Shown one piece after another: positions 1 to 64,000 of a stretch of 64,000 bases of DNA. This DNA comes from Leifsonia williamsii (lineage in GTDB: Bacteria; Actinomycetota; Actinomycetes; Actinomycetales; Microbacteriaceae), in NCBI RefSeq assembly GCF_030433685.1, contig NZ_JAROCF010000001.1:2356001-2420000 (forward strand), given 5' to 3'. The notes beneath the pieces were generated by a model. That model was not told the origin of the DNA and made no database searches. It worked only from the letters and a program-made list of their open reading frames with translations. Every line of letters starts with the position of its first letter. Position 1 is the first letter of the stretch. A program made the translations under genes and the position numbers.

Positions 1-1
1 G

Positions 2-223
2 AAGGCCCTGGCCGAGGGTGGCACGAGCTTCGACGCCCAGTACGTCAACGTGAACGGCACCTCCGGCTACTTCGCCCACAGCCTCAACGTCTACGGGCAA
101 CAGGGCAGGCCGTGCCCTCGCTGCGGCACCCCGATCGTGCGCGAGCAGTTCATGAACCGGGGGTCGCACTTCTGCCCGCGGTGTCAGCGCCTGCGGGCCC
201 GGCGCGAGCAATCCAGTCGATAG
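2..223 (+). CDS. mutM: Formamidopyrimidine-DNA glycosylase, C-terminal fragment
   Basis: Fpg/MutM excises oxidised purines such as 8-oxoguanine and nicks the abasic site. Only the last 73 residues lie in the window; the gene begins before base 1. The reading frame starting at base 2 contains [19 protein letters not shown] followed by the family's C-terminal zinc finger, CPRC, 16 residues, then CPRC (fragment residues 38, 41, 58, 61), which contacts DNA opposite the lesion. It ends in TAG at 221-223. In related actinobacteria mutM usually follows rnc and precedes smc; here smc is about 18 kb downstream. Confidence 0.95.
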
Positions 224-270
224 GATAACTCGATGTGCGCGGCGCCTACAGCGGTGCCGTTTTCGCCCCG

Positions 271-276
271 AGGAGG
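271..276 (+). promoter_or_regulatory. Shine-Dalgarno AGGAGG before an ATT codon
   Basis: A perfect AGGAGG sits 5 nt before an in-frame ATT at 282. No ATG or GTG exists in this frame between the upstream stop at 153-155 and codon 420. This ribosome binding site is the main argument that translation of the restriction-modification gene begins at ATT 282. Confidence 0.7.
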
Positions 277-281
277 CCGCA

Positions 282-2915
282 ATTTCGACTGCACCACATG
301 ACCGGAGTACCGATGTATACCCGATCCTGAATGAAGAAGGAAAGTACATCTGTCTGACTGATGGAGCGCTGCTCCCGGCGACTCCTGAAGAGGCAGTTCG
401 CCAGGGATTCATCGCGGTCTTGCGGAACGAGTACGGATACCCGGCGAACCGCATCCGGCGCGAAGTTCCGATCCATCACGGAAGCAGCGAGCTCACGGGA
501 AAGGACGGCACAGCGGTACGGGCGGACCTCGTTGTCTACGCCGATGCTGTTGCCGCCGCCAAGCGTGACCAGGGTCGGATCACCTTCGTAGTCGAATGCA
601 AGAAGCCTGACGTTAAGTCCGGTTATCAACAGTTGGTCAGCTACATCTTCTCCACGAATGCGCCAGGCGGTGTCTGGACGAACGGCATGGAAGGCGATGG
701 CGCCGACACGAGGTTTTACCGCGTGGACCGGAAAATCGGGCAGCTGTTGCCCGTAGCGGAGCTTCCTCGGGCCGACGAAACCTGGGGCGCGGTCAGTCGG
801 AGAAAGAAAGCAGAACTCGAAAAACCACACGATATCCGCCGCTTGTTCCGCTTGTGCAATAGCAAGTTGTACGGCCGCGGAATGGAGAACTACGACTTCG
901 ACCTGACGATGGATATGGTGCGGATCCTCCTCGCCAAAATCCATGATGAGTCGTCCGCCGGCGACTACCCGGACTTCTACATCTCCCAGGACGAGTATGA
1001 GAGCGCCGATGGGCGTGCGGCCGCAGCCGCGCGCGTGCGGTCGCTTTTCGAGCAGTTCGCAGAACGAAATCGCGAAGTGTTCCCCGAGGGCGAGAAGATC
1101 GAAGTGCCCGACTCGGCGATCGTCGAGGTGATCACAGTTCTACAGCCGTGGTCACTCGTCGTGGGCTATCAAGATGCCGATGATTGGGACGTGATGGGTG
1201 CGGCTTACGAGCAGTACACCCACCAAAACCTGAAGCGTCAGCGAGGTCAGTTCTTCACGAACCGGCTCATCGTCTCGGCGATGGTGCGGATCGTGGATCC
1301 CATGGTCGGAGAGAAGGTCCTCGATCCCGCCGGGGGTTCCGGGGGCTTCGTAACGGCGGCGTTCCGTTATGTTCGCCAGGCCGTCTTGGAGTCGACGCAG
1401 CCTGGCAGTCCGCAGCGTGAGCGACAGCTGGACGACGCGAAGAACGACATCTTCTTGTCCGAGATCACTCCGCGACTCGTTAAGCTCGCTAAGACCGCCA
1501 TGCTGCTGAACGGAGACGGACATGCAGGCATGACGAGAGGAAATTCTCTCGGTCCGTACGAGGAGCTTGACCCGTGGATCCAGTCGCGTTGCTCCCGTGG
1601 CGTTCCGAAGGTGATCCTCTCCAACCCGCCGTTCGCAGGCCAGGGCGAGTCCCGCATCACAGATCCACATATTCTTGCCCAGTACGAGACGGCCAAGCGG
1701 ACGGTCGTTTCCAGGGTTACCGGAATCCCTAGCGCAGAGCTGATGCCGCACCAGAGCCCGGAGCTTCTCTTCTTTGAGCGTTCGCTGGACTGGCTCGCCG
1801 AAGGCGGTCGAATGGGGATCGTCCTGCCCAAGGCGTTCCTCGACACGGCGCAGGCTTCGCGAGCGCGGCAGCTGCTTTTCGACAACGCGTACCTGGATGG
1901 CGTTGTCACGCTTCACAAGGACTCGTTCCAGCCCGACACCGGCGTGCGGACCTGCATCGTATTTCTGACGAAGAAGACCGCCGAGCAGCGGGAGCAGCTC
2001 GAAGATGATTACGAAATCTTCATGGCCGTCTCTCAGAAGATCGGTCAGACCTCCGAGGGAGTGCCAATCTTCGTTCTCGACGATGATGGTACGGCCACCG
2101 CCCGGATCGATCACGACCTCGATGAGATCGTGAGCGATTTCAAGGCGCTCCGTCGCGGAACTCTGGTGCCATCGCAGTTCCGATACGCCGTCAAGCGCTC
2201 CGACCTCGACGAGCGTCTGAACATCAACCCGCAGTATTACTCGCCCCACCTCAACGAGTCGATCGCGACTGTTCGCCGTTTCGATGAACTCGACGGATGG
2301 TCCGTGGTGACCCTCGGGCAGATCGAGAAAGGCATCTCGATCTTCAAAGGACCGCGTCTGAAAACCGAGAATGTGATCGTTCCGGAGGCCGAAGCCGGCA
2401 AGGAGGTTGTGGGGTACTACACGCCATCGGCGATGCTGCAGGACAAACGAGACTCCGCCAAATACGTCGATCTCGCACGAGCCAATGCAAAGCAGTTACG
2501 GAACTTCAAGACTGTCACTGTTCGGGAAGGCGACCTTCTGCTCACGCGATCCGGTTCCATCGGCAGGCTAGCCTATGTCTCGAGCGTCATGGACGGGCAG
2601 ATCGTGTCCGACGACATGATCCGAGTACGCATTCCATCGGAGGAGATTCGGGCGTACGTCGCCGCATTCCTGCTGTCGGATAATGCCGCAGCTCAGATGC
2701 TGATGAACGAGTATGGCTCGATCCAGCAGCACCTGGAGCCCGGCCACGTCCGTGACCTTCTGATCCCGGTGCCGGACGACTGGGCCGACGCTGCGGAATT
2801 GGTAGCGAACGGACGCGCGTTCATGAAGGCGAAGGAAGTCTCGGATCAGGCGATGCACGCTCTCCGAATCAAGGGGTTCGACAGCGGCATCAGCGACCTT
2901 CTCGAAAACGCCTAA
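282..2915 (+). CDS. Single-chain restriction-modification enzyme (HsdR-N nuclease, N6-adenine methylase, specificity domain), ATT start
   Basis: Predicted type IIG-like enzyme that would cut, methylate and recognise DNA in one polypeptide (877 residues from ATT 282). Residues 1-150 resemble the HsdR N-terminal nuclease: RADLVVYAD (Asp82) and ECK (Glu105, Lys107) give a PD-(D/E)XK core. Residues 290-600 are an N6-adenine methylase with DPAGGSGGF (348-356, motif I) and NPPF (448-451, motif IV). Residues from about 675 resemble one HsdS target-recognition half (TVREGDLLLTRSGSIGRLAYV). No separate hsdR or hsdS lies nearby. A start at TTG 420 would remove 46 residues that read as genuine family sequence (YPILNEEGKYICLTDG, PEEAVRQGFIAVLRNEYGYP). 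Codon use (many GAA, AAA, TAT) is less GC-biased than its neighbours, suggesting transfer. A hairpin follows the stop. Sequence error or an inactivating start mutation remains possible. Confidence 0.85.
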   Translation: MSTAPHDRSTDVYPILNEEGKYICLTDGALLPATPEEAVRQGFIAVLRNEYGYPANRIRREVPIHHGSSELTGKDGTAVRADLVVYADAVAAAKRDQGRITFVVECKKPDVKSGYQQLVSYIFSTNAPGGVWTNGMEGDGADTRFYRVDRKIGQLLPVAELPRADETWGAVSRRKKAELEKPHDIRRLFRLCNSKLYGRGMENYDFDLTMDMVRILLAKIHDESSAGDYPDFYISQDEYESADGRAAAAARVRSLFEQFAERNREVFPEGEKIEVPDSAIVEVITVLQPWSLVVGYQDADDWDVMGAAYEQYTHQNLKRQRGQFFTNRLIVSAMVRIVDPMVGEKVLDPAGGSGGFVTAAFRYVRQAVLESTQPGSPQRERQLDDAKNDIFLSEITPRLVKLAKTAMLLNGDGHAGMTRGNSLGPYEELDPWIQSRCSRGVPKVILSNPPFAGQGESRITDPHILAQYETAKRTVVSRVTGIPSAELMPHQSPELLFFERSLDWLAEGGRMGIVLPKAFLDTAQASRARQLLFDNAYLDGVVTLHKDSFQPDTGVRTCIVFLTKKTAEQREQLEDDYEIFMAVSQKIGQTSEGVPIFVLDDDGTATARIDHDLDEIVSDFKALRRGTLVPSQFRYAVKRSDLDERLNINPQYYSPHLNESIATVRRFDELDGWSVVTLGQIEKGISIFKGPRLKTENVIVPEAEAGKEVVGYYTPSAMLQDKRDSAKYVDLARANAKQLRNFKTVTVREGDLLLTRSGSIGRLAYVSSVMDGQIVSDDMIRVRIPSEEIRAYVAAFLLSDNAAAQMLMNEYGSIQQHLEPGHVRDLLIPVPDDWADAAELVANGRAFMKAKEVSDQAMHALRIKGFDSGISDLLENA

Positions 2916-2955
2916 AGCTCGTCTGGGGGCGTTCGCAACTGCGTCAGGAACGAAG

Positions 2956-2996
2956 ATGGCCCCCGCCCGAGATCAACGATCTCTGGCGGGGGCCAT
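2956..2996. terminator. Bidirectional hairpin between convergent genes
   Basis: Perfect 12-bp arms (ATGGCCCCCGCC and its complement, 2956-2967 and 2985-2996) enclose a further AGATC-AAC-GATCT stem. It lies between the convergent restriction-modification gene and ridA. There is no long T tract, so the terminator role is inferred from position and stability. Confidence 0.7.
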
Positions 2997-3016
2997 TGAC
3001 TTCTCCGAGGAGGGCC

Positions 3017-3400
3017 TCACCCCTGCGGCAGCGCCGCCACCACGTCGATCTCGACGAGAATATTCGCCAGCTGCGACCCCACGGTCGTCCGCACCGGGTA
3101 CGGCGCCGTGAAGAACTCCTCGTAGGCCGCGTTGAACTCGGCGAAGTCGGCGAGGTCCTGGAGGTGCACGGTCGACTTCACGACGTCGGCGAACGTCAGG
3201 CCGTGCACCGCGAGCACCTTCTCGATGTTGCGCAGCACCTGGCGGGTCTGGTCGCCCACGTTGTCGGCGATCGCGTTGTCGTTCGCGGCGTCCTGCGGGC
3301 CGAACCCGGCGGTGTAGAGGAAGCCGTTCGCGACGACGCCGTGGCTGTAGGGTCCGGCGGGGGCGGGTGCGCCCTCGGCGTAGAAGCCGGTCTTCGGCAT
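3017..3400 (-). CDS. ridA: RidA/YjgF-family enamine/imine deaminase
   Basis: RidA hydrolyses reactive 2-aminoacrylate-type enamines and imines released by PLP-dependent dehydratases to 2-oxoacids and ammonia. This 127-residue protein has normal family length, the N-terminal PAPAGPYSHGV signature and the C-terminal YPVRTTVGSQLA motif with the carboxylate-binding Arg104. It is the last gene of a minus-strand operon (transporter, PLP dehydratase, deacylase, ridA), 50 nt after the deacylase stop. Placement behind a D-serine-dehydratase-like enzyme suggests it processes that enzyme's imine product. ATG start at 3400. Confidence 0.92.
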   Translation of the reverse strand: MPKTGFYAEGAPAPAGPYSHGVVANGFLYTAGFGPQDAANDNAIADNVGDQTRQVLRNIEKVLAVHGLTFADVVKSTVHLQDLADFAEFNAAYEEFFTAPYPVRTTVGSQLANILVEIDVVAALPQG

Positions 3401-3450
3401 GGTGTTGTTCCTTTCTGTTGACAACAGGGGTGATCCCCGAGCGGGGACGT

Positions 3451-5058
3451 TCAGGGGCGCCCGGCGGCGGGCAAGGGGCCGGCCCGGCGCAGGCCGCGGC
3501 CGGGCAGAGCGCCGGTCGGCTCGCCGGCGGCGAGGACCCGGACCCCGCCCACGAAGACGTCGTCGATTCCGACGGCCGTCTCGCGCGGACGCTCGTAGGT
3601 GGCGAGGTCGGCCACGGCCGACGGGTCCACGACCGCGAGGTCGGCGACCGCTCCCGGCGCGACGGCGCCGCGCCGCTCGAGGCCGAATCGGCGGGCCGGC
3701 AGCGCCGAGAGGTGGTGGACGGCGTCGGCCCAGCTCCACGCGCCCAGGTCGCGCACGAACTCGCGAAGGTAGCGGGCGAAGGTGCCGGCCGCGCGCGGGT
3801 GCGGGTGCGCGCCGATGAAGATGCCGTCCGAGCCGCCGGTGTGCGCCGGGTGCGAGAAGACGCGGGCGAGCTCGGTGCTGGAGCGCGGGCTCCGCACCGC
3901 CATCACCGCGCTGCACTCGAGCCACGACGCCGCGAGCACATCGAGCGCGAAGTCGATCGGGGTGGTGGCGGCGCGCTCGGCGGCGGCGCGCAGCGTGAGC
4001 CCGTGCGCCCAGGCGGGGCCGGGGGAGGCGATGTGTGCCAGCGTGATCATGTCGGGCCAGTCGGGGCCGAGGCTGGCGCTCTGGGACGCCCTCCGCTCGC
4101 CGACCTCCCGCAGCCAGGCGCGCCGCGACGGGTCCGCGAGCACGGCGACGGCCTCCGCGCGGGGCAGTGCCGACACCTCCGGCGGCAGGAGGGGCATGCC
4201 GAGCAGGGTGCAGCCGCGGGTGTACGGGTACGCGTCGAAGGTCGCGTCCACGCCGGCGTCCTCGAGCGCGGCGAGCTGGCCCAGGAGGATGTCGGCGTCG
4301 GCGTGGAAGTGCGAGACGTGCACCGGCAACGGCGCGCCGGCCTCCTGCTGCGCCCACCGGGCGATGTCCACGATCTCCGCGATCCCCGCCGCCGTGTTCG
4401 ACTCGTAGCCGCCGCGCATGTGGGTGACGTAGACACCGCCCGCAGCGGCGACGGGAGCGCAGAGGGCCGCGATCTCGGCGGCGTCCTGGAAGACCCCGGG
4501 CACGTAGTCGAGCCCCGTCGACAGGCCGAGCGCGCCCGCGGCCATCCCCTCGGCGACGAGGGCGGCCATGCGTCGCCGCTCGTCGTCGCTCGCCGGGTGG
4601 TCGTGGCGGCCGCAGACCTCGAACCGCACGGTCCCGGCTGGCACGAGGTACCCGGCGTTGATCGGGGAGGCGCCGTCGACGGCCGAGAGGAAGGAGGCCG
4701 CACCCCCGCCGCGATAGGAGGGGTGCGGCCCGTTGATGGCCGCGAAGTACTCGGTCGCGTATGCGCCGTCGCCGGGCGCGTACGACACGCCGTCCTGCCC
4801 GGCGATGACGGAGGTGACGCCCTGGCGCAGCAGCGCACGGGTGACCTCGGGGTCGCCGAGCAGGCCGTCGGCGTGGGAGTGGGCGTCCACGAAGCCGGGG
4901 AGGACGAACCGGCCGGAGACGTCCAGCACGTCGTCGGCGGGATCGTGCCCGACCGTCCCGACCTGGGCGATGTCGCCGCCCTCGATCGAGACATCGGCGC
5001 GAACGGGCCCGTCGGCGCCGATCACCGATCCGCCGCGCAGCACGATCCGTGTGCTCAT
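3451..5058 (-). CDS. N-acyl-D-amino-acid deacylase (amidohydrolase)
   Basis: Metal-dependent amidohydrolase that hydrolyses N-acylated D-amino acids to free D-amino acid and carboxylate. In 535 residues it shows the HxH ligands in DAHSHADG (His60, His62), THMRGG (His212), VHVSHFHADAD (His249) and the SDG...HPHPRAAGTFARYL block (Asp410), all hallmarks of the D-aminoacylase family. The usual Cys ligand loop (GNCG in typical members) reads GQDG, with Asp88 in place of Cys. The start MSTRIVLRGG at 5058 follows the upstream gene's stop by 11 nt, so the two are probably co-translated. Substrate is not determined by sequence; context suggests an N-acyl sugar amino acid such as N-acetyl-D-glucosaminate. 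Confidence 0.88.
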   Translation of the reverse strand: MSTRIVLRGGSVIGADGPVRADVSIEGGDIAQVGTVGHDPADDVLDVSGRFVLPGFVDAHSHADGLLGDPEVTRALLRQGVTSVIAGQDGVSYAPGDGAYATEYFAAINGPHPSYRGGGAASFLSAVDGASPINAGYLVPAGTVRFEVCGRHDHPASDDERRRMAALVAEGMAAGALGLSTGLDYVPGVFQDAAEIAALCAPVAAAGGVYVTHMRGGYESNTAAGIAEIVDIARWAQQEAGAPLPVHVSHFHADADILLGQLAALEDAGVDATFDAYPYTRGCTLLGMPLLPPEVSALPRAEAVAVLADPSRRAWLREVGERRASQSASLGPDWPDMITLAHIASPGPAWAHGLTLRAAAERAATTPIDFALDVLAASWLECSAVMAVRSPRSSTELARVFSHPAHTGGSDGIFIGAHPHPRAAGTFARYLREFVRDLGAWSWADAVHHLSALPARRFGLERRGAVAPGAVADLAVVDPSAVADLATYERPRETAVGIDDVFVGGVRVLAAGEPTGALPGRGLRRAGPLPAAGRP

Positions 5059-5069
5059 GCTGCGCCCCC

Positions 5070-6416
5070 TCAGAACCACGTGCGGACGAGGTCGACGACG
5101 AGGTCGGAGTCCGCCGACGCGACGACGGGCAGCAGGCGCCACTTGTCGAAGGCCGTGCACGGGTGCGACAGGCCCAGCCGGATCTCCGCCCCGATCGGCA
5201 GGTGCTCCTCCGAGCGCACGTACGAGTGCTGGTCGTTCATGGCGGACACCGTGGCCTGGAGGGGGCGCCACGGCTCCGACGCGTCGATGCGCCACGCCCG
5301 CGGGATGGGGAGCCCCTCGTCGTAGGGGAAGTCCCGCTTGCCCCCGTCGACCAGGGCGAGGCCCGGCTCCGGACTCGACACCACGCGGGCGAACCCGTGC
5401 AGGGCGTTGACGAACCGCGGTGCCTCCGCAGTCTCCCCACCCGCGCCGGAGGAGGCTCCCTCATCGAAGGGGGAGATGCCGCGGTAGAAGCCGTCGTCGT
5501 GCGTGATGTACGCGCCCGAGCGCAGGGTGAAGCGCGTGCGCCCGTCGCGGGCGGCGCCCTCCCAAACGCGCGCGACGATGTCGAAGTAGGCGCTGCCTCC
5601 CGCTGTCACCACGAGGTCGCCGTCGTCGTAGAGCGGGGCGAGCGCGCCGTGCAGGTCGAGCTGCGCCTCGAGGTACGCCGTCACGGCGGAGAGGGAGGCG
5701 GGGGAGCGGTCGTGGCCGAGGCTGCCCTCGTAGCCGGAGACACCCGCGAGGCGCAGCACCGGGGAGGCGGCGATGCGCTCGGCGACCGCGACGGCCTCCG
5801 CGGCCGAGCGCGCGCCGGTCCGGCCGCCGGCGGCGCCAAGCTCGACGCAGACGTCGACCGCGCGCGGTGCACCGCCGGCGATGAGGCCCGCCTCCATCGC
5901 CTCCACCGTGGCGAGGGAGTCGGCCCAGCACACGAACCGGAAGTCCGGGTCCGCCAGCTCGCCGGCGAGCCAGGCCAGCGACCGCGGGTCGACGGCGGCG
6001 TTGGCCAACATGATCGACGTCAGGCCGAGGTCGCGCCCGGTGCGCACCTGACCCATCGTCGCGAGGGTGATGCCGGTCGCGCCGGCGTCGAGCTGGCGCT
6101 GCCACAGGGCCGGGGCCATCGTCGTCTTGCCGTGTGGCATGAGATCGAAGCCGCGCTCGGCGCACCAGGCCGCCATCGTCGCGATGTTGGCGGTCATCGC
6201 GGCGTCGTCGAGAGCGATGAGGGGAGTCCAGAATTCGCGCAGCCGCGGCCCCGTCGCCAGGAACTCGGCGACCGTGCGGCCGACCGCCCGGTCGGGCAGG
6301 CCCTTGTCACGCGTGGTCAGCACGTCGCGTGCCGTCAGCACGTCGCGTGCCGTCAGCACGTCGCGTGCCGTCAGCACCTCGTGTGCGGTCGGGTACGCAT
6401 CCTCGGCGCGGTTCAT
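5070..6416 (-). CDS. D-serine dehydratase-like PLP enzyme (fold type III)
   Basis: Alanine-racemase-fold PLP enzyme of the D-serine dehydratase / D-threonine aldolase group. It would eliminate water from a D-3-hydroxy-2-amino acid to give a 2-oxoacid and ammonia. The PLP lysine is in LMPHGKTTM (Lys97), and a C-terminal SHPCTAFDKW carries the His418/Cys420 pair used by this family for a metal ion. There are 448 residues; ATG 6416 has a GAGGAGGAG ribosome site. Residues 14-37 are four tandem copies of VLTARD encoded by an 18-bp repeat, an unusual N-terminal extension outside the catalytic fold. With KDG kinase and KDPG aldolase genes next door, D-glucosaminate is a plausible substrate (inference). 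Confidence 0.85.
   Translation of the reverse strand: MNRAEDAYPTAHEVLTARDVLTARDVLTARDVLTTRDKGLPDRAVGRTVAEFLATGPRLREFWTPLIALDDAAMTANIATMAAWCAERGFDLMPHGKTTMAPALWQRQLDAGATGITLATMGQVRTGRDLGLTSIMLANAAVDPRSLAWLAGELADPDFRFVCWADSLATVEAMEAGLIAGGAPRAVDVCVELGAAGGRTGARSAAEAVAVAERIAASPVLRLAGVSGYEGSLGHDRSPASLSAVTAYLEAQLDLHGALAPLYDDGDLVVTAGGSAYFDIVARVWEGAARDGRTRFTLRSGAYITHDDGFYRGISPFDEGASSGAGGETAEAPRFVNALHGFARVVSSPEPGLALVDGGKRDFPYDEGLPIPRAWRIDASEPWRPLQATVSAMNDQHSYVRSEEHLPIGAEIRLGLSHPCTAFDKWRLLPVVASADSDLVVDLVRTWF
6316..6387. repeat. Four tandem 18-bp repeats inside the PLP dehydratase gene
   Basis: Three identical units GTCAGCACGTCGCGTGCC (6316-6333, 6334-6351, 6352-6369) are followed by a degenerate fourth (6370-6387). 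Because 18 is divisible by 3 the expansion is in frame and encodes repeats of VLTARD near the protein N-terminus. The units are contiguous with no spacers. Confidence 0.95.
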
Positions 6417-6433
6417 CCTGGACTCCTCCTCGC

Positions 6434-7789
6434 TCAGCGGGACTTCTTGACGGTAGCGGTCGCGGCCAGCTCGTGCAGGCGACCCGCGCCCTCGACATCC
6501 GGCCGGATCGACGCGCTCAGCGTGGCGATCACGCCGACGATCGAGATGACCGCCGCGTACGCGACCACCGGCCAGAACGACCCGCCCGCCGCAGCGACGA
6601 GCGCGGTGCAGATCAGCGGGGCGAGCCCGCCGCCGAGCGTGTTCGACACCTGATATCCGATGTTGACGCCCGTCGTGCGCGCCTCCGGGTCGAACATCTC
6701 GGCGAGCATCGTCGACAGCGTCGCCTGCATGGCGACACCGAACACGACGAAGCCGAGGATCTGGCCCAGCCAGATCAGCCACATGTTGCCGGTGCTGAAC
6801 AGCATGAAGGCCGGATAGACCATCAGGGCGAAGCCGACGCAGCCGATGATGTACACCGTGCGGCGGCCGATGCGGTCCGAGATCGCGCCCCACAGCGGGG
6901 CGACGACGATCTGCAGCAGGCCGACGATCATCGTGCCGGCGAAGCCCATCCACGCCGGGAGGTTCTTGTCCGACACCATGAAGGCCAGCCCGTAGGTGAG
7001 CACGACGTAGCCCGCGATCGACTGCGGGAGGCCGATCAGGATGCCCATGATCGCGTTCTTCGGGTGCCGGAACGCCTCGACCAGCGGGTTCGCCTTCTTG
7101 CCGGTGGCGGCGATCTGGATCGCCTGCGTGTCGAGGAACTCCTCCGACTCCTCCAGGTGCCGGCGCAGCACCACCGCGACGATCGCCAGCACGAGCGAGA
7201 ACACGAACGGGATGCGCCAGCCCCACTGCAGGAACCACGACTCGGGGGTGAGCCCGAGCGCCGCCATGAACCCGCCGGAGACGACGTTGGCGATGCCGGC
7301 GCCGCTGATCAGGAACGCGCCGTAGAGCCCGCGCCGGCCGGTGGGCGCCGCCTCGACGACCATCGTCGCCGCGCCGCCCATCTCGCCGCCGACGAAGAAG
7401 CCCTGCAGGAGCCGGAAGAACAGCAGGAGCAGCGGTGCCGCAATCCCGATGGCCTGGTCGGAGGGGATCAGGCCGATGCCGGCGGTCGCGAGGCCCATCC
7501 CGATGACGGTGCTCATGAGCACGGTCTTGCGGCCGATCCTGTCGCCGACGAGACCCCAGATGATGCCGCCCACCGGGCGCAGGAAGAAGCCGACGGCGAA
7601 GGTCGCGAACGACGCGAGCTGGGCGATCACGGGGTCGTTCGACGAGAAGAAGACCGTCGGGAAGACCGCGGCGGCCGCCAGGCCGTACAGGTAGTAGTCG
7701 TAGTACTCGATGAGGGTGCCGATGGCGCCCCCGGCGACCGTCTTGCGTTGCGTGCGGGACAGACCCCGCTGTGCGGTCACAGTCGTCAT
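6434..7789 (-). CDS. MFS transporter, metabolite:H+ symporter type
   Basis: Twelve-helix major facilitator of the metabolite:H+ symporter family (ShiA/ProP/KgtP relatives), which usually imports organic acids or zwitterions. The 451-residue protein has the family opening GGAIGTLIEYYDYYLYGLAAA, loop motif GLVGDRIGRKTVLM and its second-half counterpart GAISDRIGRRTVYI. It is the first gene of the minus-strand operon (17 nt before the PLP dehydratase) and reads divergently from the regulator at 7903. It probably supplies the operon's substrate; the substrate itself cannot be read from sequence. ATG 7789 has an AGGAGG-like site. Confidence 0.88.
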   Translation of the reverse strand: MTTVTAQRGLSRTQRKTVAGGAIGTLIEYYDYYLYGLAAAAVFPTVFFSSNDPVIAQLASFATFAVGFFLRPVGGIIWGLVGDRIGRKTVLMSTVIGMGLATAGIGLIPSDQAIGIAAPLLLLFFRLLQGFFVGGEMGGAATMVVEAAPTGRRGLYGAFLISGAGIANVVSGGFMAALGLTPESWFLQWGWRIPFVFSLVLAIVAVVLRRHLEESEEFLDTQAIQIAATGKKANPLVEAFRHPKNAIMGILIGLPQSIAGYVVLTYGLAFMVSDKNLPAWMGFAGTMIVGLLQIVVAPLWGAISDRIGRRTVYIIGCVGFALMVYPAFMLFSTGNMWLIWLGQILGFVVFGVAMQATLSTMLAEMFDPEARTTGVNIGYQVSNTLGGGLAPLICTALVAAAGGSFWPVVAYAAVISIVGVIATLSASIRPDVEGAGRLHELAATATVKKSR

Positions 7790-7843
7790 CCGAGCCTCCT
7801 TGCTGGGTGGGGTGTGTTGAGTGGGGACAAGCTAACAGGCGAA

Positions 7844-7871
7844 TAGACATTCTGTCCAACTGCCGTATTAT
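7844..7871 (+). promoter_or_regulatory. Promoter of the regulator operon with overlapping dyad
   Basis: TAGACA (7844-7849) and TATTAT (7866-7871) are separated by 16 bp, a good housekeeping-type promoter for this GC-rich genome, reading toward the ATG at 7903. The dyad GACA-TTC-TGTC (7846-7856) overlaps the -35 box and is the best candidate operator between the divergent operons. Regulation by the adjacent regulator is inference. Confidence 0.5.
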
Positions 7872-7902
7872 TTGTTCAGTACCCTACCGTCGAGGGAGAG
7901 CG

Positions 7903-8625
7903 ATGAGGATCAGAACTGCGGCCGAGCACGCCACGGCGGCCCTCGCCGACGACGCAGCGCGTCAGACCTACGAGAGCGCCGAGGAGGTCCTGCGCCTCTA
8001 CCGCCCGGTGATGCGGGCGCTCGCCGCGGCCGCCGGCCCCACGACCGAGATCGTGCTGCACAACCTCGACGGCGCCGACGTCGACCTGGGCCACACGATC
8101 GTGGCGATCGAGAACGGCCACGTCACCGGGCGCTCCGTCGGCGGCCCCTCCACCTCGCTCGGGCTCGATGTGCTGAAGGACCGCCGAGGCGACCACGACG
8201 CGTACGGCTACACCGGTCACACCAGCGACGGGCGCGAGCTGCGCTGCTCCTCGGTCTACTTCCACAACGCCGCGGGCGACATCATCGCCTCGCTGTGCGT
8301 CAACGTCGACCTCAGCCCGCTGCAGCAGGCCCGCAACGTGCTCGCCGCGCTCCTGCCGCCAGAAGGGGCCGCCCCCGATGCGCCCCGGGAGCACTTCGGC
8401 AGCGACCTGGTGAGCGTCATGGATTCGATGATCAGCGACGCGATCCGCGAGATCGGCCGCCCGGTCGAGAGCATGTCGCGCGACGACAAGATCACCGTCC
8501 TCGAGCGGCTCGACCAGCGCGGCGCGACGCAGATGCGCAAGTCGGTGGAGGCCATCGCCAAGCGCCTCGGCATCTCGCGGGTGACCGCGTACAACTACCT
8601 GGAGGAGGCGAGGGCGCGACGATGA
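7903..8625 (+). CDS. YheO/DauR-type transcriptional regulator
   Basis: Ligand-sensing regulator of 240 residues. Residues about 20-140 match the YheO-type PAS domain (RPVMRALAAAAGPTTEIVLHNL, VGGPSTSLGLDVLK, SSVYFHNAAGDIIASLCVNVD). Residues about 195-240 form the matching helix-turn-helix ending GATQMRKSVEAIAKRLGISRVTAYNYLEEAR. Relatives such as DauR control D-amino-acid catabolism, which fits the neighbouring D-amino-acid-type genes. It reads divergently from the transporter operon and overlaps the kinase start by ATGA. ATG 7903 is preceded by GAGGGAGAG; an upstream in-frame extension would run into the promoter. Confidence 0.88.
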   Translation: MRIRTAAEHATAALADDAARQTYESAEEVLRLYRPVMRALAAAAGPTTEIVLHNLDGADVDLGHTIVAIENGHVTGRSVGGPSTSLGLDVLKDRRGDHDAYGYTGHTSDGRELRCSSVYFHNAAGDIIASLCVNVDLSPLQQARNVLAALLPPEGAAPDAPREHFGSDLVSVMDSMISDAIREIGRPVESMSRDDKITVLERLDQRGATQMRKSVEAIAKRLGISRVTAYNYLEEARARR

Positions 8626-9539
8626 CCGCCTCCGACACGCCCGCCCTGATCGCCCTCGGAGAGACGATGGCGCTGCTCACCCCGCGCGACGCGACACGCC
8701 TCGCCGACGCGGACGACCTCCGCCTCACCATCGGCGGAGCGGAGTCGAACGTCGCCGCGCACGTCGCCGCCCACGGCCACCGCACGGCGTGGGTCAGCGC
8801 CCTGGGCGACGATGTGCTCGGCCACCGGGTGCACCGCATGGTCGCTGAACTGGGCGTCGACACCCGCTGGGTGGTCTTCGACCCGGATGCGCCCACCGGC
8901 GTCTACTTCAAGGACCCCGGCCATGGCGTCCTCTATTACCGCGCCGGTTCCGCCGCGTCGCGGATGACGGCCGAGAGCGTCGCTCGCGTCCCGCTCGACG
9001 AGGCATCGATCGTGCACGTCTCCGGCATCACCCCGGCGCTCTCCGGCGGCTGCTCCCGCATGATCGACGCGGTCATCGACCGGGTGGCCGCGGCCGACGG
9101 CACCGAGCTGAGCTTCGACGTCAACCACCGCGCGGCGCTGTGGGAGGCTGCCGCTGCCGCGCCGGTGCTGCTCGCGCTCGCGAACCGGTCCGACATCGTC
9201 TTCGTCGGGCTCGACGAGGCCGAGACGCTGTGGGGGTGCGCGACCCCGGACGAGGTGCGGGCGCTGATCCCGGCCCCCGCCCACCTCATCGTCAAGGACG
9301 GCGACGTCGGCGCGACGGAGTTCACCGCCGACGGCGCGGTGTTCGTGCCCGCCATCCCGACGGAGGTCGTGGAGGCGGTCGGCGCGGGCGACGCGTTCGC
9401 CGCGGGCTGGCTCGCGGCGCGGCTCGCGGGGAAGGGCGCGGCCGAGCGGCTGCTGTCCGGCCACCGGCGCGCCCACCTCGTGCTGCAGTCCACCGACGAC
9501 GTCGTCGGCATCGCCGCAGAAGGAATCGAGACCCGATGA
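8622..9539 (+). CDS. kdgK: PfkB-family sugar kinase, probably 2-keto-3-deoxygluconate kinase
   Basis: Ribokinase/PfkB-fold kinase (305 residues), likely making KDPG from 2-keto-3-deoxygluconate and ATP. The sugar-binding GGAESNVAAHVAAHG (38-52) and DVNHR (166-170), together with the anion-hole motif GAGDAFAAGW (254-263, catalytic Asp257), are typical of KDG kinases. The next gene encodes a KDPG aldolase, which supports the substrate. It starts ATG at 8622, overlapping the regulator stop, and its own stop overlaps the aldolase start by ATGA, so the three genes are translationally coupled. Confidence 0.87.
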   Translation: MTASDTPALIALGETMALLTPRDATRLADADDLRLTIGGAESNVAAHVAAHGHRTAWVSALGDDVLGHRVHRMVAELGVDTRWVVFDPDAPTGVYFKDPGHGVLYYRAGSAASRMTAESVARVPLDEASIVHVSGITPALSGGCSRMIDAVIDRVAAADGTELSFDVNHRAALWEAAAAAPVLLALANRSDIVFVGLDEAETLWGCATPDEVRALIPAPAHLIVKDGDVGATEFTADGAVFVPAIPTEVVEAVGAGDAFAAGWLAARLAGKGAAERLLSGHRRAHLVLQSTDDVVGIAAEGIETR

Positions 9540-10177
9540 ACGTTACAGAGAGAGGGACGACCGTGGACAACGCAGCATTCGAGGAGCTGTTCGGCGCAGC
9601 GCCGCTCATGGCGATCCTCCGCGGCATGGGCGCCGAGCGCAGCCTCGCGGTGTCGACGACGGCGTGGGACCTCGGCATCGACGTCGTCGAGCTGCCGATC
9701 CAGAGCCTGGACGACGTGGAGGCGCTGCGCGTCGTCGCGGCCGCGGCGAAGGAGCGCGGCAAGGTCGTCGGCGCCGGCACGGTGGTCTCCCTCGAGCACG
9801 TGCAGCAGGCCGTCTCCGCAGGGGCCGCGTTCACCGTCAGCCCCGGCCTCGACCTCGACGTGGTGCGCGCCTCGCACGACGCGGGCCTGCTCAGCATGCC
9901 CGGCGTCGCGACGGCGAGCGAGGTGCAGCTCGCGATGAAGGCGGGGCTGACCTGGCTGAAGGCGTTCCCGGCCTCGGTGCTCGGCACCTCCTGGCTCGGC
10001 GCCATGCGCGGGCCGTTCCCCGCCGCGCGCTTCGTCACGACCGGCGGCATGAGCGCGGCGAACGCGGGCGACTTCCTCCGCGCCGGCGCCCGCGTCGTCG
10101 CGGTCGGCTCTGCCCTCGAAGATCCGGAGCAGCTCCCGCAGCTGGCCCGCCTGCTCGACCCTGCGGCGCGGGCGTGA
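9536..10177 (+). CDS. eda: KDPG/KHG aldolase
   Basis: Class I aldolase that splits 2-keto-3-deoxy-6-phosphogluconate into pyruvate and glyceraldehyde 3-phosphate. The 213-residue protein has MAILRGMG, the catalytic Glu52 in DVVELPIQ, GAGTVVS, and the Schiff-base Lys142 in WLKAFPAS; TGGMSAAN forms the phosphate site. ATG 9536 overlaps the kinase stop (ATGA). GTG 9563 has a better ribosome site (GAGAGGGA) and would start at VDNAAFEELF, so the true start is uncertain by nine codons. Together with the kinase this is a complete lower KDG route. Confidence 0.9.
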   Translation: MNVTERGTTVDNAAFEELFGAAPLMAILRGMGAERSLAVSTTAWDLGIDVVELPIQSLDDVEALRVVAAAAKERGKVVGAGTVVSLEHVQQAVSAGAAFTVSPGLDLDVVRASHDAGLLSMPGVATASEVQLAMKAGLTWLKAFPASVLGTSWLGAMRGPFPAARFVTTGGMSAANAGDFLRAGARVVAVGSALEDPEQLPQLARLLDPAARA

Positions 10178-10617
10178 GCAGCGCACCGGCGCCCGCCGAC
10201 CTGGAGGTGCGGCTGGCGCACGTCGAGGCGCGCCTGGCGTACGAGCTCGACATCGTGGCCGCGGCGGAGGCCGTCGAAGCGGGGGAGGCCGTCCTCGTGG
10301 ACACGCGCAGGCGCGCCTCCTGGGACCACGGGCACATCGCCGGCGCCCTGCACCTCCCGAGCCCGGAGCTCGACGCGCGCATCGGCGAGCTGCCCCGCGA
10401 CCGCACCCTGGTCGTCTACGGCTGGGGCCCCGGCTGCAACGGCGCGACGGCCACCGCCCGGACGCTGCTCGCGGCGGGTCTCGACGTACGGGAGCTGCTG
10501 GGCGGGTACGAGTACTGGGTGCGCAACGGCTTCCCGACGGAGGCCGCGGGCGTGGTGACGCGCGCCACGCCCGACCCGCTGGTGACGGCCGACGACGGAA
10601 CAGCACGCGACCACTGA
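10174..10617 (+). CDS. Rhodanese-like sulfurtransferase domain protein
   Basis: Single rhodanese domain in 147 residues: VLVDTRRRASWDHGHIAGALHLP, then the active-site loop GPGCNGATATA with Cys88 in position to carry a persulfide, and GLDVRELLGGYEYWVRNGFP near the end. It starts GTG 10174, overlapping the aldolase stop by GTGA, so it is the fourth gene of the regulator-kinase-aldolase operon. Role in the pathway is unknown; such domains are often carried as accessory genes in catabolic operons. Confidence 0.85.
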   Translation: MSSAPAPADLEVRLAHVEARLAYELDIVAAAEAVEAGEAVLVDTRRRASWDHGHIAGALHLPSPELDARIGELPRDRTLVVYGWGPGCNGATATARTLLAAGLDVRELLGGYEYWVRNGFPTEAAGVVTRATPDPLVTADDGTARDH

Positions 10618-10667
10618 GCGACGCCGACCACTGAGCGACGCCGACCACTGAAGGCCGACCACTGAAG
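10609..10667. repeat. 17-bp tandem repeats after the rhodanese gene
   Basis: GACCACTGAGCGACGCC occurs at 10609-10625 and 10626-10642, followed by two shorter copies (GACCACTGAAG at 10643 and 10657). The first copy contains the rhodanese stop codon, so the duplication seems to have grown from the gene end. The remainder of 10618-10760 holds a weak GACGCCCC/GGGGCGTC hairpin (10675-10711). Confidence 0.85.
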
Positions 10668-10760
10668 ATCGGCGGACGCCCCACGGAGACGCCCGAACGG
10701 TCCGGGGCGTCGCGGCTACGCTGCCGAGGTCCCCGACCCCTTCCGTGAAAGCAGTCCGCC

Positions 10761-11540
10761 GTGTCCGACGCCCCCCTCACCTCCGCCATCCCCGTGATCC
10801 GCCCCGCGGATCGGACGCCGGGGCTGCGGCGCCGCCTCGCCGCCGAGGCGGCCGGCACCTTCGTCCTCGTCTTCGCCGTCGTCGGCACCGCGGTGTTCGC
10901 GGCAGGGTTCACCGGGGCAGACGGCATGAACGTCGGCTTCACCGGGGTGGCGCTCGCGCTGGGCCTCGGCGTCGTCGTCTCGGCGTACGCCTTCGGCCCG
11001 GTGTCGGGCGGCCACTTCAACCCGGCGGTCACCCTCGGGCTCGCGGTCGCCGGCCGGTTCGCGTGGCGGCATGTCGGGCTCTACGCGCTGGCGCAGCTCG
11101 TCGGCGCGGTGCTCGCGACAACCGTGCTGCTCCTCATCGCGGCGGGAGGCCCGCACGGCTTCCTCGCGTCCGCGCAGCAGAGCGGGTTCGCCTCCATCGG
11201 CTCCGGCCCACTCTCGCCGGGCGGCTTCTCGATCGGCTCCGTGTTCCTCGTGGAGGCCGTCGGCACCTTCGTCTTCGTGGCCGTGATCCTCGGCGTGACG
11301 AGCGCCGGCGCCGAGAACGCGTTCGCGCCGCTCGCCATCGGCCTGACGCTGACCATGCTCGCCCTGGTCTCGATCCCGGTCTCCGACACCTCCCTCAACC
11401 CCGCCCGCGCGCTCGCGTCCGCGCTCTACGGCGGCCAGGAGGCGCTGGCCCAGGTGTGGCTCGCGATCGTCCCGCCGCTGATCGGCGCCGCGATCGCCGG
11501 TGCCGTCATCCCGCGCGTCGTCGCACCGCGCGAGCGCTGA
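10761..11540 (+). CDS. Aquaporin-family channel (MIP)
   Basis: Six-helix water or small-solute channel, 259 residues, with both NPA half-helices: SGGHFNPAVT (87-89) and TSLNPARAL (213-215). The second motif and the overall length resemble AqpZ-type water channels more than glycerol facilitators. GTG start at 10761; a TACGCT -10 candidate at 10717-10722 lies about 40 nt upstream, and a hairpin separates it from the rhodanese gene, so it is probably transcribed alone. It is followed convergently by the GNAT gene. Confidence 0.9.
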   Translation: MSDAPLTSAIPVIRPADRTPGLRRRLAAEAAGTFVLVFAVVGTAVFAAGFTGADGMNVGFTGVALALGLGVVVSAYAFGPVSGGHFNPAVTLGLAVAGRFAWRHVGLYALAQLVGAVLATTVLLLIAAGGPHGFLASAQQSGFASIGSGPLSPGGFSIGSVFLVEAVGTFVFVAVILGVTSAGAENAFAPLAIGLTLTMLALVSIPVSDTSLNPARALASALYGGQEALAQVWLAIVPPLIGAAIAGAVIPRVVAPRER

Positions 11541-11567
11541 CCGACGCACCGGCCGCGTGCGTCGGCC

Positions 11568-12635
11568 TCACAGCTCCTTCTGCCACGACCCCGTCAGCGC
11601 GTGCGGCCGGAAGCCGAACGCGCGGTTGATCGCGAGCATCGGGTCGTTCTCGTCGGCGTTCCAGGTGAGCACCCGGCGCACCCGCGGGGACCGGCGCTGC
11701 AGCTCGTGGAGGTTGTGCAGCTTCACGAGCGTGCCGAGCCGGTGCCCGCGGTGGTCGCGGGCGACGAGCGTGTCGTACTGCTCCGCCTTCTCCCCATCGG
11801 CCGGGACCGCCAGCTCGGTGTAGGCGGCGAGCTCGCCCGTCGCCAGGTGCTGCGCCGCCGTCACCAGCAGCGGCTCGTCGCGCCGGGCGAGCTCCGCCTC
11901 CTGCGCGCGCACCCGCGCGGCCGTCCACTCCTCGCGGTCCACGGCGAGCGCGGCCTGCGGCGCGTCGATCGACATCCGGGCCTTCAGCGCGGCGAACCCG
12001 TCCACCAGCTCCGCGGGCGCCGCCCCGAACCACGACACCACCCGGTAGCCCTGGACCGTGGAGGCGGTGCTCGCGAGCGCCGCCTCCCGCGCCGCCGGCA
12101 GCGGCAGCGTGAGCTCGCTGGACCGCTCGATCTGACCCAGCCGGTAGCCGTGCCGCAGGGCGAACCGCACCGACGGGTCCGCGCGTGGCAGCCCGGTCGC
12201 GCCGACCGGCGCATGCACCCACGGCCCCTCCGCCGGCAGCGACGCCACCGGATGCTCGGTGTACACGTGCACCACCCGCCGGCCGCCGTCGGCCGCGAGC
12301 TCCTCCCCGGCGCCGAGCAGTGCGGAGCCGATGCCGCGGCCGCGCAGCGCCGGCGCGACGTCGACCAGCAGGGAGGCGGTCTCCGCCTGCTCGTCGAGGG
12401 GGAACTCGGCCAGCACGCGGCCCACGATCGCGCCCTCCTCGATGGCGACCAGCACGATCTTCTCGATGTACTCCTGTGCGCTGAGCGAAGCCAGCGCCTC
12501 CTCGGCGGTCTCGACGAAGTCGTCGTTGCCCCAGAGGCCCACGGCGATCCCGTTGAGCACCCCGATCAGCTCCTCGAAGGCGGCCGACTCGGGCGTGCCG
12601 CACGCGTCAGGGAGCGGAAGACGGCGGATCTCCAC
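11568..12635 (-). CDS. Tandem-domain GNAT acetyltransferase
   Basis: Protein of 355 residues with two Gcn5-related acetyltransferase domains. The N-terminal half has the acetyl-CoA loop LRGRGIGSALLGAGEELA after a beta strand (ASLLVDVAPA). The C-terminal half has HRGHRLGTLVKLHNLHELQ followed by TWNADENDPMLAINRAFGFRP, the usual end of this fold. The architecture resembles mycothiol-synthase-like and related actinobacterial GNATs, but the substrate is not identifiable. GTG 12635 is chosen because GAGGAGGT precedes it; the upstream ATG extension has no coding character. Confidence 0.85.
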   Translation of the reverse strand: MEIRRLPLPDACGTPESAAFEELIGVLNGIAVGLWGNDDFVETAEEALASLSAQEYIEKIVLVAIEEGAIVGRVLAEFPLDEQAETASLLVDVAPALRGRGIGSALLGAGEELAADGGRRVVHVYTEHPVASLPAEGPWVHAPVGATGLPRADPSVRFALRHGYRLGQIERSSELTLPLPAAREAALASTASTVQGYRVVSWFGAAPAELVDGFAALKARMSIDAPQAALAVDREEWTAARVRAQEAELARRDEPLLVTAAQHLATGELAAYTELAVPADGEKAEQYDTLVARDHRGHRLGTLVKLHNLHELQRRSPRVRRVLTWNADENDPMLAINRAFGFRPHALTGSWQKEL

Positions 12636-12750
12636 GGCTGGCACCTCCTCGAGCCTCACACGCCCCAGCAGCGTAACCCCGGGACCGCGCGCGTGTGAAA
12701 AGCGGCGACCGGTTTCGTTTCGATCGTGTAAATCTGCGCGTCCCGGTCGG

Positions 12751-12778
12751 TTGCAAATGCTTGCATTCCCTGTAGTCT
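12751..12778 (+). promoter_or_regulatory. livJ promoter with overlapping palindrome
   Basis: TTGCAA (12751-12756), 16 bp, then TAGTCT (12773-12778) form a promoter directed at livJ. A dyad TGCAA-ATGC-TTGCA (12752-12765) overlaps the -35 region and is a candidate operator. The rest of 12636-12850 shows no gene. Confidence 0.5.
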
Positions 12779-12850
12779 CAGCACACATATTCGTGGTGCG
12801 ACGCGGCAACCACGCCGCGTTCGCGACGAATTCACGTCGAGAGGCAAGAG

Positions 12851-14080
12851 ATGCTACGGAAGAAAGTGATCATCGGTGCGGCTGTTGCAGCGTCAGCCGC
12901 GCTGTTCCTCGCGGGATGCGCCAACCAGGCGTCGACCGGGGGGTCCACGAGCGGCGGGAGCTCGAACAAGGTCGACATCCCCGCCATCACCTCGGTGGAC
13001 GTCCCGAAGGACGCCGTCCTCCCCGCGGGCGACGGAAAGGCCACCTGTCCTGCCGGCCTGACCATCGGTTACATCGGCGCGGAGACGGGCCCCAACGCCC
13101 AGCTCGGCATCAACATCTACAACGGGATCCAGCTCGCGCTCGACCAGCACAACGAGTCGAACAAGGACTGCCAGGTCGGCTTCAAGAAGTTCGACACCGA
13201 GGGCGACCCGAACAAGGCCACCGGCCCGGTCACCCAGGCCGTCAACGAGGCCGACATCATCGGCGTCGTCGGCCTCCCGTTCTCGGGCGAGTCGAAGGCC
13301 ACCGGCAACATCTTCGAGCAGCAGGGGCTGGTCCACATCACCCCGTCGGCCACCAACCCCGGCCTGACCCAGAACGGCTGGAAGACCTTCTTCCGCGGCC
13401 TCGGCAATGACGCCGTTCAGGGCCCGGCGGCGGCGAAGTTCCTCACCGACCAGCTGAAGGCCAAGAAGGTCTACCTCGTCCAGGACGACTCCGACTACGG
13501 CATCGGCCTCGGCACCCAGACCTCGAAGGCGCTCGGCGACGCGCTCGTCGGCACCGACAAGGTGACCACCGGCCAGAAGGACTTCTCCGCGGTGATCTCC
13601 AAGATCATCAACGCGAAGCCGGACGCCGTGTACTACGCGGGTTACTACGCCGAGGGCGCTCCGTTCGACCAGCAGCTGGTCTCGAAGGGCTTCAAGGGCA
13701 CCTTCGTCGCACCGGACGGCGTGAAGGACGACCAGTTCATCAAGCTGGCCGGCGACGCGTCGAGCAACGCGTACTTCACCTGCCCCTGCATCCCGGGTGA
13801 GCTCATCCCCGACTTCGAGGGCGCGTACAAGAAGCTCGCGAACGCCGAGCCCGGCACGTACTCGATCGAGGGCTACGACGCCACCACCGTCCTGCTCGCG
13901 GGCATCGACGCGGGCAAGACCACCCGCGCCGACCTCCTCGCCTGGGTCAAGGACTACGACAAGGACGGCCTGAGCAAGCACTACAAGTGGGACGCCACCG
14001 GTGAGCTCCAGGCTCCCGCCGTCTACGGCTACAAGGTCGAGAACGGCAAGATCGTCCCGATCGGAACCATCGGCGAATAA
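12851..14080 (+). CDS. livJ: Branched-chain amino-acid-type ABC transporter, substrate-binding lipoprotein
   Basis: Extracytoplasmic solute-binding protein of the Leu/Ile/Val (HAAT) family, 409 residues. An N-terminal signal ends in the lipobox LAGC with Cys23 as lipidation site, followed by a Gly/Ser linker. The periplasmic-binding fold is recognisable in IGAETGPNAQLGINIYNGIQLALDQHN, IIGVVGLPFSGESKATGNIF and YAGYYAEGAPFDQQL. It heads the liv operon; a strong hairpin lies between it and livH. The ligand may be a branched-chain or other hydrophobic amino acid, or an unrelated small solute, as the family is broad. Confidence 0.92.
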   Translation: MLRKKVIIGAAVAASAALFLAGCANQASTGGSTSGGSSNKVDIPAITSVDVPKDAVLPAGDGKATCPAGLTIGYIGAETGPNAQLGINIYNGIQLALDQHNESNKDCQVGFKKFDTEGDPNKATGPVTQAVNEADIIGVVGLPFSGESKATGNIFEQQGLVHITPSATNPGLTQNGWKTFFRGLGNDAVQGPAAAKFLTDQLKAKKVYLVQDDSDYGIGLGTQTSKALGDALVGTDKVTTGQKDFSAVISKIINAKPDAVYYAGYYAEGAPFDQQLVSKGFKGTFVAPDGVKDDQFIKLAGDASSNAYFTCPCIPGELIPDFEGAYKKLANAEPGTYSIEGYDATTVLLAGIDAGKTTRADLLAWVKDYDKDGLSKHYKWDATGELQAPAVYGYKVENGKIVPIGTIGE

Positions 14081-14092
14081 CCGGCACGTGAG

Positions 14093-14126
14093 GGTGCCGC
14101 GGGCCACCACCGTGGTCCGCGGCACC
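14093..14126 (+). terminator. Strong intercistronic hairpin between livJ and livH
   Basis: A 15-bp stem (14093-14107 with 14112-14126, one G-T pair) closes on the 4-nt loop CACC. There is no T tract. In binding-protein operons such a structure commonly stabilises the 3' end of the binding-protein message or partly terminates it, giving more LivJ than permease; that role is inferred. Confidence 0.75.
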
Positions 14127-14192
14127 CCACCGCGCTCCGCCTCCTCCCGCCGATCGGGTCCGCCCGGCCGGCACTGACCCCTGGAAGCTCGA

Positions 14193-15203
14193 ATGCTCGA
14201 AACCCTCGCCATGCATGCCGCTGTCGGCGACAACTCCTGGATCAACTTCGACGTCAACGCCCTCATCCAGAACTTCTGGAGCGCAACCTTCGACGGCCTC
14301 ACCTTCGGGGCCATCTACGGCCTCATCGCCGTCGGGTACACGCTGGTGTACGGCGTCCTCAACCTCATCAACTTCGCCCACTCCGAGGTGTTCATCGTCG
14401 GCGCGTACGGCGTCGTGATCACCCTGACCTCGCTCGGCTTCGGGCCGAGCGCCCCCAACCTCAGCCCGGCGGCCATCATCGGCGACCTCGTCCTCGCGGG
14501 ACTGGTCGGCATGGTGGCGGCGGCGGCCACAGCATGGGTGCTGGAGCGCGTCGCCTACCGGCCGCTGCGCAAACGGAACGCGCCCCGCCTGGTGTTCCTC
14601 ATCACCGCGATCGGCGCGTCGTTCACCATCCAGTACCTGATCTTCCTGATCCGCGGCGCGAACGCGGAGCCGGCGGTGACCATGTTCATCCCGACGCCGA
14701 TCTTCGACGTCTTCGGGACGATCGTGAACAGCCAGCAGTTGATCATCGTGATCGCCTCGGTGATCCTCATGGTCGGGACCGACCTGTTCATCCGCCGCAC
14801 CCGCACCGGTCGCGGCATCCGCGCCGTCGCGCAGGACGCCGACACGGCGACCCTGATGGGCGTGAACAAGGAGCGGATCATCCAGATCACGTTCATCACC
14901 GGCGGCATCCTGGCCGGCGCGGCCGCGCTGTTCTACGTGATGCTCGTTCCGTCCGGCGTCATCTACAACGGCGGCTTCGTGCTCGGCGTCAAGGCGTTCG
15001 CCGCCGCCGTGCTCGGCGGCATCGGCAACGTCCGCGGCGCCCTGCTCGGCGGCCTCCTGCTCGGCGTGATCGGCAACTACGGCCAGATCCTGCTGGGCGA
15101 CTCGCAGTGGACCGACGTCGTCGCGTTCGTGGTCCTCGTCCTGGTGCTGCTGGTGAAGCCCACCGGCATCCTCGGCACCTCGCTCGGAAGGAGCCGCGCA
15201 TGA
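14193..15203 (+). CDS. livH: Branched-chain amino-acid ABC transporter permease LivH
   Basis: Inner-membrane permease, 336 residues, with about eight hydrophobic segments. LivH signatures are visible: FGAIYGLIAVGYTLVYGVLN, INFAHSEVFIVGAY, ERVAYRPLRKRNAPRLVFLI, and RGIRAVAQDADTATLMGVN, the cytoplasmic coupling loop that meets the ATPases. Compared with E. coli LivH it has an N-terminal extension of about 30 residues. It overlaps livM by ATGA (15200-15203). Confidence 0.93.
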   Translation: MLETLAMHAAVGDNSWINFDVNALIQNFWSATFDGLTFGAIYGLIAVGYTLVYGVLNLINFAHSEVFIVGAYGVVITLTSLGFGPSAPNLSPAAIIGDLVLAGLVGMVAAAATAWVLERVAYRPLRKRNAPRLVFLITAIGASFTIQYLIFLIRGANAEPAVTMFIPTPIFDVFGTIVNSQQLIIVIASVILMVGTDLFIRRTRTGRGIRAVAQDADTATLMGVNKERIIQITFITGGILAGAAALFYVMLVPSGVIYNGGFVLGVKAFAAAVLGGIGNVRGALLGGLLLGVIGNYGQILLGDSQWTDVVAFVVLVLVLLVKPTGILGTSLGRSRA

Positions 15204-16360
15204 GCATGACAGAAGGCCCCAAGGTCCTGCCCGACGGCCGGTCGGAGCAGGCCGACGACGCGATGGAGGCCGCGCGCGGCACCAAGCGCGGCGGGTTCCT
15301 GCAGCCGGTCCGCGACCGCTGGAACAACCTCCCGCGCCAGATCCAGTGGCTGTGGCTGCTGATCGTCGCGGCGCTCGCGTACGCCCTGCCGTACCTGAAC
15401 TTCTTCCCGCTCACGACGGCTCCCGGCAACGACTGGCCGCTGGCGTGCTTCTCGATGGCGGTCTACGCCCTCGTCGCCATCGGCCTGAACGTGGTCGTCG
15501 GCTACGCCGGCCTGCTCGACCTCGGCTACGTCGCGTTCTTCGCGGTCGGGTCGTACACGGCCGCCATGCTGACGAGCCCCGACTCGCCGTTCCTCAAGAT
15601 CCCGTACCTGTGGACCATCCCGGTCGCCATGGCGATCACGATGATCTTCGGCGTGATCCTGGGCGTGCCGACGCTCCGCCTCCGCGGCGACTACCTGGCC
15701 ATCGTGACCCTCGGCTTCGGTGAGATCGTGCGCATCCTGGCGACGATCATCCCGGCGATGAAGGGCCAGGTCGGCTTCCAGAACGTCGGCCACCCGCCGG
15801 GGGAGAACGCGGACGGGGTCCCGATCTTCTCGAACTCGAACGGCGTGCCCTGGTACTGGCTGACGGTGACGGTGATCATCATCATCCTGCTGCTGGTCGG
15901 CAACCTGGAGCGCAGCCGCGTCGGTCGCGCCTGGATCGCCATCCGCGAGGACGAGGACGCGGCCGAGATCATGGGCGTTCCCACCTTCAAGTACAAGGTG
16001 TGGGCGTTCGCGATCGGCGCCGGCGTCGGCGGCCTCTCCGGAGCGCTGTTCGCCGGCCAGGTCGGCTTCGTGAACAACCAGAAGTTCGACGTGCAGACCT
16101 CCATCCTGTTCCTCGCGGCCGTCGTGCTCGGCGGCGCGGGCAACAAGGTCGGAGCGATGCTCGGCGGCGCGATCGTGGCGTACATCCCGCTGCGGTTCAC
16201 CGCCATCGCGGACTACAAGTACCTGATCTTCGGCATCGCCCTGGTGCTGATCATGATCTTCCGGTCACAGGGCCTGTTCCCGGCGCGGCAGAAACTGCTC
16301 GCCTACGGCAGGCATGCCTATAAAGCGGTGGCCCAGGCGGCGAGAGGAGGCCTGCGATGA
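15200..16360 (+). CDS. livM: Branched-chain amino-acid ABC transporter permease LivM
   Basis: Second permease subunit, 386 residues. A cytoplasmic N-terminal tail of about 45 residues precedes the membrane domain. Family motifs include [52 protein letters not shown] and the coupling loop [23 protein letters not shown] 15200 overlaps the livH stop and its own stop overlaps livG (ATGA at 16357), so the four genes are tightly coupled. Confidence 0.93.
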
Positions 16361-17283
16361 CCGACCAGCGGACCCCCGGCTCGGCGCCCGACGAGGTGCC
16401 GGCCACGACAGAGCTCGGTGTGAACGAGGAGGAGCTGGAGGCGGCGGGCATCGACCTCGCCGTCGCCGAGGCGGCCGCCCCCGACCGCGAGATCGCGGTC
16501 GAGGTCGGCGAGAACATCGTCGAAGTGCGCAACCTGACGGTCAAGTTCGGCGGCCTGCTCGCACTCGACGACGTGTCGTTCGACATCCGCCGCGGCGAGA
16601 TCCTCGGTCTGATCGGCCCGAACGGCGCCGGCAAGACGACCTGCTTCAACGCCATGACCGGCGTCTACAAGCCGACCAGCGGCGACGTGCTGCTGGAGGG
16701 CGCCTCCATCAAGGGGCAGAAGCAGCACCGGATCACCCGGATGGGACTGGCGCGCACGTTCCAGAACATCCGGCTGTTCGGCGAGATGACGGCGCTCGAG
16801 AACGTGGTGGTGGGCCTCGACGCCCGGCACCGCACCTCGGTGCCCGGTGCACTGCTGCGCCTGCCGCGGCACACCCGCGAGGAGAAGTCGGCCATCGAAC
16901 GCGGCATGGCGCTGCTGGAGTTCGTCGGCATCGCCGACCACGCCGGCACGCTGTCGCGGCACCTCCCGTACGGCTACCAGCGGCGGCTGGAGATCGCGCG
17001 CGCCCTCGCCACCGACCCCAAGGTGCTCTGCCTGGACGAGCCGGCCGCCGGCTTCAACCCGGCGGAGAAGGAGGAGCTCATGGAGCTCATCCGCACCATC
17101 CGGGCCGACGGCTACACCGTGCTGCTGATCGAACACGACATGAAGCTGGTCATGGGCGTCACGGATCGGATCGTGGTGCTCGAGTTCGGGCGCAAGATCG
17201 CGGACGCCGTGCCGCACGAGATCCGCAACGACCCGCGCGTGATCGCCGCCTACCTCGGGGAGCCTGAAGATGACGTTGCTTGA
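16357..17283 (+). CDS. livG: ABC transporter ATP-binding protein LivG
   Basis: Cytoplasmic ATPase of 308 residues with Walker [13 protein letters not shown], the LivG-type [20 protein letters not shown], signature [14 protein letters not shown] in place of a plain LSGGQ, Walker [14 protein letters not shown] and switch His in [13 protein letters not shown] 50-residue acidic N-terminal extension (about residues 1-52) is unusual for LivG, which normally starts close to its first strand. Its 3' end overlaps livF by 14 nt. Confidence 0.93.
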
Positions 17284-17983
17284 GCTGAAGAACATCCGTG
17301 TGGCATACGGCCGCATCGAGGCGATCCACGACATGTCCTTCTCCGTGGAGGAGGGCGAGATCGTGACGCTGATCGGGGCCAACGGCGCCGGCAAGACGAC
17401 CACGATGAAGACGATCTCGGGCATCCTGAACCCGTCGGCCGGCTCCATCACGTTCGACGGCCAGGACATCACGAAGATGAAGGCGCACATCCGCGTGGTC
17501 CGCGGGATCTCGCAGGCGCCGGAGGGCCGGGGCATCTTCCCGGGCATGACCGTGTACGAGAACCTCGACATGGGCGCCTTCGGCCGCAAGGACCGCTCGA
17601 ACATGGGCGAGGACTTCGACCGGGTGTTCGGCCTGTTCCCGCGGCTCGCGGAGCGGCGCACGCAGCTCGGCGGCACGATGTCCGGCGGCGAGCAGCAGAT
17701 GCTCGCCATCGGGCGCGCGCTGATGTCGAACCCGCGGCTGCTGCTGCTCGACGAGCCGTCGATGGGCCTCGCCCCGCAGTTCATCCGGCAGATCTTCTCG
17801 ATCATCACCGAGATCAACAAGCAGGGAACGACCATCCTGCTGGTGGAGCAGAACGCCAACCAGGCGCTGGCCCGCGCACATCGCGCCTTCGTGCTGGAGA
17901 CCGGGAGCATCACCCGCGCCGGCAGCGGCCGCGAGCTGCTCGCCGACCCCGCCATCAAGGAGGCGTACCTGGGCGTCGCCTAG
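17270..17983 (+). CDS. livF: ABC transporter ATP-binding protein LivF
   Basis: Second ATPase of the importer, 237 residues, normal family length: Walker A GANGAGKTTTMK, Q-loop SQAPEGRGIFPGMTVYENL typical of LivF, signature MSGGEQQMLAIGRALM, Walker B LLLLDEPSMGLAP and switch His/Gln region LLVEQNANQAL. It ends the operon and is followed directly by a strong terminator hairpin. The ATG at 17270 lies inside livG, implying translational coupling. Confidence 0.94.
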   Translation: MTLLELKNIRVAYGRIEAIHDMSFSVEEGEIVTLIGANGAGKTTTMKTISGILNPSAGSITFDGQDITKMKAHIRVVRGISQAPEGRGIFPGMTVYENLDMGAFGRKDRSNMGEDFDRVFGLFPRLAERRTQLGGTMSGGEQQMLAIGRALMSNPRLLLLDEPSMGLAPQFIRQIFSIITEINKQGTTILLVEQNANQALARAHRAFVLETGSITRAGSGRELLADPAIKEAYLGVA

Positions 17984-17992
17984 CCGACCCGT

Positions 17993-18041
17993 GAAAAGGG
18001 AGGAGGTCGCAGCCGCCACGGCCGCGGCCTCCTCCCTTTTC
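17993..18041 (+). terminator. Terminator of the liv operon
   Basis: Arms GAAAAGGGAGGAGG (17993-18006) and CCTCCTCCCTTTTC (18028-18041) pair perfectly over 14 bp, with a GC-rich inner stem. The run of T residues in the descending arm is appropriate for intrinsic termination. Confidence 0.8.
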
Positions 18042-18133
18042 CGTGCTGATGCGGCGTGTCGCGGCGTATCTCCTCCCGTTCCGCGCGGCGCTCCCCGCGG
18101 GCGGAGGCGTGAACGTCCGGTAAATTCACCTGC

Positions 18134-21100
18134 GTGTATCTGAAGAGTCTCACGCTCAAGGGCTTCAAGTCGTTCGCGCAGCCGACGACGTTCGCCTTCG
18201 AGCCGGGCGTCACCGCGGTGGTCGGGCCGAACGGCTCCGGCAAGTCGAACGTGGTCGACGCGCTCGCCTGGGTGATGGGCGAGCAGGGGGCCAAGACCCT
18301 TCGCGGCGGCAAGATGGAGGACGTCATCTTCGCCGGCACCTCGACCCGCGGCCCGCTCGGCCGGGCGGAGGTGCAGCTCACCATCGACAACGCCGACGGC
18401 GCCCTGCCGATCGAGTACTCCGAGGTCACCATCTCGCGCACGCTGTTCCGCAACGGCGGCAGCGAGTACGCGATCAACGGCCAGTCCTGCCGGCTGCTGG
18501 ACGTGCAGGAGCTGCTGAGCGACTCCGGTCTCGGCCGCGAGATGCACGTCATCGTCGGCCAGGGCCAGCTCGACGCCGTGCTGCGGGCGACACCGGAGGA
18601 CCGCCGCGGCTTCATCGAGGAGGCGGCCGGCATCCTCAAGCACCGCCGCCGCAAGGAGAAGACCCTCCGCAAGCTGGACGCCATGCAGGCGAACCTGACC
18701 CGGCTGAGCGACCTGGCGGGGGAGGTGCGCCGCCAGTTGAAGCCGCTCGGTCACCAGGCCGAGATCGCCAGGGAGGCGCAGTCCATCGCCGCCGTCGTCC
18801 GCGACGCCCGCGCGCGCCTCCTCGCCGACGAGGTGGTCGGCCTGCGCCGCACCCTCGATGACCACACCCGCACCGAGGCCGAGCGGCACACCGAGCAGAT
18901 CGTGCTGCAGGAGCAGCTGGAGCAGAAGCAGCTGCGCCGGTCCCGGCTGGAGCAGGAGCAGGTCGGCGACGCCGTCGACCGTGCCCGCAGCGTCGCGTTC
19001 GCGTTGGAGTCGGCGCAGGAGCGGCTGCGCGGCCTCTACACGCTCGCGAACCAGCGGCTCGCGCTGCTCGGCAGCCAGTCGGACGCCCCCGACGACGGCC
19101 CGCGCGTCAGCCCGCAGATGGTCCAGGACGCAGCCGACGAGGCCGAGCGCCTGCGCGGCGTCGTCGCCGAGGCCGAGGCGGCCTGGCAGGCGGCGCAGGC
19201 CGCGACCCGCTCCGCCCGCTCCCGGCTCGACGCCGTCGATGAGGAGATCGCCGCGCAGAGCGCGCTCGTCTCCAAGCACGACCTGGAGATCTCGACGCTC
19301 GGCGGCCGCGCAGAGGCCGCCGCCCAGCGCCTCGCCGCGGTGCGCGGGGAGGTGCTGCGCCAGCAGAACGCGCTCGACGCCGCCGCCGAACGCCGCGACC
19401 GCGCCGCCATCGCGTTCGAGGCGCACGAGGAGGAGGCGCAGACCGAGGGCGTCGAGGGCGCCCTCGACGAGGCCTACGACATCGCCCAGGCCGACGTCTT
19501 CGAGGCGGAGGCAGAGATCGAGCGGCTGCGCGACGAGCTGCACGCGCTCGAGCGCGAGCGCGACGCCCTCGCCGCCCGCACGAGCGCGCTGTCGATGGCG
19601 CTGGACCAGAAGGACGGCTCGGCCGCGCTGGTCGCCGCCCGCCCGGCCGGCGTGCGCGGCCTCGTCGCCGAGCACGTCCGCGTGCACCCGGGCTTCGAGG
19701 CGGCCGTCGCCGCCGCCCTCGGCACGATCGCCGACGCCGTGCTGGCCGACGACCGCGACGCCGCTTTCGGGGCCGTCGAGCGCGCCGCCGCCGACGACCT
19801 GGGCCGGGTGGAGGTCGTGGTCGCCGACGCCGTCGCGCCTCCCGTCGACCTGTCCGGCGTGGCGGGCGTCGTGCCGGCCGCGTCGGTGGTGGAGGCGCCG
19901 GACGGCATCCTCGGCATCCTGGCCTTCACGGCCGTGGCCGACGACGTCGAGGCCGCCCAGGCGGCGTTCCGCGCCTTCCGCGACCGCGGCCTCCCGGCGC
20001 CCGCCACGATCATCACGCGAAGCGGCGACGTGCTGAGCGAGTACGTGCTGCGCGGCGGCTCCGGCGCCAAGCAGAGCCGTATCGAGCTGATCGCCGACCG
20101 TGACGCCGCGCAGGAGCGGTTGACCGAGGTGCTGTCGCTGATCGACCGGGCCGGCTTCGCGCTGGCCGAGCAGCGCGGTGTGCTGACCGTCGCCAAGGAG
20201 CAGTCGCAGGCCGCCCTGGCCGCCCTGCGTGAGCACGACGCACGCCTGGCCGCACAGTCGGAGGCGCAGAGCCGCCTCCGCTCGCAGCTCGAGTCGGCCG
20301 ACGCCGAGGTGGGCCGCCTGACCAAGGCGCTGGAGCAGGCCGCCGAGCGCGTCGCCGAGGCCGAGACCGCCTCCGACTCCGCGAAGGCGGCGCTGGAGGA
20401 GGCACGCTCGCGTCCGCGCCCCATCCTCGACGTCAGCGCCCGCGACGCCCTCTCGGCCGAGCTCGACGCCGCCCGCGAGGCGGAGGTGGAGGCGCGGCTC
20501 GCCGTCGAGACCGCCAAGGAGCGCGTGCGCGCCGAGCAGGCCAGGGGAGCGGCCCTCGCGAAGCAGCTGGAGGCCGAGCGCGCCGCCGCCGAGGAGGCCG
20601 CCCGTCGCGCCGTCATCCGCCGCCGTCAGCTCGACGCCGCGCAGCGCGTCGTCGACGCCCTCCCGGCCGTGCTCGACTCCGCCGACCGCTCGGTCGCGCA
20701 GGCCCGCGTCGAGCTGGCCGCCGCCGAGGCCCAGCGCTCCAGCCAGAACGAGGAGCTCGCGACCGTGCGCCGCGAGGAGAACGCGCTCCGCGAGCGCCTT
20801 CACGGCATCACCGAGAGCGTGCACGGTCTCGAGCTGCAGATCTACGAGAAGAAGCTGCACCTCTCCAGCCTGCTGGAGCGCGCGGGCAGCGAGCTCGGCC
20901 TGGTGGAGGACGTCCTGGTCGCCGAGTACGGCCCCGAGGTGCCCATCCCGGTCGACCGCGATCGCGATGCGGGTGAGCCCGCCGACGACGAGGAGCCTCC
21001 GACCGTCCCCTTCGTCCGCGAGCAGCAGCAGAAGCGGCTCGCCCAGGCAGAGCGCAAGCTCGGCCAGCTCGGCCGCGTGAACCCGCTGGCGCTGGAGGAG

Positions 21101-21676
21101 TTCGCGGCCCTGGAGCAGCGGCACAAGTTCCTCACCGAGCAGCTCACCGACCTCACGAACACGCGCAAGGACCTCCTCACGATCATCGAGGAGATCGACG
21201 AGAAGATGCAGACCATCTTCGAGTCCGCCTTCGCCGACACGGAGGAGGCGTTCAAGCGCGTCTTCCCGATCCTGTTCCCCGGCGGCACCGGCAGCATCTC
21301 GCTGACGAACCCCGACGACCTCCTCACCACCGGCATCGAGGTCGCCGTGAAGCCGGCTGGCAAGAAGATCGAGCGCCTGTCGCTGCTCTCCGGCGGCGAG
21401 CGGTCGCTCGCGGCGGTCGCGCTGCTGATCGCGATCTTCAAGGCCCGCCCCAGCCCCTTCTACATCATGGACGAGGTGGAGGCGGCGCTCGACGACGCGA
21501 ACCTCGGCCGGCTGCTGACGATCTTCGAGGACCTGCGCGAGAACAGCCAGCTCATCGTGATCACGCACCAGAAGCGGACGATGGAGATCGCGGACGCCCT
21601 CTACGGCGTCTCGATGCGGCAGGACGGCGTCTCGGCGGTCGTCGGCCAGCGCATCGCTCAGGAGCAGGCGAGCTAG
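18134..21676 (+). CDS. smc: Chromosome segregation ATPase SMC
   Basis: Condensin core ATPase that organises and segregates the chromosome. The 1180 residues follow the standard plan: N-terminal head with Walker A GPNGSGKSN (31-39), first coiled-coil arm, hinge (about 510-660), returning arm, and C-terminal head with signature LLSGGERSLAAVALL and Walker B FYIMDEVEAALDDANL. GTG 18134 lies 7 nt after TAAATT (18121-18126), so the mRNA may be almost leaderless. ftsY and ffh lie downstream as in relatives, but mutM is 18 kb upstream rather than adjacent. Confidence 0.97.
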   Translation: MYLKSLTLKGFKSFAQPTTFAFEPGVTAVVGPNGSGKSNVVDALAWVMGEQGAKTLRGGKMEDVIFAGTSTRGPLGRAEVQLTIDNADGALPIEYSEVTISRTLFRNGGSEYAINGQSCRLLDVQELLSDSGLGREMHVIVGQGQLDAVLRATPEDRRGFIEEAAGILKHRRRKEKTLRKLDAMQANLTRLSDLAGEVRRQLKPLGHQAEIAREAQSIAAVVRDARARLLADEVVGLRRTLDDHTRTEAERHTEQIVLQEQLEQKQLRRSRLEQEQVGDAVDRARSVAFALESAQERLRGLYTLANQRLALLGSQSDAPDDGPRVSPQMVQDAADEAERLRGVVAEAEAAWQAAQAATRSARSRLDAVDEEIAAQSALVSKHDLEISTLGGRAEAAAQRLAAVRGEVLRQQNALDAAAERRDRAAIAFEAHEEEAQTEGVEGALDEAYDIAQADVFEAEAEIERLRDELHALERERDALAARTSALSMALDQKDGSAALVAARPAGVRGLVAEHVRVHPGFEAAVAAALGTIADAVLADDRDAAFGAVERAAADDLGRVEVVVADAVAPPVDLSGVAGVVPAASVVEAPDGILGILAFTAVADDVEAAQAAFRAFRDRGLPAPATIITRSGDVLSEYVLRGGSGAKQSRIELIADRDAAQERLTEVLSLIDRAGFALAEQRGVLTVAKEQSQAALAALREHDARLAAQSEAQSRLRSQLESADAEVGRLTKALEQAAERVAEAETASDSAKAALEEARSRPRPILDVSARDALSAELDAAREAEVEARLAVETAKERVRAEQARGAALAKQLEAERAAAEEAARRAVIRRRQLDAAQRVVDALPAVLDSADRSVAQARVELAAAEAQRSSQNEELATVRREENALRERLHGITESVHGLELQIYEKKLHLSSLLERAGSELGLVEDVLVAEYGPEVPIPVDRDRDAGEPADDEEPPTVPFVREQQQKRLAQAERKLGQLGRVNPLALEEFAALEQRHKFLTEQLTDLTNTRKDLLTIIEEIDEKMQTIFESAFADTEEAFKRVFPILFPGGTGSISLTNPDDLLTTGIEVAVKPAGKKIERLSLLSGGERSLAAVALLIAIFKARPSPFYIMDEVEAALDDANLGRLLTIFEDLRENSQLIVITHQKRTMEIADALYGVSMRQDGVSAVVGQRIAQEQAS

Positions 21677-21699
21677 CCGAGCTAGCCGAGCTAGCCGAG
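21670..21699. repeat. 9-bp tandem repeat containing the stop codons of two convergent genes
   Basis: GAGCTAGCC is repeated three times (21670-21696) plus a partial copy. The smc stop TAG (21674-21676) lies in the first unit and the CHAD gene stop (CTA, 21691-21693) in the third. Each unit offers a stop codon on both strands. Confidence 0.9.
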
Positions 21700-22461
21700 C
21701 AAGTTCTCCAGGGCCTCGCGCGCGCCGTCCAGCGCCTCGTCGGCGCGCTGCTCGCAGCGCTGCGCGAGACTCGGCAGGTCGTGCTCCCGCAGGTACCGCG
21801 CGAGCAGGGCCAGGTCGCGGTGGTCGCCGAGCGCGTCCTGCACCGCTTCGGCGGATGCCGACAGATGCACCGCATCGCGCCCGAGGTCGTCGGCGACGGC
21901 GTCGGCGGCGTAGCGGAGGCGCCGGGCGGCCTTCCGGGTCTCGTGGCGCTCCTCCAGGCTCTCGCCGTGGGCGTGGCGCACGCGCTTGAGCGCCTTCTTC
22001 AGCCCCTTTTTCATGACGCGCCGCGGGTGATCGCGACCGAGGTCGGAGAGCGGCGGCGCGGCGGCGAACGCGATCACATCGGCCAGCAGCCGGCGGTGTC
22101 CCCGCGAGCGCAGCCGGCTCAGCAGGTCGCGCACCGCCACCTCGTACTCCGCGCGCACCGACGCGGCCAGCGCCTCGGCGCGGTCGACGACCTCCGGGTC
22201 GGTGTCGGCCTCCAGGAGGTCCTCGAGGGCGAGCGCCCGCACCTCCAGATCCCGTGCAGCGCCCAGCCGGTCGCCGAGCTGCTTGAGCCGCTCCCGCAGC
22301 CGCGTGGCCTCCTCGCGCTCGAACGCCTTGCGGTACACCGAGAGGATGCTGCGGAGGCGGCGCACGCGCGTGCGCGCCTGATGGACGGCGTCGTCGCCGC
22401 CCGTCTCGATCGCCACGAGCTGCTCGGCGAGCTGGGCCGACACCGCCACCAGGGAGAACAT
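21691..22461 (-). CDS. CHAD domain protein
   Basis: Protein of 256 residues consisting of a CHAD domain (conserved histidine alpha-helical domain). Both repeats of the signature are present: VHQARTRVRRLRSILSVYRKAF near the N-terminus and ERHETRKAARRLRYAADAV in the second half. Such domains bind polyphosphate through conserved His, Arg and Lys residues. No CYTH (triphosphatase) domain is fused or adjacent, so this is a stand-alone polyphosphate-binding candidate. It converges on smc and diverges from ftsY with only 30 bp between starts. Confidence 0.85.
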   Translation of the reverse strand: MFSLVAVSAQLAEQLVAIETGGDDAVHQARTRVRRLRSILSVYRKAFEREEATRLRERLKQLGDRLGAARDLEVRALALEDLLEADTDPEVVDRAEALAASVRAEYEVAVRDLLSRLRSRGHRRLLADVIAFAAAPPLSDLGRDHPRRVMKKGLKKALKRVRHAHGESLEERHETRKAARRLRYAADAVADDLGRDAVHLSASAEAVQDALGDHRDLALLARYLREHDLPSLAQRCEQRADEALDGAREALENLLG

Positions 22462-22491
22462 GCCGACACGCTACCAACTAGTCTGAAGGGC

Positions 22492-23367
22492 ATGGCCGAA
22501 CGCACCCCCTGGTCGCTGTCGAACGCCCTCCGCGGGCTGTTCGCCAAGAAGACCATCGACGACACCACCTGGGACGACCTGGAGACGGCGCTCATCACCG
22601 CCGACTTCGGCCCGGACGTCACCGAGGCGGTCGTCGACGACCTGCGCGCCAAGGTCGAGCGGTACCACACCACCGACCCGGCGGACCTGCAGCGGATGCT
22701 GCGTGAGACGCTGGAGGAGCGGCTGTCGAAGCTCGACACCACGCTCAAGCTCAGCGAGCGCCCGGCCGTCGTCCTCGTGGTGGGCGTGAACGGCGTCGGC
22801 AAGACGACGACGATCGGCAAGTTCGCCAAGTTCCTGCGCACCTACGACCGCTCGGTCGTGGTGGGCGCGGCCGACACCTTCCGCGCGGCGGCCGTCGAGC
22901 AGCTCGCCACGTGGGCCGAGCGTGCGGGCGCCGCGATCGTCCGGCCGCAGCAGCAGGGGCAGGACCCGGCCTCCGTCGCCTTCCAGACCGTCGAGAAGGC
23001 GAAGGCCGACGGCACCGAGATCGTCATCATCGACACCGCGGGGCGCCTCCAGACCAAGGGCGGCCTGATGGACGAGCTGTCCAAGATCAAGCGCGTCGTC
23101 GAGAAGCAGGCGCCCATCTCCGAGGTGCTGCTCGTGCTCGACGCGACCACCGGCCAGAACGGCCTGGCGCAGGCGGAGGCGTTCCTGGAGCACGCCGGCG
23201 TGACCGGCCTCGTGCTCACCAAGCTCGACGGCTCGGCCAAGGGCGGCTTCGTGCTCGCCGTGCAGGAGCGCACCGGCCTGCCGATCAAGCTCGTCGGCCA
23301 GGGCGAGGGCATCAACGACCTCACCGGCTTCACCCCGCACGTCTTCGCCCAGCAGCTCGTCGGCTGA
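22492..23367 (+). CDS. ftsY: Signal recognition particle receptor FtsY
   Basis: SRP receptor GTPase, 291 residues, that docks Ffh-bound ribosomes to the membrane. Only a short N segment precedes the NG domain; the long acidic A domain of E. coli FtsY is absent, as usual in actinobacteria. G1 is GVNGVGKTTT (98-107); VVVGAADTFRAAAVEQL, IIDTAGRLQTKGGLMDEL and VLTKLDGSAKGG are the remaining GTPase motifs. ATG 22492 lies 7 nt after TAGTCT and is also preceded by GAAGGG, so leaderless or short-leader initiation are both possible. Confidence 0.96.
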   Translation: MAERTPWSLSNALRGLFAKKTIDDTTWDDLETALITADFGPDVTEAVVDDLRAKVERYHTTDPADLQRMLRETLEERLSKLDTTLKLSERPAVVLVVGVNGVGKTTTIGKFAKFLRTYDRSVVVGAADTFRAAAVEQLATWAERAGAAIVRPQQQGQDPASVAFQTVEKAKADGTEIVIIDTAGRLQTKGGLMDELSKIKRVVEKQAPISEVLLVLDATTGQNGLAQAEAFLEHAGVTGLVLTKLDGSAKGGFVLAVQERTGLPIKLVGQGEGINDLTGFTPHVFAQQLVG

Positions 23368-23380
23368 GCCGGCCGGAGGA

Positions 23381-23386
23381 TAGGGT
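23381..23386 (+). promoter_or_regulatory. -10 element TAGGGT of a leaderless start
   Basis: TAGGGT lies exactly 6 nt before the ATG at 23393, placing the transcription start at or next to the A of the start codon. There is no Shine-Dalgarno sequence between them. Confidence 0.5.
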
Positions 23387-23392
23387 CGTCCC

Positions 23393-23893
23393 ATGGCCAT
23401 CGAGCACGACTTCTTCGGCGTCATCGACGAGACCGCGAGCGGTGGCCTCGCCTGGGACGACAGCGCGGAGCTCGCCGACCAGACCGTCGACGTGGAGCTG
23501 ATCGCGGACGACGAGAAGGCGGTGCCTCCGTTCGCGCTCGACGCCGCGGCGGCGCTCCTGCAGGCGCTGGAGGGCTTCGACGCCCGGGCGCGCGACGCCC
23601 TCGTCGCGGAGCTGAGCTCGCGCCAATCGGCGACCACGAGCTACATCGACGAGCACGTCGACAAGCTCGGCGACAGCCTGGTCGACCTCCTCGTCTACAA
23701 CTCCGGCGACATCGCGATCGACGTGCTGCGCTCCCTTCAGCTGCTGCGCGTCGTCCTGCAGCCGGACCACAGCGACGAGGACGAGGTGTTCGCGACCTTC
23801 GACTACTCCATCGCCCCGGACGAGAGCGACTCGCTGCTCACGGTGTCGTTCGACGTGCGCGGGGACGTGGTCGCGGTGGAGACGCAGAACTGA
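23393..23893 (+). CDS. Conserved actinobacterial protein, DUF2004-like
   Basis: Acidic 166-residue protein without signal peptide or membrane segment, opening MAIEHDFFGVIDETASGGLAWDD and ending EVFATFDYSIAPDESDSLLTVSFDVRGDVVAVETQN. This resembles the DUF2004 family, found beside ffh/ftsY in Microbacteriaceae; assignment is from memory of the motif and is not certain. It sits between ftsY and ffh on the same strand with its own promoter. Function unknown. Confidence 0.75.
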   Translation: MAIEHDFFGVIDETASGGLAWDDSAELADQTVDVELIADDEKAVPPFALDAAAALLQALEGFDARARDALVAELSSRQSATTSYIDEHVDKLGDSLVDLLVYNSGDIAIDVLRSLQLLRVVLQPDHSDEDEVFATFDYSIAPDESDSLLTVSFDVRGDVVAVETQN

Positions 23894-23925
23894 CGCCCAG
23901 CCCGCCCCGGTAGACTGACAGGATC

Positions 23926-25509
23926 ATGGCTACTTTCGGGACGCTGTCCGACCGTCTGGCGGACACCTTCAAGAACCTGCGCACCAAGGGCAAGCTCTCT
24001 CCTGCCGACGTGGACGGGACCGTGCGCGAGATCCGGCGCGCGCTGCTCGACGCCGACGTCGCGCTCGAGGTGGTCAAGGACTTCACCGGCAAGGTGCGCG
24101 AGCGCGCGCTCAGCGACGAGGTCAACAAGGCCCTCAACCCGGCCCAGCAGGTCGTGCAGATCGTCAACGAGGAGCTCGTCGCCATCCTGGGCGGTCAGCA
24201 GCGCCGGTTGGAGTTCGCCAAGCGCCCGCCGACGGTCATCATGCTCGCCGGCCTCCAGGGCGCCGGCAAGACCACGCTCGCGGGCAAGCTCGGCAAGTGG
24301 CTCGCGAAGGACGGCCACACGCCGCTGCTGGTCGCCGCCGACCTCCAGCGCCCCAACGCCGTCACCCAGCTGCAGATCGTCGGCGAGCAGGCCGGTGTCG
24401 CGGTGTTCGCGCCCGAGCCGGGCAACGGCGTCGGCAACCCGGTGCGCGTCGCCAAAGACGGCCTCAAGTTCGCCGCCGACAAGCAGTACGACACGGTCAT
24501 CATCGACACCGCCGGCCGACTGGGCGTCGACGCCGAGCTGATGAAGCAGGCGGCCGACATCCGCAAGGCGACCGACCCCGACGAGGTGCTGTTCGTCATC
24601 GACGCGATGATCGGTCAGGACGCCGTCGCGACCGCCAAGGCCTTCCAGGACGGCGTCGACTTCACCGGCGTCGTGCTCTCGAAGCTCGACGGCGACGCGC
24701 GCGGCGGCGCGGCCCTCTCGGTCGCCTCCGTCACCGGCCGCCCGATCATCTTCGCCTCCACCGGTGAGGGCCTGGACGACTTCGAGCCGTTCCACCCCGA
24801 CCGCATGGCGTCGCGCATCCTCGACCTCGGCGACATCCTCACCCTCATCGAGCAGGCCCAGCAGGCCTTCGACGAGGAGGAGGCGCGCAAGGTCGCCGAG
24901 AAGTTCGCGACCGACAGCTTCACGCTCGACGACTTCCTCAAGCAGATGCAGCAGCTGCGCAACATGGGCTCCATCAAGAAGATGATGGGCATGCTGCCGG
25001 GCGCCGGCCAGATGAAGCAGCAGCTCGACAACTTCGACGAGAAGGAGATCGTGCGCACGGAGGCGATCATCCAGTCGATGACGACCGCCGAGCGCACCAA
25101 CCCCAAGCTGCTCAACGGCTCCCGCCGCCTCCGCATCGCGAAGGGTTCCGGCACGACGGTCACCGAGGTGAACCAGCTCGTCACCCGCTTCGAGCAGGCC
25201 GCCAAGATGATGAAGACCGTCGCCAAGGGCGGCGTGCCGAACGTCCCGGGCATGGGTCCGATCCCGGGTGCGGGCTACGCGGGCGGCCGCGGCAAGAAGC
25301 AGGCCCAGAAGAAGAAGGGCGGCTCGCGCTCCGGCAACCCGGCGAAGCGCGCGGCCGAGAACGCCCTGCTCGCCAGCGGCGGCAAGCCCGGCGGCGCCTC
25401 GACCCCCACGGGCAGCGGCTTCGGCCTCGGCGGCGGAGGGGCGCAGGCCCCGGCCGGTGGCCCCAGCGAGGAGGAGCTGGCGGCGCTGCAGAAGTTCCTG
25501 GGGCGGTAG
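23926..25509 (+). CDS. ffh: Signal recognition particle protein Ffh
   Basis: SRP54 homologue, 527 residues. The N domain leads to G1 GLQGAGKTTLAGK (109-121), then VAADLQRPNAVTQL, IIDTAGRLGVDAELM, LSKLDGDARGGAALS. The methionine-rich M domain (about 310-440: FLKQMQQLRNMGSIKKMMGMLPG) binds signal sequences and SRP RNA. A C-terminal Gly/Lys/Pro-rich tail of about 90 residues is longer than in E. coli. A TAGACT element lies 9 nt before the ATG. The last 10 nt (GGGGCGGTAG, including the stop) are duplicated at 25516-25525. No SRP RNA gene was recognised in this window. Confidence 0.96.
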   Translation: MATFGTLSDRLADTFKNLRTKGKLSPADVDGTVREIRRALLDADVALEVVKDFTGKVRERALSDEVNKALNPAQQVVQIVNEELVAILGGQQRRLEFAKRPPTVIMLAGLQGAGKTTLAGKLGKWLAKDGHTPLLVAADLQRPNAVTQLQIVGEQAGVAVFAPEPGNGVGNPVRVAKDGLKFAADKQYDTVIIDTAGRLGVDAELMKQAADIRKATDPDEVLFVIDAMIGQDAVATAKAFQDGVDFTGVVLSKLDGDARGGAALSVASVTGRPIIFASTGEGLDDFEPFHPDRMASRILDLGDILTLIEQAQQAFDEEEARKVAEKFATDSFTLDDFLKQMQQLRNMGSIKKMMGMLPGAGQMKQQLDNFDEKEIVRTEAIIQSMTTAERTNPKLLNGSRRLRIAKGSGTTVTEVNQLVTRFEQAAKMMKTVAKGGVPNVPGMGPIPGAGYAGGRGKKQAQKKKGGSRSGNPAKRAAENALLASGGKPGGASTPTGSGFGLGGGGAQAPAGGPSEEELAALQKFLGR

Positions 25510-25534
25510 TTACCGGGGCGGTAGGCGCGATCCG

Positions 25535-26260
25535 CTAGAGCGCCTTCGACAGCGGCGCCAGCTTCTCCTCGATCGCCGCCGCGACCGCGCGCTCGCCGGC
25601 CGCGTTCGGGTGGATGCCGTCCTTCTGCACCAGCTCGGGGTGGCCGGCCAGCGGGTAGCCGATGTCGAGGACGTCGCCGTCGACGCCGCGGACCGCCGCG
25701 CCGACGATGCCGTTGACCCGTGCGACCTCGGGCGGAGGGGCGTCGGCGCCCCACACCGTCGTGATGCCGATGATGTGCGCCTCGGGGAACGCGTCGCGCA
25801 GCTCGCCCAGCAGCCGATCGGCCGACTCCGTCACCTGTGCCGGGTCGGAGGCGCGGTCGTTGCGGGTCGCCGCGACGAGGATGTAGTCGGGGTGCAGCTT
25901 CAGCGCCTGGTCGACCTGGTCGGCGTAGGTGGTGCCGTTCCAGCCGGGCTTCACGAAGCCGGAGCCCGAGACCGCGAGGTCGGTGAGGCCCCAGCCGTGC
26001 TGCTCGGCGACGACCGCCGGCCACGCCTCGTCGGGTGCGACGCCCTTGCCGAAGGCGATGGAGTCGCCGATCGCGATGACCTGCGGCCGGTCGCTCTCGG
26101 CGGGGGCGGCAGCGGCGGCGGCGCCGTCGGCGGCGACGGGCCGCGCGGGTGCCGCGGTGCAACCGGCGGCGGCGAGGGCGACGAGCGCCCCGAGGGCGAG
26201 CGCCAGCGAGGCGCTGCGGCGGCGATTCGGGCGCGCGCCGCTGGGGGTTGACGAGGGCAC
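25535..26260 (-). CDS. SGNH/GDSL-hydrolase-like lipoprotein
   Basis: Secreted esterase-like protein of 241 residues. A signal peptide ends in the lipobox AAGC (Cys34), so it is probably membrane-anchored outside the cell. SGNH block I is IAIGDSIAFGKG (nucleophile Ser), block III includes ATRNDRASD and the catalytic pair is DGIHPNA. The start is placed at GTG 26260 because TACCCT lies exactly 6 nt upstream, indicating a leaderless transcript; an in-frame TTG ten codons earlier lacks a ribosome site. A second, related SGNH lipoprotein follows at 26328. Confidence 0.82.
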   Translation of the reverse strand: MPSSTPSGARPNRRRSASLALALGALVALAAAGCTAAPARPVAADGAAAAAAPAESDRPQVIAIGDSIAFGKGVAPDEAWPAVVAEQHGWGLTDLAVSGSGFVKPGWNGTTYADQVDQALKLHPDYILVAATRNDRASDPAQVTESADRLLGELRDAFPEAHIIGITTVWGADAPPPEVARVNGIVGAAVRGVDGDVLDIGYPLAGHPELVQKDGIHPNAAGERAVAAAIEEKLAPLSKAL

Positions 26261-26266
26261 GGTGCG

Positions 26267-26272
26267 AGGGTA
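26267..26272 (-). promoter_or_regulatory. -10 element TACCCT of a leaderless start
   Basis: On the minus strand TACCCT is followed after 6 nt by the GTG start at 26260. Confidence 0.5.
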
Positions 26273-26327
26273 GAACGCGAAACCTGCCAAAACCCTGTGT
26301 GCGGTGCGGCGCGTCGTCAGGCGTTGT

Positions 26328-27044
26328 TCACGGGCTCGGGGTGGAGGAGGCGGTTCCGGTGGTCGTCGTGACCGTCACGCCCGCGGCCGCGAGGGCCGAG
26401 CGCACCGCCATCGCAATGGCCCGCTGGCCGGCGGCGGTGGGGTGTTCGCCGTCGTCCTGCACGAGTCCCTCCTGCGAGCGATAGGGCTGGCCGAGGTCGA
26501 GCCACACGCCGCCCGCGGCCGTGACGGCGTCGCGCAGGGCCTGATCGACATCGGCGAGCTGCTCGTCCGTCGCCTCACCCGTGAGCGCGCCGTAGCCGAC
26601 GATCTGCGCGTGGGGGAGACCCTCCCGCAGTTGCTGGACGGCGTCGGCGGTCGCCTGCCGCGCGTCGGCGTCGTCCGCGCCGAGGTCGTTGTCGGAGGCG
26701 CCGACGAGGACGAGCTGGGCGTCAGCGGCGATCGCCGCCGTGACCTGGGGACCGAAGTCGTCGCCGTCGCCGTCCGTCGCGACGAAACCCGCGCCGGACG
26801 AGCTGAGGTTGGAGAGCCTCCACCCGTTCTCGGCGGCGAGGAGGTCCGGCCAGGCCTCGCCGTCCTCCACGCCGAGCCCGGCGGCGATGGAGTCGCCGAT
26901 CACGGCCACGCGCAGGCCGTCTGCGGGCCCGGTGGCCGTGGCGCTTCCGCCGTCGGGTGCCGCAGACGCCGACGAGCAGCCCGCGAGCGCGAGCGCGCTC
27001 ACCGCCGCCAGGGCGAGCGCGGTCAGCGGGCGGCGTGCGGTCAT
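26328..27044 (-). CDS. SGNH/GDSL-hydrolase-like lipoprotein, paralogue
   Basis: Lipoprotein of 238 residues with lipobox LAGC (Cys23), block I VAVIGDSIAAGLG, block III LVGASDNDLGADD and the Asp/His pair in DGEHPTAAGQRAIA. It shares domain order and several motifs with the neighbouring SGNH gene, so the two look like a tandem duplication that has diverged. A Thr/Ser-rich tail ends the protein. ATG 27044 is preceded at 6 nt by TACGCT and no ribosome site, another leaderless candidate. Substrate unknown; such enzymes often deacylate cell-wall or extracellular polymers. Confidence 0.82.
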   Translation of the reverse strand: MTARRPLTALALAAVSALALAGCSSASAAPDGGSATATGPADGLRVAVIGDSIAAGLGVEDGEAWPDLLAAENGWRLSNLSSSGAGFVATDGDGDDFGPQVTAAIAADAQLVLVGASDNDLGADDADARQATADAVQQLREGLPHAQIVGYGALTGEATDEQLADVDQALRDAVTAAGGVWLDLGQPYRSQEGLVQDDGEHPTAAGQRAIAMAVRSALAAAGVTVTTTTGTASSTPSP

Positions 27045-27050
27045 GCGGCG

Positions 27051-27056
27051 AGCGTA
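27051..27056 (-). promoter_or_regulatory. -10 element TACGCT of a leaderless start
   Basis: On the minus strand TACGCT is followed after 6 nt by ATG 27044. Confidence 0.5.
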
Positions 27057-27091
27057 GCCCCACAGGCTATGGGTGAGCCGAGCGGCGCCGC

Positions 27092-28228
27092 TCAGCCGCC
27101 GAGTCCGGAGCGCAGCTCGTGCGTCAGCGAGCTGACGACCGCCTGCAGGCTGCCGCCGTTGGCCTCGGCGACGCTCAGCTGCCGCTGGTAGCTCGCGCCG
27201 CCCTCCAGGATTCGCGGGATGGTCTGCAGCTCCTCGACGCAGCCGAGCCGCTCGGCCTCGGGGGCGAGGTCGTCCACCAGCTCGAGCAGGCACTCCGACA
27301 CCAGGCGCTCGGAGCCGTCGGGCGCGACGATGATCTCGGCGTCGAGGCCGTACCGCGCGGCGCGCCACTTGTTCTCGCGCACGAACCAGGGCTGGAGCGT
27401 CATCGGCTCCTCGCCCTCGTCGAGGCGGCCCGACATCCGGTCGGTGAGGCAGTGGATCAGCGCGGCCACCGCGCCCACCTCGTCGGTGGTCGAGAGGCCG
27501 TCGCACGCGCGCATCTCCACCGTGCCCCACTTGGGCGAGGGGCGGATGTCCCAGCGGACCTCGCTGTGGTCGGTGACGACGCCGGTGGTCACGAGGTCCT
27601 GCACGTACTCCTCGTAGTTCGCCCAGGTGCCGAACTGCCACGGCAGGCCGGCGGTCGGCAGCTGCTGGAACATCAGCGCGCGGTTGGAGGCGTACCCCGT
27701 CTTCGCGCCGCCCCAGAACGGGCTGGACGCGCTCAGCGCCTGCAGGTGCGGGTAGTACGCGAGCAGCCCGTTCACGATCGGCAGCGCCTTGTCGCGGGCG
27801 TCGATGCCGACGTGCACGTGGATGCCCCAGATCATCATCTGCCTGCCCCACCACTGCGTGCGGTCGAGCAGGCGGTCGTACCGCTCGTTCGGGGTGATCT
27901 TCTGGTCGAACCACTGCGCGAAGGGATGCGTCCCCGCGCACATGAGCTCCACGCCCAGCGGGTCGGTGACGCCGCGCACGAGATCGATGAGGCCCTGGAG
28001 GTCGGCGATGGCCGCCGGGACCGTGTGGTGGACGGTGCTCACCAGCTCCACCGTGTTCATGAGCAGCTCGTGGGTGATCTGCGGGTGCTCGCGGCCGTCG
28101 GGCGTGCCCAGCTCGCGGAGGACGTCGTCGGCGATCTGGACCAGGTCGCCGGTCGTCCCGTCGACGAGGGCGAGCTCCCACTCGACCCCGATGGTGGAGC
28201 GCTCCGACGGCGAGAATTCGATCTGCAT
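27092..28228 (-). CDS. YbdK-type carboxylate-amine ligase (glutamate-cysteine ligase family 2)
   Basis: ATP-dependent ligase of 378 residues, related to gamma-glutamyl-cysteine ligase. Family motifs are TIGVEWELALVD at the N-terminus, AGTHPFAQWFDQKITPNERY, the metal/nucleotide site GIHVHVGI, FWGGAKTGYASNR and KWGTVEMRACDGLST. Actinobacteria use mycothiol, so the physiological product is uncertain. ATG 28228 (MQIEFSPSERSTIGVEWEL) is chosen because the family consensus begins here; the upstream extension runs into the divergent rpsP promoter. Confidence 0.87.
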   Translation of the reverse strand: MQIEFSPSERSTIGVEWELALVDGTTGDLVQIADDVLRELGTPDGREHPQITHELLMNTVELVSTVHHTVPAAIADLQGLIDLVRGVTDPLGVELMCAGTHPFAQWFDQKITPNERYDRLLDRTQWWGRQMMIWGIHVHVGIDARDKALPIVNGLLAYYPHLQALSASSPFWGGAKTGYASNRALMFQQLPTAGLPWQFGTWANYEEYVQDLVTTGVVTDHSEVRWDIRPSPKWGTVEMRACDGLSTTDEVGAVAALIHCLTDRMSGRLDEGEEPMTLQPWFVRENKWRAARYGLDAEIIVAPDGSERLVSECLLELVDDLAPEAERLGCVEELQTIPRILEGGASYQRQLSVAEANGGSLQAVVSSLTHELRSGLGG

Positions 28229-28294
28229 GGAGGGTATGACGTCCGTTCTCGTCGGCCGGAGGGACTCGATTGGCCCGACCGGGGCGGTATCTGA

Positions 28295-28300
28295 CAGAAT
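28295..28300 (+). promoter_or_regulatory. Probable rpsP promoter (-10 CAGAAT) and leader
   Basis: CAGAAT at 28295-28300 with TTGGCC at 28270-28275 is the best promoter in the 202-bp gap between the divergent ligase gene and rpsP. It leaves a leader of about 120 nt containing a CTGCCG/CGGCAG hairpin near 28371-28396. No coding signal is seen in the gap. Confidence 0.4.
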
Positions 28301-28430
28301 AGCTAGTTGAGTTCCCCGTACCCGACCCTCTATCCGGTGCGGCGGGATGACCAAAGACCTCCTGCCGAGTGTGCCCCCACGCCCACGGCAGTCAGCTCGA
28401 CTTAACATCACTCATCGAAACAGGAGAATT

Positions 28431-28913
28431 GTGTCTGTCAAGATCCGCCTGAAGCGCCTGGGGAAGATCCGCGCTCCGTACTACCGCATCGTCGTCGCCG
28501 ACTCGCGCACCAAGCGTGACGGCCGCGTCATCGAGGAGATCGGCCTCTACCACCCGACCGAGGAGCCGTCGCGCATCGAGGTCGACTCCGACCGCGCCCA
28601 GTACTGGCTCGGCGTCGGCGCGCAGCCGACCGAGCAGGTCATGGCGCTGCTGAAGCTCACCGGCGACTGGGGCAAGTTCAAGGGCGACAAGAACGCCGTC
28701 AGCACCGTCCGCACCGCGGACGCCAAGGCCGAGTTCGTCGCCGACGAGAAGAAGTCGTCCGTCGTGAAGCCGAAGGCCGCTCCGGCCGACGTCACCGCTG
28801 AGGCGGAGGCCGTCGTCGAGGCCGAGGTCGAGGCCGAGGAGGCCGCAGAGGCCGAGGTCGTGGCCGAGGCCGAGACCATCGCCGACGACGCCGCCGACGG
28901 CGAGAAGGCGTAA
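28431..28913 (+). CDS. rpsP: 30S ribosomal protein bS16
   Basis: Small-subunit protein bS16. Residues 1-80 are canonical ([38 protein letters not shown]). The protein is 160 residues instead of the usual 80-100; from about residue 105 it carries a tail composed largely of Ala, Glu and Val. GTG 28431 has AGGAGA seven to nine nt upstream. It is the first gene of rpsP-khpA-rimM. Confidence 0.95.
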
Positions 28914-28917
28914 CACC

Positions 28918-29148
28918 TTGCTCGCACCCGCGCTCACGCACCTGGTCAAGGGCATCGTCGACCACCCGGACGACGTGCACGTCGTGGCCAAGGGCTCCCC
29001 GCGTGGCGAGGTCCTCGAGATTCGTGTGAATCCCGAGGACCTCGGCCGGGTGATCGGCCGCTCCGGCCGGACCGCCAAGGCCCTCCGCACCGTGGTGACC
29101 GCGCTGGCCGACGGCCGGCGCGTCCGTGTCGACGTCGTCGACGACTGA
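28918..29148 (+). CDS. khpA: KH-domain RNA-binding protein KhpA
   Basis: Small (76-residue) single KH-domain protein with the RNA-binding loop GRSG in GRVIGRSGRTAKALRTVV. It sits between rpsP and rimM as in most Gram-positive bacteria, four nt after the rpsP stop. The start is TTG 28918; no ATG or GTG fits the conserved N-terminus. KhpA forms dimers and, with KhpB, binds RNA and influences cell division and elongation. Confidence 0.93.
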   Translation: MLAPALTHLVKGIVDHPDDVHVVAKGSPRGEVLEIRVNPEDLGRVIGRSGRTAKALRTVVTALADGRRVRVDVVDD

Positions 29149-29149
29149 G

Positions 29150-29791
29150 GTGTCGGAGCACAAACTGCCCCGCAAGGAGGTCGCTCCGCGTCCGGGCGAG
29201 ACCGAGCTACGCGTCGGCCGGCTGACCAAGGCGCACGGCCTCAAGGGCGCCATCAAGCTGGAGCTCTACACCGACGAGCCCGAGAAGCGGTTCGTGCCGG
29301 GAGCGGTGTTCACCCTCCAGGTGCCCACCGCCTCCAAATGGCACGGCAAGACGCTGGAGCTGCGCGAGCTCCGCTGGTACAACGGTCACCCGGTCGGCTT
29401 CTTCGCCGGCGTGGAGGACCGCACGGAGGCGGAGACGCTCATCAAGGCGATCCTCTGGGTCAGCCAGGACGTCGCCGAGCTGCCTGACGAGGACGACGCC
29501 TGGTACGACCACCAGCTGGTCGGCCTGTCCGCACTCCGCGACGGGCAGCCGGTCGGCACGGTGGCGCGCGTCGACCACCTCCCCGCTCAGGACCTCCTGG
29601 CCATCAAGACCGACAACGGCGAGGTGCTCGTGCCGTTCGTGAAAGCGATCGTGCCCGAGGTCGACATCGCCGCGGGGACGCTAACGCTCACGCCGCCGGC
29701 CGGGCTCTTCGAGGAGCTGCCGGACGACGACGAGGGCGAGGCGCCCGAACGGGACGACTCCGAACCGGACGACCACGAGTCGCAGGACTGA
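29150..29791 (+). CDS. rimM: Ribosome maturation factor RimM
   Basis: 16S rRNA processing factor, 213 residues. The N-terminal RimM domain (RVGRLTKAHGLKGAIKLELYTDEPEKRF) is followed by a PRC-barrel (DDAWYDHQLVGLSALRDGQPVGTVARV, DNGEVLVPFVKAIVPEVD). An acidic tail of about 25 residues ends the protein. GTG 29150 directly follows the khpA stop; an alternative GTG at 29126 would overlap khpA. A perfect terminator follows, so transcription does not continue into trmD as it usually would. Confidence 0.93.
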   Translation: MSEHKLPRKEVAPRPGETELRVGRLTKAHGLKGAIKLELYTDEPEKRFVPGAVFTLQVPTASKWHGKTLELRELRWYNGHPVGFFAGVEDRTEAETLIKAILWVSQDVAELPDEDDAWYDHQLVGLSALRDGQPVGTVARVDHLPAQDLLAIKTDNGEVLVPFVKAIVPEVDIAAGTLTLTPPAGLFEELPDDDEGEAPERDDSEPDDHESQD

Positions 29792-29796
29792 ACACA

Positions 29797-29830
29797 CGAA
29801 GAGGGCGACCCGCACGGGTCGCCCTCTTCG
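29797..29830 (+). terminator. Perfect hairpin after rimM
   Basis: A 15-bp perfect stem (CGAAGAGGGCGACCC, 29797-29811, with 29816-29830) and 4-nt loop end the rpsP-khpA-rimM unit. It separates them from the converging GntR gene. Confidence 0.85.
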
Positions 29831-29854
29831 CATGTCCGGGCTCAGCCCGCGGCG

Positions 29855-30517
29855 TCACCGCACGATCGCGAGGCCCCGGGCGCGCAGCCCGCGGGCATCC
29901 GCGTCGAGCGCCGCGAGCAGGCGGTCGTGGGTCGCGACGATGTGCGCGTGGATGCGCTCGGCGGCGGCGTCCGCGTCCCGACGCCCTACGAGCTCCACGA
30001 TCGCTCGGTGCTCCTCCCACGCGGCGCGCCGGGTCTCCTCGGTGCGCACCTCCAGCCAGCGCGTCCGCGCCAGGCGGGTCATCGCCGACTGCACGGCGTC
30101 GGCGAAGAAGTGGTTGCCCGACAGCGCCGCCAGGCGCACGTGGAAGTCCTCGCCCGCGCGCACCGCCGCGTCGTGGCCGTGCGCGCTCTGCTGCGTGTCG
30201 AGCGTGCGTGCGATGGCGGTGATCGCGTCGTCGCCGGCGCGGGCGCAGGTGTGCCGCACCGCCGCCGTCTCGAGCGCGTCCCGCAGCTCGGAGAGCCGCC
30301 CGATCTCGCCCAGGTCGATGGGGGAGACCTGCCATCCGCGGCCCTCGTGCGCGATCAGCCCCTCCGCCTCCAGCCGCTGCAGTGCTGCGCGCAGGGGCGT
30401 GCGGGAGGCTCCGAGCTCGGCCTCCAGCCCGCGCTCGGTCACCCGCGACCCCGGCAGGCGCTCGAGCTCCAGGATCTGGGTGCGGAGGCGGTCGTAGACG
30501 GTCGACGGGTCGGTCAT
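29855..30517 (-). CDS. GntR-family regulator (FadR/FCD subfamily)
   Basis: Regulator of 220 residues. The N-terminal winged helix is VYDRLRTQILELERLPGSRVTERGLEAELGASRTPLRAALQRLEAEGLI; the rest is an all-helical FCD ligand domain with the metal-type His pattern (EDFHVRLAALSGN, EEHRAIVELVGRRDADAA, IHAHIVATHDRLL). It is divergent from an MFS gene, with two GGTATACC boxes between, so it probably represses itself and the transporter until an acid ligand binds. The pair sits between rimM and trmD, where no such genes normally occur. Confidence 0.9.
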   Translation of the reverse strand: MTDPSTVYDRLRTQILELERLPGSRVTERGLEAELGASRTPLRAALQRLEAEGLIAHEGRGWQVSPIDLGEIGRLSELRDALETAAVRHTCARAGDDAITAIARTLDTQQSAHGHDAAVRAGEDFHVRLAALSGNHFFADAVQSAMTRLARTRWLEVRTEETRRAAWEEHRAIVELVGRRDADAAAERIHAHIVATHDRLLAALDADARGLRARGLAIVR

Positions 30518-30526
30518 GACGCTCCT

Positions 30527-30551
30527 TTGGTATACCGACTTGGTATACCGA
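30527..30551. promoter_or_regulatory. Duplicated GGTATACC operator
   Basis: Two 8-bp palindromes GGTATACC (30529-30536 and 30542-30549) lie 13 bp apart within the repeat TTGGTATACCGA. The size and symmetry fit FCD-GntR operators of the T.GT...AC.A type. They occupy the 40-bp gap between the divergent GntR and MFS genes and overlap the transporter promoter. Confidence 0.75.
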
Positions 30552-30563
30552 TAGTGTATGGCC

Positions 30564-31772
30564 ATGACCGCCCGAACACGTACCCCGCGCCCCTGGCTGA
30601 TGCTGGCGTTCGGAGTCGCGGCGCAGGCCAGCTCCACGGTCTTCGTCTCGACGCCCGCGTTCCTCATCCCGCTGCTCCACACGGAGCGCGGGCTCAGCCT
30701 CGCGCAGGCCGGGCTGCTGGCCTCCGCCCCGACGCTCGGCCTGGTGCTGACGCTGATCGCGTGGGGCGCGCTGAGCGACCGGATCGGCGAGCGCTGGGTG
30801 ATCGCGTCCGGGCTCGCACTGACCGCCCTGGCCGGGCTGGGCGCCATGCTCGTGTCGTCGTACCTCGGGCTCGCCGCGCTGTTCCTCGTCGGAGGGATGG
30901 CCTCCGCCAGCCCCAATGCGGCCAGCGGGCGCGTCGTGATCGGGTGGTTCCCGAAGGAGCGGCGCGGTCTCGCCATGGGCATCCGGCAGATGTGCCAGCC
31001 CCTCGGGGTCGCGATCGCGGCGGTCACCATCCCGACCCTGGCCTCCGTCGGCGGCATCGGGCTCGCGCTGCTCGTGCCGACCGCGCTGTGCGCCGTCTCG
31101 GCGGTGCTCTGCGCGGTCGGGATCGTGGACCCGCCGCGCCCGCCGCGGACCGCCGGGGCGGGGGAGGAGGCGCACCCGCAGGCCGTGTGGCGCCCGTACC
31201 GCGAGACGACGCTGCTGTGGCGCATCCACGCGGTGTCGATGCTGCTCGTGATCCCGCAGTTCACCGTCTCCACGTTCGGGCTCGTCTGGCTGGTGTCGGG
31301 GCTGCACGTGCCCGCGCTGGCGGCCGGCATCGTCATCGGCGTGAGCCAGTTCGCCGGCGCGCTCGGGCGGATCGGCGTCGGCGTGCTGAGCGACCGCGTC
31401 GGCAGCCACCTCCGGCCGCTGCGCTGGGTGTCGCTCGCGGCGGTCGTGGTGATGCTGCTCCTCGCCGCCGCCTCCGCCTTCGGCGTGGTCGCGGCGGCCA
31501 TCATCCTCGTGGTGGCCGCTGTGGTGACGGTCGCCGACAACGGGCTGGCGTACACGTCCGTCGCCGAGATCGCCGGCCCGTTCTGGTCGGGACGCGCCCT
31601 CGGCACGCAGAACACCGGGCAGTTCCTGGCCGCCTCGGTCGTGGGGCCCGCGGTCGGTGCGCTGATCGGGTGGCTCGGCTACCCGGTCGCCTTCGCCATC
31701 GTCGCCCTCTGCCCGGCGGTCGCGGCGCCGCTCGTGCCGCGGGATCGTGAGCTGGCGGTCGTGCCCGCCTGA
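30564..31772 (+). CDS. MFS transporter adjacent to GntR regulator
   Basis: Twelve-helix major facilitator, about 402 residues, with the loop motif WGALSDRIGERWVIASG and its second-half counterpart GVLSDRVGSHLRPLRW. The substrate is not evident; FCD-type regulators usually pair with organic-acid or sugar-acid transporters. ATG 30558 gives MAMTARTRTP, but TAGTGT (30552-30557) is followed after exactly 6 nt by the second ATG at 30564, so a leaderless start there is preferred. The stop lies 13 nt before the trmD start. Confidence 0.85.
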   Translation: MTARTRTPRPWLMLAFGVAAQASSTVFVSTPAFLIPLLHTERGLSLAQAGLLASAPTLGLVLTLIAWGALSDRIGERWVIASGLALTALAGLGAMLVSSYLGLAALFLVGGMASASPNAASGRVVIGWFPKERRGLAMGIRQMCQPLGVAIAAVTIPTLASVGGIGLALLVPTALCAVSAVLCAVGIVDPPRPPRTAGAGEEAHPQAVWRPYRETTLLWRIHAVSMLLVIPQFTVSTFGLVWLVSGLHVPALAAGIVIGVSQFAGALGRIGVGVLSDRVGSHLRPLRWVSLAAVVVMLLLAAASAFGVVAAAIILVVAAVVTVADNGLAYTSVAEIAGPFWSGRALGTQNTGQFLAASVVGPAVGALIGWLGYPVAFAIVALCPAVAAPLVPRDRELAVVPA

Positions 31773-31773
31773 A

Positions 31774-31779
31774 TAGACT
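31774..31779 (+). promoter_or_regulatory. -10 element TAGACT of leaderless trmD
   Basis: TAGACT lies 6 nt before the trmD ATG at 31786 with no ribosome site. This gives trmD its own promoter after the upstream insertion. Confidence 0.55.
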
Positions 31780-31785
31780 CGATCC

Positions 31786-32469
31786 ATGCGCATCGACATC
31801 GTCACGATCTTCCCGACCTTCTTCGATGTGCTGGACATCTCCCTGCTCGGCAAGGCCCGTGAGGCCGGGCTGATCGAGCTCGGCGTGCACGACCTGCGCG
31901 ACCACACCCACGACCGGCACCGCACGGTCGACGACACGCCCTACGGCGGCGGCGCCGGCATGGTGATGAAGCCCGAGCCGTGGGGGGAGGCGCTCGACGG
32001 CATCCTGTCCGCGAGCGATGACCCGGTGGTGATCTTCCCGTCGCCGGCCGGTGAGGTGTTCACGCAGGCGACGGCGCGCGAGCTGGCGGGGGAGCAGCAC
32101 CTCGTGTTCGGCTGCGGCCGGTACGAGGGCATCGACCAGCGCGTGTTCGACGACACCGCCTCCCGAGCCCGCGTCCGGCTCATGAGCATCGGCGACTATG
32201 TGCTGAACGGTGGGGAGGTGGCCACCATGGCGATGATCGAGGCGATCGGCCGGCTCATCCCGGGCGTCGTCGGCAACCCGGAGAGCCTGGTGCAGGAGTC
32301 GCACGAGGACGGCCTCCTGGAGTACCCCAGCTACACGAAGCCCGCGGAGTGGCGCGGCCACGAGGTGCCGCCCATCCTGCTCTCGGGCAACCACGGCGCG
32401 ATCGCGGCCTGGCGGCACGAGCAGCAGCTCGAGCGCACGCGCCGCGTCCGCCCCGACCTCCTGCCCTGA
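31786..32469 (+). CDS. trmD: tRNA (guanine-N1)-methyltransferase TrmD
   Basis: SPOUT methyltransferase making m1G37 in tRNA, which prevents +1 frameshifting. The 227 residues include [46 protein letters not shown] and the trefoil-knot SAM site [14 protein letters not shown]. It normally follows rimM directly; here a GntR/MFS pair intervenes and trmD has its own leaderless promoter. Confidence 0.96.
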
Positions 32470-32483
32470 CACAGTGGCAAACC

Positions 32484-32514
32484 GCCGAGTACGCAGATTC
32501 TCCGCGTACTCGGC
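32484..32514. terminator. Hairpin between convergent trmD and map
   Basis: GCCGAGTACGC (32484-32494) pairs perfectly with GCGTACTCGGC (32504-32514), loop 9 nt. It is placed to serve both convergent genes. A further CGTACTCG copy follows at about 32536. Confidence 0.65.
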
Positions 32515-32550
32515 CGTTTCCGGCCGAATTCGCGCGTACTCGCGGGGTTG

Positions 32551-33315
32551 CTACGGAGCGGTCAGGATCAGCGGGCCGTCCTCGGTGATCGCGACGGTGT
32601 GCTCGGAGTGCGCGCCGCGGGAGCCGTCGGCGCTGCGCAGCGTCCAGCCGTCCGGGTCGGTGAAGATCTCGTCGGTCGTCTGCAGGAACCACGGCTCGAT
32701 CGCGATGACGAGCCCCGGCCGCAGCGGGTAGCCGCGTCCGGCGCGGCCGTCGTTGGCGACGTGCGGGTCGCCGTGCATCGTGCGGCCGACGCCGTGGCCG
32801 CCGAACTGCAGGTTGACCGAGTACCCCTCGGCGTGCGCGACGGCTCCGATGGCCGCCGAGATGTCGCCGATGCGGCCTCCCGGCTGTGCGGCGGCGATCC
32901 CGGCCGCGAGCGCGCGCCTGGTCGTGTCGATCAGACGCAGGTCCTCGTCGCGGGGCGTGCCGACGACGACCGACACCGCGGCGTCCGCCACCCAGCCGTC
33001 GACCGCGGCGGCGAAGTCGAGGGTGAGGAGGTCGCCGTCGCGCAGCCGGTAGTCGTGCGGCAGTCCGTGCAGCACGGCGTCGTTCACCGAGGTGCAGATC
33101 ACCTTGCCGAACGGGCTCGCGCCGAACGACGGGTGGTAGTCGATGTAGCAGGACTCGGCCCCGCGGCTGCGGATCATGTCGTGCGCGAGGCGGTCCAGCT
33201 CCAGGAGGTTGACCCCCTCCTTCGCGGCGGCCGCGGTCGCGGCGAGCACGTCGGCCACGAAGCGCCCGGCGGGGCGCATCTGCTCGATCTCTGCGGGGGT
33301 CCTCAACTCGATCAC
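32551..33315 (-). CDS. map: Methionine aminopeptidase, type I
   Basis: Removes the initiator methionine from nascent proteins. The 254 residues carry all metal ligands in order: two Asp in [18 protein letters not shown], His in [13 protein letters not shown], Glu in AIEPWFLQT and Glu in [18 protein letters not shown] 33315 follows AAGACT by exactly 6 nt, so it may be leaderless. Position between trmD and rplS on the opposite strand is unusual; a second map normally lies near secY/infA in actinobacteria. Confidence 0.94.
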
Positions 33316-33413
33316 GCCCCAAGTCTTTCATGCGCCGACGCGCCGCGGGCGGCCTCCGGACGAGGGAGGTGCGCCCACGGCGAACCCGCAGCCCCCGCAC
33401 AGCCACGCGCGGC

Positions 33414-33419
33414 TACTCT
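33414..33419 (+). promoter_or_regulatory. -10 element TACTCT of a leaderless start
   Basis: TACTCT is followed after 6 nt by GTG 33426 (immediately followed by ATG 33429). Confidence 0.5.
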
Positions 33420-33425
33420 GGTCGC

Positions 33426-33932
33426 GTGATGATCCGCAGGGCGTTCTACTGGTGGCTGTTCCCCTCCGCCGTGGTGCTGCCCGCCTGGCTGCTGATCGGC
33501 TGGGCGGCGTTCAACCAGGAGAGCGGCTGGTCGCTGCTCGGCCTGCTCATCCTCTGCCCGGCCCTGTTCGTCGCGATGCTCGCGGTCGGCGGCATCGTCG
33601 TCGCGCGCCGTGGAGCCCGGCTGCGCCGAGCGGTCTCCTGGCCCATCGCGGGGCTCCTCGCGGGCTGGCATCTCTCCCTGATCGGGTTCGGGTTCTTCCT
33701 GCCAGGGGCGACGGGCTGGTTCGCCGTGCTCGCGATCCTGTTCTTCCTGGGCCTGTTCTGGCGCGCCCTCTACGAGGTCGTCACCGAGACGCGGGCGCGC
33801 GTCGCCGACACCTTCGCTGCGTACGAGCGCGCCGCCCAGCCGCAGCAGGTCGGGCAGCCGGAGCCCGTGGTCGTCGAGGACGCCGAGGTGATCGTGGTGC
33901 AGGAGCGCCGGGAGCCGCGCGCCGAGCGCTGA
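33426..33932 (+). CDS. Small membrane protein of unknown function
   Basis: Predicted 168-residue membrane protein with four hydrophobic segments (about residues 8-30, 37-58, 70-90, 96-114) and a cytosolic C-terminal tail of 50 residues rich in Glu, Val and Gln. I recognise no family. It lies between map and the rplS leader. GTG 33426 is preferred because TACTCT lies 6 nt upstream; ATG 33429 would remove one residue. Confidence 0.7.
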
Positions 33933-33949
33933 CGCCATCCCGGCTGTTT

Positions 33950-33978
33950 TTGGCGATCACCCGCTCTCATGGCAGAAT
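33950..33978 (+). promoter_or_regulatory. rplS promoter and long leader
   Basis: TTGGCG (33950-33955), 17 bp, CAGAAT (33973-33978) form a good promoter. Transcription from about 33985 gives a leader of roughly 145 nt before ATG 34130, long enough to hold regulatory structure (for example GGCTCTGCCTCAGGGGAGCC near 34009-34028). No open frame of note is present in the leader. Confidence 0.55.
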
Positions 33979-34129
33979 TGATCTTCGTGCCGCGGCCAGG
34001 CTCTGCCTCAGGGGAGCCAGCATCTCTCGCGCACACCCCAATCGAATGATCGGCTCCACGCCGCGCGTCCGCGCGACAGGAGCCCCGAGTCCGTCCCCGA
34101 CCTGTGGCGGGTACAGAGAGCGAACAACC

Positions 34130-34477
34130 ATGCACATCCTCGATCAGGTGGACGCGGCGTCCCTCAAGCAGGACATCCCCGCCTTCCGCGCCGGCGACAC
34201 CGTCAAGGTGCACGTCAACATCATCGAGGGCAGCCGCTCTCGTATCCAGGTCTTCCAGGGCGTCGTCATCGGACGCTCCGGCGAGGGTGTCCGCGAGACC
34301 TTCACGGTCCGCAAGGTCAGCTTCCAGGTCGGCGTCGAGCGCACCTTCCCGGTCCACTCGCCGGTCATCGACAAGATCGAGGTCGTCACCCGCGGTGACG
34401 TCCGTCGCGCCAAGCTCTACTACCTGCGCGAGCTGCGCGGCAAGAAGGCGAAGATCAAGGAGAAGCGCGAGAACTGA
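34130..34477 (+). CDS. rplS: 50S ribosomal protein bL19
   Basis: Large-subunit protein at the subunit interface, 115 residues, standard length. Motifs: [60 protein letters not shown] and the C-terminal [24 protein letters not shown] precedes the ATG. A terminator follows, and a signal peptidase gene, often next in actinobacteria, is not present here. Confidence 0.97.
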
Positions 34478-34519
34478 GCAGCGGTCTCCGCAGCCTCTCG
34501 CGTCCTCGCGACACAGCAC

Positions 34520-34556
34520 CACGAACTCCCGGTCCGTTCAGGGCCGGGAGTTCGTG
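34520..34556 (+). terminator. Terminator after rplS
   Basis: CACGAACTCCCGG (34520-34532) pairs perfectly over 13 bp with 34544-34556; loop 11 nt. Confidence 0.8.
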
Positions 34557-34651
34557 CGTTCTGCGCGTGCGTTCCGGGGGCGCGAGCGGTCGGGCGCGTT
34601 ATCCTGGCCTGGGCGCCGGAGGTCTCGGCGCCGTTGGAGGGAAGCACCGTC

Positions 34652-35383
34652 ATGATGGCACCGGTGACGCCGTCGCTGAGGTTCGAGAAGGGCCTCTTCC
34701 GGCAGGGCGTGACGTCGATCGTCGCCGTGGACGAGGTCGGCCGCGGCGCGCTCGCGGGCCCGGTCGCGGTCGGCATGGTCGTCATCGACACCGCGGTCAA
34801 GCGCATCCCGCCGGGGCTCCGCGACTCCAAACTGCTGCCGGAGCCGGTGCGGGAGGCGCTGGAGCCGGCCTGCCGCCGGTGGGCGCTCCATCACGCCGTG
34901 GGGATCGCGAGCGCGGAGGAGATCGACACGCTCGGCATCATCCACTGCCTCGGCCTCGCCGGCGCCCGCGCCTTCACCCAGCTGCAGCAGCAGGGCGCGC
35001 CCGTCGAGGAGGCCACCCTCATCCTCGACGGCAACCACGACTACCTCAACGCGCTGCTCATGCGGCCGGCGCGGGTCGTCACCCGGATCAAGGCCGACCG
35101 CGACTGCGCGTCGGTCGCCGCAGCCTCCGTCATCGCCAAGGTCCACAGGGACCGGCAGATGATCGCGCACGACGCCGACTACCCCGGCTACGGCTGGGCG
35201 GGCAACAAGGGGTATTCGACGCCGGAGCACTTCGCCGCCATCGACGAGCTGGGTCCCACGGCGCTCCACCGTCTCACCTGGTTGAAGCCGCCGACGCTGG
35301 ATCTGCCGTTCGACGGGGCCGCCGAGGCGTCGGCGGCGGACGCGGCGGAGGCCGCCCTGCGCGAGCTCGAGCTGCCCGCCTGA
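34652..35383 (+). CDS. rnhB: Ribonuclease HII
   Basis: Removes ribonucleotides and RNA primers from DNA. In 243 residues the catalytic acids are visible: VAVDEVGRGALAGPV (Asp27, Glu28), ILDGNHDYL and KADRDCASVAAASVIAKVHRD, all type 2 RNase H signatures. ATG 34652 is preceded by GGAGGGAAG at suitable distance. A C-terminal Ala-rich tail of about 25 residues is variable. Confidence 0.95.
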   Translation: MMAPVTPSLRFEKGLFRQGVTSIVAVDEVGRGALAGPVAVGMVVIDTAVKRIPPGLRDSKLLPEPVREALEPACRRWALHHAVGIASAEEIDTLGIIHCLGLAGARAFTQLQQQGAPVEEATLILDGNHDYLNALLMRPARVVTRIKADRDCASVAAASVIAKVHRDRQMIAHDADYPGYGWAGNKGYSTPEHFAAIDELGPTALHRLTWLKPPTLDLPFDGAAEASAADAAEAALRELELPA

Positions 35384-35430
35384 TCCGGGCGGCACACCTT
35401 CCCGTCAGACCGGCATAGACTTGACGGACG

Positions 35431-35754
35431 ATGGATGAGGACGAGTTCGACGACTACGACCGCGAGGTCGAGCTGGCTTTGTACCGCGAATACCGGGACG
35501 TCGTCTCGCAGTTCAAGTACGTGATCGAGACCGAGCGCCGGTTCTACCTCGCGAACGAGGTGGAGTTCGTGCGCCGCGACACCGAGCACGACTTCTATTT
35601 CGAGCTGACGATGAACGACGTGTGGGTGTGGGACGTCTACCGCGCCGACCGGTTCGTGAAGTCGGTGCGTGTGCTGACCTTCAAGGACGTCAACATCGAG
35701 GAGCTCTCGAGCAAGGAGTTCGAGCTGCCCAAGGAGCTAGCGCTCGACGAGTGA
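35431..35754 (+). CDS. DUF2469 family protein
   Basis: Small acidic protein of 107 residues (MDEDEFDDYDREVELALYREYRDVVSQFKYVIETERRFYLANEVE in its first half), a strongly conserved actinobacterial family found between rnhB and yraN. Function unknown. TAGACT (35414-35419) lies 11-12 nt before the ATG, giving at most a few nucleotides of leader and no ribosome site. Confidence 0.93.
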   Translation: MDEDEFDDYDREVELALYREYRDVVSQFKYVIETERRFYLANEVEFVRRDTEHDFYFELTMNDVWVWDVYRADRFVKSVRVLTFKDVNIEELSSKEFELPKELALDE

Positions 35755-35873
35755 CCGGCCTCTGCCGTCGGTCCTTCTCCACAGGCGCTCCTGACTTCTG
35801 AGTTCTCCACGGATTCGCGCCCGCCGCACCCCCCTGATCCCGCCTCCCGCGAGGCTGGATCCGGGAGGAAGCA

Positions 35874-36230
35874 ATGGCATGGAAAGACGAGTTGGGTCGC
35901 CGCGGCGAAGTGGTGGCTGCGCAGTGGTTCGAGGCCCGTGGATTCACGGTGGTGGACCGCAACTGGCGATGTCGGTCGGGTGAGGTCGACCTGATCCTGC
36001 GGCGCGACGCCACGACGGTGTTCGCCGAGGTCAAGACGCGCACGTCGGTGGCGTTCGGGCATCCGTTCGAGGCGATCACGGCCGAGAAGGCGGCGCGGCT
36101 GCGCCGGCTGGCCGCCGAGTGGTGCCGCGAGCACGGGCCGGTCCCCGGTGCCATCCGCATCGACGCGGTGGCGGTGGTCGACGCGTGGAGCGCGAACCCG
36201 CAGGTCGAGCACCTGGCGGGGGTGGCCTGA
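35874..36230 (+). CDS. UPF0102/YraN endonuclease-like protein
   Basis: YraN family, 118 residues, with the nuclease-like fold LGRRGEVVAAQWFEARGFTVVDRNWRCRSGEVDLILRRDATTVFAEVKTR; GEVDL...VFAEVK forms a PD-(D/E)XK-type core. The molecular role is poorly defined, though relatives lie beside competence and recombination genes as here. ATG 35874 has GGGAGGAAG upstream; TGATG overlap couples it to comM. Confidence 0.93.
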   Translation: MAWKDELGRRGEVVAAQWFEARGFTVVDRNWRCRSGEVDLILRRDATTVFAEVKTRTSVAFGHPFEAITAEKAARLRRLAAEWCREHGPVPGAIRIDAVAVVDAWSANPQVEHLAGVA

Positions 36231-38125
36231 TGGCGCTCGCACGCACCTTCGCTGTCGCGCTCACGGGCATGGACGGCGACATCGTCGAGGTGGAGGCCGA
36301 CATCTCGGCGGGCCTGCCGGCCTTCGTCCTGATCGGGCTGCCCGATGCGGCGCTCGGGGAGTCGCGCAAGCGGGTGACCGCCGCCGCAGCCAATGCGGGG
36401 TGCCCGCTGACGCAGCGCAAGCTCACGGTCAACCTGTCCCCGGCATCCTTGCGCAAGCAGGGGAGCGCGTTCGACCTCGCCATCGCGATCGCCGCGCTGG
36501 CGGCCGCCGGTGAGGTGCCCAGCGCCTCCGCCGCCTCCGCCGTCCACCTGGGAGAGCTGGGACTCGACGGCAGGCTGCGACCGGTCCCCGGCGTGCTGCC
36601 CGCTGTGCTGGCGGCTCGTGCCGCGGGTTTCCAGCGTGTGTTCGTCCCCACGGGCAACGCCGAGGAGGCCGCGCTGGTCGACGGCGTCGAGATCGTCGCC
36701 GTGCCCGGCCTTCGTGCGGCGGCCATCGCCCACGGCGCGGAGCTCGACCCGATCGAGGTGGAGGCCGTGCCCGGTCCACCGGGTGTCGTCGTCGGTCCCG
36801 CGGAGCCCGACGTCGTCGACATCGCGGGCAACGACGAGGCGGTGGAGGCTCTGGTCGCCGCCGCCGCGGGTGGTCACCACCTGGCGATGACCGGCCCGCC
36901 GGGCGCCGGCAAGACCATGCTCGCGCGGCGGCTGCCGTCGCTCCTACCCGACCTGACCCAGGAGGAGGCGCTCGAGGCGACCTCCATCCGCTCCCTCTGC
37001 GGCCTGGGCGTCGGCGGCGCGCTCGTCGTCCGACCGCCCTTCGAGGCGCCGCACCACACCGCCTCGGCCGCGGCTCTGGTGGGCGGAGGCTCGGGGCGCA
37101 TCACGCCCGGCGCGATCGTGCGCGCGACGAACGGGGTCCTGTTCCTGGACGAAGCGGCCGAGTTCCCCGCCTCCGTCCTCGACGCCCTGCGCCAACCGCT
37201 GGAGCAGGGCACCATCAGCATCCACCGCGCCGCGGGTGCCGCGACGTTCCCGGCCCGCTTCCAGCTGGTCCTGGCCGCCAACCCCTGCCCCTGCGGCCGC
37301 TACGGCTCGACCGACGACGAGTGCACCTGCACCCCGATGGCCCGCCGCCGCTACCTCTCGAAGTTGTCGGGCCCCCTGCTCGACCGCATCGACATCCGGC
37401 TCACCGTCCGCCGCATGGGCCTGGCGGCGCTGCAGGCGTCGGGGGCGGGTGCGGGGGTCGCGGCTGCGCCGGCGGGGAGGGGCGTGCCTGGGGAGGGGAC
37501 GGATGGCGCCCTGTCGGCGCAGGACTCGGGAGCGGGGTCGGCGGGGTCTGCTGCGTCGGCAGGGACTGCTGCGTTGGCTGCGGCTGCCGCTGCCACTGCT
37601 GCATCGGCTGCGGATTCGGGCTCGGCTGCTGCATCGGCTGTGTTATCGGCACGGGCTTCGGACGCGGCTCCGGCGGTGGCATGGGCTTCGGACTCGGATC
37701 CGGCTTCGGTCTCGGCTACCGCTTCAGCCTCGGCTCCGATCTCAGTCCCGCAGCCTCAGCATCCTCGACCTCAGACGGCTACGCCTCCACAGGGGGGAGC
37801 GATCACCGGCCACCCTCGCACGAGTGCGGCCCTTCGCGCGCGGGTGACGGAGGCCCGCGCCGCCGCCGCGGTCCGCCTTTCCGGAACTGGATGGATCCGC
37901 AACGCTGATGCTGACGGCACCTGGCTGCGCTCACCGGACCATCGGCCGGGACCCTCGGCACTGGCACCCCTCGACCGAGCCCTCGAACGCGGCGCACTCA
38001 CCATGCGCGGCTACGACCGCACCCTCCGCCTCGCCTGGACCCTCGCCGACCTCGACGGCGCCACCTCCCCGACGCCCGACCACATCGGCCGGGCGCTGTT
38101 CCTCCGACGAGGGATCGACGCATGA
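36230..38125 (+). CDS. comM: YifB/ComM-family AAA+ ATPase with an Ala/Ser-rich insertion
   Basis: Mg-chelatase-like AAA+ helicase that promotes branch migration of incoming DNA during natural transformation. The N-terminal Lon-like domain (residues 1-180) precedes Walker A GPPGAGKT (222-229), Walker B LFLDEAAEF (Asp307, Glu308) and the zinc-type NPCPCGRYGSTDDECTC (352-367). The C-terminal lid runs from about residue 525. Between lid and ATPase (about 403-525) lies a roughly 120-residue segment almost entirely Ala, Ser, Gly and Pro, with no counterpart in typical ComM (about 510 residues). The total is 631 residues. The start overlaps the yraN stop. Confidence 0.93.
   Translation: MALARTFAVALTGMDGDIVEVEADISAGLPAFVLIGLPDAALGESRKRVTAAAANAGCPLTQRKLTVNLSPASLRKQGSAFDLAIAIAALAAAGEVPSASAASAVHLGELGLDGRLRPVPGVLPAVLAARAAGFQRVFVPTGNAEEAALVDGVEIVAVPGLRAAAIAHGAELDPIEVEAVPGPPGVVVGPAEPDVVDIAGNDEAVEALVAAAAGGHHLAMTGPPGAGKTMLARRLPSLLPDLTQEEALEATSIRSLCGLGVGGALVVRPPFEAPHHTASAAALVGGGSGRITPGAIVRATNGVLFLDEAAEFPASVLDALRQPLEQGTISIHRAAGAATFPARFQLVLAANPCPCGRYGSTDDECTCTPMARRRYLSKLSGPLLDRIDIRLTVRRMGLAALQASGAGAGVAAAPAGRGVPGEGTDGALSAQDSGAGSAGSAASAGTAALAAAAAATAASAADSGSAAASAVLSARASDAAPAVAWASDSDPASVSATASASAPISVPQPQHPRPQTATPPQGGAITGHPRTSAALRARVTEARAAAAVRLSGTGWIRNADADGTWLRSPDHRPGPSALAPLDRALERGALTMRGYDRTLRLAWTLADLDGATSPTPDHIGRALFLRRGIDA
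37440..37795 (+). repeat. Low-complexity expansion inside comM
   Basis: About 355 bp built from short degenerate GGCTCGGCTGCTGCATCG-like units encode the Ala/Ser/Gly insertion. The segment stays in frame between conserved ComM blocks. Confidence 0.85.
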
Positions 38126-38304
38126 ACGCCGGCAACGCCGGGCCGCAGCCCGTCGACGACCACGACGCGGCTGGGTCTGTGGCGATCCATCCGTGCGACG
38201 TGTGCCCCCTGATGACAGTGCTCGAAACCGGGGCGCACGCGCGTCCGACAACGCCGCCTTCGGCTGAGCCCGGCTCGCACACCCGGGAGGTGAACCGTGG
38301 CTGA
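38122..38304 (+). CDS. Possible 60-residue protein between comM and dprA
   Basis: An open frame of 60 codons starts ATG 38122, overlapping the comM stop by ATGA, and ends just inside the dprA start. The product (opening MNAGNAGPQPVDDHDAAG, with one CDVC) has no recognised domain. Overlap geometry favours translation, composition does not; it could equally be a spacer. Confidence 0.3.
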   Translation: MNAGNAGPQPVDDHDAAGSVAIHPCDVCPLMTVLETGAHARPTTPPSAEPGSHTREVNRG

Positions 38305-40366
38305 GCCGACCCCGCCGGGAACGCCGTGGGACCGCGGCGGCAGACGACGCCCCGCTCCCGACGCGTTCCTCAGCATCCCGTACACCCGCCTGGAAGCGCT
38401 GCTCGCCCCGGTCTCCGCTCAGAAGACGATCGAGCGAGAGCAACTGGCCGCCGTCTTCGCCCGCGGAGCCCTGACCACCGTCATCGAGCCGGGCGACACG
38501 GACGCCCACCACCTCATCGAGGCGATCGGCCCCGCCGACACCCTCCGAGCCATCGTCGAGGGCTGGGATGCGGAGCACGTCCTCGCCTACGCGGCGGGAA
38601 CGTGGACGGGCGAGACGCGTGCGGAGGCAGCGTCGGTCTCCCTGGTGACGAGCGCACAACCCCGCTCGTCAGTCGCCGATGGAGCCCATGCTGCAATGGG
38701 TGCTGACACGGCGCCGGGCGCCGAGGCTGGTGTGGTTGTTGGCGGCGGTGTCGGCGCCGATGCAGGCGAGGACGTCGGTGCTGGTCCCCATGCAGGCGGA
38801 GATGCTCCTGCAGTTTCCGGTGCTGGTGCCTCTGCAGACGGGGACGTCCGTGCAGTTGTCGGTGGTGGTGTCCATGCAGGTGTCGATGTCGATGTCGACT
38901 CCGGTGCTCATGCAGGTGTCGATGCCGACTCCGGTGCCGGTGTTGATGTCGATGCCGACTCCGGTGCCCATGCAGGTGTCGATGCCGACTCCGGTGCCGG
39001 TGTTGATGCCGATGCCGACTCCGGTGCCCATGCAGGTGTCGATGCCGACTCCGGTGCCGGTGTTGATGCTGGTCCCGACGGTGGCTCCGATGCAGGTGTC
39101 GATGCAGGCTCGAGTACCGGTCGTGATCCTGGTCCAGGTGGCGATGTCGGCTCTGGTGTGCGTGCCCATATCAGTCCCGGCGCAGATGCCGGCGACGATT
39201 TCGGTGATGGTGCGGATGCTGGTCCCGGTGGTGTCGTCCACGCAGGTGTCGATGCCTCTACGAGTGTCGATGCAGCGGCGGCGCCACGCGTGACCGCGAC
39301 CACCACCGGCAGTGCGGCGGCCGCTGGCGACCGGCGGGAGGTCGCCGAGAGACGGCGCGCAGTCCGCCGCCTGACGGAGGCCCTGACTCGGTGGCGGGGG
39401 CGTTTATCGCAGGGGACGGCGATCCGCGCTTTCGAATCAGCCGCCCACGTCCACGCGTATCTCCTCACGCCCGAATCGGAACGCTGGCCCGAGGGCTTAG
39501 GGCTCCTGGACGCGGGCGAACCGCTGGCGCTCTGGATCCGCGGTGACGTGGAGCGGCTGTCGGCACTCCAGCAGTCGATCGCCCTCGTGGGCGCTCGGGC
39601 GGCGACCGGCTATGGCGAGCATGTCGCGATGGAGAGCGCCGCCGGCCTCGGCGCCCGCGGATTCGCGGTGGTGTCGGGAGGCGCGTATGGGATCGACGGC
39701 GCAGCCCATCGGGCAGCCCTGGCCGCTGGTCACCCGACGATCGCCTTCCTCGCGGGCGGTGTCGACCGCCTCTACCCGGCGGGCCACAGCGACCTCCTCC
39801 GCCGGATCGCCGACACCGGCGCGCTGATCGGGGAGCTGCCCTGCGGTTCGACGCCCACACGTTGGAGATTCCTGATGCGCAACAGGCTCATCGCCGCCGT
39901 CAGCAACGCGACGGTCGTCGTCGAGGCGGGTCACCGGTCGGGCTCGCTCAACACCGCCGGCCACGCCTCGCAGATGGGCCGGCCACTCGGCGCCGTGCCG
40001 GGGCCGGTCACGTCGCCCGCTTCAGCAGGCTGCCACCGCCTGATCCGCGAGTACGCAGCGACGTGTGTCACGACGGTGGACGAGATGGTTGAGCTTGCGG
40101 ACCCGCTCACGAGCGAGAACAGGCAGCCCAGGGAGCCCGGCAACGACGACCTGGAAGGCGGCGCCGATCTACAACAGGCCCCTCATGGCGACCCGGATGA
40201 TCGCATCAGGAGGGCGCTCCACCGCACGACCGCGACCAGGACGGAGGATCTCGCCGCCCGCACCGGGCTGCCGTACCAGGACGTGCATGCGGCGCTGGGA
40301 AGACTCGAGGCTCTCGGGGAGGTGATCGAGCGTCCGGACGGATGGCTGACGCGACGTCCCCGCTGA
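38297..40366 (+). CDS. dprA: DNA-processing protein DprA with a large repeat insertion
   Basis: DprA loads RecA on incoming single-stranded DNA during transformation. Conserved parts are an N-terminal helical segment (20-125), the Rossmann-like DprA core from about residue 425 (SIALVGARAATGYG, VSGGAYGIDGAAHRAALAAGHPTIAFLAGGVDRLYPAGH, LMRNRLIAAVSNATVVVEAGHRSGSLNTAGHASQMGR) and a C-terminal winged-helix (RIRRALHRTTATRTEDLAARTGL). Residues about 127-331 are an inserted Gly/Ala/Asp/Val-rich region with 20-residue tandem repeats, making 689 residues against roughly 380-400 usual. GTG 38297 has GGGAGGTG upstream. Confidence 0.93.
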   Translation: MAEPTPPGTPWDRGGRRRPAPDAFLSIPYTRLEALLAPVSAQKTIEREQLAAVFARGALTTVIEPGDTDAHHLIEAIGPADTLRAIVEGWDAEHVLAYAAGTWTGETRAEAASVSLVTSAQPRSSVADGAHAAMGADTAPGAEAGVVVGGGVGADAGEDVGAGPHAGGDAPAVSGAGASADGDVRAVVGGGVHAGVDVDVDSGAHAGVDADSGAGVDVDADSGAHAGVDADSGAGVDADADSGAHAGVDADSGAGVDAGPDGGSDAGVDAGSSTGRDPGPGGDVGSGVRAHISPGADAGDDFGDGADAGPGGVVHAGVDASTSVDAAAAPRVTATTTGSAAAAGDRREVAERRRAVRRLTEALTRWRGRLSQGTAIRAFESAAHVHAYLLTPESERWPEGLGLLDAGEPLALWIRGDVERLSALQQSIALVGARAATGYGEHVAMESAAGLGARGFAVVSGGAYGIDGAAHRAALAAGHPTIAFLAGGVDRLYPAGHSDLLRRIADTGALIGELPCGSTPTRWRFLMRNRLIAAVSNATVVVEAGHRSGSLNTAGHASQMGRPLGAVPGPVTSPASAGCHRLIREYAATCVTTVDEMVELADPLTSENRQPREPGNDDLEGGADLQQAPHGDPDDRIRRALHRTTATRTEDLAARTGLPYQDVHAALGRLEALGEVIERPDGWLTRRPR
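38690..39290 (+). repeat. Minisatellite inside dprA (60-bp units within a degenerate array)
   Basis: Three nearly identical 60-bp units begin GACTCCGGTGC at 38897, 38957 and 39017; the flanks (38690-38896 and 39077-39290) are degenerate versions of the same GCAGGTGTCGATG-type words. All lengths keep the dprA frame and encode HAGVDADSGAGVDADADSGA-like units. Confidence 0.95.
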
Positions 40367-40379
40367 CCGGGACGTTGGG

Positions 40380-40770
40380 GTGCCGCTCCACCGTTTCGGT
40401 GATGTTCGCTCCCTCCTCTCGTGCGGAGGGCGTGCCGCGCTCGGTCCGCCTGATGGTGGGTCGCTCCGTCTGCTCGCGCGGACGCGGGCGGCGCCGTTGG
40501 TCCGCCTAGTTGGTAGGTAGCTCCGTCCGTTCGTGTGATGGGCGTCTTGCGTTGGGCCGGCCTGTTGGTGGCTCACTTCGACCTCTTGCGAGACGGGTGT
40601 GGTGTGCATGGGCAGCGTGGTTGGTCGCCTACTCCTCACTCGGCACGGGGCGTGGCGCGATTTGCCCGCCTGGTCGGTGGGTCGCCCCGTCCTCTCGCTC
40701 GCCGGGTTGGCGCGCTGAGCCAGCCCCGGTGGTGCGTCGCTCCGTCCGATCACGGCCGCGCGCGGCAGGC
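40380..40770. repeat. Degenerate 50-65-bp repeats in the dprA-xerC intergenic region
   Basis: The 411-bp gap between dprA (ends 40366) and xerC (starts 40778) contains about six diverged copies of a word like TTGGTGGGTCGCTCCGTCC followed by TCTCGCG-type sequence, near 40395, 40453, 40508, 40565, 40674 and 40727. No gene is supported; an open frame in phase with xerC runs through the repeats but has repeat-like rather than protein-like composition. Confidence 0.7.
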
Positions 40771-40771
40771 T
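40766..40771 (+). promoter_or_regulatory. -10-like CAGGCT of a leaderless xerC start
   Basis: CAGGCT is followed after 6 nt by GTG 40778; no separate ribosome site is visible. Confidence 0.35.
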
Positions 40772-40777
40772 GGGGGT

Positions 40778-41875
40778 GTGCAACTGCGAGACGCGATCGA
40801 GCGCTACCTGCGTCACCTGGAGGTGGAACGCGGGTACTCGCCGCGTACCGTGCAGGCCTACGGCTCCGACCTGGAGGCGCTCGCGGCATTCGTCGGACCT
40901 CGCGGCGTCGGAGCCGTCGGCGATCTCACGCTCGACCATTACCGGGACTGGCTCTGGGACGGCTCCCAGCGGCAGCTCGCCAAAGCAACCCTGGCCCGCC
41001 GCTCTGCGGCCGCTCGCGGATTCAGCGCGTGGGCAGCCCGCAACATCGGTCCCGCCGCCGGGGGCGGTGCCGGTGCGCGCGCCGCCGATCCCGGCACCAG
41101 ATCCGGCTCCCCGAGCGGAGTGGCCGCAGAACACCCGGGAGTGAGTAAGGACGATGGCGGGGGAGGAGCCGAGCCGTCGGTGGCTGAGCCGGGCACGCCA
41201 GTTTCTGCAGGTGTTCTCCCCGGCGGCTCCGGCGCGGAGCCTGCACCGGTCGACGCCGCTGCGCGTCTCCGCGCGCCGAAGCCGGATAAGACGCTGCCCC
41301 GGGTGATCTCCCGCGCGCAGATGGACGGCATCCTGACCTCGCTCGCCGCCCGGGCCGGCGACGGTGACGCCCAGGCGCTCCGGGACGTGGCCGTCGTCGA
41401 ACTGCTGTACGCGTCCGGCGTCCGCGTCTCGGAACTCGTCGGCCTCGACGTCGACGATGTGGACCTCGAGCGGCTCACGGTGCGCGTGCTCGGCAAGGGA
41501 TCGAAGGAGCGGGTGGTGCCGTTCGGCGTGCCGGCGCTCGCCGCAATCCGCGCTTACCTGGCGCGCGCGCGTCCCTCGCTCGCCACGCCTCGCTCCGGGC
41601 CGGCCTTGCTGCTCGGGGCGCGCGGCGGGCGGCTCGGTCCGCGGGCGGTGTACGAGCTGATCGCTGGGCTGCTCGCCGACGTCCCCGGCGGAGGTCCTGC
41701 CGGCCCGCACGCGCTGCGGCACACCGCGGCCACGCACCTCCTCGACGGAGGTGCCGACCTGCGCGCGGTCCAGGAACTCCTCGGCCATGCGAGCCTCGGC
41801 ACCACCCAGATCTACACACACGTCTCCGCCGAGCGCCTGAAGGAGAGCTACCGCATCGCACACCCGCGCGCCTGA
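40778..41875 (+). CDS. xerC: Tyrosine recombinase XerC with linker insertion
   Basis: Resolves chromosome dimers at dif with XerD. The N-terminal DNA-binding domain (1-90: IERYLRHLEVERGYSPRTVQAYGSDL) and catalytic domain (from about 166) are complete, with Arg in ASGVRVSELVGL, Lys in GKGSKERVVPFG, HALRHTAATHLL, LLGHASLGTTQIYTHVS (nucleophile Tyr) to the end. Between the domains an insertion of about 75 residues (91-166) of Gly, Ala, Pro and Glu expands the linker, giving 365 residues instead of about 300. GTG 40778 gives VQLRDAIERYL, matching family starts. Confidence 0.93.
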   Translation: MQLRDAIERYLRHLEVERGYSPRTVQAYGSDLEALAAFVGPRGVGAVGDLTLDHYRDWLWDGSQRQLAKATLARRSAAARGFSAWAARNIGPAAGGGAGARAADPGTRSGSPSGVAAEHPGVSKDDGGGGAEPSVAEPGTPVSAGVLPGGSGAEPAPVDAAARLRAPKPDKTLPRVISRAQMDGILTSLAARAGDGDAQALRDVAVVELLYASGVRVSELVGLDVDDVDLERLTVRVLGKGSKERVVPFGVPALAAIRAYLARARPSLATPRSGPALLLGARGGRLGPRAVYELIAGLLADVPGGGPAGPHALRHTAATHLLDGGADLRAVQELLGHASLGTTQIYTHVSAERLKESYRIAHPRA

Positions 41876-41936
41876 CCTCCGATCGCCTCGCCGGTGCCGG
41901 AGGGTGTTCGTTGTGGCTCGCCTCGTCTGCCGCAGC

Positions 41937-42905
41937 TCACCCACTCCTTGTCTTGGCCGCCCGCCCGTCCCCGCTCCGTTCCAGCGGCAGCAGCACCGAG
42001 GGCGGTAGCCGGTCGAGGAACAGCAGAGGGGAGACGTATTCGCCGTCCACCCGGACGCCGAGATGGAGGCACGCGTCACAGTGGCCGCCGGCTGCGATCG
42101 TTCCGATGGGTTCTCCGCGCTGCACGAAGGTGCCGTCGGGCAGGTCCGTCGCCACCGGTTCGAAGCTCGCGAGCACCCCGCCGCCGACGTCGAGTGTCAG
42201 GACGGGGCGGTCGACGACCGTTCCTGCGAAGTGGACCCGGCCGGCCGACGGCGCGGTCACGGTCGCTCCCGGGCCGGCGGCGAGATCGATTCCGCGATGC
42301 CCGGCCGCGTATTGCGTCGGGGGAGCGGCGTATGCCCGCGTCACACGCACCGGCGTCACCGGCCATGACCATCGTGGAGGCGCCGCATCAGACACGAAGG
42401 CGTCTGCGCCAGCGGCACCCCGCTCCGGAGTTCCGCGAACGCGGCAAGCGGCCAGGTCCGGCTCGGCGAGCACGGTGCCTGGGGCCGGCGCCTCTGCCGC
42501 CGGCTTCACGCGGCGCCTGCCGGGAAGCTCCGGCGGTGCGTCGCCGTCAGTGGCCATACCTCCGAGGGCCGGACGTCCGAGAGCACCACGCGCTTCGTCC
42601 CCGACCGGTACCCCCGATGCGCCCGGCGCGCCCGATTCGCCCGCCGCACCCCATTCGCCCGGCGCACCCGATGCGCCCGGCGCTCCCGGCGTTCCCGCCA
42701 CCCCCGCCGCCCCACACACCATCGCGACCACCGCCAGCACACCCAGCAGCGCCCGCACCACCGCCCCCAGCAGCCAGTTCCGAGCCCACCGCCCCGACCA
42801 CGGCCCCGACCACCGCCCCGACCACCGACCCGGCGCCCACACCCCCACATCCTCGATCACCCCGTGCCACCCCTCCCGTTCGCCACCCAACAACCCCTCC
42901 ACCAT
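41937..42905 (-). CDS. M23/LytM-family metallopeptidase with collagen-like linker
   Basis: Envelope peptidoglycan hydrolase-like protein, about 322 residues. A basic N-terminus and one transmembrane segment (about 44-64) lead to twelve consecutive Gly-X-Y triplets (65-100), an unstructured region, then the LytM domain with metal ligands in AAGHRGIDLAAGPGATVTAPSAGRV and CLHLGVRVDG. The first domain histidine-aspartate pair and HLG are intact, so activity is plausible. ATG 42905 is chosen after the TM-distance and lack of coding upstream; ATG 42914 is an alternative. An M23 gene near rpsB is usual in actinobacteria. Confidence 0.85.
   Translation of the reverse strand: MVEGLLGGEREGWHGVIEDVGVWAPGRWSGRWSGPWSGRWARNWLLGAVVRALLGVLAVVAMVCGAAGVAGTPGAPGASGAPGEWGAAGESGAPGASGVPVGDEARGALGRPALGGMATDGDAPPELPGRRRVKPAAEAPAPGTVLAEPDLAACRVRGTPERGAAGADAFVSDAAPPRWSWPVTPVRVTRAYAAPPTQYAAGHRGIDLAAGPGATVTAPSAGRVHFAGTVVDRPVLTLDVGGGVLASFEPVATDLPDGTFVQRGEPIGTIAAGGHCDACLHLGVRVDGEYVSPLLFLDRLPPSVLLPLERSGDGRAAKTRSG
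42606..42713 (-). repeat. Collagen-like Gly-X-Y repeats in the M23 gene
   Basis: Twelve uninterrupted G-X-Y codon triplets (GAA GVA GTP GAP GAS GAP GEW GAA GES GAP GAS GVP as residues), rich in Pro at Y and Ala/Ser. The DNA consists of degenerate 9-bp GGCGCNCCC-like words. Confidence 0.9.
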
Positions 42906-43101
42906 CCCGGCCATCCCGTCCGCCCCGCCCCTCCATCGCCGAACCCGTGGAGAACACCTCTCTCCACACCCCTGTGGAGACCGCGCGGAGTTTCGTACGT
43001 TCACCTCGCCCGAAACACGGCGTACCGTATTCATCGCCGGTCGCTCGAAGAGGCCACCAGCCGAGGAGGGCGCCGGCGCACGACAACCGAAAAGGGATGA
43101 G

Positions 43102-44604
43102 ATGTCTGAACAACGCAGCAGTCGCCTGACGAGTGAGAACGAACACGTACCGACCCCCACCCCCGCGATGAGGCGACGGGTGACCGGACTGGCGATCGCG
43201 GCGGCGGTCGGCGGATTCCTCTTCGGCTTCGACTCGTCGGTGATCAACGGCGCTGTCGACTCGATTCAGGAGCACTTCGCGCTCAACGCTTTCGTGAAGG
43301 GCTTCGTCGTCGCGATCGCGCTGCTCGGCTGTGCGCTCGGCGCGTACATCGCCGGCCGGCTCGCCGACCGCTGGGGGCGCCTCAAGGTGATGCTGCTCGG
43401 CGCCGTGCTGTTCCTCGTCAGCTCGATCGGCGCCGGCCTGGCGTTCTCCGTCTGGGACCTCGGCCTCTGGCGCGTCATCGGCGGCCTCGGCATCGGCATC
43501 GCGTCCGTCGTCGCCCCCGCATACATCGCCGAGATCTCGCCGAAGCAGTCGCGCGGAGGCCTGGCGTCGCTCCAGCAGCTCGCCATCACGATCGGTATCT
43601 TCATCGCGCTGCTCTCGGACGCGCTCCTGGCCGGTGCGGCCGGTGCGGCGTCGAACCAGCTCTGGCTGGGCCTCGAGGCGTGGCGGTGGATGTTCCTGGT
43701 CGGCGTGATCCCGTCGGTCGTGTACGGCATCCTCGCGCTCACCCTGCCGGAGTCGCCGCGCTACCTGCTCACGACCGGCAAGCGCGACGAGGCGCGGGAG
43801 ATCTTCCGCACCCTCGTGCCCGCCGAGGACGTCGACCGCCAGATCTCGGACATCGAGCGCGCCATCGCGGAGGACGAGGAGGGCGCCAAGAGCACCCTGC
43901 GCGGCAACCGGCTCGGCCTCAAGCCGATCGTCTGGATCGGCATCATCCTGTCGGTGTTCCAGCAGTTCGTCGGCATCAACGTGATCTTCTACTACTCGAC
44001 GTCGCTCTGGCAGGCGGTCGGCTTCACCGAGGGCAACTCCCTCCTGATCACGGTGATCACCTCGGTGACCAACGTGGTGGTGACCATCATCGCCATCCTG
44101 CTGGTGGACCGCGTCGGCCGGCGGCCGATCCTGCTGACGGGCTCCATCGGAATGGCTCTCTCGCTCGCACTGATGGCGCTCGCGTTCACCTTCGCGACGA
44201 AGTCGGGCGACGCGGTCTCGCTGCCGAACCCGTGGGGTCCGATCGCCCTGATCGCCGCGAACGCGTTCGTCGTGTTCTTCGGCGCGTCGTGGGGCCCGCT
44301 GGTCTGGGTGCTCCTGGGCGAGATCTTCCCGTCCCGGATCCGCGGCGCGGCGCTCGGCGTCGCGGCGTCGGCGCAGTGGATCGCCAACTTCCTGGTGACG
44401 GTCTCCTTCCCGCCGATGTCGGACTTCTCGCTGCCGTTCACCTACGGCATGTACGCGGTGTTCGCCGCCCTGTCGTTCTTCTTCGTGTTCTTCAAGGTGC
44501 CGGAGACGAAGGGCATGGCGCTGGAGCAGGCGGAGACGCTGTTCACGAACGCCCGCGGTCGCCAGCGCGGTCCGCAGGTCCGATCGAGCGGCGACTCGGC
44601 CTGA
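43102..44604 (+). CDS. Sugar porter (MFS) family transporter
   Basis: Proton-coupled sugar importer type, 500 residues, twelve helices. Sugar-porter signatures are clear: GGFLFGFDSSVINGAV, RLADRWGRLKVM, RVIGGLGIGIASVVAPAYIAEISPKQSRGGL, PESPRYLL, QQFVGINVIFYYSTSLWQ, DRVGRRPILLTGS, WVLLGEIFPSRIRGAALG and VPETKGMALEQ. ATG 43102 has AAAGGGA upstream. It is inserted between the divergent M23 gene and rpsB; it lacks a neighbouring regulator or catabolic gene. The 196-bp gap before it holds the divergent promoters. Confidence 0.92.
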   Translation: MSEQRSSRLTSENEHVPTPTPAMRRRVTGLAIAAAVGGFLFGFDSSVINGAVDSIQEHFALNAFVKGFVVAIALLGCALGAYIAGRLADRWGRLKVMLLGAVLFLVSSIGAGLAFSVWDLGLWRVIGGLGIGIASVVAPAYIAEISPKQSRGGLASLQQLAITIGIFIALLSDALLAGAAGAASNQLWLGLEAWRWMFLVGVIPSVVYGILALTLPESPRYLLTTGKRDEAREIFRTLVPAEDVDRQISDIERAIAEDEEGAKSTLRGNRLGLKPIVWIGIILSVFQQFVGINVIFYYSTSLWQAVGFTEGNSLLITVITSVTNVVVTIIAILLVDRVGRRPILLTGSIGMALSLALMALAFTFATKSGDAVSLPNPWGPIALIAANAFVVFFGASWGPLVWVLLGEIFPSRIRGAALGVAASAQWIANFLVTVSFPPMSDFSLPFTYGMYAVFAALSFFFVFFKVPETKGMALEQAETLFTNARGRQRGPQVRSSGDSA

Positions 44605-44898
44605 TCCCGGCGGGCGGCCACGACCCGTCGTCGCCTGGTATGCTTTCGGAAGCACTCCGCTCGTCGGAGTGACTACGCGTGCCCGCACGCTCCACGATCC
44701 GGTCTTCACGACCCGGTCCGGGGCGAGGCGCGCATCCACCGGTCTCCCTCCCACTCCGAACGGTCCTTCCGCGCGGGGCGAGGGGAGCGGATGCGCGCGG
44801 GGCACCAGGTGCGACGGCCGCCGGCCGCCCGCAGAACAACCGCAGAGATCGCCTTCCGTGCCGTGCGCCGGCGCGGAGGCAGAAGAAGGAGAACGGCA
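44605..44898 (+). promoter_or_regulatory. rpsB promoter and long leader
   Basis: The 294-bp gap before rpsB contains TATGCT (44639-44644), a good -10, then a perfect 7-bp hairpin CACTCCG-CTCGT-CGGAGTG (44653-44671) at the expected 5' end of the RNA. About 225 nt of GC-rich leader follow before AGAAGGAGA and the start. The length suggests feedback control by S2 or another regulator, but I recognise no named leader motif and no tRNA or coding frame. Confidence 0.45.
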
Positions 44899-45789
44899 AT
44901 GGCCGTCGTCACCATGCGCCAGCTGCTCGACAGCGGCGTCCACTTCGGACACCAGACCCGCCGCTGGAACCCGAAGATGAAGCGCTTCATCCTCACCGAG
45001 CGCTCCGGCAGCTACATCATCGACCTCCAGCAGTCGCTGGCGTACATCGACAAGACCTACGACTTCGTCCGCGAGACGGTCGCCCACGGCGGCACCATCC
45101 TCTTCGTCGGCACCAAGAAGCAGGCCCAGCAGGCGATCGCCGAGCAGGCGACCCGCGTCGGCCAGCCGTACGTCAACCAGCGCTGGCTGGGTGGTCTGCT
45201 GACCAACTTCCAGACCGTGTCCAAGCGCCTCGCCCGCATGAAGGAGCTCGAGGAGCTCGACTTCGAGGGCACCACCAGCGGCTTCACCAAGAAGGAGCTG
45301 CTGATCAAGAAGCGGGAGCTCGACAAGCTGCACAAGTCGCTCGGCGGCATCCGCAACCTGTCGAAGACCCCGAGCGCGATCTGGGTCGTCGACACCAAGA
45401 AGGAGCACCTCGCGATCGACGAGGCGAAGAAGCTGGGCATCCCGGTCATCGCCATCCTCGACACGAACTGCGACCCCGACGAGGTGCAGTACCCGATCCC
45501 GGGCAACGACGACGCGATCCGCTCCGTCTCGCTGCTGACCCGCATCGTCGCCGACGCCGCGGCCGAGGGCCTCATCCAGCGCCACCAGAAGCCCGAGGAG
45601 GGCGCCGAGCAGGCCGAGCCGCTCGCCGAGTGGGAGCAGGAGCTGCTGCAGCAGTCGGCCGGCGAGGTCCAGGCCAGCGCCGAGACCGAGAAGAACGCCG
45701 ACGCCGACCTCGCCGAGGCCAAGGCGGACTCCGCCGAGGCGATCGCCGAGGGCGAGGCCGACGCGGACGCGGACGCCGAGTCCAAGTAA
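44899..45789 (+). CDS. rpsB: 30S ribosomal protein uS2
   Basis: Small-subunit protein S2, 296 residues. The canonical portion ([31 protein letters not shown] to [23 protein letters not shown]) is complete; the last 60 residues are an acidic Ala/Glu/Asp tail, longer than in E. coli (241 residues). AAGGAG precedes the ATG at 44899. tsf follows after 51 nt in the classic rpsB-tsf pair. Confidence 0.96.
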
Positions 45790-45840
45790 TCGCGATCACG
45801 CGAACCACGACACTTCACACGAGAAGGTTCCAGTCAGAAC

Positions 45841-46671
45841 ATGGCAAACATCAGCATCGCTGACATCAAGGCCCTGCGCGAGCAGCTCGGCACGGGCATG
45901 GTCGACACCAAGAAGGCGCTCGAGGAGGCCGATGGCGACATCGAGAAGGCCACCGAGATCCTGCGCCTGAAGGGTGCCAAGGGCAACGCGAAGCGCGCCG
46001 ACCGCTCCACCAGCGAGGGCCTCGTCGCCGCCAAGGAGAGCGGCAACGGCTCCGCGACGATGATCGAGCTCGCCTGCGAGACCGACTTCGTCGCGAAGGG
46101 CGACAAGTTCATCGCCCTCGCCGACAAGGTGCTCGACGCGACCGCCGCCGCGGGCGCCACCACGGTCGAGGAGGCGCTTGCCGCCCCCGCCGGCTCGCAG
46201 ACCGTCGCCGAGCTCATCGGTGACGAGGCCGCGATCCTCGGCGAGAAGGTCGAGCTGCGCCGCATCGCCGTCGTGAACGGCGAGCACTTCGCGATCTACC
46301 TGCACAAGACCTCCAAGGACCTGCCGCCGCAGGTCGGCGTGGTCGTCGGCTACACCGGCGACGACGCGGAGACCGCCCGCAGCATCGCGCAGCACATCTC
46401 GTTCGCGAACCCGACCTACCTCACCCGCGAGGACGTCCCGGCCGACGAGGTCGAGAACGAGCGTCGCATCGTCGAGGAGATCTCGCGCAACGAGGGCAAG
46501 CCGGAGGCCGCGCTCCCGAAGATCATCGAGGGCCGCCTCGGCGCCTACTTCAAGCAGGTCGCCCTGCTCGAGCAGGAGTACGCCCGCGACAACAAGCTCA
46601 CGATCACCCAGGTGCTCAAGGAGTCGGGCCTCACGATCACCGGCTTCGCCCGGTTCAAGGTCGGGGCCTAG
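45841..46671 (+). CDS. tsf: Elongation factor Ts
   Basis: Guanine-nucleotide exchange factor for EF-Tu, 276 residues. The N-terminal UBA-like module ([36 protein letters not shown]), TDFVAKG, and the dimerisation/core domains through to TGFARFKVG are intact. It is followed by a strong intrinsic terminator, so pyrH has its own promoter. Confidence 0.97.
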
Positions 46672-46680
46672 CCCATCGAG

Positions 46681-46717
46681 AAGGAGTCCGGATCGTTTCG
46701 ATCCGGACTCCTTTTCT
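46681..46717 (+). terminator. Intrinsic terminator after tsf
   Basis: AAGGAGTCCGGATC (46681-46694) pairs over 14 bp with 46700-46713, loop GTTTC, followed by TTTTC. This is the clearest rho-independent terminator in the window. Confidence 0.9.
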
Positions 46718-46789
46718 GTGCGCAGGGGTCCGCACACGCGGACCCGACGCACTAGCGTTAACGAAACACACGGAAGGACTCACACACGC

Positions 46790-47503
46790 ATGTCGGCAGC
46801 AAATTCGAGGCGCAGGGTCCTCCTCAAGCTCTCCGGTGAGGCCTTCGGCGGCGGTCAGCTCGGCGTCAACCCCGACATCGTCAGCAGCATCGCGCGCGAG
46901 ATCGCGCAGGCGGCTGAGGATGTGGAGATCGCCATCGTCGTCGGCGGCGGCAACTTCTTCCGCGGGGCCGAGCTGTCGCAGCGCGGCATGGACCGCGGTC
47001 GCGCCGACTACATGGGGATGCTCGGCACGGTGATGAACTCGCTGGCGCTGCAGGACTTCCTCGAGCAGGCCGGTGCGGAGACGCGCGTGCAGTCCGCGAT
47101 CTCGATGACCCAGGTCGCCGAGCCCTACATCCCGCGGCGTGCGGAGCGTCACCTCGAGAAGGGCCGCGTCGTCATCTTCGGCGCCGGCGCCGGGCTGCCG
47201 TACTTCTCGACCGACACGGTCGCCGCGCAGCGCGCCCTCGAGATCAGCGCCGACGTCGTCCTCGTCGCCAAGAACGGCGTCGACGGGATGTACGACGACG
47301 ACCCGCGCACCAACCCCGCCGCCCGTAAGATCGACCAGATCTCGCACCAGGAGGCGCTGCAGCAGAACCTCAAGGCCGTCGACTCCACCGCGCTCAGCCT
47401 CTGCATGGACAACGGCATGCCCATGCGCATCTTCGGCATCGAGCCCGCCGGCAACGTCACCGCGGCCATCCTCGGCGCCGAGATCGGCACGCTGCTCGGC
47501 TGA
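46790..47503 (+). CDS. pyrH: UMP kinase
   Basis: Phosphorylates UMP to UDP. In 237 residues: [58 protein letters not shown] and [16 protein letters not shown] sequence [14 protein letters not shown] with [18 protein letters not shown], all characteristic. ATG 46790 has GGAAGGA upstream and TAGCGT (46753-46758) as possible -10. frr follows after 50 nt, as in most bacteria. Confidence 0.96.
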
Positions 47504-47553
47504 GCCGCCGGGCCATAGACTAGACACCACCCCATCGATCTGAAGGAGACACC

Positions 47554-48108
47554 GTGATCGCGGATGTGATTTCCGATGCCCGCCAGCGCATGAGCAAGAC
47601 CGTGGACGCGGCGAGAGAGGACTTCGGCACCGTGAGCGCGGGCCGGGCGAACCCGGCCCTCTTCCAGAAGGTCCTGGTCGACTACTACGGCTCGCCGACC
47701 CCGCTCGCGCAGCTCGCCGGTCTGCAGAACCCGGAGGCGCGCGTGCTCCTCGTGACGCCGTACGACAAGTCGGCCCTCAAGGAGATCGAGAAGGCCATCG
47801 TCAACATGCCGAACCTCTCGGCGAACGTCGGCAACGACGGCGAGATCGTGCGCGTCACCCTCCCGGAGCTGACCGAGGACCGCCGCAAGGAGTTCGTCAA
47901 GATCGTCCGCGGCAAGGGCGAGGACGCCAAGGTCGCGCTGCGCAACATCCGGCGCAAGGCCAAGGACGACCTCGACGCGCTCAAGGGCGAGGTCGGCGAC
48001 GACGAGGTGGCTCGCGGCGAGAAGGAGCTCGAGTCCCTCACCAAGACGCACGTCGATGCCGTCGACGAGGCGCTCAAGCGCAAGGAAGCCGAGCTTCTCG
48101 AGGTCTAA
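47554..48108 (+). CDS. frr: Ribosome recycling factor
   Basis: Splits post-termination ribosomes with EF-G; 184 residues, exact family length. Motifs: [51 protein letters not shown] and [19 protein letters not shown] start 47554 with AAGGAG eight nt upstream; a TAGACT element lies at 47517-47522. cdsA begins three nt after its stop. Confidence 0.97.
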
Positions 48109-48111
48109 CCG

Positions 48112-49191
48112 ATGACCGAAGGCACCAGTCCCGGCGCGCCGAACCCTCCGGCGCCGGGCACGACGCCGCCAGCAGGGACCTCGGAAGCAGGGATGCCGGC
48201 AGGGGGAGCGGCGGCCGGTCCTGCGCGGGGGGAGCGCAGGCGCGGCAAGCCGCGTTCGCGCGACGAGCTGCGCGCTCAGGTGCAGGCGACGCGCGCCGAC
48301 TTCGAGCGGCAGGTGCTCGCCCGCAAGGCGCAGCTCGACGCGACGAACGAGAAGATCGCCGAGCGCACGGGCCGCAACCTGATCCTCGCGATCATCATCG
48401 GACTCGCCGTCGGCGCGCTCGTGGTCGTCAGCCTCGTCTTCATCAAGGAGCTGTTCCTGCTCTTCGGCGTCGCGATGGCCGGCTTCGCGTCGTTCGAGCT
48501 CACCCAGGCGTTCCGCGGCGCCGGCCGTCGGGTGCCGCGCATCGCCACGGTCGTAGCGACGGTCGCCATCGTGCCCGTCACCTTCTACCTGCACGCCGGC
48601 GGCCTGCTGGTGGCGCTGGCGGCCGGCATCCTGCTGGTCGTGGTGTGGCGGCTGGTGGAGCAGCTGGTCGTGCCCCGGGCGCGGGCGGAAGGGGGTCTCG
48701 CTCTCGGCCGCGACCTCACCTGGAGCATCCTGGTGCAGCTCTACGTCGGGTTGCTCGCGGGCTTCGTGATCCTGCTCCTGGCCGAGCCGGGCGGCGAGTG
48801 GTGGGTGCTCGCGTTCCTCATCGTCGTCGTCGCCGTCGACACGGGCGCGTACGTGAGCGGCCTGTCGTTCGGCAAGCACCCGATGGCGCCGACGATCAGC
48901 CCGAAGAAGACCTGGGAGGGGTTCGCGGGCGCCGCGGCCGCCTCCGTCATCGCCGGCGTGCTGCTGTCGGTCTTCATGATCGGGGAGCCGTGGTGGTTCG
49001 GCGTGGTGTTCGGCATCGTCCTGCTGCTGACCGCGACGGCGGGCGACCTGGTGGAGTCGCTGATCAAGCGCGACCTGGGCATCAAGGACATGAGCTCGTG
49101 GCTGCCGGGGCACGGCGGCTTCCTCGACCGGCTCGACTCGATCCTCCCGTCGGCGGCGGCCACGTACGTGCTGTACCTGATCTTCCGATGA
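48112..49191 (+). CDS. cdsA: Phosphatidate cytidylyltransferase
   Basis: Makes CDP-diacylglycerol for phospholipid synthesis. The membrane domain has about eight helices and ends with the family signature SLIKRDLGIKDMSSWLPGHGGFLDRLDSI; SFGKHPMAPTISPKKTWEG is the other conserved block. Unusually, a cytoplasmic N-terminal extension of about 90 residues precedes the first helix: Pro/Gly/Ala-rich to about residue 40, then a charged helical stretch (RDELRAQVQATRADFERQVL). Confidence 0.95.
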   Translation: MTEGTSPGAPNPPAPGTTPPAGTSEAGMPAGGAAAGPARGERRRGKPRSRDELRAQVQATRADFERQVLARKAQLDATNEKIAERTGRNLILAIIIGLAVGALVVVSLVFIKELFLLFGVAMAGFASFELTQAFRGAGRRVPRIATVVATVAIVPVTFYLHAGGLLVALAAGILLVVVWRLVEQLVVPRARAEGGLALGRDLTWSILVQLYVGLLAGFVILLLAEPGGEWWVLAFLIVVVAVDTGAYVSGLSFGKHPMAPTISPKKTWEGFAGAAAASVIAGVLLSVFMIGEPWWFGVVFGIVLLLTATAGDLVESLIKRDLGIKDMSSWLPGHGGFLDRLDSILPSAAATYVLYLIFR

Positions 49192-49197
49192 CAGAAT
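49192..49197 (+). promoter_or_regulatory. -10-like CAGAAT before the DivIVA-domain gene
   Basis: CAGAAT overlaps the cdsA stop and is followed after 6 nt by GTG 49204; the intervening GGGGGA could also act as a weak ribosome site. Confidence 0.4.
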
Positions 49198-49203
49198 GGG
49201 GGA

Positions 49204-49782
49204 GTGAGCACCTTCCCCCGGAGCCCCAAGTCGAAGCTCGGATACGACGTCGAGCAGGTGGACGCGTTCCTCGAGTCCGCCCGCACCGCCTATGACGACC
49301 AGAACGGCGACCAGGGCGGCGACCACCGCGGCGACCACCGCGCGTCGCGGCTCACCGCCGCCGAGATCCGTCACACGGCCTTCTCGATGCAGAAGGGCGG
49401 CTACTCGACCACGCACGTCGACGCGGCCCTGGAGCGGCTGGAGGACGCCTTCGCCGCCCGCGAGCGGGAGTCCGCGCGCACGGCCAAGGGTGACGGCACC
49501 TGGCTCGAGGAGGCCCGCACCACCGCGCAGGAGATCCTCAACCGGCTCGACCGACCGGTCGGCAAACGCTTCGACCGCGTCAGCGTGCTGACCCTCGGCT
49601 ACAACCGCCAGGACGTCGATCGCTTCGCCAATCGGCTCGTGAAGTACTTCCAGGACGGCCGTCCGATGAGTGTCGACGAAGTGCGGACCGTGACCTTCCG
49701 GGAGCAGCGTGGAGGCTACCGCGAGGTCCAGGTCGACCTCCTGCTGGACAGCGTGACCGACGTCATGCTGGCCGTCCGCTGA
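49204..49782 (+). CDS. DivIVA-domain repeat protein
   Basis: Protein of 192 residues made of repeated DivIVA-type motifs rather than one long coiled coil: LGYDVEQVDAFLESARTAY, RHTAFSMQKGGYSTTHVDAALERLEDAF, LGYNRQDVDRFANRLVKYF and RTVTFREQRGGYREVQVDLLLD. Such proteins (TIGR03543/03544 type) are actinobacterial and presumed to act at poles or septum, but are poorly studied. It follows cdsA by 12 nt. GTG 49204 is preferred for the leaderless arrangement. Confidence 0.82.
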   Translation: MSTFPRSPKSKLGYDVEQVDAFLESARTAYDDQNGDQGGDHRGDHRASRLTAAEIRHTAFSMQKGGYSTTHVDAALERLEDAFAARERESARTAKGDGTWLEEARTTAQEILNRLDRPVGKRFDRVSVLTLGYNRQDVDRFANRLVKYFQDGRPMSVDEVRTVTFREQRGGYREVQVDLLLDSVTDVMLAVR

Positions 49783-49854
49783 CCCTGGCGATTGCCTGAG
49801 TGCCGTGGCGATCGCTTTGGAATCCGGGCCGATCTCCGTTATCGTCTTGTGATC

Positions 49855-50595
49855 GTGGGTAGACCAGCAGCAGCAGAGATCGTTCCGCTGACCCCGGCCA
49901 ACCCGGTCGGAGTCGCCTTCAAGCGTCCTCGCCGCCCGCACATCCGTTCGCGGGCCGCGATCTACGGCTTCGCGTTCACCGCGGCCGTCGGCTTCGCGCT
50001 CGTCAACGTCGTCGACCCGTACTCGGGCTCCGCGGCGACCCCGGCGTATGCGGAGGCCCTCCCACAGCTTCCGACCACGTCGCGTTTCGGCGACGCCCCC
50101 GTGCAGAGCCTCACCGCCCCCGGCTCGTACACCTCGACGGTCACCCGCGAGGAGCTGACCGTGAAGCCGAAGCCCACGCCGACCCCGACGCCCACGCCGA
50201 CGAAGGCGCCGGTCGCCGAGGAGAGCAGCGACGACTCGTCGGGCGACTCCGGCGGATCGGTGGCCGCAGCGCCTCCGGCCGGCACCCCCGACCCCGGCTC
50301 GGCGAAGGCGATCGCGTACGAGATGCTGCAGGCGCGCGGCATGGGCGACGACGAGTACAGCTGCCTCGTGTCGCTGTGGAACCGCGAGTCCGGCTGGAAC
50401 GTCTACGCGAGCAACTCCTCGAGCGGGGCCTACGGCATCCCTCAGGCGCTTCCCGGCAGCAAGATGGCGTCGGCCGGTCCCGACTGGCAGTCGAACGCGG
50501 CCACGCAGATCACCTGGGGCCTCGGCTACATCACCGGCCGCTACGGCACCCCGTGCGGCGCGTGGAGCCACTCCGAGTCGTCCGGCTGGTACTGA
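49855..50595 (+). CDS. Secreted lytic transglycosylase-like protein
   Basis: About 246 residues. A basic N-terminus and one hydrophobic segment (about 33-52) anchor or export it; a Pro/Thr-rich linker (KPKPTPTPTPTPTKAP) spans the wall. The C-terminal 90 residues form a goose-lysozyme/SLT-like domain: SCLVSLWNRESGWNVYASNSSSGAYGIPQALPGSKM, with Glu in NRES as catalytic acid, and YITGRYGTPCGAWSHSESSGWY at the end. TATCGT (49840-49845) lies 3 nt before GTG 49849 and 9 nt before GTG 49855, so the second GTG is preferred. Confidence 0.85.
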   Translation: MGRPAAAEIVPLTPANPVGVAFKRPRRPHIRSRAAIYGFAFTAAVGFALVNVVDPYSGSAATPAYAEALPQLPTTSRFGDAPVQSLTAPGSYTSTVTREELTVKPKPTPTPTPTPTKAPVAEESSDDSSGDSGGSVAAAPPAGTPDPGSAKAIAYEMLQARGMGDDEYSCLVSLWNRESGWNVYASNSSSGAYGIPQALPGSKMASAGPDWQSNAATQITWGLGYITGRYGTPCGAWSHSESSGWY

Positions 50596-50616
50596 GCGCC
50601 TCCTCGAACGCGCGCT

Positions 50617-51267
50617 TCACTCCGACGCGTCCAGCGCGCGGTAGTGCCGCCACATCGCGTTGAAGGTGCGATTCGCTAGCAGGACCGACACGACCGCGTA
50701 CACCAGCGCGGCCGCGCCACCGATCAGCACGCACGCGTCGACCGGGACGCCCGCGGTGTGCAGCACCGCGCCGACGAGCACGCCCACCAGCGCGGCGTTG
50801 ACGACGCTCGTGAACAGCATGCTGCTGCCGAGGAACTGGCTCACGGTGCGCCGACCGAGGAAGTAGTAGGTGTGGCGCATCCCCTCCTTGTCGTCGTGCC
50901 GCGACGCCATGAGGTAGGGCTCGATCTCCGGCGCGATCCGCACGTACGCGCTGCGCAGCCGGTTCATCGCGAGCACGTACATGAGGTCGTCCATCCCGGC
51001 GTTGAAGACGCGGATCTGCGTCATGACGCCCACCGCGGTCACGATCGCCAGCAGGACGTCGGCGAACACGGGGAAGAAGCCGGAGAAGCCGGTCGCCTGC
51101 CCGACCAGGGCGATGCTGACGAGCACGGCCGACATGAGCGTGAGGAGCATCCCGATCCGCACCAGCACCTCGCTCTGCGTGGTCGTGCGGGACGCGAGGA
51201 GGCTCCAGTGCTCTGTCGCGAGCAGCTGCGCCTGCAGGGCCGGATCGGTGCGAGCGTCGTCGCCCAT
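50617..51267 (-). CDS. Membrane protein of unknown function
   Basis: Protein of 216 residues with four hydrophobic helices in two pairs (about 38-60 and 65-85; 145-168 and 175-195) separated by a hydrophilic loop (MDDLMYVLAMNRLRSAYVRIAPEIEPYLM). I cannot name the family. ATG 51267 is preceded at 6 nt by TACCAT on the minus strand and no ribosome site, another leaderless candidate. It converges on the transglycosylase gene and diverges from the gene at 51306. Confidence 0.75.
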   Translation of the reverse strand: MGDDARTDPALQAQLLATEHWSLLASRTTTQSEVLVRIGMLLTLMSAVLVSIALVGQATGFSGFFPVFADVLLAIVTAVGVMTQIRVFNAGMDDLMYVLAMNRLRSAYVRIAPEIEPYLMASRHDDKEGMRHTYYFLGRRTVSQFLGSSMLFTSVVNAALVGVLVGAVLHTAGVPVDACVLIGGAAALVYAVVSVLLANRTFNAMWRHYRALDASE

Positions 51268-51273
51268 GCCGAG

Positions 51274-51279
51274 ATGGTA
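51274..51279 (-). promoter_or_regulatory. -10 element TACCAT of a leaderless start
   Basis: On the minus strand TACCAT is followed after 6 nt by ATG 51267; the oppositely directed TAGACT for the next gene lies 15 bp away. Confidence 0.5.
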
Positions 51280-51293
51280 GCGCCGCCGCGACC

Positions 51294-51299
51294 TAGACT
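51294..51299 (+). promoter_or_regulatory. -10 element TAGACT of a leaderless start
   Basis: TAGACT is followed after 6 nt (GGAGCC) by ATG 51306. Confidence 0.55.
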
Positions 51300-51305
51300 G
51301 GAGCC

Positions 51306-51611
51306 ATGCCTCGCTCCAACCGTCCCCGTGGCCGCCACGGGCGCACGCAGCGCGAGGAGGAGCAGGAGAGCGGCCTCGACCGGCTGCTGACCGGCTGGCG
51401 CCGCACCGAGGTGAAGCGCGGCGCCACCTGGAACGTGCAGCCCGTGTCCGCCGCCCAGGCCCAGAAGGCGTACGTCTGCCCGGGTTGCGGCGGGGATATC
51501 GAGCCGGGGGTGGCGCACGTGGTCGCCTGGCGCGCCGACGGCGTACTCGGCGACGCGGCCGACCTCGCCGCCCGCCGGCACTGGCACGCCGCCTGCTGGA
51601 AGATCGCCTGA
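51306..51611 (+). CDS. Small conserved protein with zinc-ribbon-like motif
   Basis: Basic 101-residue protein. After an Arg-rich N-terminus the second half reads AYVCPGCGGDIEPGVAHVVAWR ... RRHWHAACWKI, a CxxC plus His/Cys pair that could bind zinc as in HNH-like or treble-clef folds. Similar actinobacterial proteins are annotated only as conserved hypothetical. It precedes the alpha/beta hydrolase by 16 nt, probably one operon. Confidence 0.75.
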   Translation: MPRSNRPRGRHGRTQREEEQESGLDRLLTGWRRTEVKRGATWNVQPVSAAQAQKAYVCPGCGGDIEPGVAHVVAWRADGVLGDAADLAARRHWHAACWKIA

Positions 51612-51627
51612 AGCACGAGGAGGACCC

Positions 51628-52359
51628 GTGAGCACCATCGAGATCCGCGGCGGCGTGGAGCTGCCCGCCCGGCGTGAGGACATCGAGCTGCACACGCAGG
51701 ACGGCCTCACGCTCGTCGGCGAGCTGGCCGCGCCCCTGGACCGCGAACCGGTGGCGACCCTCGTGACGTTGCACCCGCTGCCGACCGGCGGCGGGTTCAT
51801 GGACTCGCACATCCTCCGCAAGGCCGCCGGCCGCCTCCCGGCTCTGGCCGACATCGCCGTGCTGCGCTTCAACACCCGCGGCACCGCGTCGCCGCGCGGG
51901 CGCAGCCAGGGCGAGTTCGGTCACGGCATCGACGAGCGCTACGACGTGGAGGCCGCGATGGCCTTCGTGGGCGAGCGCGGCCTCCCGCACCCCTGGCTGC
52001 TGGGCTGGTCGTTCGGCACCGAGCTGGCGCTCATGTACGGCCGCGAGTGCCCGGTCGACGGCGTCATCCTGCTGTCGCCGCCGCTGCACCGCGCGAAGCC
52101 GGAGCACCTGGCCGCGTGGGCGGGGGACCGGCGCCCGATCGTCGCGCTCATCCCCGAGCACGACGACTACCTGAAGCCGGCGGAGGCGGCGCAGCGGTTC
52201 GCTCCGCTGCCCCAGATCGAGCTGATCGATGTGGCGGGCGGCAAGCACCTGTGGGTGGGGGAGAACCAGACCCGCACGGTCCTCAACGAGATCGTCGCGC
52301 GGCTCAACCCGGCCGCGCTGCCGCTGCCGACGGAGTGGCCGCCGTCAGCGTCCTCCTAG
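51628..52359 (+). CDS. Alpha/beta hydrolase
   Basis: Serine hydrolase of 243 residues with nucleophile elbow GWSFGTELAL, oxyanion region VTLHPLPTGGGFMDSH, Asp in ALIPEHDDYLKP and His in VAGGKHLWVG. The pattern resembles the small YpfH/Dienelactone-hydrolase-like group; no signal peptide, so cytosolic. GTG 51628 has GAGGAGGA upstream. Its stop overlaps the convergent AI-2E-family gene by four nt. Confidence 0.85.
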   Translation: MSTIEIRGGVELPARREDIELHTQDGLTLVGELAAPLDREPVATLVTLHPLPTGGGFMDSHILRKAAGRLPALADIAVLRFNTRGTASPRGRSQGEFGHGIDERYDVEAAMAFVGERGLPHPWLLGWSFGTELALMYGRECPVDGVILLSPPLHRAKPEHLAAWAGDRRPIVALIPEHDDYLKPAEAAQRFAPLPQIELIDVAGGKHLWVGENQTRTVLNEIVARLNPAALPLPTEWPPSASS

Positions 52360-53393
52360 AGCTCGTTCTGCCGCGGGATGACGACCTGCTTGACGATCAG
52401 CAGGATCGCCGCGGCGAACGGGATGGCGACCAGCGCGCCGAGGATGCCGAGCAGCGTGCCGCCGGCCAGCGCCGCGACGACGACGAGGGCTCCGGGCACG
52501 GAGACCGCGCGGTTCATGATGCGCGGGCTCAGCACATACGCCTCCACCTGCATGTACACGAGGTAGTAGATCGCGGCCGCGATGGCCGTGGGCGGCCCGG
52601 ACAGGAAGCAGACGGCGACGATGATCACCGAGCCGGTGATCGTTCCGACGAGCGGGATCAGCGAGAAGAAGAACGCGATCGACGCGAGCAGGATGGGGAA
52701 CTTCGCGCCGATGACCGTCAGGAAGATCGCGCTGAGCAGGCCGTTGACGAGCGCGAGCGCGAACTGGCCCATGACGTACTTGCCGACGGAGTCCGTGATC
52801 TGGTCGCCGAGGTCGGCGACGCGCGCCCGGCGGGAGGCCGGCACCAGCTGGTAGGCCGCGCGCTTGATGCTCGGCAGCGACGCCGTGAAGTAGATGGTGA
52901 GGATGATGACGATGATCGCGCCGAAGATGCCCTGCACGATGCCGATCCCGGTCTGCAGCACCTTGGAGGTGATGTCCGGCAGGTTCTGCTGCAGCCACTG
53001 CGTGACGGCGTTGATGTTCGAGTCGTTGATGACGCCCGGGAACTGGTGCTGGAGGCTGAGGAACCACTTCTCGGCGTCGCCGTCATTCACCCAGTTGATG
53101 GTGTTCTGGACCAGCTGGCTGGCCTGGTCGACCGCGACCGGGACGATCGCCCAGACCAGGGCGACGAACGCGCCGAGGATGACGACGAGCGTGACGATCA
53201 GCGCCAGCCAGCGCGGGAACCGGCGCCGTTCGAGGAAGGCGATCAGCGGCTCGATGCCGAGCGCGAGGAAGAGCGCGGCGCCGATGTAGGTGATGATCGT
53301 CGACAGGCTGACGATCGACGTCAGGATGAGGATGCCGAGCCCGACTCCGAGGGTGCCGATCAGGCCGAGACGGAACGGGTTCTGGATCTTCAT
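52356..53393 (-). CDS. AI-2E family transporter (YdiK/TqsA type)
   Basis: Membrane protein of 345 residues with eight hydrophobic segments and an extracytoplasmic loop around 150-210. Family motifs: FLALGIEPLIAFLERRRFPRWLALIVTL near the N-terminus and FFFSLIPLVGTITGSVIIVAVCFLSGP ... YMQVEAYVLSPRIMNRAVSVPGALVVVAALAGGTLLGILGALVAIPFAA. The family exports diverse small molecules; quorum-signal transport should not be assumed. It lies 59 nt downstream of the long coiled-coil gene on the same strand, probably one operon. Confidence 0.9.
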   Translation of the reverse strand: MKIQNPFRLGLIGTLGVGLGILILTSIVSLSTIITYIGAALFLALGIEPLIAFLERRRFPRWLALIVTLVVILGAFVALVWAIVPVAVDQASQLVQNTINWVNDGDAEKWFLSLQHQFPGVINDSNINAVTQWLQQNLPDITSKVLQTGIGIVQGIFGAIIVIILTIYFTASLPSIKRAAYQLVPASRRARVADLGDQITDSVGKYVMGQFALALVNGLLSAIFLTVIGAKFPILLASIAFFFSLIPLVGTITGSVIIVAVCFLSGPPTAIAAAIYYLVYMQVEAYVLSPRIMNRAVSVPGALVVVAALAGGTLLGILGALVAIPFAAAILLIVKQVVIPRQNEL

Positions 53394-53452
53394 CGGTGCC
53401 CCCTGTGCCAGTGCGCCCTCGCGCGGTATGCGCCGGAGCGCGTGGTCGGTCG

Positions 53453-56155
53453 TCAGTCCTCGGTCGCGGTCACCTTCTCGGCCTGCTGGAGCACTCCGCG
53501 CAGGTTCTCGAAGTAGCCGGCGACGGCCTCACGCTCAATCCTAATCTGGGCGAGCCGCTCCTCCGCGTCGGCGACGAGGCGTTGCGTGCGCTCCTCGGCC
53601 TCCGCGACGAGGGTCGCCGCGCGCTCCTCCGCATCCCGGACGATGCCCGCCGCGGTGGACTCGGCGTCCTTGCGGGCCTTCTTGACCGTCTCGCGCGCCT
53701 CGGTCTCGTAGGCCTCGGCGTCGGTGCGGGCCTGCGCGGTGCGCTTGACGGCGTCCGCGAGCTGCACGTTGGCCTCGTCGAGGTACTTCTGCGTCTGCGC
53801 CACGGCCTCCTGGTGCCGGCCGAGGTACTCCTGCTCGGCCTCGTCGCGGCGGGCCTTGAGCTCGACGTCGAGGTCGATGCGCGCCTGCTCGAGCTCGTGC
53901 CGGCGGGTCTCCAGGTCGTCCAGGGTGGTGGTGCGGAGGTCGGACAGCTCGCGGTCGAGGGCGGCCCGGCGCTGCGCGGCCTCCTGCTCGAAGGCGGCGG
54001 TGCGCTCGGCGATCTCGGCCTCGAGCGCCGTGCGCGCCTCCGCGGCCTCCGCGGCGAGGGCGGTACGGACCTCTGCGGCCTCCTTCTCGAGCGCCAGGCG
54101 GGCCTGCTGCGTCTCGTCGGCGAGGGTGACGCGCGCGGCCTCGGCCTCGCGCTCCAGCTTGATGCGCTGCTGCTCGCGGTCGTCGGCCAGCTCGTTGGCG
54201 GTCGACGCGCGCTGGGCGGCGAGTTCGGTGGAGGTGCGGCGCACGTCCTCCTCGAGGGTGCTGCGCGTGCGCTCGGTCTCCTCGGCGAGGCGGGAGCGGG
54301 TCTGCTCGGCCTCGGCGGCCAGCGCGGACTTGGTCTGCTCGACCTCGGCGGCGAGGGCTGCCTTGGTGGTGGTGACCTCGGTCTCCAGCGCGGACGTGGT
54401 CTGCTCGACCTCGGCGGCGAGGGCGGCCTTGGTGGTGGTGACCTCGGTCTCGAGCGCCGACTTGGTCTGCTCGACCTCGGCGGCGAGCGCGGCCTTGGTG
54501 GTGGTGACCTCGGTCTCCAGTGCGGACTTGGTCTGCTCGACCTCGGCGGCCAGCGCCGACGTCGTGGACTCGACCTCGGCGGCCAGGCGGGCGCGCGTCT
54601 CGGTGACCTCGGCCGCCAGCGCGCTGCGCTCCCGGGTCAGCTCGTCGTCCAGGGCGGTGCGGGCGGCGTCGACCTCGGCGGCCAGCTCGGCGCGGAGCTC
54701 CGTGGCCTCGCCGTCGAGCGCGCGGCGCTGGCGGTCGCCCTCGGCGGCGAGCCTGGCGCGGGTCTGCTCGACCTCGGCGGCGAGCTCGCTCGCGGTGCGC
54801 TCGCGGTCCGCGGCCAGGCGCGCGGCCGTCGCCTCGCGCTCGGCCTGCAGCGTCGTGCGGGTCTCCGTGGTCTCGCGCTCCAGCGTGGTGCGGGTCTGCA
54901 CGATGTCGTCGGCGAGCTCGGAGCGGGTGCGCTCCTCCTCCTCGGCGAGGGCCGAGCGCGTGCGCGTGACCTCGTCCTCCAGCTCGGCGCGGGTGCGGGT
55001 GACCTGGTCCTCGAGGGCGGAGGTGGTGGACGCCACCTTGTCCGCCAGCTCGGCCTCGGTGCGCTCGACCTCGTCGGCCAGTCCGGCGCGGGTGGAGGCG
55101 ACCTCGTCCGCCAGCTGGGCGCGGGTCTGCTCCACCTCGGCGGCGAGGGAGGCGCGGGTCTGCTCGACCTCTGCGGCGAGCGACTTCGTGGTCTGCTCGA
55201 CGTCGGTCGCGAGCTGCTGACGGGTGGTCACGTCCTCGTGGGAGAGGTCGGCGCGCACCTGTGCGGCCTCGGCGGAGAGGGCGGCGCGCTGGCGCTCCAC
55301 CTCGTCGGCGAGCTCGGCGCGGGCCTGCGCCATCTCGGCGTTGAGCGCGGTGCGGGCGGCGGCCTCCTCGGCGGCGAGCCGGTCGGCGGTCTCCGCGACC
55401 TTCTTGTCGAGCTCCAGGCGCGTCTGGGCGGCCTCGCGCTCGAAAGCGGCCCGGTCGTCGGCCAGCGCGTTCTCGAGCTCGGCACGGCGGGCGGCGATGG
55501 TGCGGTCGAGGTCGGCGGCCTCGGCGCGGGCGGCCTCGGCCTCGCGCGAGGCGACCGCCTTGAGCTCGGCGGCCTCGCGGTCGGCCTCCGCGCGGACGGC
55601 CGCGGCCTCGCGCCGGCTGGTGGCGCGTAGCTCGGCCGCCTCGGTGGCGACGGCGCCGCGGATGGCGGCGGCCTCGCGCATGGCGTCGTTGAGCAGCGTC
55701 TCCTTGTCGGAGCGCGTCTTGGCGAGGAGCTCGGTGGACTCGATCTGCGCGTCCTCGAGCATGGTCGTCGCGCGGGCGGTGGCGTCCGCGATGATGCGCT
55801 CGGCCTGCTGGGCGGCGCTGCGCTTCACCTTCTCGATCTCGGCGGAGACGCCGGCGCGCAGCTTCTCGGCGTCGATGTCGGCCTGCGCGATGAGGCGGGT
55901 GGACTGCTCCTCGGCGACCCGGAGCGTGTTCTCGAGCTTCGTGCCGAGGCCGGAGTAGGTGGGGCTGCCGACCTCCTCCAGCTCAGCGTCGAGCTCCTCG
56001 ATGCGCGCCTGCAGCCGCTTGATCTCCTTGGAGGAGTCGGCGGCCTGGGTGTTCGCCTTAATCAGGTCTCGGCGCAGCTCCTGGACGGCCTTGTCGACCT
56101 CGTCCTTGTCATAGCCGCGGAAGACCTGGGTGAAGTTCGTCTCATCGGTCGCCAC
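53453..56155 (-). CDS. Giant hendecad coiled-coil protein with DivIVA-like N-terminus (Scy/FilP-like)
   Basis: Predicted filament-forming protein, 900 residues. The N-terminus FTQVFRGYDKDEVDKAVQELRRDLI matches the DivIVA N-terminal motif. A helical region follows (30-226), then 47 consecutive 11-residue units (227-743), nearly all beginning with Leu (pattern LAAEVEQTRAS), with no break in phase. Residues 744-900 are a charged helix rich in Arg/Glu. Streptomyces Scy and FilP also use 11-residue units but mixed with heptads in a 51-residue cycle. Residues 535-611 repeat at the 22-residue level. GTG 56155 with AGGAG upstream; first gene of a probable operon with the AI-2E permease. A polar or cytoskeletal role is inference. 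Confidence 0.9.
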   Translation of the reverse strand: MATDETNFTQVFRGYDKDEVDKAVQELRRDLIKANTQAADSSKEIKRLQARIEELDAELEEVGSPTYSGLGTKLENTLRVAEEQSTRLIAQADIDAEKLRAGVSAEIEKVKRSAAQQAERIIADATARATTMLEDAQIESTELLAKTRSDKETLLNDAMREAAAIRGAVATEAAELRATSRREAAAVRAEADREAAELKAVASREAEAARAEAADLDRTIAARRAELENALADDRAAFEREAAQTRLELDKKVAETADRLAAEEAAARTALNAEMAQARAELADEVERQRAALSAEAAQVRADLSHEDVTTRQQLATDVEQTTKSLAAEVEQTRASLAAEVEQTRAQLADEVASTRAGLADEVERTEAELADKVASTTSALEDQVTRTRAELEDEVTRTRSALAEEEERTRSELADDIVQTRTTLERETTETRTTLQAEREATAARLAADRERTASELAAEVEQTRARLAAEGDRQRRALDGEATELRAELAAEVDAARTALDDELTRERSALAAEVTETRARLAAEVESTTSALAAEVEQTKSALETEVTTTKAALAAEVEQTKSALETEVTTTKAALAAEVEQTTSALETEVTTTKAALAAEVEQTKSALAAEAEQTRSRLAEETERTRSTLEEDVRRTSTELAAQRASTANELADDREQQRIKLEREAEAARVTLADETQQARLALEKEAAEVRTALAAEAAEARTALEAEIAERTAAFEQEAAQRRAALDRELSDLRTTTLDDLETRRHELEQARIDLDVELKARRDEAEQEYLGRHQEAVAQTQKYLDEANVQLADAVKRTAQARTDAEAYETEARETVKKARKDAESTAAGIVRDAEERAATLVAEAEERTQRLVADAEERLAQIRIEREAVAGYFENLRGVLQQAEKVTATED
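54323..54553 (-). repeat. 66-bp near-identical tandem repeats in the coiled-coil gene
   Basis: Three and a half copies of a 66-bp unit encode alternating LAAEVEQTKSA and LETEVTTTKAA. Near identity at the DNA level, including synonymous sites, indicates recent tandem duplication within the longer hendecad array (53927-55477). Confidence 0.92.
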
Positions 56156-56339
56156 TTGAAGTCACTCCTGGGGATGTCTCGGCGGGCCGCTCGCACGCCG
56201 CGGACAATCTTACATTTGGACACATGCACCCGCATGGGGGACTACGGTGGCGTGCAGAGAACGGTTAGATGCCTTTCAGGGTGCTCCACTATCGTTGTGT
56301 GACTGTGCCGGACCCCACCCCGGCCCACAAGGAGTTTGC

Positions 56340-58199
56340 TTGCGTTTCGTCCTCGCCATCGTCGCATTCGTCGTGGCCGCCGTCATGATCGTCGCCGGGA
56401 TCGCCCAGCGCACGGTCTTCGCACCCCCCTCGCAGCTGACGGCGAGCGCCACGATCCCCGGCGACGCCCGATACGTGGTCATCGCCGGCTCCGCCCTGAA
56501 CGCCCACCCCGGCCAGCAGACGCTGCGCCTGGAGGGCGCTCCCGACCCCGCCAAGCAGGTGGTCGCGCTCGGCCGCACCGCCGACGTCACGGCGTGGTTG
56601 AAGGGCGAGGAGTACGTGGCGGTCCGCTGGGACGCCAAGACCGGCACGCTCGTCACACGCACGGTGGAGGCTGGCGGCTCGTCGTCCGGCTCCACCTCCA
56701 CCCCGACCCCGGCGCCCACCGACGGCACCGGGTCGGGCGCCACCACCGGGGACGCGGGCGCGCAGAGCGCGAATCCTGCAGGCTCCGACCTCTGGCTCGA
56801 GGAGTACGACGGGGCCGACGCGACGAAGACCAGGATGAACATCCCGGACGACGTCAGCGTGCTCGTCGCCTCCGACGGCGTCGCTCCGGCGCCGAGCTCG
56901 ATCGTCCTCACCTGGCCCGTCGACACCAGCACCCCCTGGGCCCTCCCGCTGATCATCGCGGGGCTCGTGCTGCTGGTGATCGGCATCGCCCTCTACCTCT
57001 GGGGGCTCTACACGCACCGCAGGTCCCGCGGACCGCGGAGGAAGAGCGGACCGAAGATGCCCAAACTGCCCAAGGCTCCGAAGTACAAGCCGACCGCGTC
57101 CGTCGAGGCCTCCCCGCGCGGGAGGCGCTCGTCGCGCCGCGCGCGGGTGATGGTGCCCGCCGTCCTCGCCGGAGCGCTCGCGATCAGCGGCCTCGGCGCC
57201 GGCGCGGCCGTCGCCGACCAGACTCCGGCCCCCACCCCGACGCCCACCGCGACCGGGAAGCCGTCGGCCGACCAGCCCGCTCCCGCGGTCACCGTGCCGC
57301 AGCTGGAGCGCATCGTCAAGCGGATCTCCACCGCCGCCGCGGACGCCGACGCGAAGGCCGACCCGAACCTCGCCGCGCAGCGCTTCACCGGCCCGGCGCT
57401 GCAGCTCCGGCAGGCCAACTACGCGATCCGCGCCAAGAAGTCGGACGAGCCGGCGCTCCCGGCCATCCCCGCCAGCCCGATCGTGCTGTCGCTGCCGCAG
57501 GCCACCGACACCTGGCCGCGCACGGTGATCGCCGTGGTCGACACCCCGAAGGACGCGCAGGGCAACGCCCAGGCGCCGCTCGCGCTCACCCTCGTGCAGG
57601 ACAACCCGCGCGCCAACTACATGGTCGAGTACGCGATCTCGCTGGAGCCGAAGGCGACCGTGCCGAACCTCGCGCCCGCGAGCATCGGCGCCGCCGTCGT
57701 GCCGCCGGACTCCAAGCTGCTGAAGCTGCCGCCGGAGAAGGTGGCGGAGGCCTACGGCGACGTGCTGATGAACGGCGACAAGAGCCAGTACGCCGCCCTG
57801 TTCAGCAAGGAGGGCGACACCCTGCGCACGGCCGTCGGCGCGGAGTGGAAGGCGAAGCAGATCGCCGACCTCCAGGCCAAGTACGGCGCGACCTCGTCGC
57901 TGACGTTCACCTCCGCCGTCGGGCCGGGCCGCGACACCGCCATGGCGACGAACGACTCGGGCGCCATCGTCTGGACCGACCTGCAGGAGTCGCAGGTGCT
58001 GAAGGTCGTGGAGGCGGGCGCCGAGGTCAACGCCGGCAACACCGCCGCCGCCCTGAGCGGCATCGCCACGTCGAAGACGGGCATCGAGTCGACCTTCGGC
58101 TACCAGCTGGCGTTCTACGTGCCGCCGGCGGGGTCGGACGCCGAGATCACGCTGCTGGGCTTCGCCCAGGGCATGGTGTCGGCCAAGGAGATTCAGTAG
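56340..58199 (+). CDS. Large membrane/secreted protein of unknown function, TTG start
   Basis: Protein of 619 residues. Hydrophobic segments at about 3-25 (signal-anchor), 198-222 and 275-300, a basic stretch with many Lys/Pro around 225-270, and a 300-residue extracytoplasmic C-terminal domain rich in Ala, Pro and Thr (TPAPTPTPTATGKPSADQPAP linker). I know no family name; similar proteins occur in Microbacteriaceae. TTG 56340 is chosen because AAGGAG lies 5 nt upstream and no ATG or GTG fits. It diverges from the coiled-coil gene and is followed by the thioredoxin-TPR gene after 32 nt. Confidence 0.75.
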   Translation: MRFVLAIVAFVVAAVMIVAGIAQRTVFAPPSQLTASATIPGDARYVVIAGSALNAHPGQQTLRLEGAPDPAKQVVALGRTADVTAWLKGEEYVAVRWDAKTGTLVTRTVEAGGSSSGSTSTPTPAPTDGTGSGATTGDAGAQSANPAGSDLWLEEYDGADATKTRMNIPDDVSVLVASDGVAPAPSSIVLTWPVDTSTPWALPLIIAGLVLLVIGIALYLWGLYTHRRSRGPRRKSGPKMPKLPKAPKYKPTASVEASPRGRRSSRRARVMVPAVLAGALAISGLGAGAAVADQTPAPTPTPTATGKPSADQPAPAVTVPQLERIVKRISTAAADADAKADPNLAAQRFTGPALQLRQANYAIRAKKSDEPALPAIPASPIVLSLPQATDTWPRTVIAVVDTPKDAQGNAQAPLALTLVQDNPRANYMVEYAISLEPKATVPNLAPASIGAAVVPPDSKLLKLPPEKVAEAYGDVLMNGDKSQYAALFSKEGDTLRTAVGAEWKAKQIADLQAKYGATSSLTFTSAVGPGRDTAMATNDSGAIVWTDLQESQVLKVVEAGAEVNAGNTAAALSGIATSKTGIESTFGYQLAFYVPPAGSDAEITLLGFAQGMVSAKEIQ

Positions 58200-58231
58200 C
58201 AGACGCCGTCCATATCCGTACAGGAGAACCG

Positions 58232-59227
58232 ATGAGCAACATCCCGCCCACGACGCCCACCAACCTGCGCGGTGCTGTCGATCTCAGCGCGCTCGTGAGC
58301 CGTCCGGCCCCCGGGGCGCCCGCCGCAGCGGCCGGCCCCGGTGCTCCCGCGCCGGGCGACGCTCCGGCGGCCGCGGGGGAGGCGCTGACTCTCCCGAGCC
58401 TCTACTTCGAGGGCACCGACGCGAACTTCAACGACTTCATCGAGCTGTCGATGCGCGTGCCGATCGTCGTCGACCTGTGGGCGGAATGGTGCGAGCCGTG
58501 CAAGCAGCTCTCGCCCATCCTCGACCGCGTCGTGGCCGACTACGCCGGCCGGCTCGTGCTGGTGAAGATCGACGTCGACGCCAACCCCCAGCTGTCGCAG
58601 GCGTTCCAAGCGCAGTCGATCCCGACCGTCGCGGCCATCGTCGGCGGCCGGCCGGTGCAGCTGTTCGTCGGCGCGGTTCCGGAGCCGCAGGTGCGCGACG
58701 TGTTCGAGCAGCTCCTCCAGCTCGCCGCGCAGAACGGCGTCACGGGAACGGTCTCCGTCGATGCGGACGCCGGCCTCCCGGAGGGGGAGCAGGCGGAGCC
58801 GCAGCCGGAGCCGCTTCCCCCGCACCACCAGGACGCGTACGACGCGATCGACCGCGGCGACTTCGACGCCGCGATCGCCGCATACAAGACCGCGATCGCG
58901 CAGGACCCGCGCGACACCATGGCGGTCGCCGGCCTCGCGCAGGTCAGCCTCCTCGCCCGCCTCGCCGGGAAGTCGATGGACGAGCTGCGCTCGGCCGCGG
59001 CGGCGGACCCGGCGGACGCGGAGGCGCAGCTGGGTGTCGCCGACCTCGACCTGTCGGGCGGGCACGTCGAGGACGCTTTCGACCGCCTCCTGACGCTGTT
59101 CCCGAAGCTCGACGCCGCAGGCAAGGACACCGTCCGCGCGCGGCTGCTCGACTATTTCGAGATCGTCGGCGTGGACGACCCGCGGGTCGTGCGGGCCAGG
59201 GCTAGGCTCGCCTCGCTGCTGTACTGA
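58232..59227 (+). CDS. Thioredoxin-domain protein with TPR-like C-terminus (YbbN/CnoX type)
   Basis: Cytosolic co-chaperone-like protein of 331 residues. After a Pro/Ala-rich N-terminal 50 residues comes a thioredoxin fold with DLWAEWCEPCKQLSPIL (CxxC active site present), IPTVAAIVGGRPVQLF and then TPR-like helices (AYDAIDRGDFDAAIAAYKTAIAQDPRDTMAVAGLAQVSLL). E. coli CnoX lacks one catalytic Cys; here both cysteines are present, so redox activity is plausible. AGGAGA precedes ATG 58232. Confidence 0.9.
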   Translation: MSNIPPTTPTNLRGAVDLSALVSRPAPGAPAAAAGPGAPAPGDAPAAAGEALTLPSLYFEGTDANFNDFIELSMRVPIVVDLWAEWCEPCKQLSPILDRVVADYAGRLVLVKIDVDANPQLSQAFQAQSIPTVAAIVGGRPVQLFVGAVPEPQVRDVFEQLLQLAAQNGVTGTVSVDADAGLPEGEQAEPQPEPLPPHHQDAYDAIDRGDFDAAIAAYKTAIAQDPRDTMAVAGLAQVSLLARLAGKSMDELRSAAAADPADAEAQLGVADLDLSGGHVEDAFDRLLTLFPKLDAAGKDTVRARLLDYFEIVGVDDPRVVRARARLASLLY

Positions 59228-59321
59228 CGCGATCCCCCTGCGGCGCGCTCTTCCCCCGGAGCAGGCCGAAGCGGCCCGGTGCTGCGGCGATTCCCCTCGT
59301 CAGCCTCTGAAAGGCCCGCGC

Positions 59322-60107
59322 ATGCCCCGTGTGCTCGTGGTCGGCGGCACCGGCCTCGCCGGCCGAGCCGTCACCGCCGAAGCCGTCGAGCGCGGTCACG
59401 ACGTCGTCGTGGCCGCCCGGCGCACCCCCGACGACGACGCCGACGCCTACGTGCCCGGCGCCGTCTACGTCACCACCGACCTCGTCACGGGCAGCGGTCT
59501 CGAGGAGGCGGTCGACGGCGCCGACGTGATCGTCGACGCGAGCAACGGCGTGGGGAGGCAGGCCGCGCACGTGTTCGCGTTCGGGGCGCAGAACCTTCTG
59601 CACACCGCAGCGCGTTTCGGGGTGAACTCCGCCGTGCTGCTCTCGGTCGCGGGGATCGACGGCTCCGGCTACGCCTACTACCGGGCCAAGGCGGAGCAGG
59701 AGCGCGCCTACCTCGACTCGCCGCTCGAGACGCGCGTCGTGCGCGCCACGCAGTTCCACGACTTCGTCACCGCGATCTTCGAGCGCGGACGCCCGTTCGG
59801 CACGCTGCTCGCGCCGTCGCGCACCCGATTCCAGCCCATCGCCGTCGCGGACGTCGCGCGCGTGCTCGTGGACGCGGCCGAGGGCGCGGGAGAACCGGGC
59901 GTCCGCACCGTCGCCGGCCCGCGCATCGAGTCGGCGCGCGAGCTCGCCGAGCAGTGGAAGCGGCACAGCGGCTCCCGCCGTCCGGTGGTGCCTGTGCGGC
60001 TCGGCGGCGCGCTCGGCGCCACCTGGCGTGCCGGGCGCAACCTGGCGCCCGAGCACGCCATCGACGGCATCGGCTACGGGGCCTGGCTCAGCTCACGCGC
60101 GGCTTGA
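59322..60107 (+). CDS. NmrA-like NAD(P)-binding oxidoreductase
   Basis: Atypical short-chain dehydrogenase/NmrA-type protein of 261 residues with the Rossmann motif VLVVGGTGLAGRAV, VVVAARR for NADP selection, SVAGIDGSGYAYYRAKAEQERAYL (Tyr-x3-Lys pattern) and VVRATQFHDFVTAIF. These proteins act as redox sensors or isomerase-like enzymes; the role here is unknown. ATG 59322 has GAAAGGCC upstream. Its 3' end overlaps the convergent glgB by 20 nt. Confidence 0.87.
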   Translation: MPRVLVVGGTGLAGRAVTAEAVERGHDVVVAARRTPDDDADAYVPGAVYVTTDLVTGSGLEEAVDGADVIVDASNGVGRQAAHVFAFGAQNLLHTAARFGVNSAVLLSVAGIDGSGYAYYRAKAEQERAYLDSPLETRVVRATQFHDFVTAIFERGRPFGTLLAPSRTRFQPIAVADVARVLVDAAEGAGEPGVRTVAGPRIESARELAEQWKRHSGSRRPVVPVRLGGALGATWRAGRNLAPEHAIDGIGYGAWLSSRAA

Positions 60108-62298
60108 GCCAGAGGGCACCGAGCGGAGGCAGGTTCACCACCGCCGAAGCGGGGCGGCCCATCCACGGCTCGTCGACCGCGGTCACCTGGCCGAGGTTGC
60201 CGACCCCTGAGCCGCCGAACGCCTCCGCGTCGGTGTTGAGCAGCTCCTCCCACTCCCCGGCGAAGGGCAGGCCGACCCGGTAGCCCTCGTGCGGCGCTCC
60301 CGAGAAGTTGAGCAGAACGGCGATGGGGGAGCCCTCGCGGTCCTTCCGGAGGAACGCGATCACGTTGCCGGCCGCGTCGGAGCCGTCGAGCCACTCGAAC
60401 CCGGCGGGATCGTTGTCGAGCGCCCACAGCTGCGGGTGCGCGCGGTAGAGCGCGTTGAGCTGCGCGACGAGGTCCCAGAGGCCGCGGTGCGACGGTTGGT
60501 CGAGCATCCACCAGTCGAGCCCGCGCTCCTCGCTCCACTCGGAGTACTGGCCGAACTCCTGGCCCATGAACAGCAGCTGCTTACCGGGGTGCGCCCACAT
60601 GAACGCCAGGAACGCCCGGAGGTTCGCCAGCTGCTGCCAGTGGTCGCCCGGCATCTTGCCGATCAACGAGCCCTTGCCGTGCACGACCTCGTCGTGGCTG
60701 ATCGGCAGGAGGAAGTTCTCGCTCCACGCGTAGACGAACGAGAACGTCAGCTCGCTGTGGTGGTAGCTGCGGTACATCGGGTCCTCGTGGATGTACTGCA
60801 GCGAGTCGTGCATCCAGCCCATGTTCCACTTGAAGCCGAAGCCGAGGCCGCCGGAGCTGGTGGGGGCGGTGACACCGGGGTAGCTGGTCGACTCCTCGGC
60901 GATCATGACCGTGCCGGGGTTGCGCTTGTAGGAGGTGGCGGTGACCTCCTGCAGGAACGCGATCGCCTCCAGGTTCTCGCGTCCGCCGTGGATGTTCGGC
61001 TCCCACTCGCCCTCGTTGCGCGAGTAGTCGAGGTACAGCATGGAGGCGACGGCGTCGACCCGCAGGCCGTCGACGTGGAACTCCTCCAGCCAGTACAGCG
61101 CGTTCGCGACGAGGAAGTTGCGCACCTGCGAGTTGCCGTAGTCGAAGATGTACGTGCCCCAGTCCTTGTGCTCGCCGCGCCGCGGGTCGGCGTGCTCGTA
61201 CAGCGGCCGACCGTCGAAACGGGCGAGCGCCCAGTCGTCCTTGGGGAAGTGGCCGGGCACCCAGTCCATGATCACGCCGATGCCGGCCTGGTGGAGGCGG
61301 TCGATCAGGTAGCGCAGGTCGTCGGGCGAGCCGAAGCGGCTGGTCGGGGCGTAGTAGCCGGTGACCTGATAGCCCCAGGAGCCGCCGAACGGGTGCTCGG
61401 CGAGAGGGAGGAACTCCACGTGGGTGTAGCCGAGCGCGCCGACGTAGTCGATCAGCTGGTCGGCGGCCTCGCGGTAGCCCGTTCCGGGCCGCCAGCTGCC
61501 GAGGTGCAGCTCGTAGATGCTCATGGGGCCGCTGTGCGGGTCGGTCTCGCGGCGGCGGCGCATCCACTCGTCGTCGGCCCACTCGTGGCGGCTGACCGTG
61601 ATGCGGGAGGCGGTGGCGGGCGGCGTCTCGGCGGTCTGCGCCACCGGGTCGATCTTGCGCACCCAGCCGCCATCCTCGGTGAGGATGTCGTACTTGTAGA
61701 TCTCGCCCTCGCCGAGACCGGGGACGAACAGCTCCCAGACGCCGGAGCCGCCCATGCTGCGCATCGCGTGCAGGGTGCCGTCCCAGCCGTTGAAGTCGCC
61801 GACCACGCGGACGGCGCGGGCGTGCGGCGCCCAGACGGTGAAGGCGGTGCCGACGACGCCGCCGAGGTCGCGCACGTGCGAGCCCAGCGCCTCCCACAGC
61901 TGCTCGTGCCGGCCCTCGCCGATGAGGTGCAGGTCGACGGAGCCGATGGTGGGGGAGAAGCGGTACGGGTCGTCCGCGGTCCAGGTGCTGCCGTCCGCGT
62001 AGCGGGCCTCGACCAGGTAAGCGCCGGGGCCGACGATGTCGATGCCCTGCCAGATGCCGTGCGCGAGGTGCGCGAGCTCGACGTGCGCGCCGTTCGGAAG
62101 CACGGCGAACACGGCCTCCGCCAGCGGGCGCAGGGTGCGGATGACCGTGATCGGGTCGGCGACGCCTGAGGCGTTCACCTGGTGCTGCCCGAGCACCGCG
62201 TGCGGGTCGTGGTACGCGCCGGTGGCGACGGCCTGGAGGGTCGCGTCGTCCAGGGCGGGCAGGTCGACGGCGGCAGCGCCTTCGGGGATCGGGGTCAT
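60088..62298 (-). CDS. glgB: 1,4-alpha-glucan branching enzyme
   Basis: Glycogen branching enzyme, 736 residues. The N-terminal module (25-115) and CBM48 (FTVWAPHARAVRVVGDFNGWDG, 153-174) precede the GH13 barrel: SIYELHLGSW, GVIMDWVPGHFPKD, nucleophile Asp415 in DGLRVDAVASML, acid/base Glu468 in MIAEESTSYPGV, and LLPISHDEVVHGKGSL. In the GlgE pathway it branches the linear glucan produced by GlgE, whose gene lies 62 nt upstream on the same strand. ATG 62298 has GAAAGGACC upstream. Confidence 0.96.
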   Translation of the reverse strand: MTPIPEGAAAVDLPALDDATLQAVATGAYHDPHAVLGQHQVNASGVADPITVIRTLRPLAEAVFAVLPNGAHVELAHLAHGIWQGIDIVGPGAYLVEARYADGSTWTADDPYRFSPTIGSVDLHLIGEGRHEQLWEALGSHVRDLGGVVGTAFTVWAPHARAVRVVGDFNGWDGTLHAMRSMGGSGVWELFVPGLGEGEIYKYDILTEDGGWVRKIDPVAQTAETPPATASRITVSRHEWADDEWMRRRRETDPHSGPMSIYELHLGSWRPGTGYREAADQLIDYVGALGYTHVEFLPLAEHPFGGSWGYQVTGYYAPTSRFGSPDDLRYLIDRLHQAGIGVIMDWVPGHFPKDDWALARFDGRPLYEHADPRRGEHKDWGTYIFDYGNSQVRNFLVANALYWLEEFHVDGLRVDAVASMLYLDYSRNEGEWEPNIHGGRENLEAIAFLQEVTATSYKRNPGTVMIAEESTSYPGVTAPTSSGGLGFGFKWNMGWMHDSLQYIHEDPMYRSYHHSELTFSFVYAWSENFLLPISHDEVVHGKGSLIGKMPGDHWQQLANLRAFLAFMWAHPGKQLLFMGQEFGQYSEWSEERGLDWWMLDQPSHRGLWDLVAQLNALYRAHPQLWALDNDPAGFEWLDGSDAAGNVIAFLRKDREGSPIAVLLNFSGAPHEGYRVGLPFAGEWEELLNTDAEAFGGSGVGNLGQVTAVDEPWMGRPASAVVNLPPLGALWLKPRVS

Positions 62299-62360
62299 CG
62301 GGGTCCTTTCGAGGCGGTGCGGTGGGACGGGCGGTGCGGCGGGGCGTGGGTGGACGGCGA

Positions 62361-64000
62361 CTACAGCGGCTTCACGACCAGGATGTGGACCGGCTGGTCG
62401 AAGGCGTCGAGGCGCACGTAGTCGTCGGAGCCCCAGACCCAGCGCTGGCCGGTCACGGCGTCCTTCACCTCGAAGCTCGCGCCGCGCTCGATGCCGAACG
62501 CCGTGACGTCGAGGTGGACGATCGTCTCGCGCACCGAGTGCGGGTCGACGTTGGCGACGACGATCACCGCGTCCGGCTTGCCGCTGCGGGTGAACCGGCC
62601 CGGCAGGTACTTCGAGTAGACGAGGATGGCGTCGTCATCGCTGGAGTGGAGGCGGAGGTTGCGCAGCTGGCGCAGCGCCGGGTGCTCGCTGCGGACGCGG
62701 TTGAGCATCGTCAGGTAGGGCGCCAGGGAGCGTCCCTCGTTCTGCGCGCGGGCGTAGTCGCGCGGACGGTACTCGTACTTCTCGTTGTCGATGTACTCCT
62801 CCGCGCCGGGGCGGGCGACGTTCTCGTACAGCTCGAAGCCGGAGTAGACGCCCCAGGTCGGTGCGGCGGTCGCGGCGAGGGCGGCACGGATCTTGAACGC
62901 GGCCGGGCCGCCGAACTGCAGGTACTCGGTGAGGATGTCGGGGGTGTTGACGAAGAGGTTGGGGCGCAGGAAGTCGGCCGTGTCGGTCGCGAGGCCGGCG
63001 AAGAACTCCTCCAGCTCCTCCTTCGTGTTCCGCCAGGTGAAGTACGTGTACGACTGCTGGAAGCCGGCCTTCGCGAGGGTGTGCAGCAGCGCGGGGCGGG
63101 TGAACGCCTCGGCGAGGAAGACGACGTCCGGGTCGGTCGCGTTGACCGTGCGGATCAGCCACTCCCAGAAGTGCAGCGGCTTGGTGTGCGGGTTGTCGAC
63201 GCGGAAGATGCGGACGCCGAGCGACATCCAGTACCGCACGATCCGCAGCACCTCGTGCCGGAGGCCGTCGTAGTCGTTGTCGAAGTTGATCGGGTAGATG
63301 TCCTGATACTTCTTCGGCGGGTTCTCCGCGTACGCGATCGTGCCGTCGGGGAGGGTCGTGAACCACTCCGGGTGCTGCTTCACCCAGGGGTGGTCGGGCG
63401 ACGCCTGCAGCGCCAGGTCGAGGGCGACCTCGAGGCCGGCTCCCTTCGCCTTGCCCAGGAAGTGGACGAAGTCCTCCTCGGTGCCGAGGTCCGGGTGGAT
63501 GGCGTCGTGGCCGCCCTCGGCCGACCCGATGGCCCAGGGCGAGCCCGGGTCGTTCGGCCCGGCCTCCAGGGAGTTGTTCGGCCCCTTGCGGAACGTGCGG
63601 CCGATCGGGTGGATGGGCGGCAGGTAGACGACGTCGAAGCCCATCGCGGCGATCTCGGGGAGGCGCGCGGAGGCGGTGCGGAAGGTGCCCGACTGCCAGG
63701 AGCCGTCCGGCAGCTTCCGCGCCCCCTCCGACCGCGGGAAGAACTCGTACCAGCTGCCGACGCCGGCGCGGGTGCGCTCGACCTGGATCGCACGCGTCTC
63801 GGAGAGCGAGGGGAGGCTCACCACCGGGCGCTCGGCGAGGATGGCGGCGATGCGGTCGTCGACGGTCGCGGCGAAGCGCTCCTCGACCGGCTTGGTGGAG
63901 TCGGCGGCGGCCTTCGCGGCGGCGCTCAGGTGGCGGCGCTCGGCGGGACTGCGGCGCTTGTCCTTCGCGGCGCCCGCCAGGAGGTCGTGGCCCATCCGCA
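62361..64000 (-). CDS. glgE: Alpha-1,4-glucan:maltose-1-phosphate maltosyltransferase, N-terminus off the window
   Basis: GH13_3 enzyme that extends glucan with maltose 1-phosphate derived from trehalose. The 546 residues present include GSWYEFFPRSEG, FDVVYLPPIHPIGRTFRKGPNN, the nucleophile Asp in VRIFRVDNPHTKP and acid Glu in FLAEAFTRPA, 29 residues apart as are Asp394/Glu423 of Streptomyces GlgE. By that comparison about 125 N-terminal residues lie beyond base 64000. It heads glgE-glgB; treS, pep2 or glgP may follow upstream of the window edge but cannot be seen. Confidence 0.96.
   Translation of the reverse strand, partial: RMGHDLLAGAAKDKRRSPAERRHLSAAAKAAADSTKPVEERFAATVDDRIAAILAERPVVSLPSLSETRAIQVERTRAGVGSWYEFFPRSEGARKLPDGSWQSGTFRTASARLPEIAAMGFDVVYLPPIHPIGRTFRKGPNNSLEAGPNDPGSPWAIGSAEGGHDAIHPDLGTEEDFVHFLGKAKGAGLEVALDLALQASPDHPWVKQHPEWFTTLPDGTIAYAENPPKKYQDIYPINFDNDYDGLRHEVLRIVRYWMSLGVRIFRVDNPHTKPLHFWEWLIRTVNATDPDVVFLAEAFTRPALLHTLAKAGFQQSYTYFTWRNTKEELEEFFAGLATDTADFLRPNLFVNTPDILTEYLQFGGPAAFKIRAALAATAAPTWGVYSGFELYENVARPGAEEYIDNEKYEYRPRDYARAQNEGRSLAPYLTMLNRVRSEHPALRQLRNLRLHSSDDDAILVYSKYLPGRFTRSGKPDAVIVVANVDPHSVRETIVHLDVTAFGIERGASFEVKDAVTGQRWVWGSDDYVRLDAFDQPVHILVVKPL

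Follow-up and report, generated by a model that had tools for sequence, protein, structure and literature searches.

A divergent gene cluster of Leifsonia williamsii and related Actinomycetota that may catabolise an N-acetylated 2-amino-2-deoxyaldonic acid

The window analysed here is a stretch of 64,000 nucleotides of the Leifsonia williamsii genome (contig NZ_JAROCF010000001.1, positions 2,356,001 to 2,420,000), in which seven enzyme, transporter and regulator families adjoin one another at positions 3017-10177 as two divergent, closely packed units. This contiguity, claimed in a preliminary description of the locus, was confirmed by the ORF translations and by Pfam matches that in all seven cases far exceed the cut-offs. 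The minus-strand unit encodes a RidA-family enamine/imine deaminase (3017..3400, 127 aa; PF01042, 108.6 bits), a QDG-clade amidohydrolase of the D-aminoacylase family (3451..5058, 535 aa; PF07969 (Amidohydro_3), 90.7 bits) proposed to act as an N-acetyl-2-amino-2-deoxyhexonate deacetylase, a D-serine-dehydratase-like fold-III PLP enzyme (5070..6416, 448 aa; PF14031, 59.8 bits) proposed to act as a 2-amino-2-deoxyhexonate ammonia-lyase, and an MFS metabolite:H+ symporter of the MHS type (6434..7789), the putative importer of the N-acetylated acid. Across an intergenic region (7790-7902), the plus-strand unit encodes a YheO/DauR-type regulator with PAS_6 and HTH_22 domains (7903..8625; PF08348, 108 bits, and PF13309, 72 bits), a PfkB kinase, probably a 2-keto-3-deoxyhexonate kinase (8622..9539; PF00294, 156 bits), and a member of the KDPG/KHG aldolase family (9536..10177; PF01081, 128 bits). 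Overlaps of 4 bp join the regulator, kinase and aldolase genes, and couple the aldolase translationally to an eighth gene missing from the earlier list, which encodes a rhodanese-domain protein (10174..10617, plus strand; PF00581, 55 bits); a rhodanese homologue also adjoins the cluster in the nearest relative.

Some of the narrower labels hold at the level of the family and no further. The "acid-type importer" scored 363 bits with its closest NCBIfam model (TIGR00883, cut-off 443) and 304 bits with the shikimate-transporter model (cut-off 538), and the "KDG kinase" likewise missed its closest model, NF041332, on score (162 bits with the NCBIfam KDG/KDGal kinase, cut-off 440). The aldolase (TIGR01182, 147.5 bits, cut-off 156) and RidA (TIGR00004, 103.1 bits, cut-off 106.25) fell slightly below their respective thresholds.

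Among solved relatives, the deacylase scored higher with the D-aminoacylases (200 bits for 1m7j, 178 bits for 3gip) than with PpOngB (9kb1, 123 bits), a representative of the marine Ong pathway described below, and it is 28% identical to a Pseudoalteromonas OngB. In the tree, 42 QDG rows form one side of a branch with a support of 100/99, the OngB rows nesting with AfDam on the other side; since the window deacylase thus lies outside the OngB clade on a separate, well-supported branch, we rule out that the cluster is an Ong cluster by descent. Of the two OngB specificity residues, Ser292 and Gln298 (PMC12017989), the first aligns with Thr, and the second falls in a loosely aligned column (Leu in the window deacylase) where the assignment is uncertain because of insertions. 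Position 226 of PpOngB was dropped as a diagnostic because two alignments conflict there. The catalytic Asp368, His68/His70 and the carboxylate-binding Arg379 are present in all 52 alignment rows; Cys97 and Lys254 of OngB are absent from the window protein. Asp occupies the position of the metal-binding Cys in 42 of 42 QDG rows and in each of the 119 close homologues listed, and the two His are retained, so that judging from the alignment the Cys/His/His site of subtype V gives way to a predicted Asp/His/His site, for which Asp89, His213 and His250 of the window protein would be the ligands.

The Asp residue alone does not mark this type of cluster, because Asp-type relatives titled, for example, Chloroflexi, SAR202, Anaerolineaceae and Clostridium have neither a PLP enzyme nor a RidA neighbour. 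When it is combined with His or Thr at the Lys254 site, a PLP gene is found in 22 of 27 named loci versus 1 of 49 others, in a scan that was seeded with linked loci, included some short contigs and dropped 4 of 80 loci for want of a deacylase. Among the five exceptions are one record from Rhodobacteraceae and one from Dehalococcoidia.

The closest solved relative of the PLP enzyme is 3gwq (211 bits), which is also the best match for a Pseudoalteromonas OngC. The five ong-type rows form a clade of their own in the PLP-enzyme tree, and the window enzyme is 31-37% identical to three aligned ong-type sequences; both it and the Pseudoalteromonas OngC carry the motifs PHGKT and SHPC. We take the Lys of PHGKT to be the PLP-binding residue and HxC to be a zinc motif, a combination presumably typical of D-serine dehydratase rather than D-threonine aldolase, and the window enzyme has both. 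Among 36 actinobacterial PLP-enzyme sequences checked (the window's included), the HPC-type motif is present in 36 and the Lys motif in 34.

The gene set is more than a chance association. When conserved co-occurrence was sought, a check suggested in the preliminary description, a PLP enzyme was found in 41 of the 42 actinobacterial QDG loci compared (window included), RidA in 40 and the complete trio of deacylase, PLP enzyme and RidA in 39; excluding three loci recovered via the PLP-enzyme search (L034, L038 and L046), the respective counts are 38/39 for the PLP enzyme and 37/39 for RidA. The kinase and the aldolase each recur in 12 of 42 loci (30 being without a kinase and 30 without an aldolase nearby), and all four of PLP enzyme, RidA, kinase and aldolase occur together in eight loci. 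In a set of 48 named loci of the Asp type, a kinase is present in 16, an aldolase in 5 and a GntP-type transporter in 13. Clusters of the Tsukamurella and Streptomyces types have a GntP-type transporter. For example, a Tsukamurella record shows side by side RidA, IclR, a sugar kinase, an "alanine racemase" (the PLP enzyme), a D-aminoacylase, a KDPG aldolase and a gluconate:H+ symporter.

A GH20 hexosaminidase is a recurring neighbour of the deacylase: of 80 genomes, 15 have one no more than 600 bp away and 16 have one within 5 kb, whereas uniform placement would predict 0.36 genomes for the 5-kb range. It stands beside the deacylase in Promicromonospora soli and Cellulosimicrobium funkei, and two further loci (L081 and L103) unite GH20, deacylase, PLP enzyme, kinase, aldolase and RidA (GH20, kinase and aldolase by Pfam). 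Among the 121 genomes of one family (f9), 52 have both the deacylase and a chitin-type LPMO, 11 only the deacylase, 13 only the LPMO (5 of these belonging to a single genus, g106) and 45 neither; by genus the corresponding numbers are 16, 1, 2 and 6 of 25 (p=0.001), relatedness inflating the tests. An LPMO match is absent from 52 of the 80 deacylase-bearing genomes and is present in the nearest relative with an identical gene set. The L. williamsii genome yielded no LPMO_10 (PF03067) match and no GH18 above the cut-off (one match falls below it), and there is no GH20 in positions 1-16000 of the window.

The preliminary description had named N-acetyl-D-glucosaminate as the one substrate explaining every gene. 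Oxidised N-acetylhexosamine as a class is favoured because of the GH20 neighbours, the LPMO co-occurrence in family f9, the GntP-type transporters and the recurring kinase and aldolase, but the narrower choice is opposed by the deacylase's departure from OngB in sequence, the mixed aldolase residues, the host's lack of an LPMO match and the lack of a nearby kinase and aldolase in most related loci. On balance, we lean towards a cluster that catabolises an N-acetylated 2-amino-2-deoxyaldonic acid, with N-acetyl-D-glucosaminate (2-acetamido-2-deoxy-D-gluconate, GlcNAc1A) as the best candidate. Oxidised N-acetylglucosamine is a by-product of chitin breakdown, and the cluster would probably strip it of its acetyl and amino groups, passing the remainder to central metabolism. 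In such a pathway, the MHS symporter would import the free N-acetylated acid, the QDG-clade amidohydrolase would split off acetate, and the PLP enzyme would eliminate water across C2-C3 to give an enamine/imine, whose hydrolysis to 2-keto-3-deoxygluconate (KDG) and ammonia would be assisted by RidA. The PfkB kinase would convert KDG to KDPG, the aldolase would cleave KDPG to pyruvate and glyceraldehyde-3-phosphate, and the YheO-type protein may control both divergent units.

The same logic would suit another epimer or acyl form, such as N-acetyl-D-galactosaminate (via KDGal and KDPGal) or another 2-acylamido-2-deoxyhexonate, an alternative that we regard as unlikely. GH20 enzymes act on GalNAc too, and galacto versions of the cluster may exist, as in Klebsiella (L042) and Comamonas (L044) loci an amino acid deaminase, a D-aminoacylase and RidA are accompanied by genes labelled 2-dehydro-3-deoxygalactonokinase and KDPGal aldolase. 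KDPG aldolases are marked by a Thr161-type residue and a KDPG-type strand 1 (PMC4915726, accessible text); the window aldolase is mixed, strand 1 (LMAIL versus LIAIL) being KDPGal-like but Thr before GG at the 161 site KDPG-like. The PfkB-family kinase, whose closest solved structure is the KDG kinase 1v19 (111 bits), also argues for the gluco form.

It is similarly improbable that the locus serves a general salvage of N-acyl-D-amino acids, in which D-serine or D-threonine freed by the deacylase would be deaminated by the PLP enzyme and RidA, with the kinase and aldolase forming a neighbouring unit of no related function. Consistent with salvage are the regulator, presumably of a D-amino-acid type, the deacylase's higher scores with D-aminoacylases and their shared Thr at 292, and the 30 loci without a kinase. 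PLP-enzyme relatives in Pantoea, Klebsiella variicola and Agrobacterium adjoin RidA and amino-acid ABC transporters, and the stretch examined there contains no deacylase, kinase or aldolase; the marine OngC deaminates D-serine and D-threonine as well (PMC9537276, accessible text). However, salvage does not account for the repeated presence of kinase, aldolase, GntP and GH20 in the neighbourhood, and the deacylase has neither the Cys nor the Lys that D-aminoacylases and OngB are said to share without exception. Finally, the QDG protein is very improbably some other amidohydrolase (e.g. a lactonase or a different amidase) in a cluster degrading an already free amino acid sugar: its chemistry is not readable by homology because the metal ligand and the carboxylate-binding Lys are replaced and its insertion is larger than that of a Pseudoalteromonas OngB, but every one of the 42 QDG rows retains the HxH motif, the two His ligands, the catalytic Asp and the Arg.

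Full-text literature searches for the enzyme combination returned no matching paper; among the matches listed, those on GlcNAc1A included no title on actinobacterial catabolism, and those of wider searches no actinobacterial GlcNAc1A pathway. None of the pathway terms was found in a Streptomyces chitin paper (PMC12370203), the accessible text of an Arthrobacter chitin paper (PMC13106269) mentions neither GlcNAc1A nor aminoacylase, that of an Aeromonas paper (PMC11653859) does not confirm the route, and that on Natrarchaeobius (PMC12343721) describes a different, hypothetical glucosaminate-6-phosphate route. According to the accessible text of PMC9537276, the use of oxidised chitin past the LPMO step is described for marine Gammaproteobacteria, and on land the complete pathway was found in Gammaproteobacteria and one Betaproteobacterium, by a screen whose threshold was >30% identity for four or more of the ong genes; given the lower identity of the window deacylase to an OngB, clusters of its kind could have escaped that screen. 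Should the actinobacterial QDG clusters serve this function too, the route would extend to Streptomyces, Mycolicibacterium, Microbacteriaceae, Promicromonospora and Cellulosimicrobium, the "D-aminoacylase" and "alanine racemase" labels of the Tsukamurella record would be misleading, and a clear pair would be at hand for studying how one amidohydrolase family arrived at a shared substrate using two different metal sites.

Of the known systems, the D-glucosaminate-6-phosphate route of Salmonella also ends at KDPG, with phosphorylation coming first and an unrelated ammonia-lyase, a family absent from the window cluster's Pfam matches. The D-aminoacylases AfDam (1M7J) and BbDam (3GIP) share with the window deacylase the fold family, HxH, the two His ligands, the catalytic Asp, the carboxylate Arg and Thr at 292; unlike them, it has Asp for the metal-binding Cys, His (Thr or Ala in relatives) for the carboxylate-binding Lys, a larger insertion, and operon partners appropriate to a hydroxy-amino acid and a keto-deoxy sugar. 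The Klebsiella and Comamonas clusters resemble the window in combining deacylase, deaminase, RidA, keto-deoxy sugar kinase and aldolase, but their deacylases are of the Cys type and their kinase and aldolase are annotated as galactonate-type (DgoK/DgoA). A marine chitin-oxidation route of this chemistry, mentioned in the preliminary description, does exist with these enzyme families: the accessible text of PMC9537276 presents the Ong pathway for GlcNAc1A, genetically and biochemically established in Pseudoalteromonas prydzensis (ongB, ongC, ongD, kdgK), as comprising a D-aminoacylase-family deacetylase, a PLP D-amino-acid deaminase, RidA (whose gene is essential) and a PfkB KDG kinase, with a KDPG aldolase added in some clusters. 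The window likewise has a D-aminoacylase-family deacetylase candidate, a fold-III PLP deaminase, RidA and a putative PfkB-type keto-deoxy sugar kinase, but it lacks the GH20, SSS transporter, TonB receptor and RpiR regulator of the Ong cluster and has an MHS symporter and a YheO-type regulator instead, the deacylase comes from another clade with another predicted metal site, and the host lacks an LPMO match. Overall, the cluster is probably an actinobacterial variant of the known pathway, assembled in parallel. More tentatively, a route for oxidised chitin sugars that is widespread among Actinomycetota may have arisen alongside the marine one, its separate Asp/His/His amidohydrolase clade reaching GlcNAc1A independently of OngB; in several Actinomycetota it would be coupled to a GH20 whose lack of an evident signal peptide would place the cleavage of oxidised chitobiose inside the cell.

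Two divergent units fill positions 3017-10617 of the window (64 kb of a 3.89-Mb genome), probably forming an actinobacterial variant of an oxidised-amino-sugar pathway with a deacylase drawn from another clade. The leftward unit (minus strand) encodes an MHS symporter, a D-serine-dehydratase-like PLP enzyme (5070-6416), the deacylase and RidA; the rightward unit (plus strand), in which neighbours overlap by 4 bp, encodes a YheO-type regulator, a PfkB kinase, a KDPG/KHG-aldolase-family protein and a rhodanese protein. The contiguous seven-family set of the preliminary description was borne out by the translations and by Pfam, which assigned all eight genes, the rhodanese gene being the addition. 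Since several specific NCBIfam models scored below cut-off, the labels are kept at the family level. The nearest named relatives of the deacylase found by homologue search are Microbacterium proteins (identity up to 81%).

Several further features were observed. The rhodanese-domain gene (10174-10617) is translationally coupled to the aldolase gene, and the nearest relative (L047) has a homologue next to its cluster. By eye, we noted an in-frame tandem repeat of LTARDV units close to the PLP enzyme's N terminus (6300-6380), an imperfect palindrome (GACATTCTGTC) in the divergent intergenic region (7790-7902) that could be an operator, and a large adjoining ORF (420-2915) resembling a restriction-modification methylase/specificity protein. 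A second KDPG-aldolase-family gene lies elsewhere in the host genome (3787328-3787885).

An order-level survey of 297 genomes gave matches in 84; 40 stretches fetched around matches, the window and three plasmid loci were searched in six frames with reference proteins. Near the 42 deacylases with Asp in place of a metal-binding Cys (window included; 3/42 loci found via the PLP enzyme itself), the PLP enzyme was present in 41, RidA in 40 and both in 39. A kinase was found nearby in 12/42 and an aldolase in 12/42, most loci having neither; an MHS transporter was found in 4/42, a YheO regulator in 6/42, GH20 in 7/42 and GntP in 4/42. None of these genes accompanied the deacylases of the two Cys-type loci in the same search. 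In the deacylase tree, loci with kinase and aldolase fall on different branches, namely the window group, a Tsukamurella group and family f16 (the matches in the latter being weaker, about 100 bits, and some 7-9 kb away). Regulator and transporter are swapped between clusters (YheO/MHS versus IclR/GntP), and in a Tsukamurella record the complete set is accompanied by a gluconate:H+ symporter. Named genomes were scanned as well, yielding 80 loci, of which 76 had a deacylase; a PLP gene was present in 22/27 loci with Asp plus His or Thr at site 254 (PpOngB numbering) versus 1/49 others. By record title all 22 are actinobacterial, including Streptomyces, Lentzea, Mycolicibacterium, Actinokineospora, Curtobacterium, Brachybacterium, Promicromonospora and Cellulosimicrobium; among Cys-type loci a PLP gene occurred in 1/25 (Azospirillum). 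The QDG deacylase clade is part of a conserved gene unit.

Besides the window protein, the deacylase alignment (n=52) included 41 sequences of related actinobacterial loci and three of two other actinobacterial loci; another five came from Gammaproteobacteria and a Betaproteobacterium, and AfDam and PpOngB, both with solved structures, completed it. All 42 cluster deacylases carry Asp instead of the metal-binding Cys97 (GQDG in 40, GADG and GLDG in one each, versus GNCG) and His, Thr or Ala instead of the carboxylate-binding Lys254; the two His ligands, the HxH pair, Arg379 and the catalytic Asp are retained. Among the matches listed, 119/119 close homologues show this Asp at the Cys97 site and the His ligands. 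Within the clade, position 292 holds either Thr (as in the window) or Ser, and Gln occupies the loosely aligned column 298 in none of the 42. In the tree the 42 rows fall on one side of a branch (support 100/99), with OngB and AfDam opposite, so that the reading of the window cluster as an Ong cluster by descent was rejected; being unrooted, the tree shows separation of the clades rather than their order of descent. In a quick-method PLP-enzyme tree, five ong-type rows form one clade with actinobacterial rows on either side (support moderate).

In at least 15/80 genomes the deacylase match has a GH20 catalytic domain no more than 600 bp away, and in at least 16 there is one within 5 kb, where uniform placement would predict 0.36. 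These genomes span four families and 11 genera, most being in family f9. At L068, L072 and L075, the three loci examined in detail, the stop of the GH20 gene overlaps the start of the deacylase gene, and no clear signal peptide was seen by eye at the N termini of six called GH20 genes (starts from a rough gene caller). Peptide-type ABC transporters stand near some GH20-adjoining loci, and two stretches (L081 and L103) unite GH20, deacylase, PLP enzyme, kinase, aldolase and RidA. An LPMO match (PF03067) was found in 13/16 genomes with adjacent GH20 versus 15/64 others, a contrast inflated by relatedness; 52/80 deacylase-bearing genomes have none. In family f9 (121 genomes; deacylase 63, LPMO 65), both were present in 52, deacylase only in 11, LPMO only in 13 and neither in 45 (odds ratio 16); the respective counts were 45/8/20/48 for the 53 genomes with the closer deacylase type (odds ratio 13.5) and 16/1/2/6 by genus (n=25, p = 0.001), all three inflated by relatedness.

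Based on GH20 adjacency and LPMO co-occurrence in relatives, we favour an oxidised N-acetylhexosamine as the substrate, N-acetyl-D-glucosaminate (GlcNAc1A) made by LPMO action being the evident candidate. A profile search of the host genome gave neither an LPMO match nor a GH18 match above cut-off, which would make the organism at most a scavenger of GlcNAc1A from others; of its three GH20 matches, the two places listed are distant from the window, which itself has none. The window aldolase has the KDPG-type Thr and a KDPGal-like first strand. Given these mixed residues, along with galacto-type clusters in Klebsiella and Comamonas, the substrate may be another epimer of the originally proposed N-acetyl-D-glucosaminate. 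In the galacto-type clusters (L042, a Klebsiella pneumoniae plasmid, 3661-10065; L044, Comamonas, 1-11778) similar upstream enzymes (deaminase, D-aminoacylase, RidA) stand with genes annotated as 2-dehydro-3-deoxygalactonokinase and KDPGal aldolase, which may constitute a route for N-acetyl-D-galactosaminate. By eye, the deacylase from Klebsiella resembles the solved 9g5m chain, and in the alignment it retains the Ser and Gln of OngB. RidA with a related PLP enzyme and amino-acid ABC transporters in Pantoea, Klebsiella variicola and Agrobacterium suggests that this pair can act on another substrate, in a separate D-amino-acid use; no deacylase, kinase or aldolase was seen within such stretches (L036, 4270-9143; L037, 4325-9137; L045, 7284-11954).

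A full-text literature search (GlcNAc1A; the enzyme combination), with most subscription papers outside its reach, found no paper describing such a pathway in Actinomycetota. The marine chitin-oxidation route cited in the preliminary description is indeed published. According to that account (PMC9537276), OngB releases acetate, OngC (which also deaminates D-serine and D-threonine) yields 2-keto-3-deoxygluconate and ammonia, and KdgK phosphorylates the former, the role of OngD (RidA) not being established there; in Vibrio, Klebsiella and Serratia the ong clusters also include a putative KDPG aldolase. The PpOngB structure has been solved and its specificity residues named (PMC12017989). Enzyme families in the window correspond to those of the Ong pathway.
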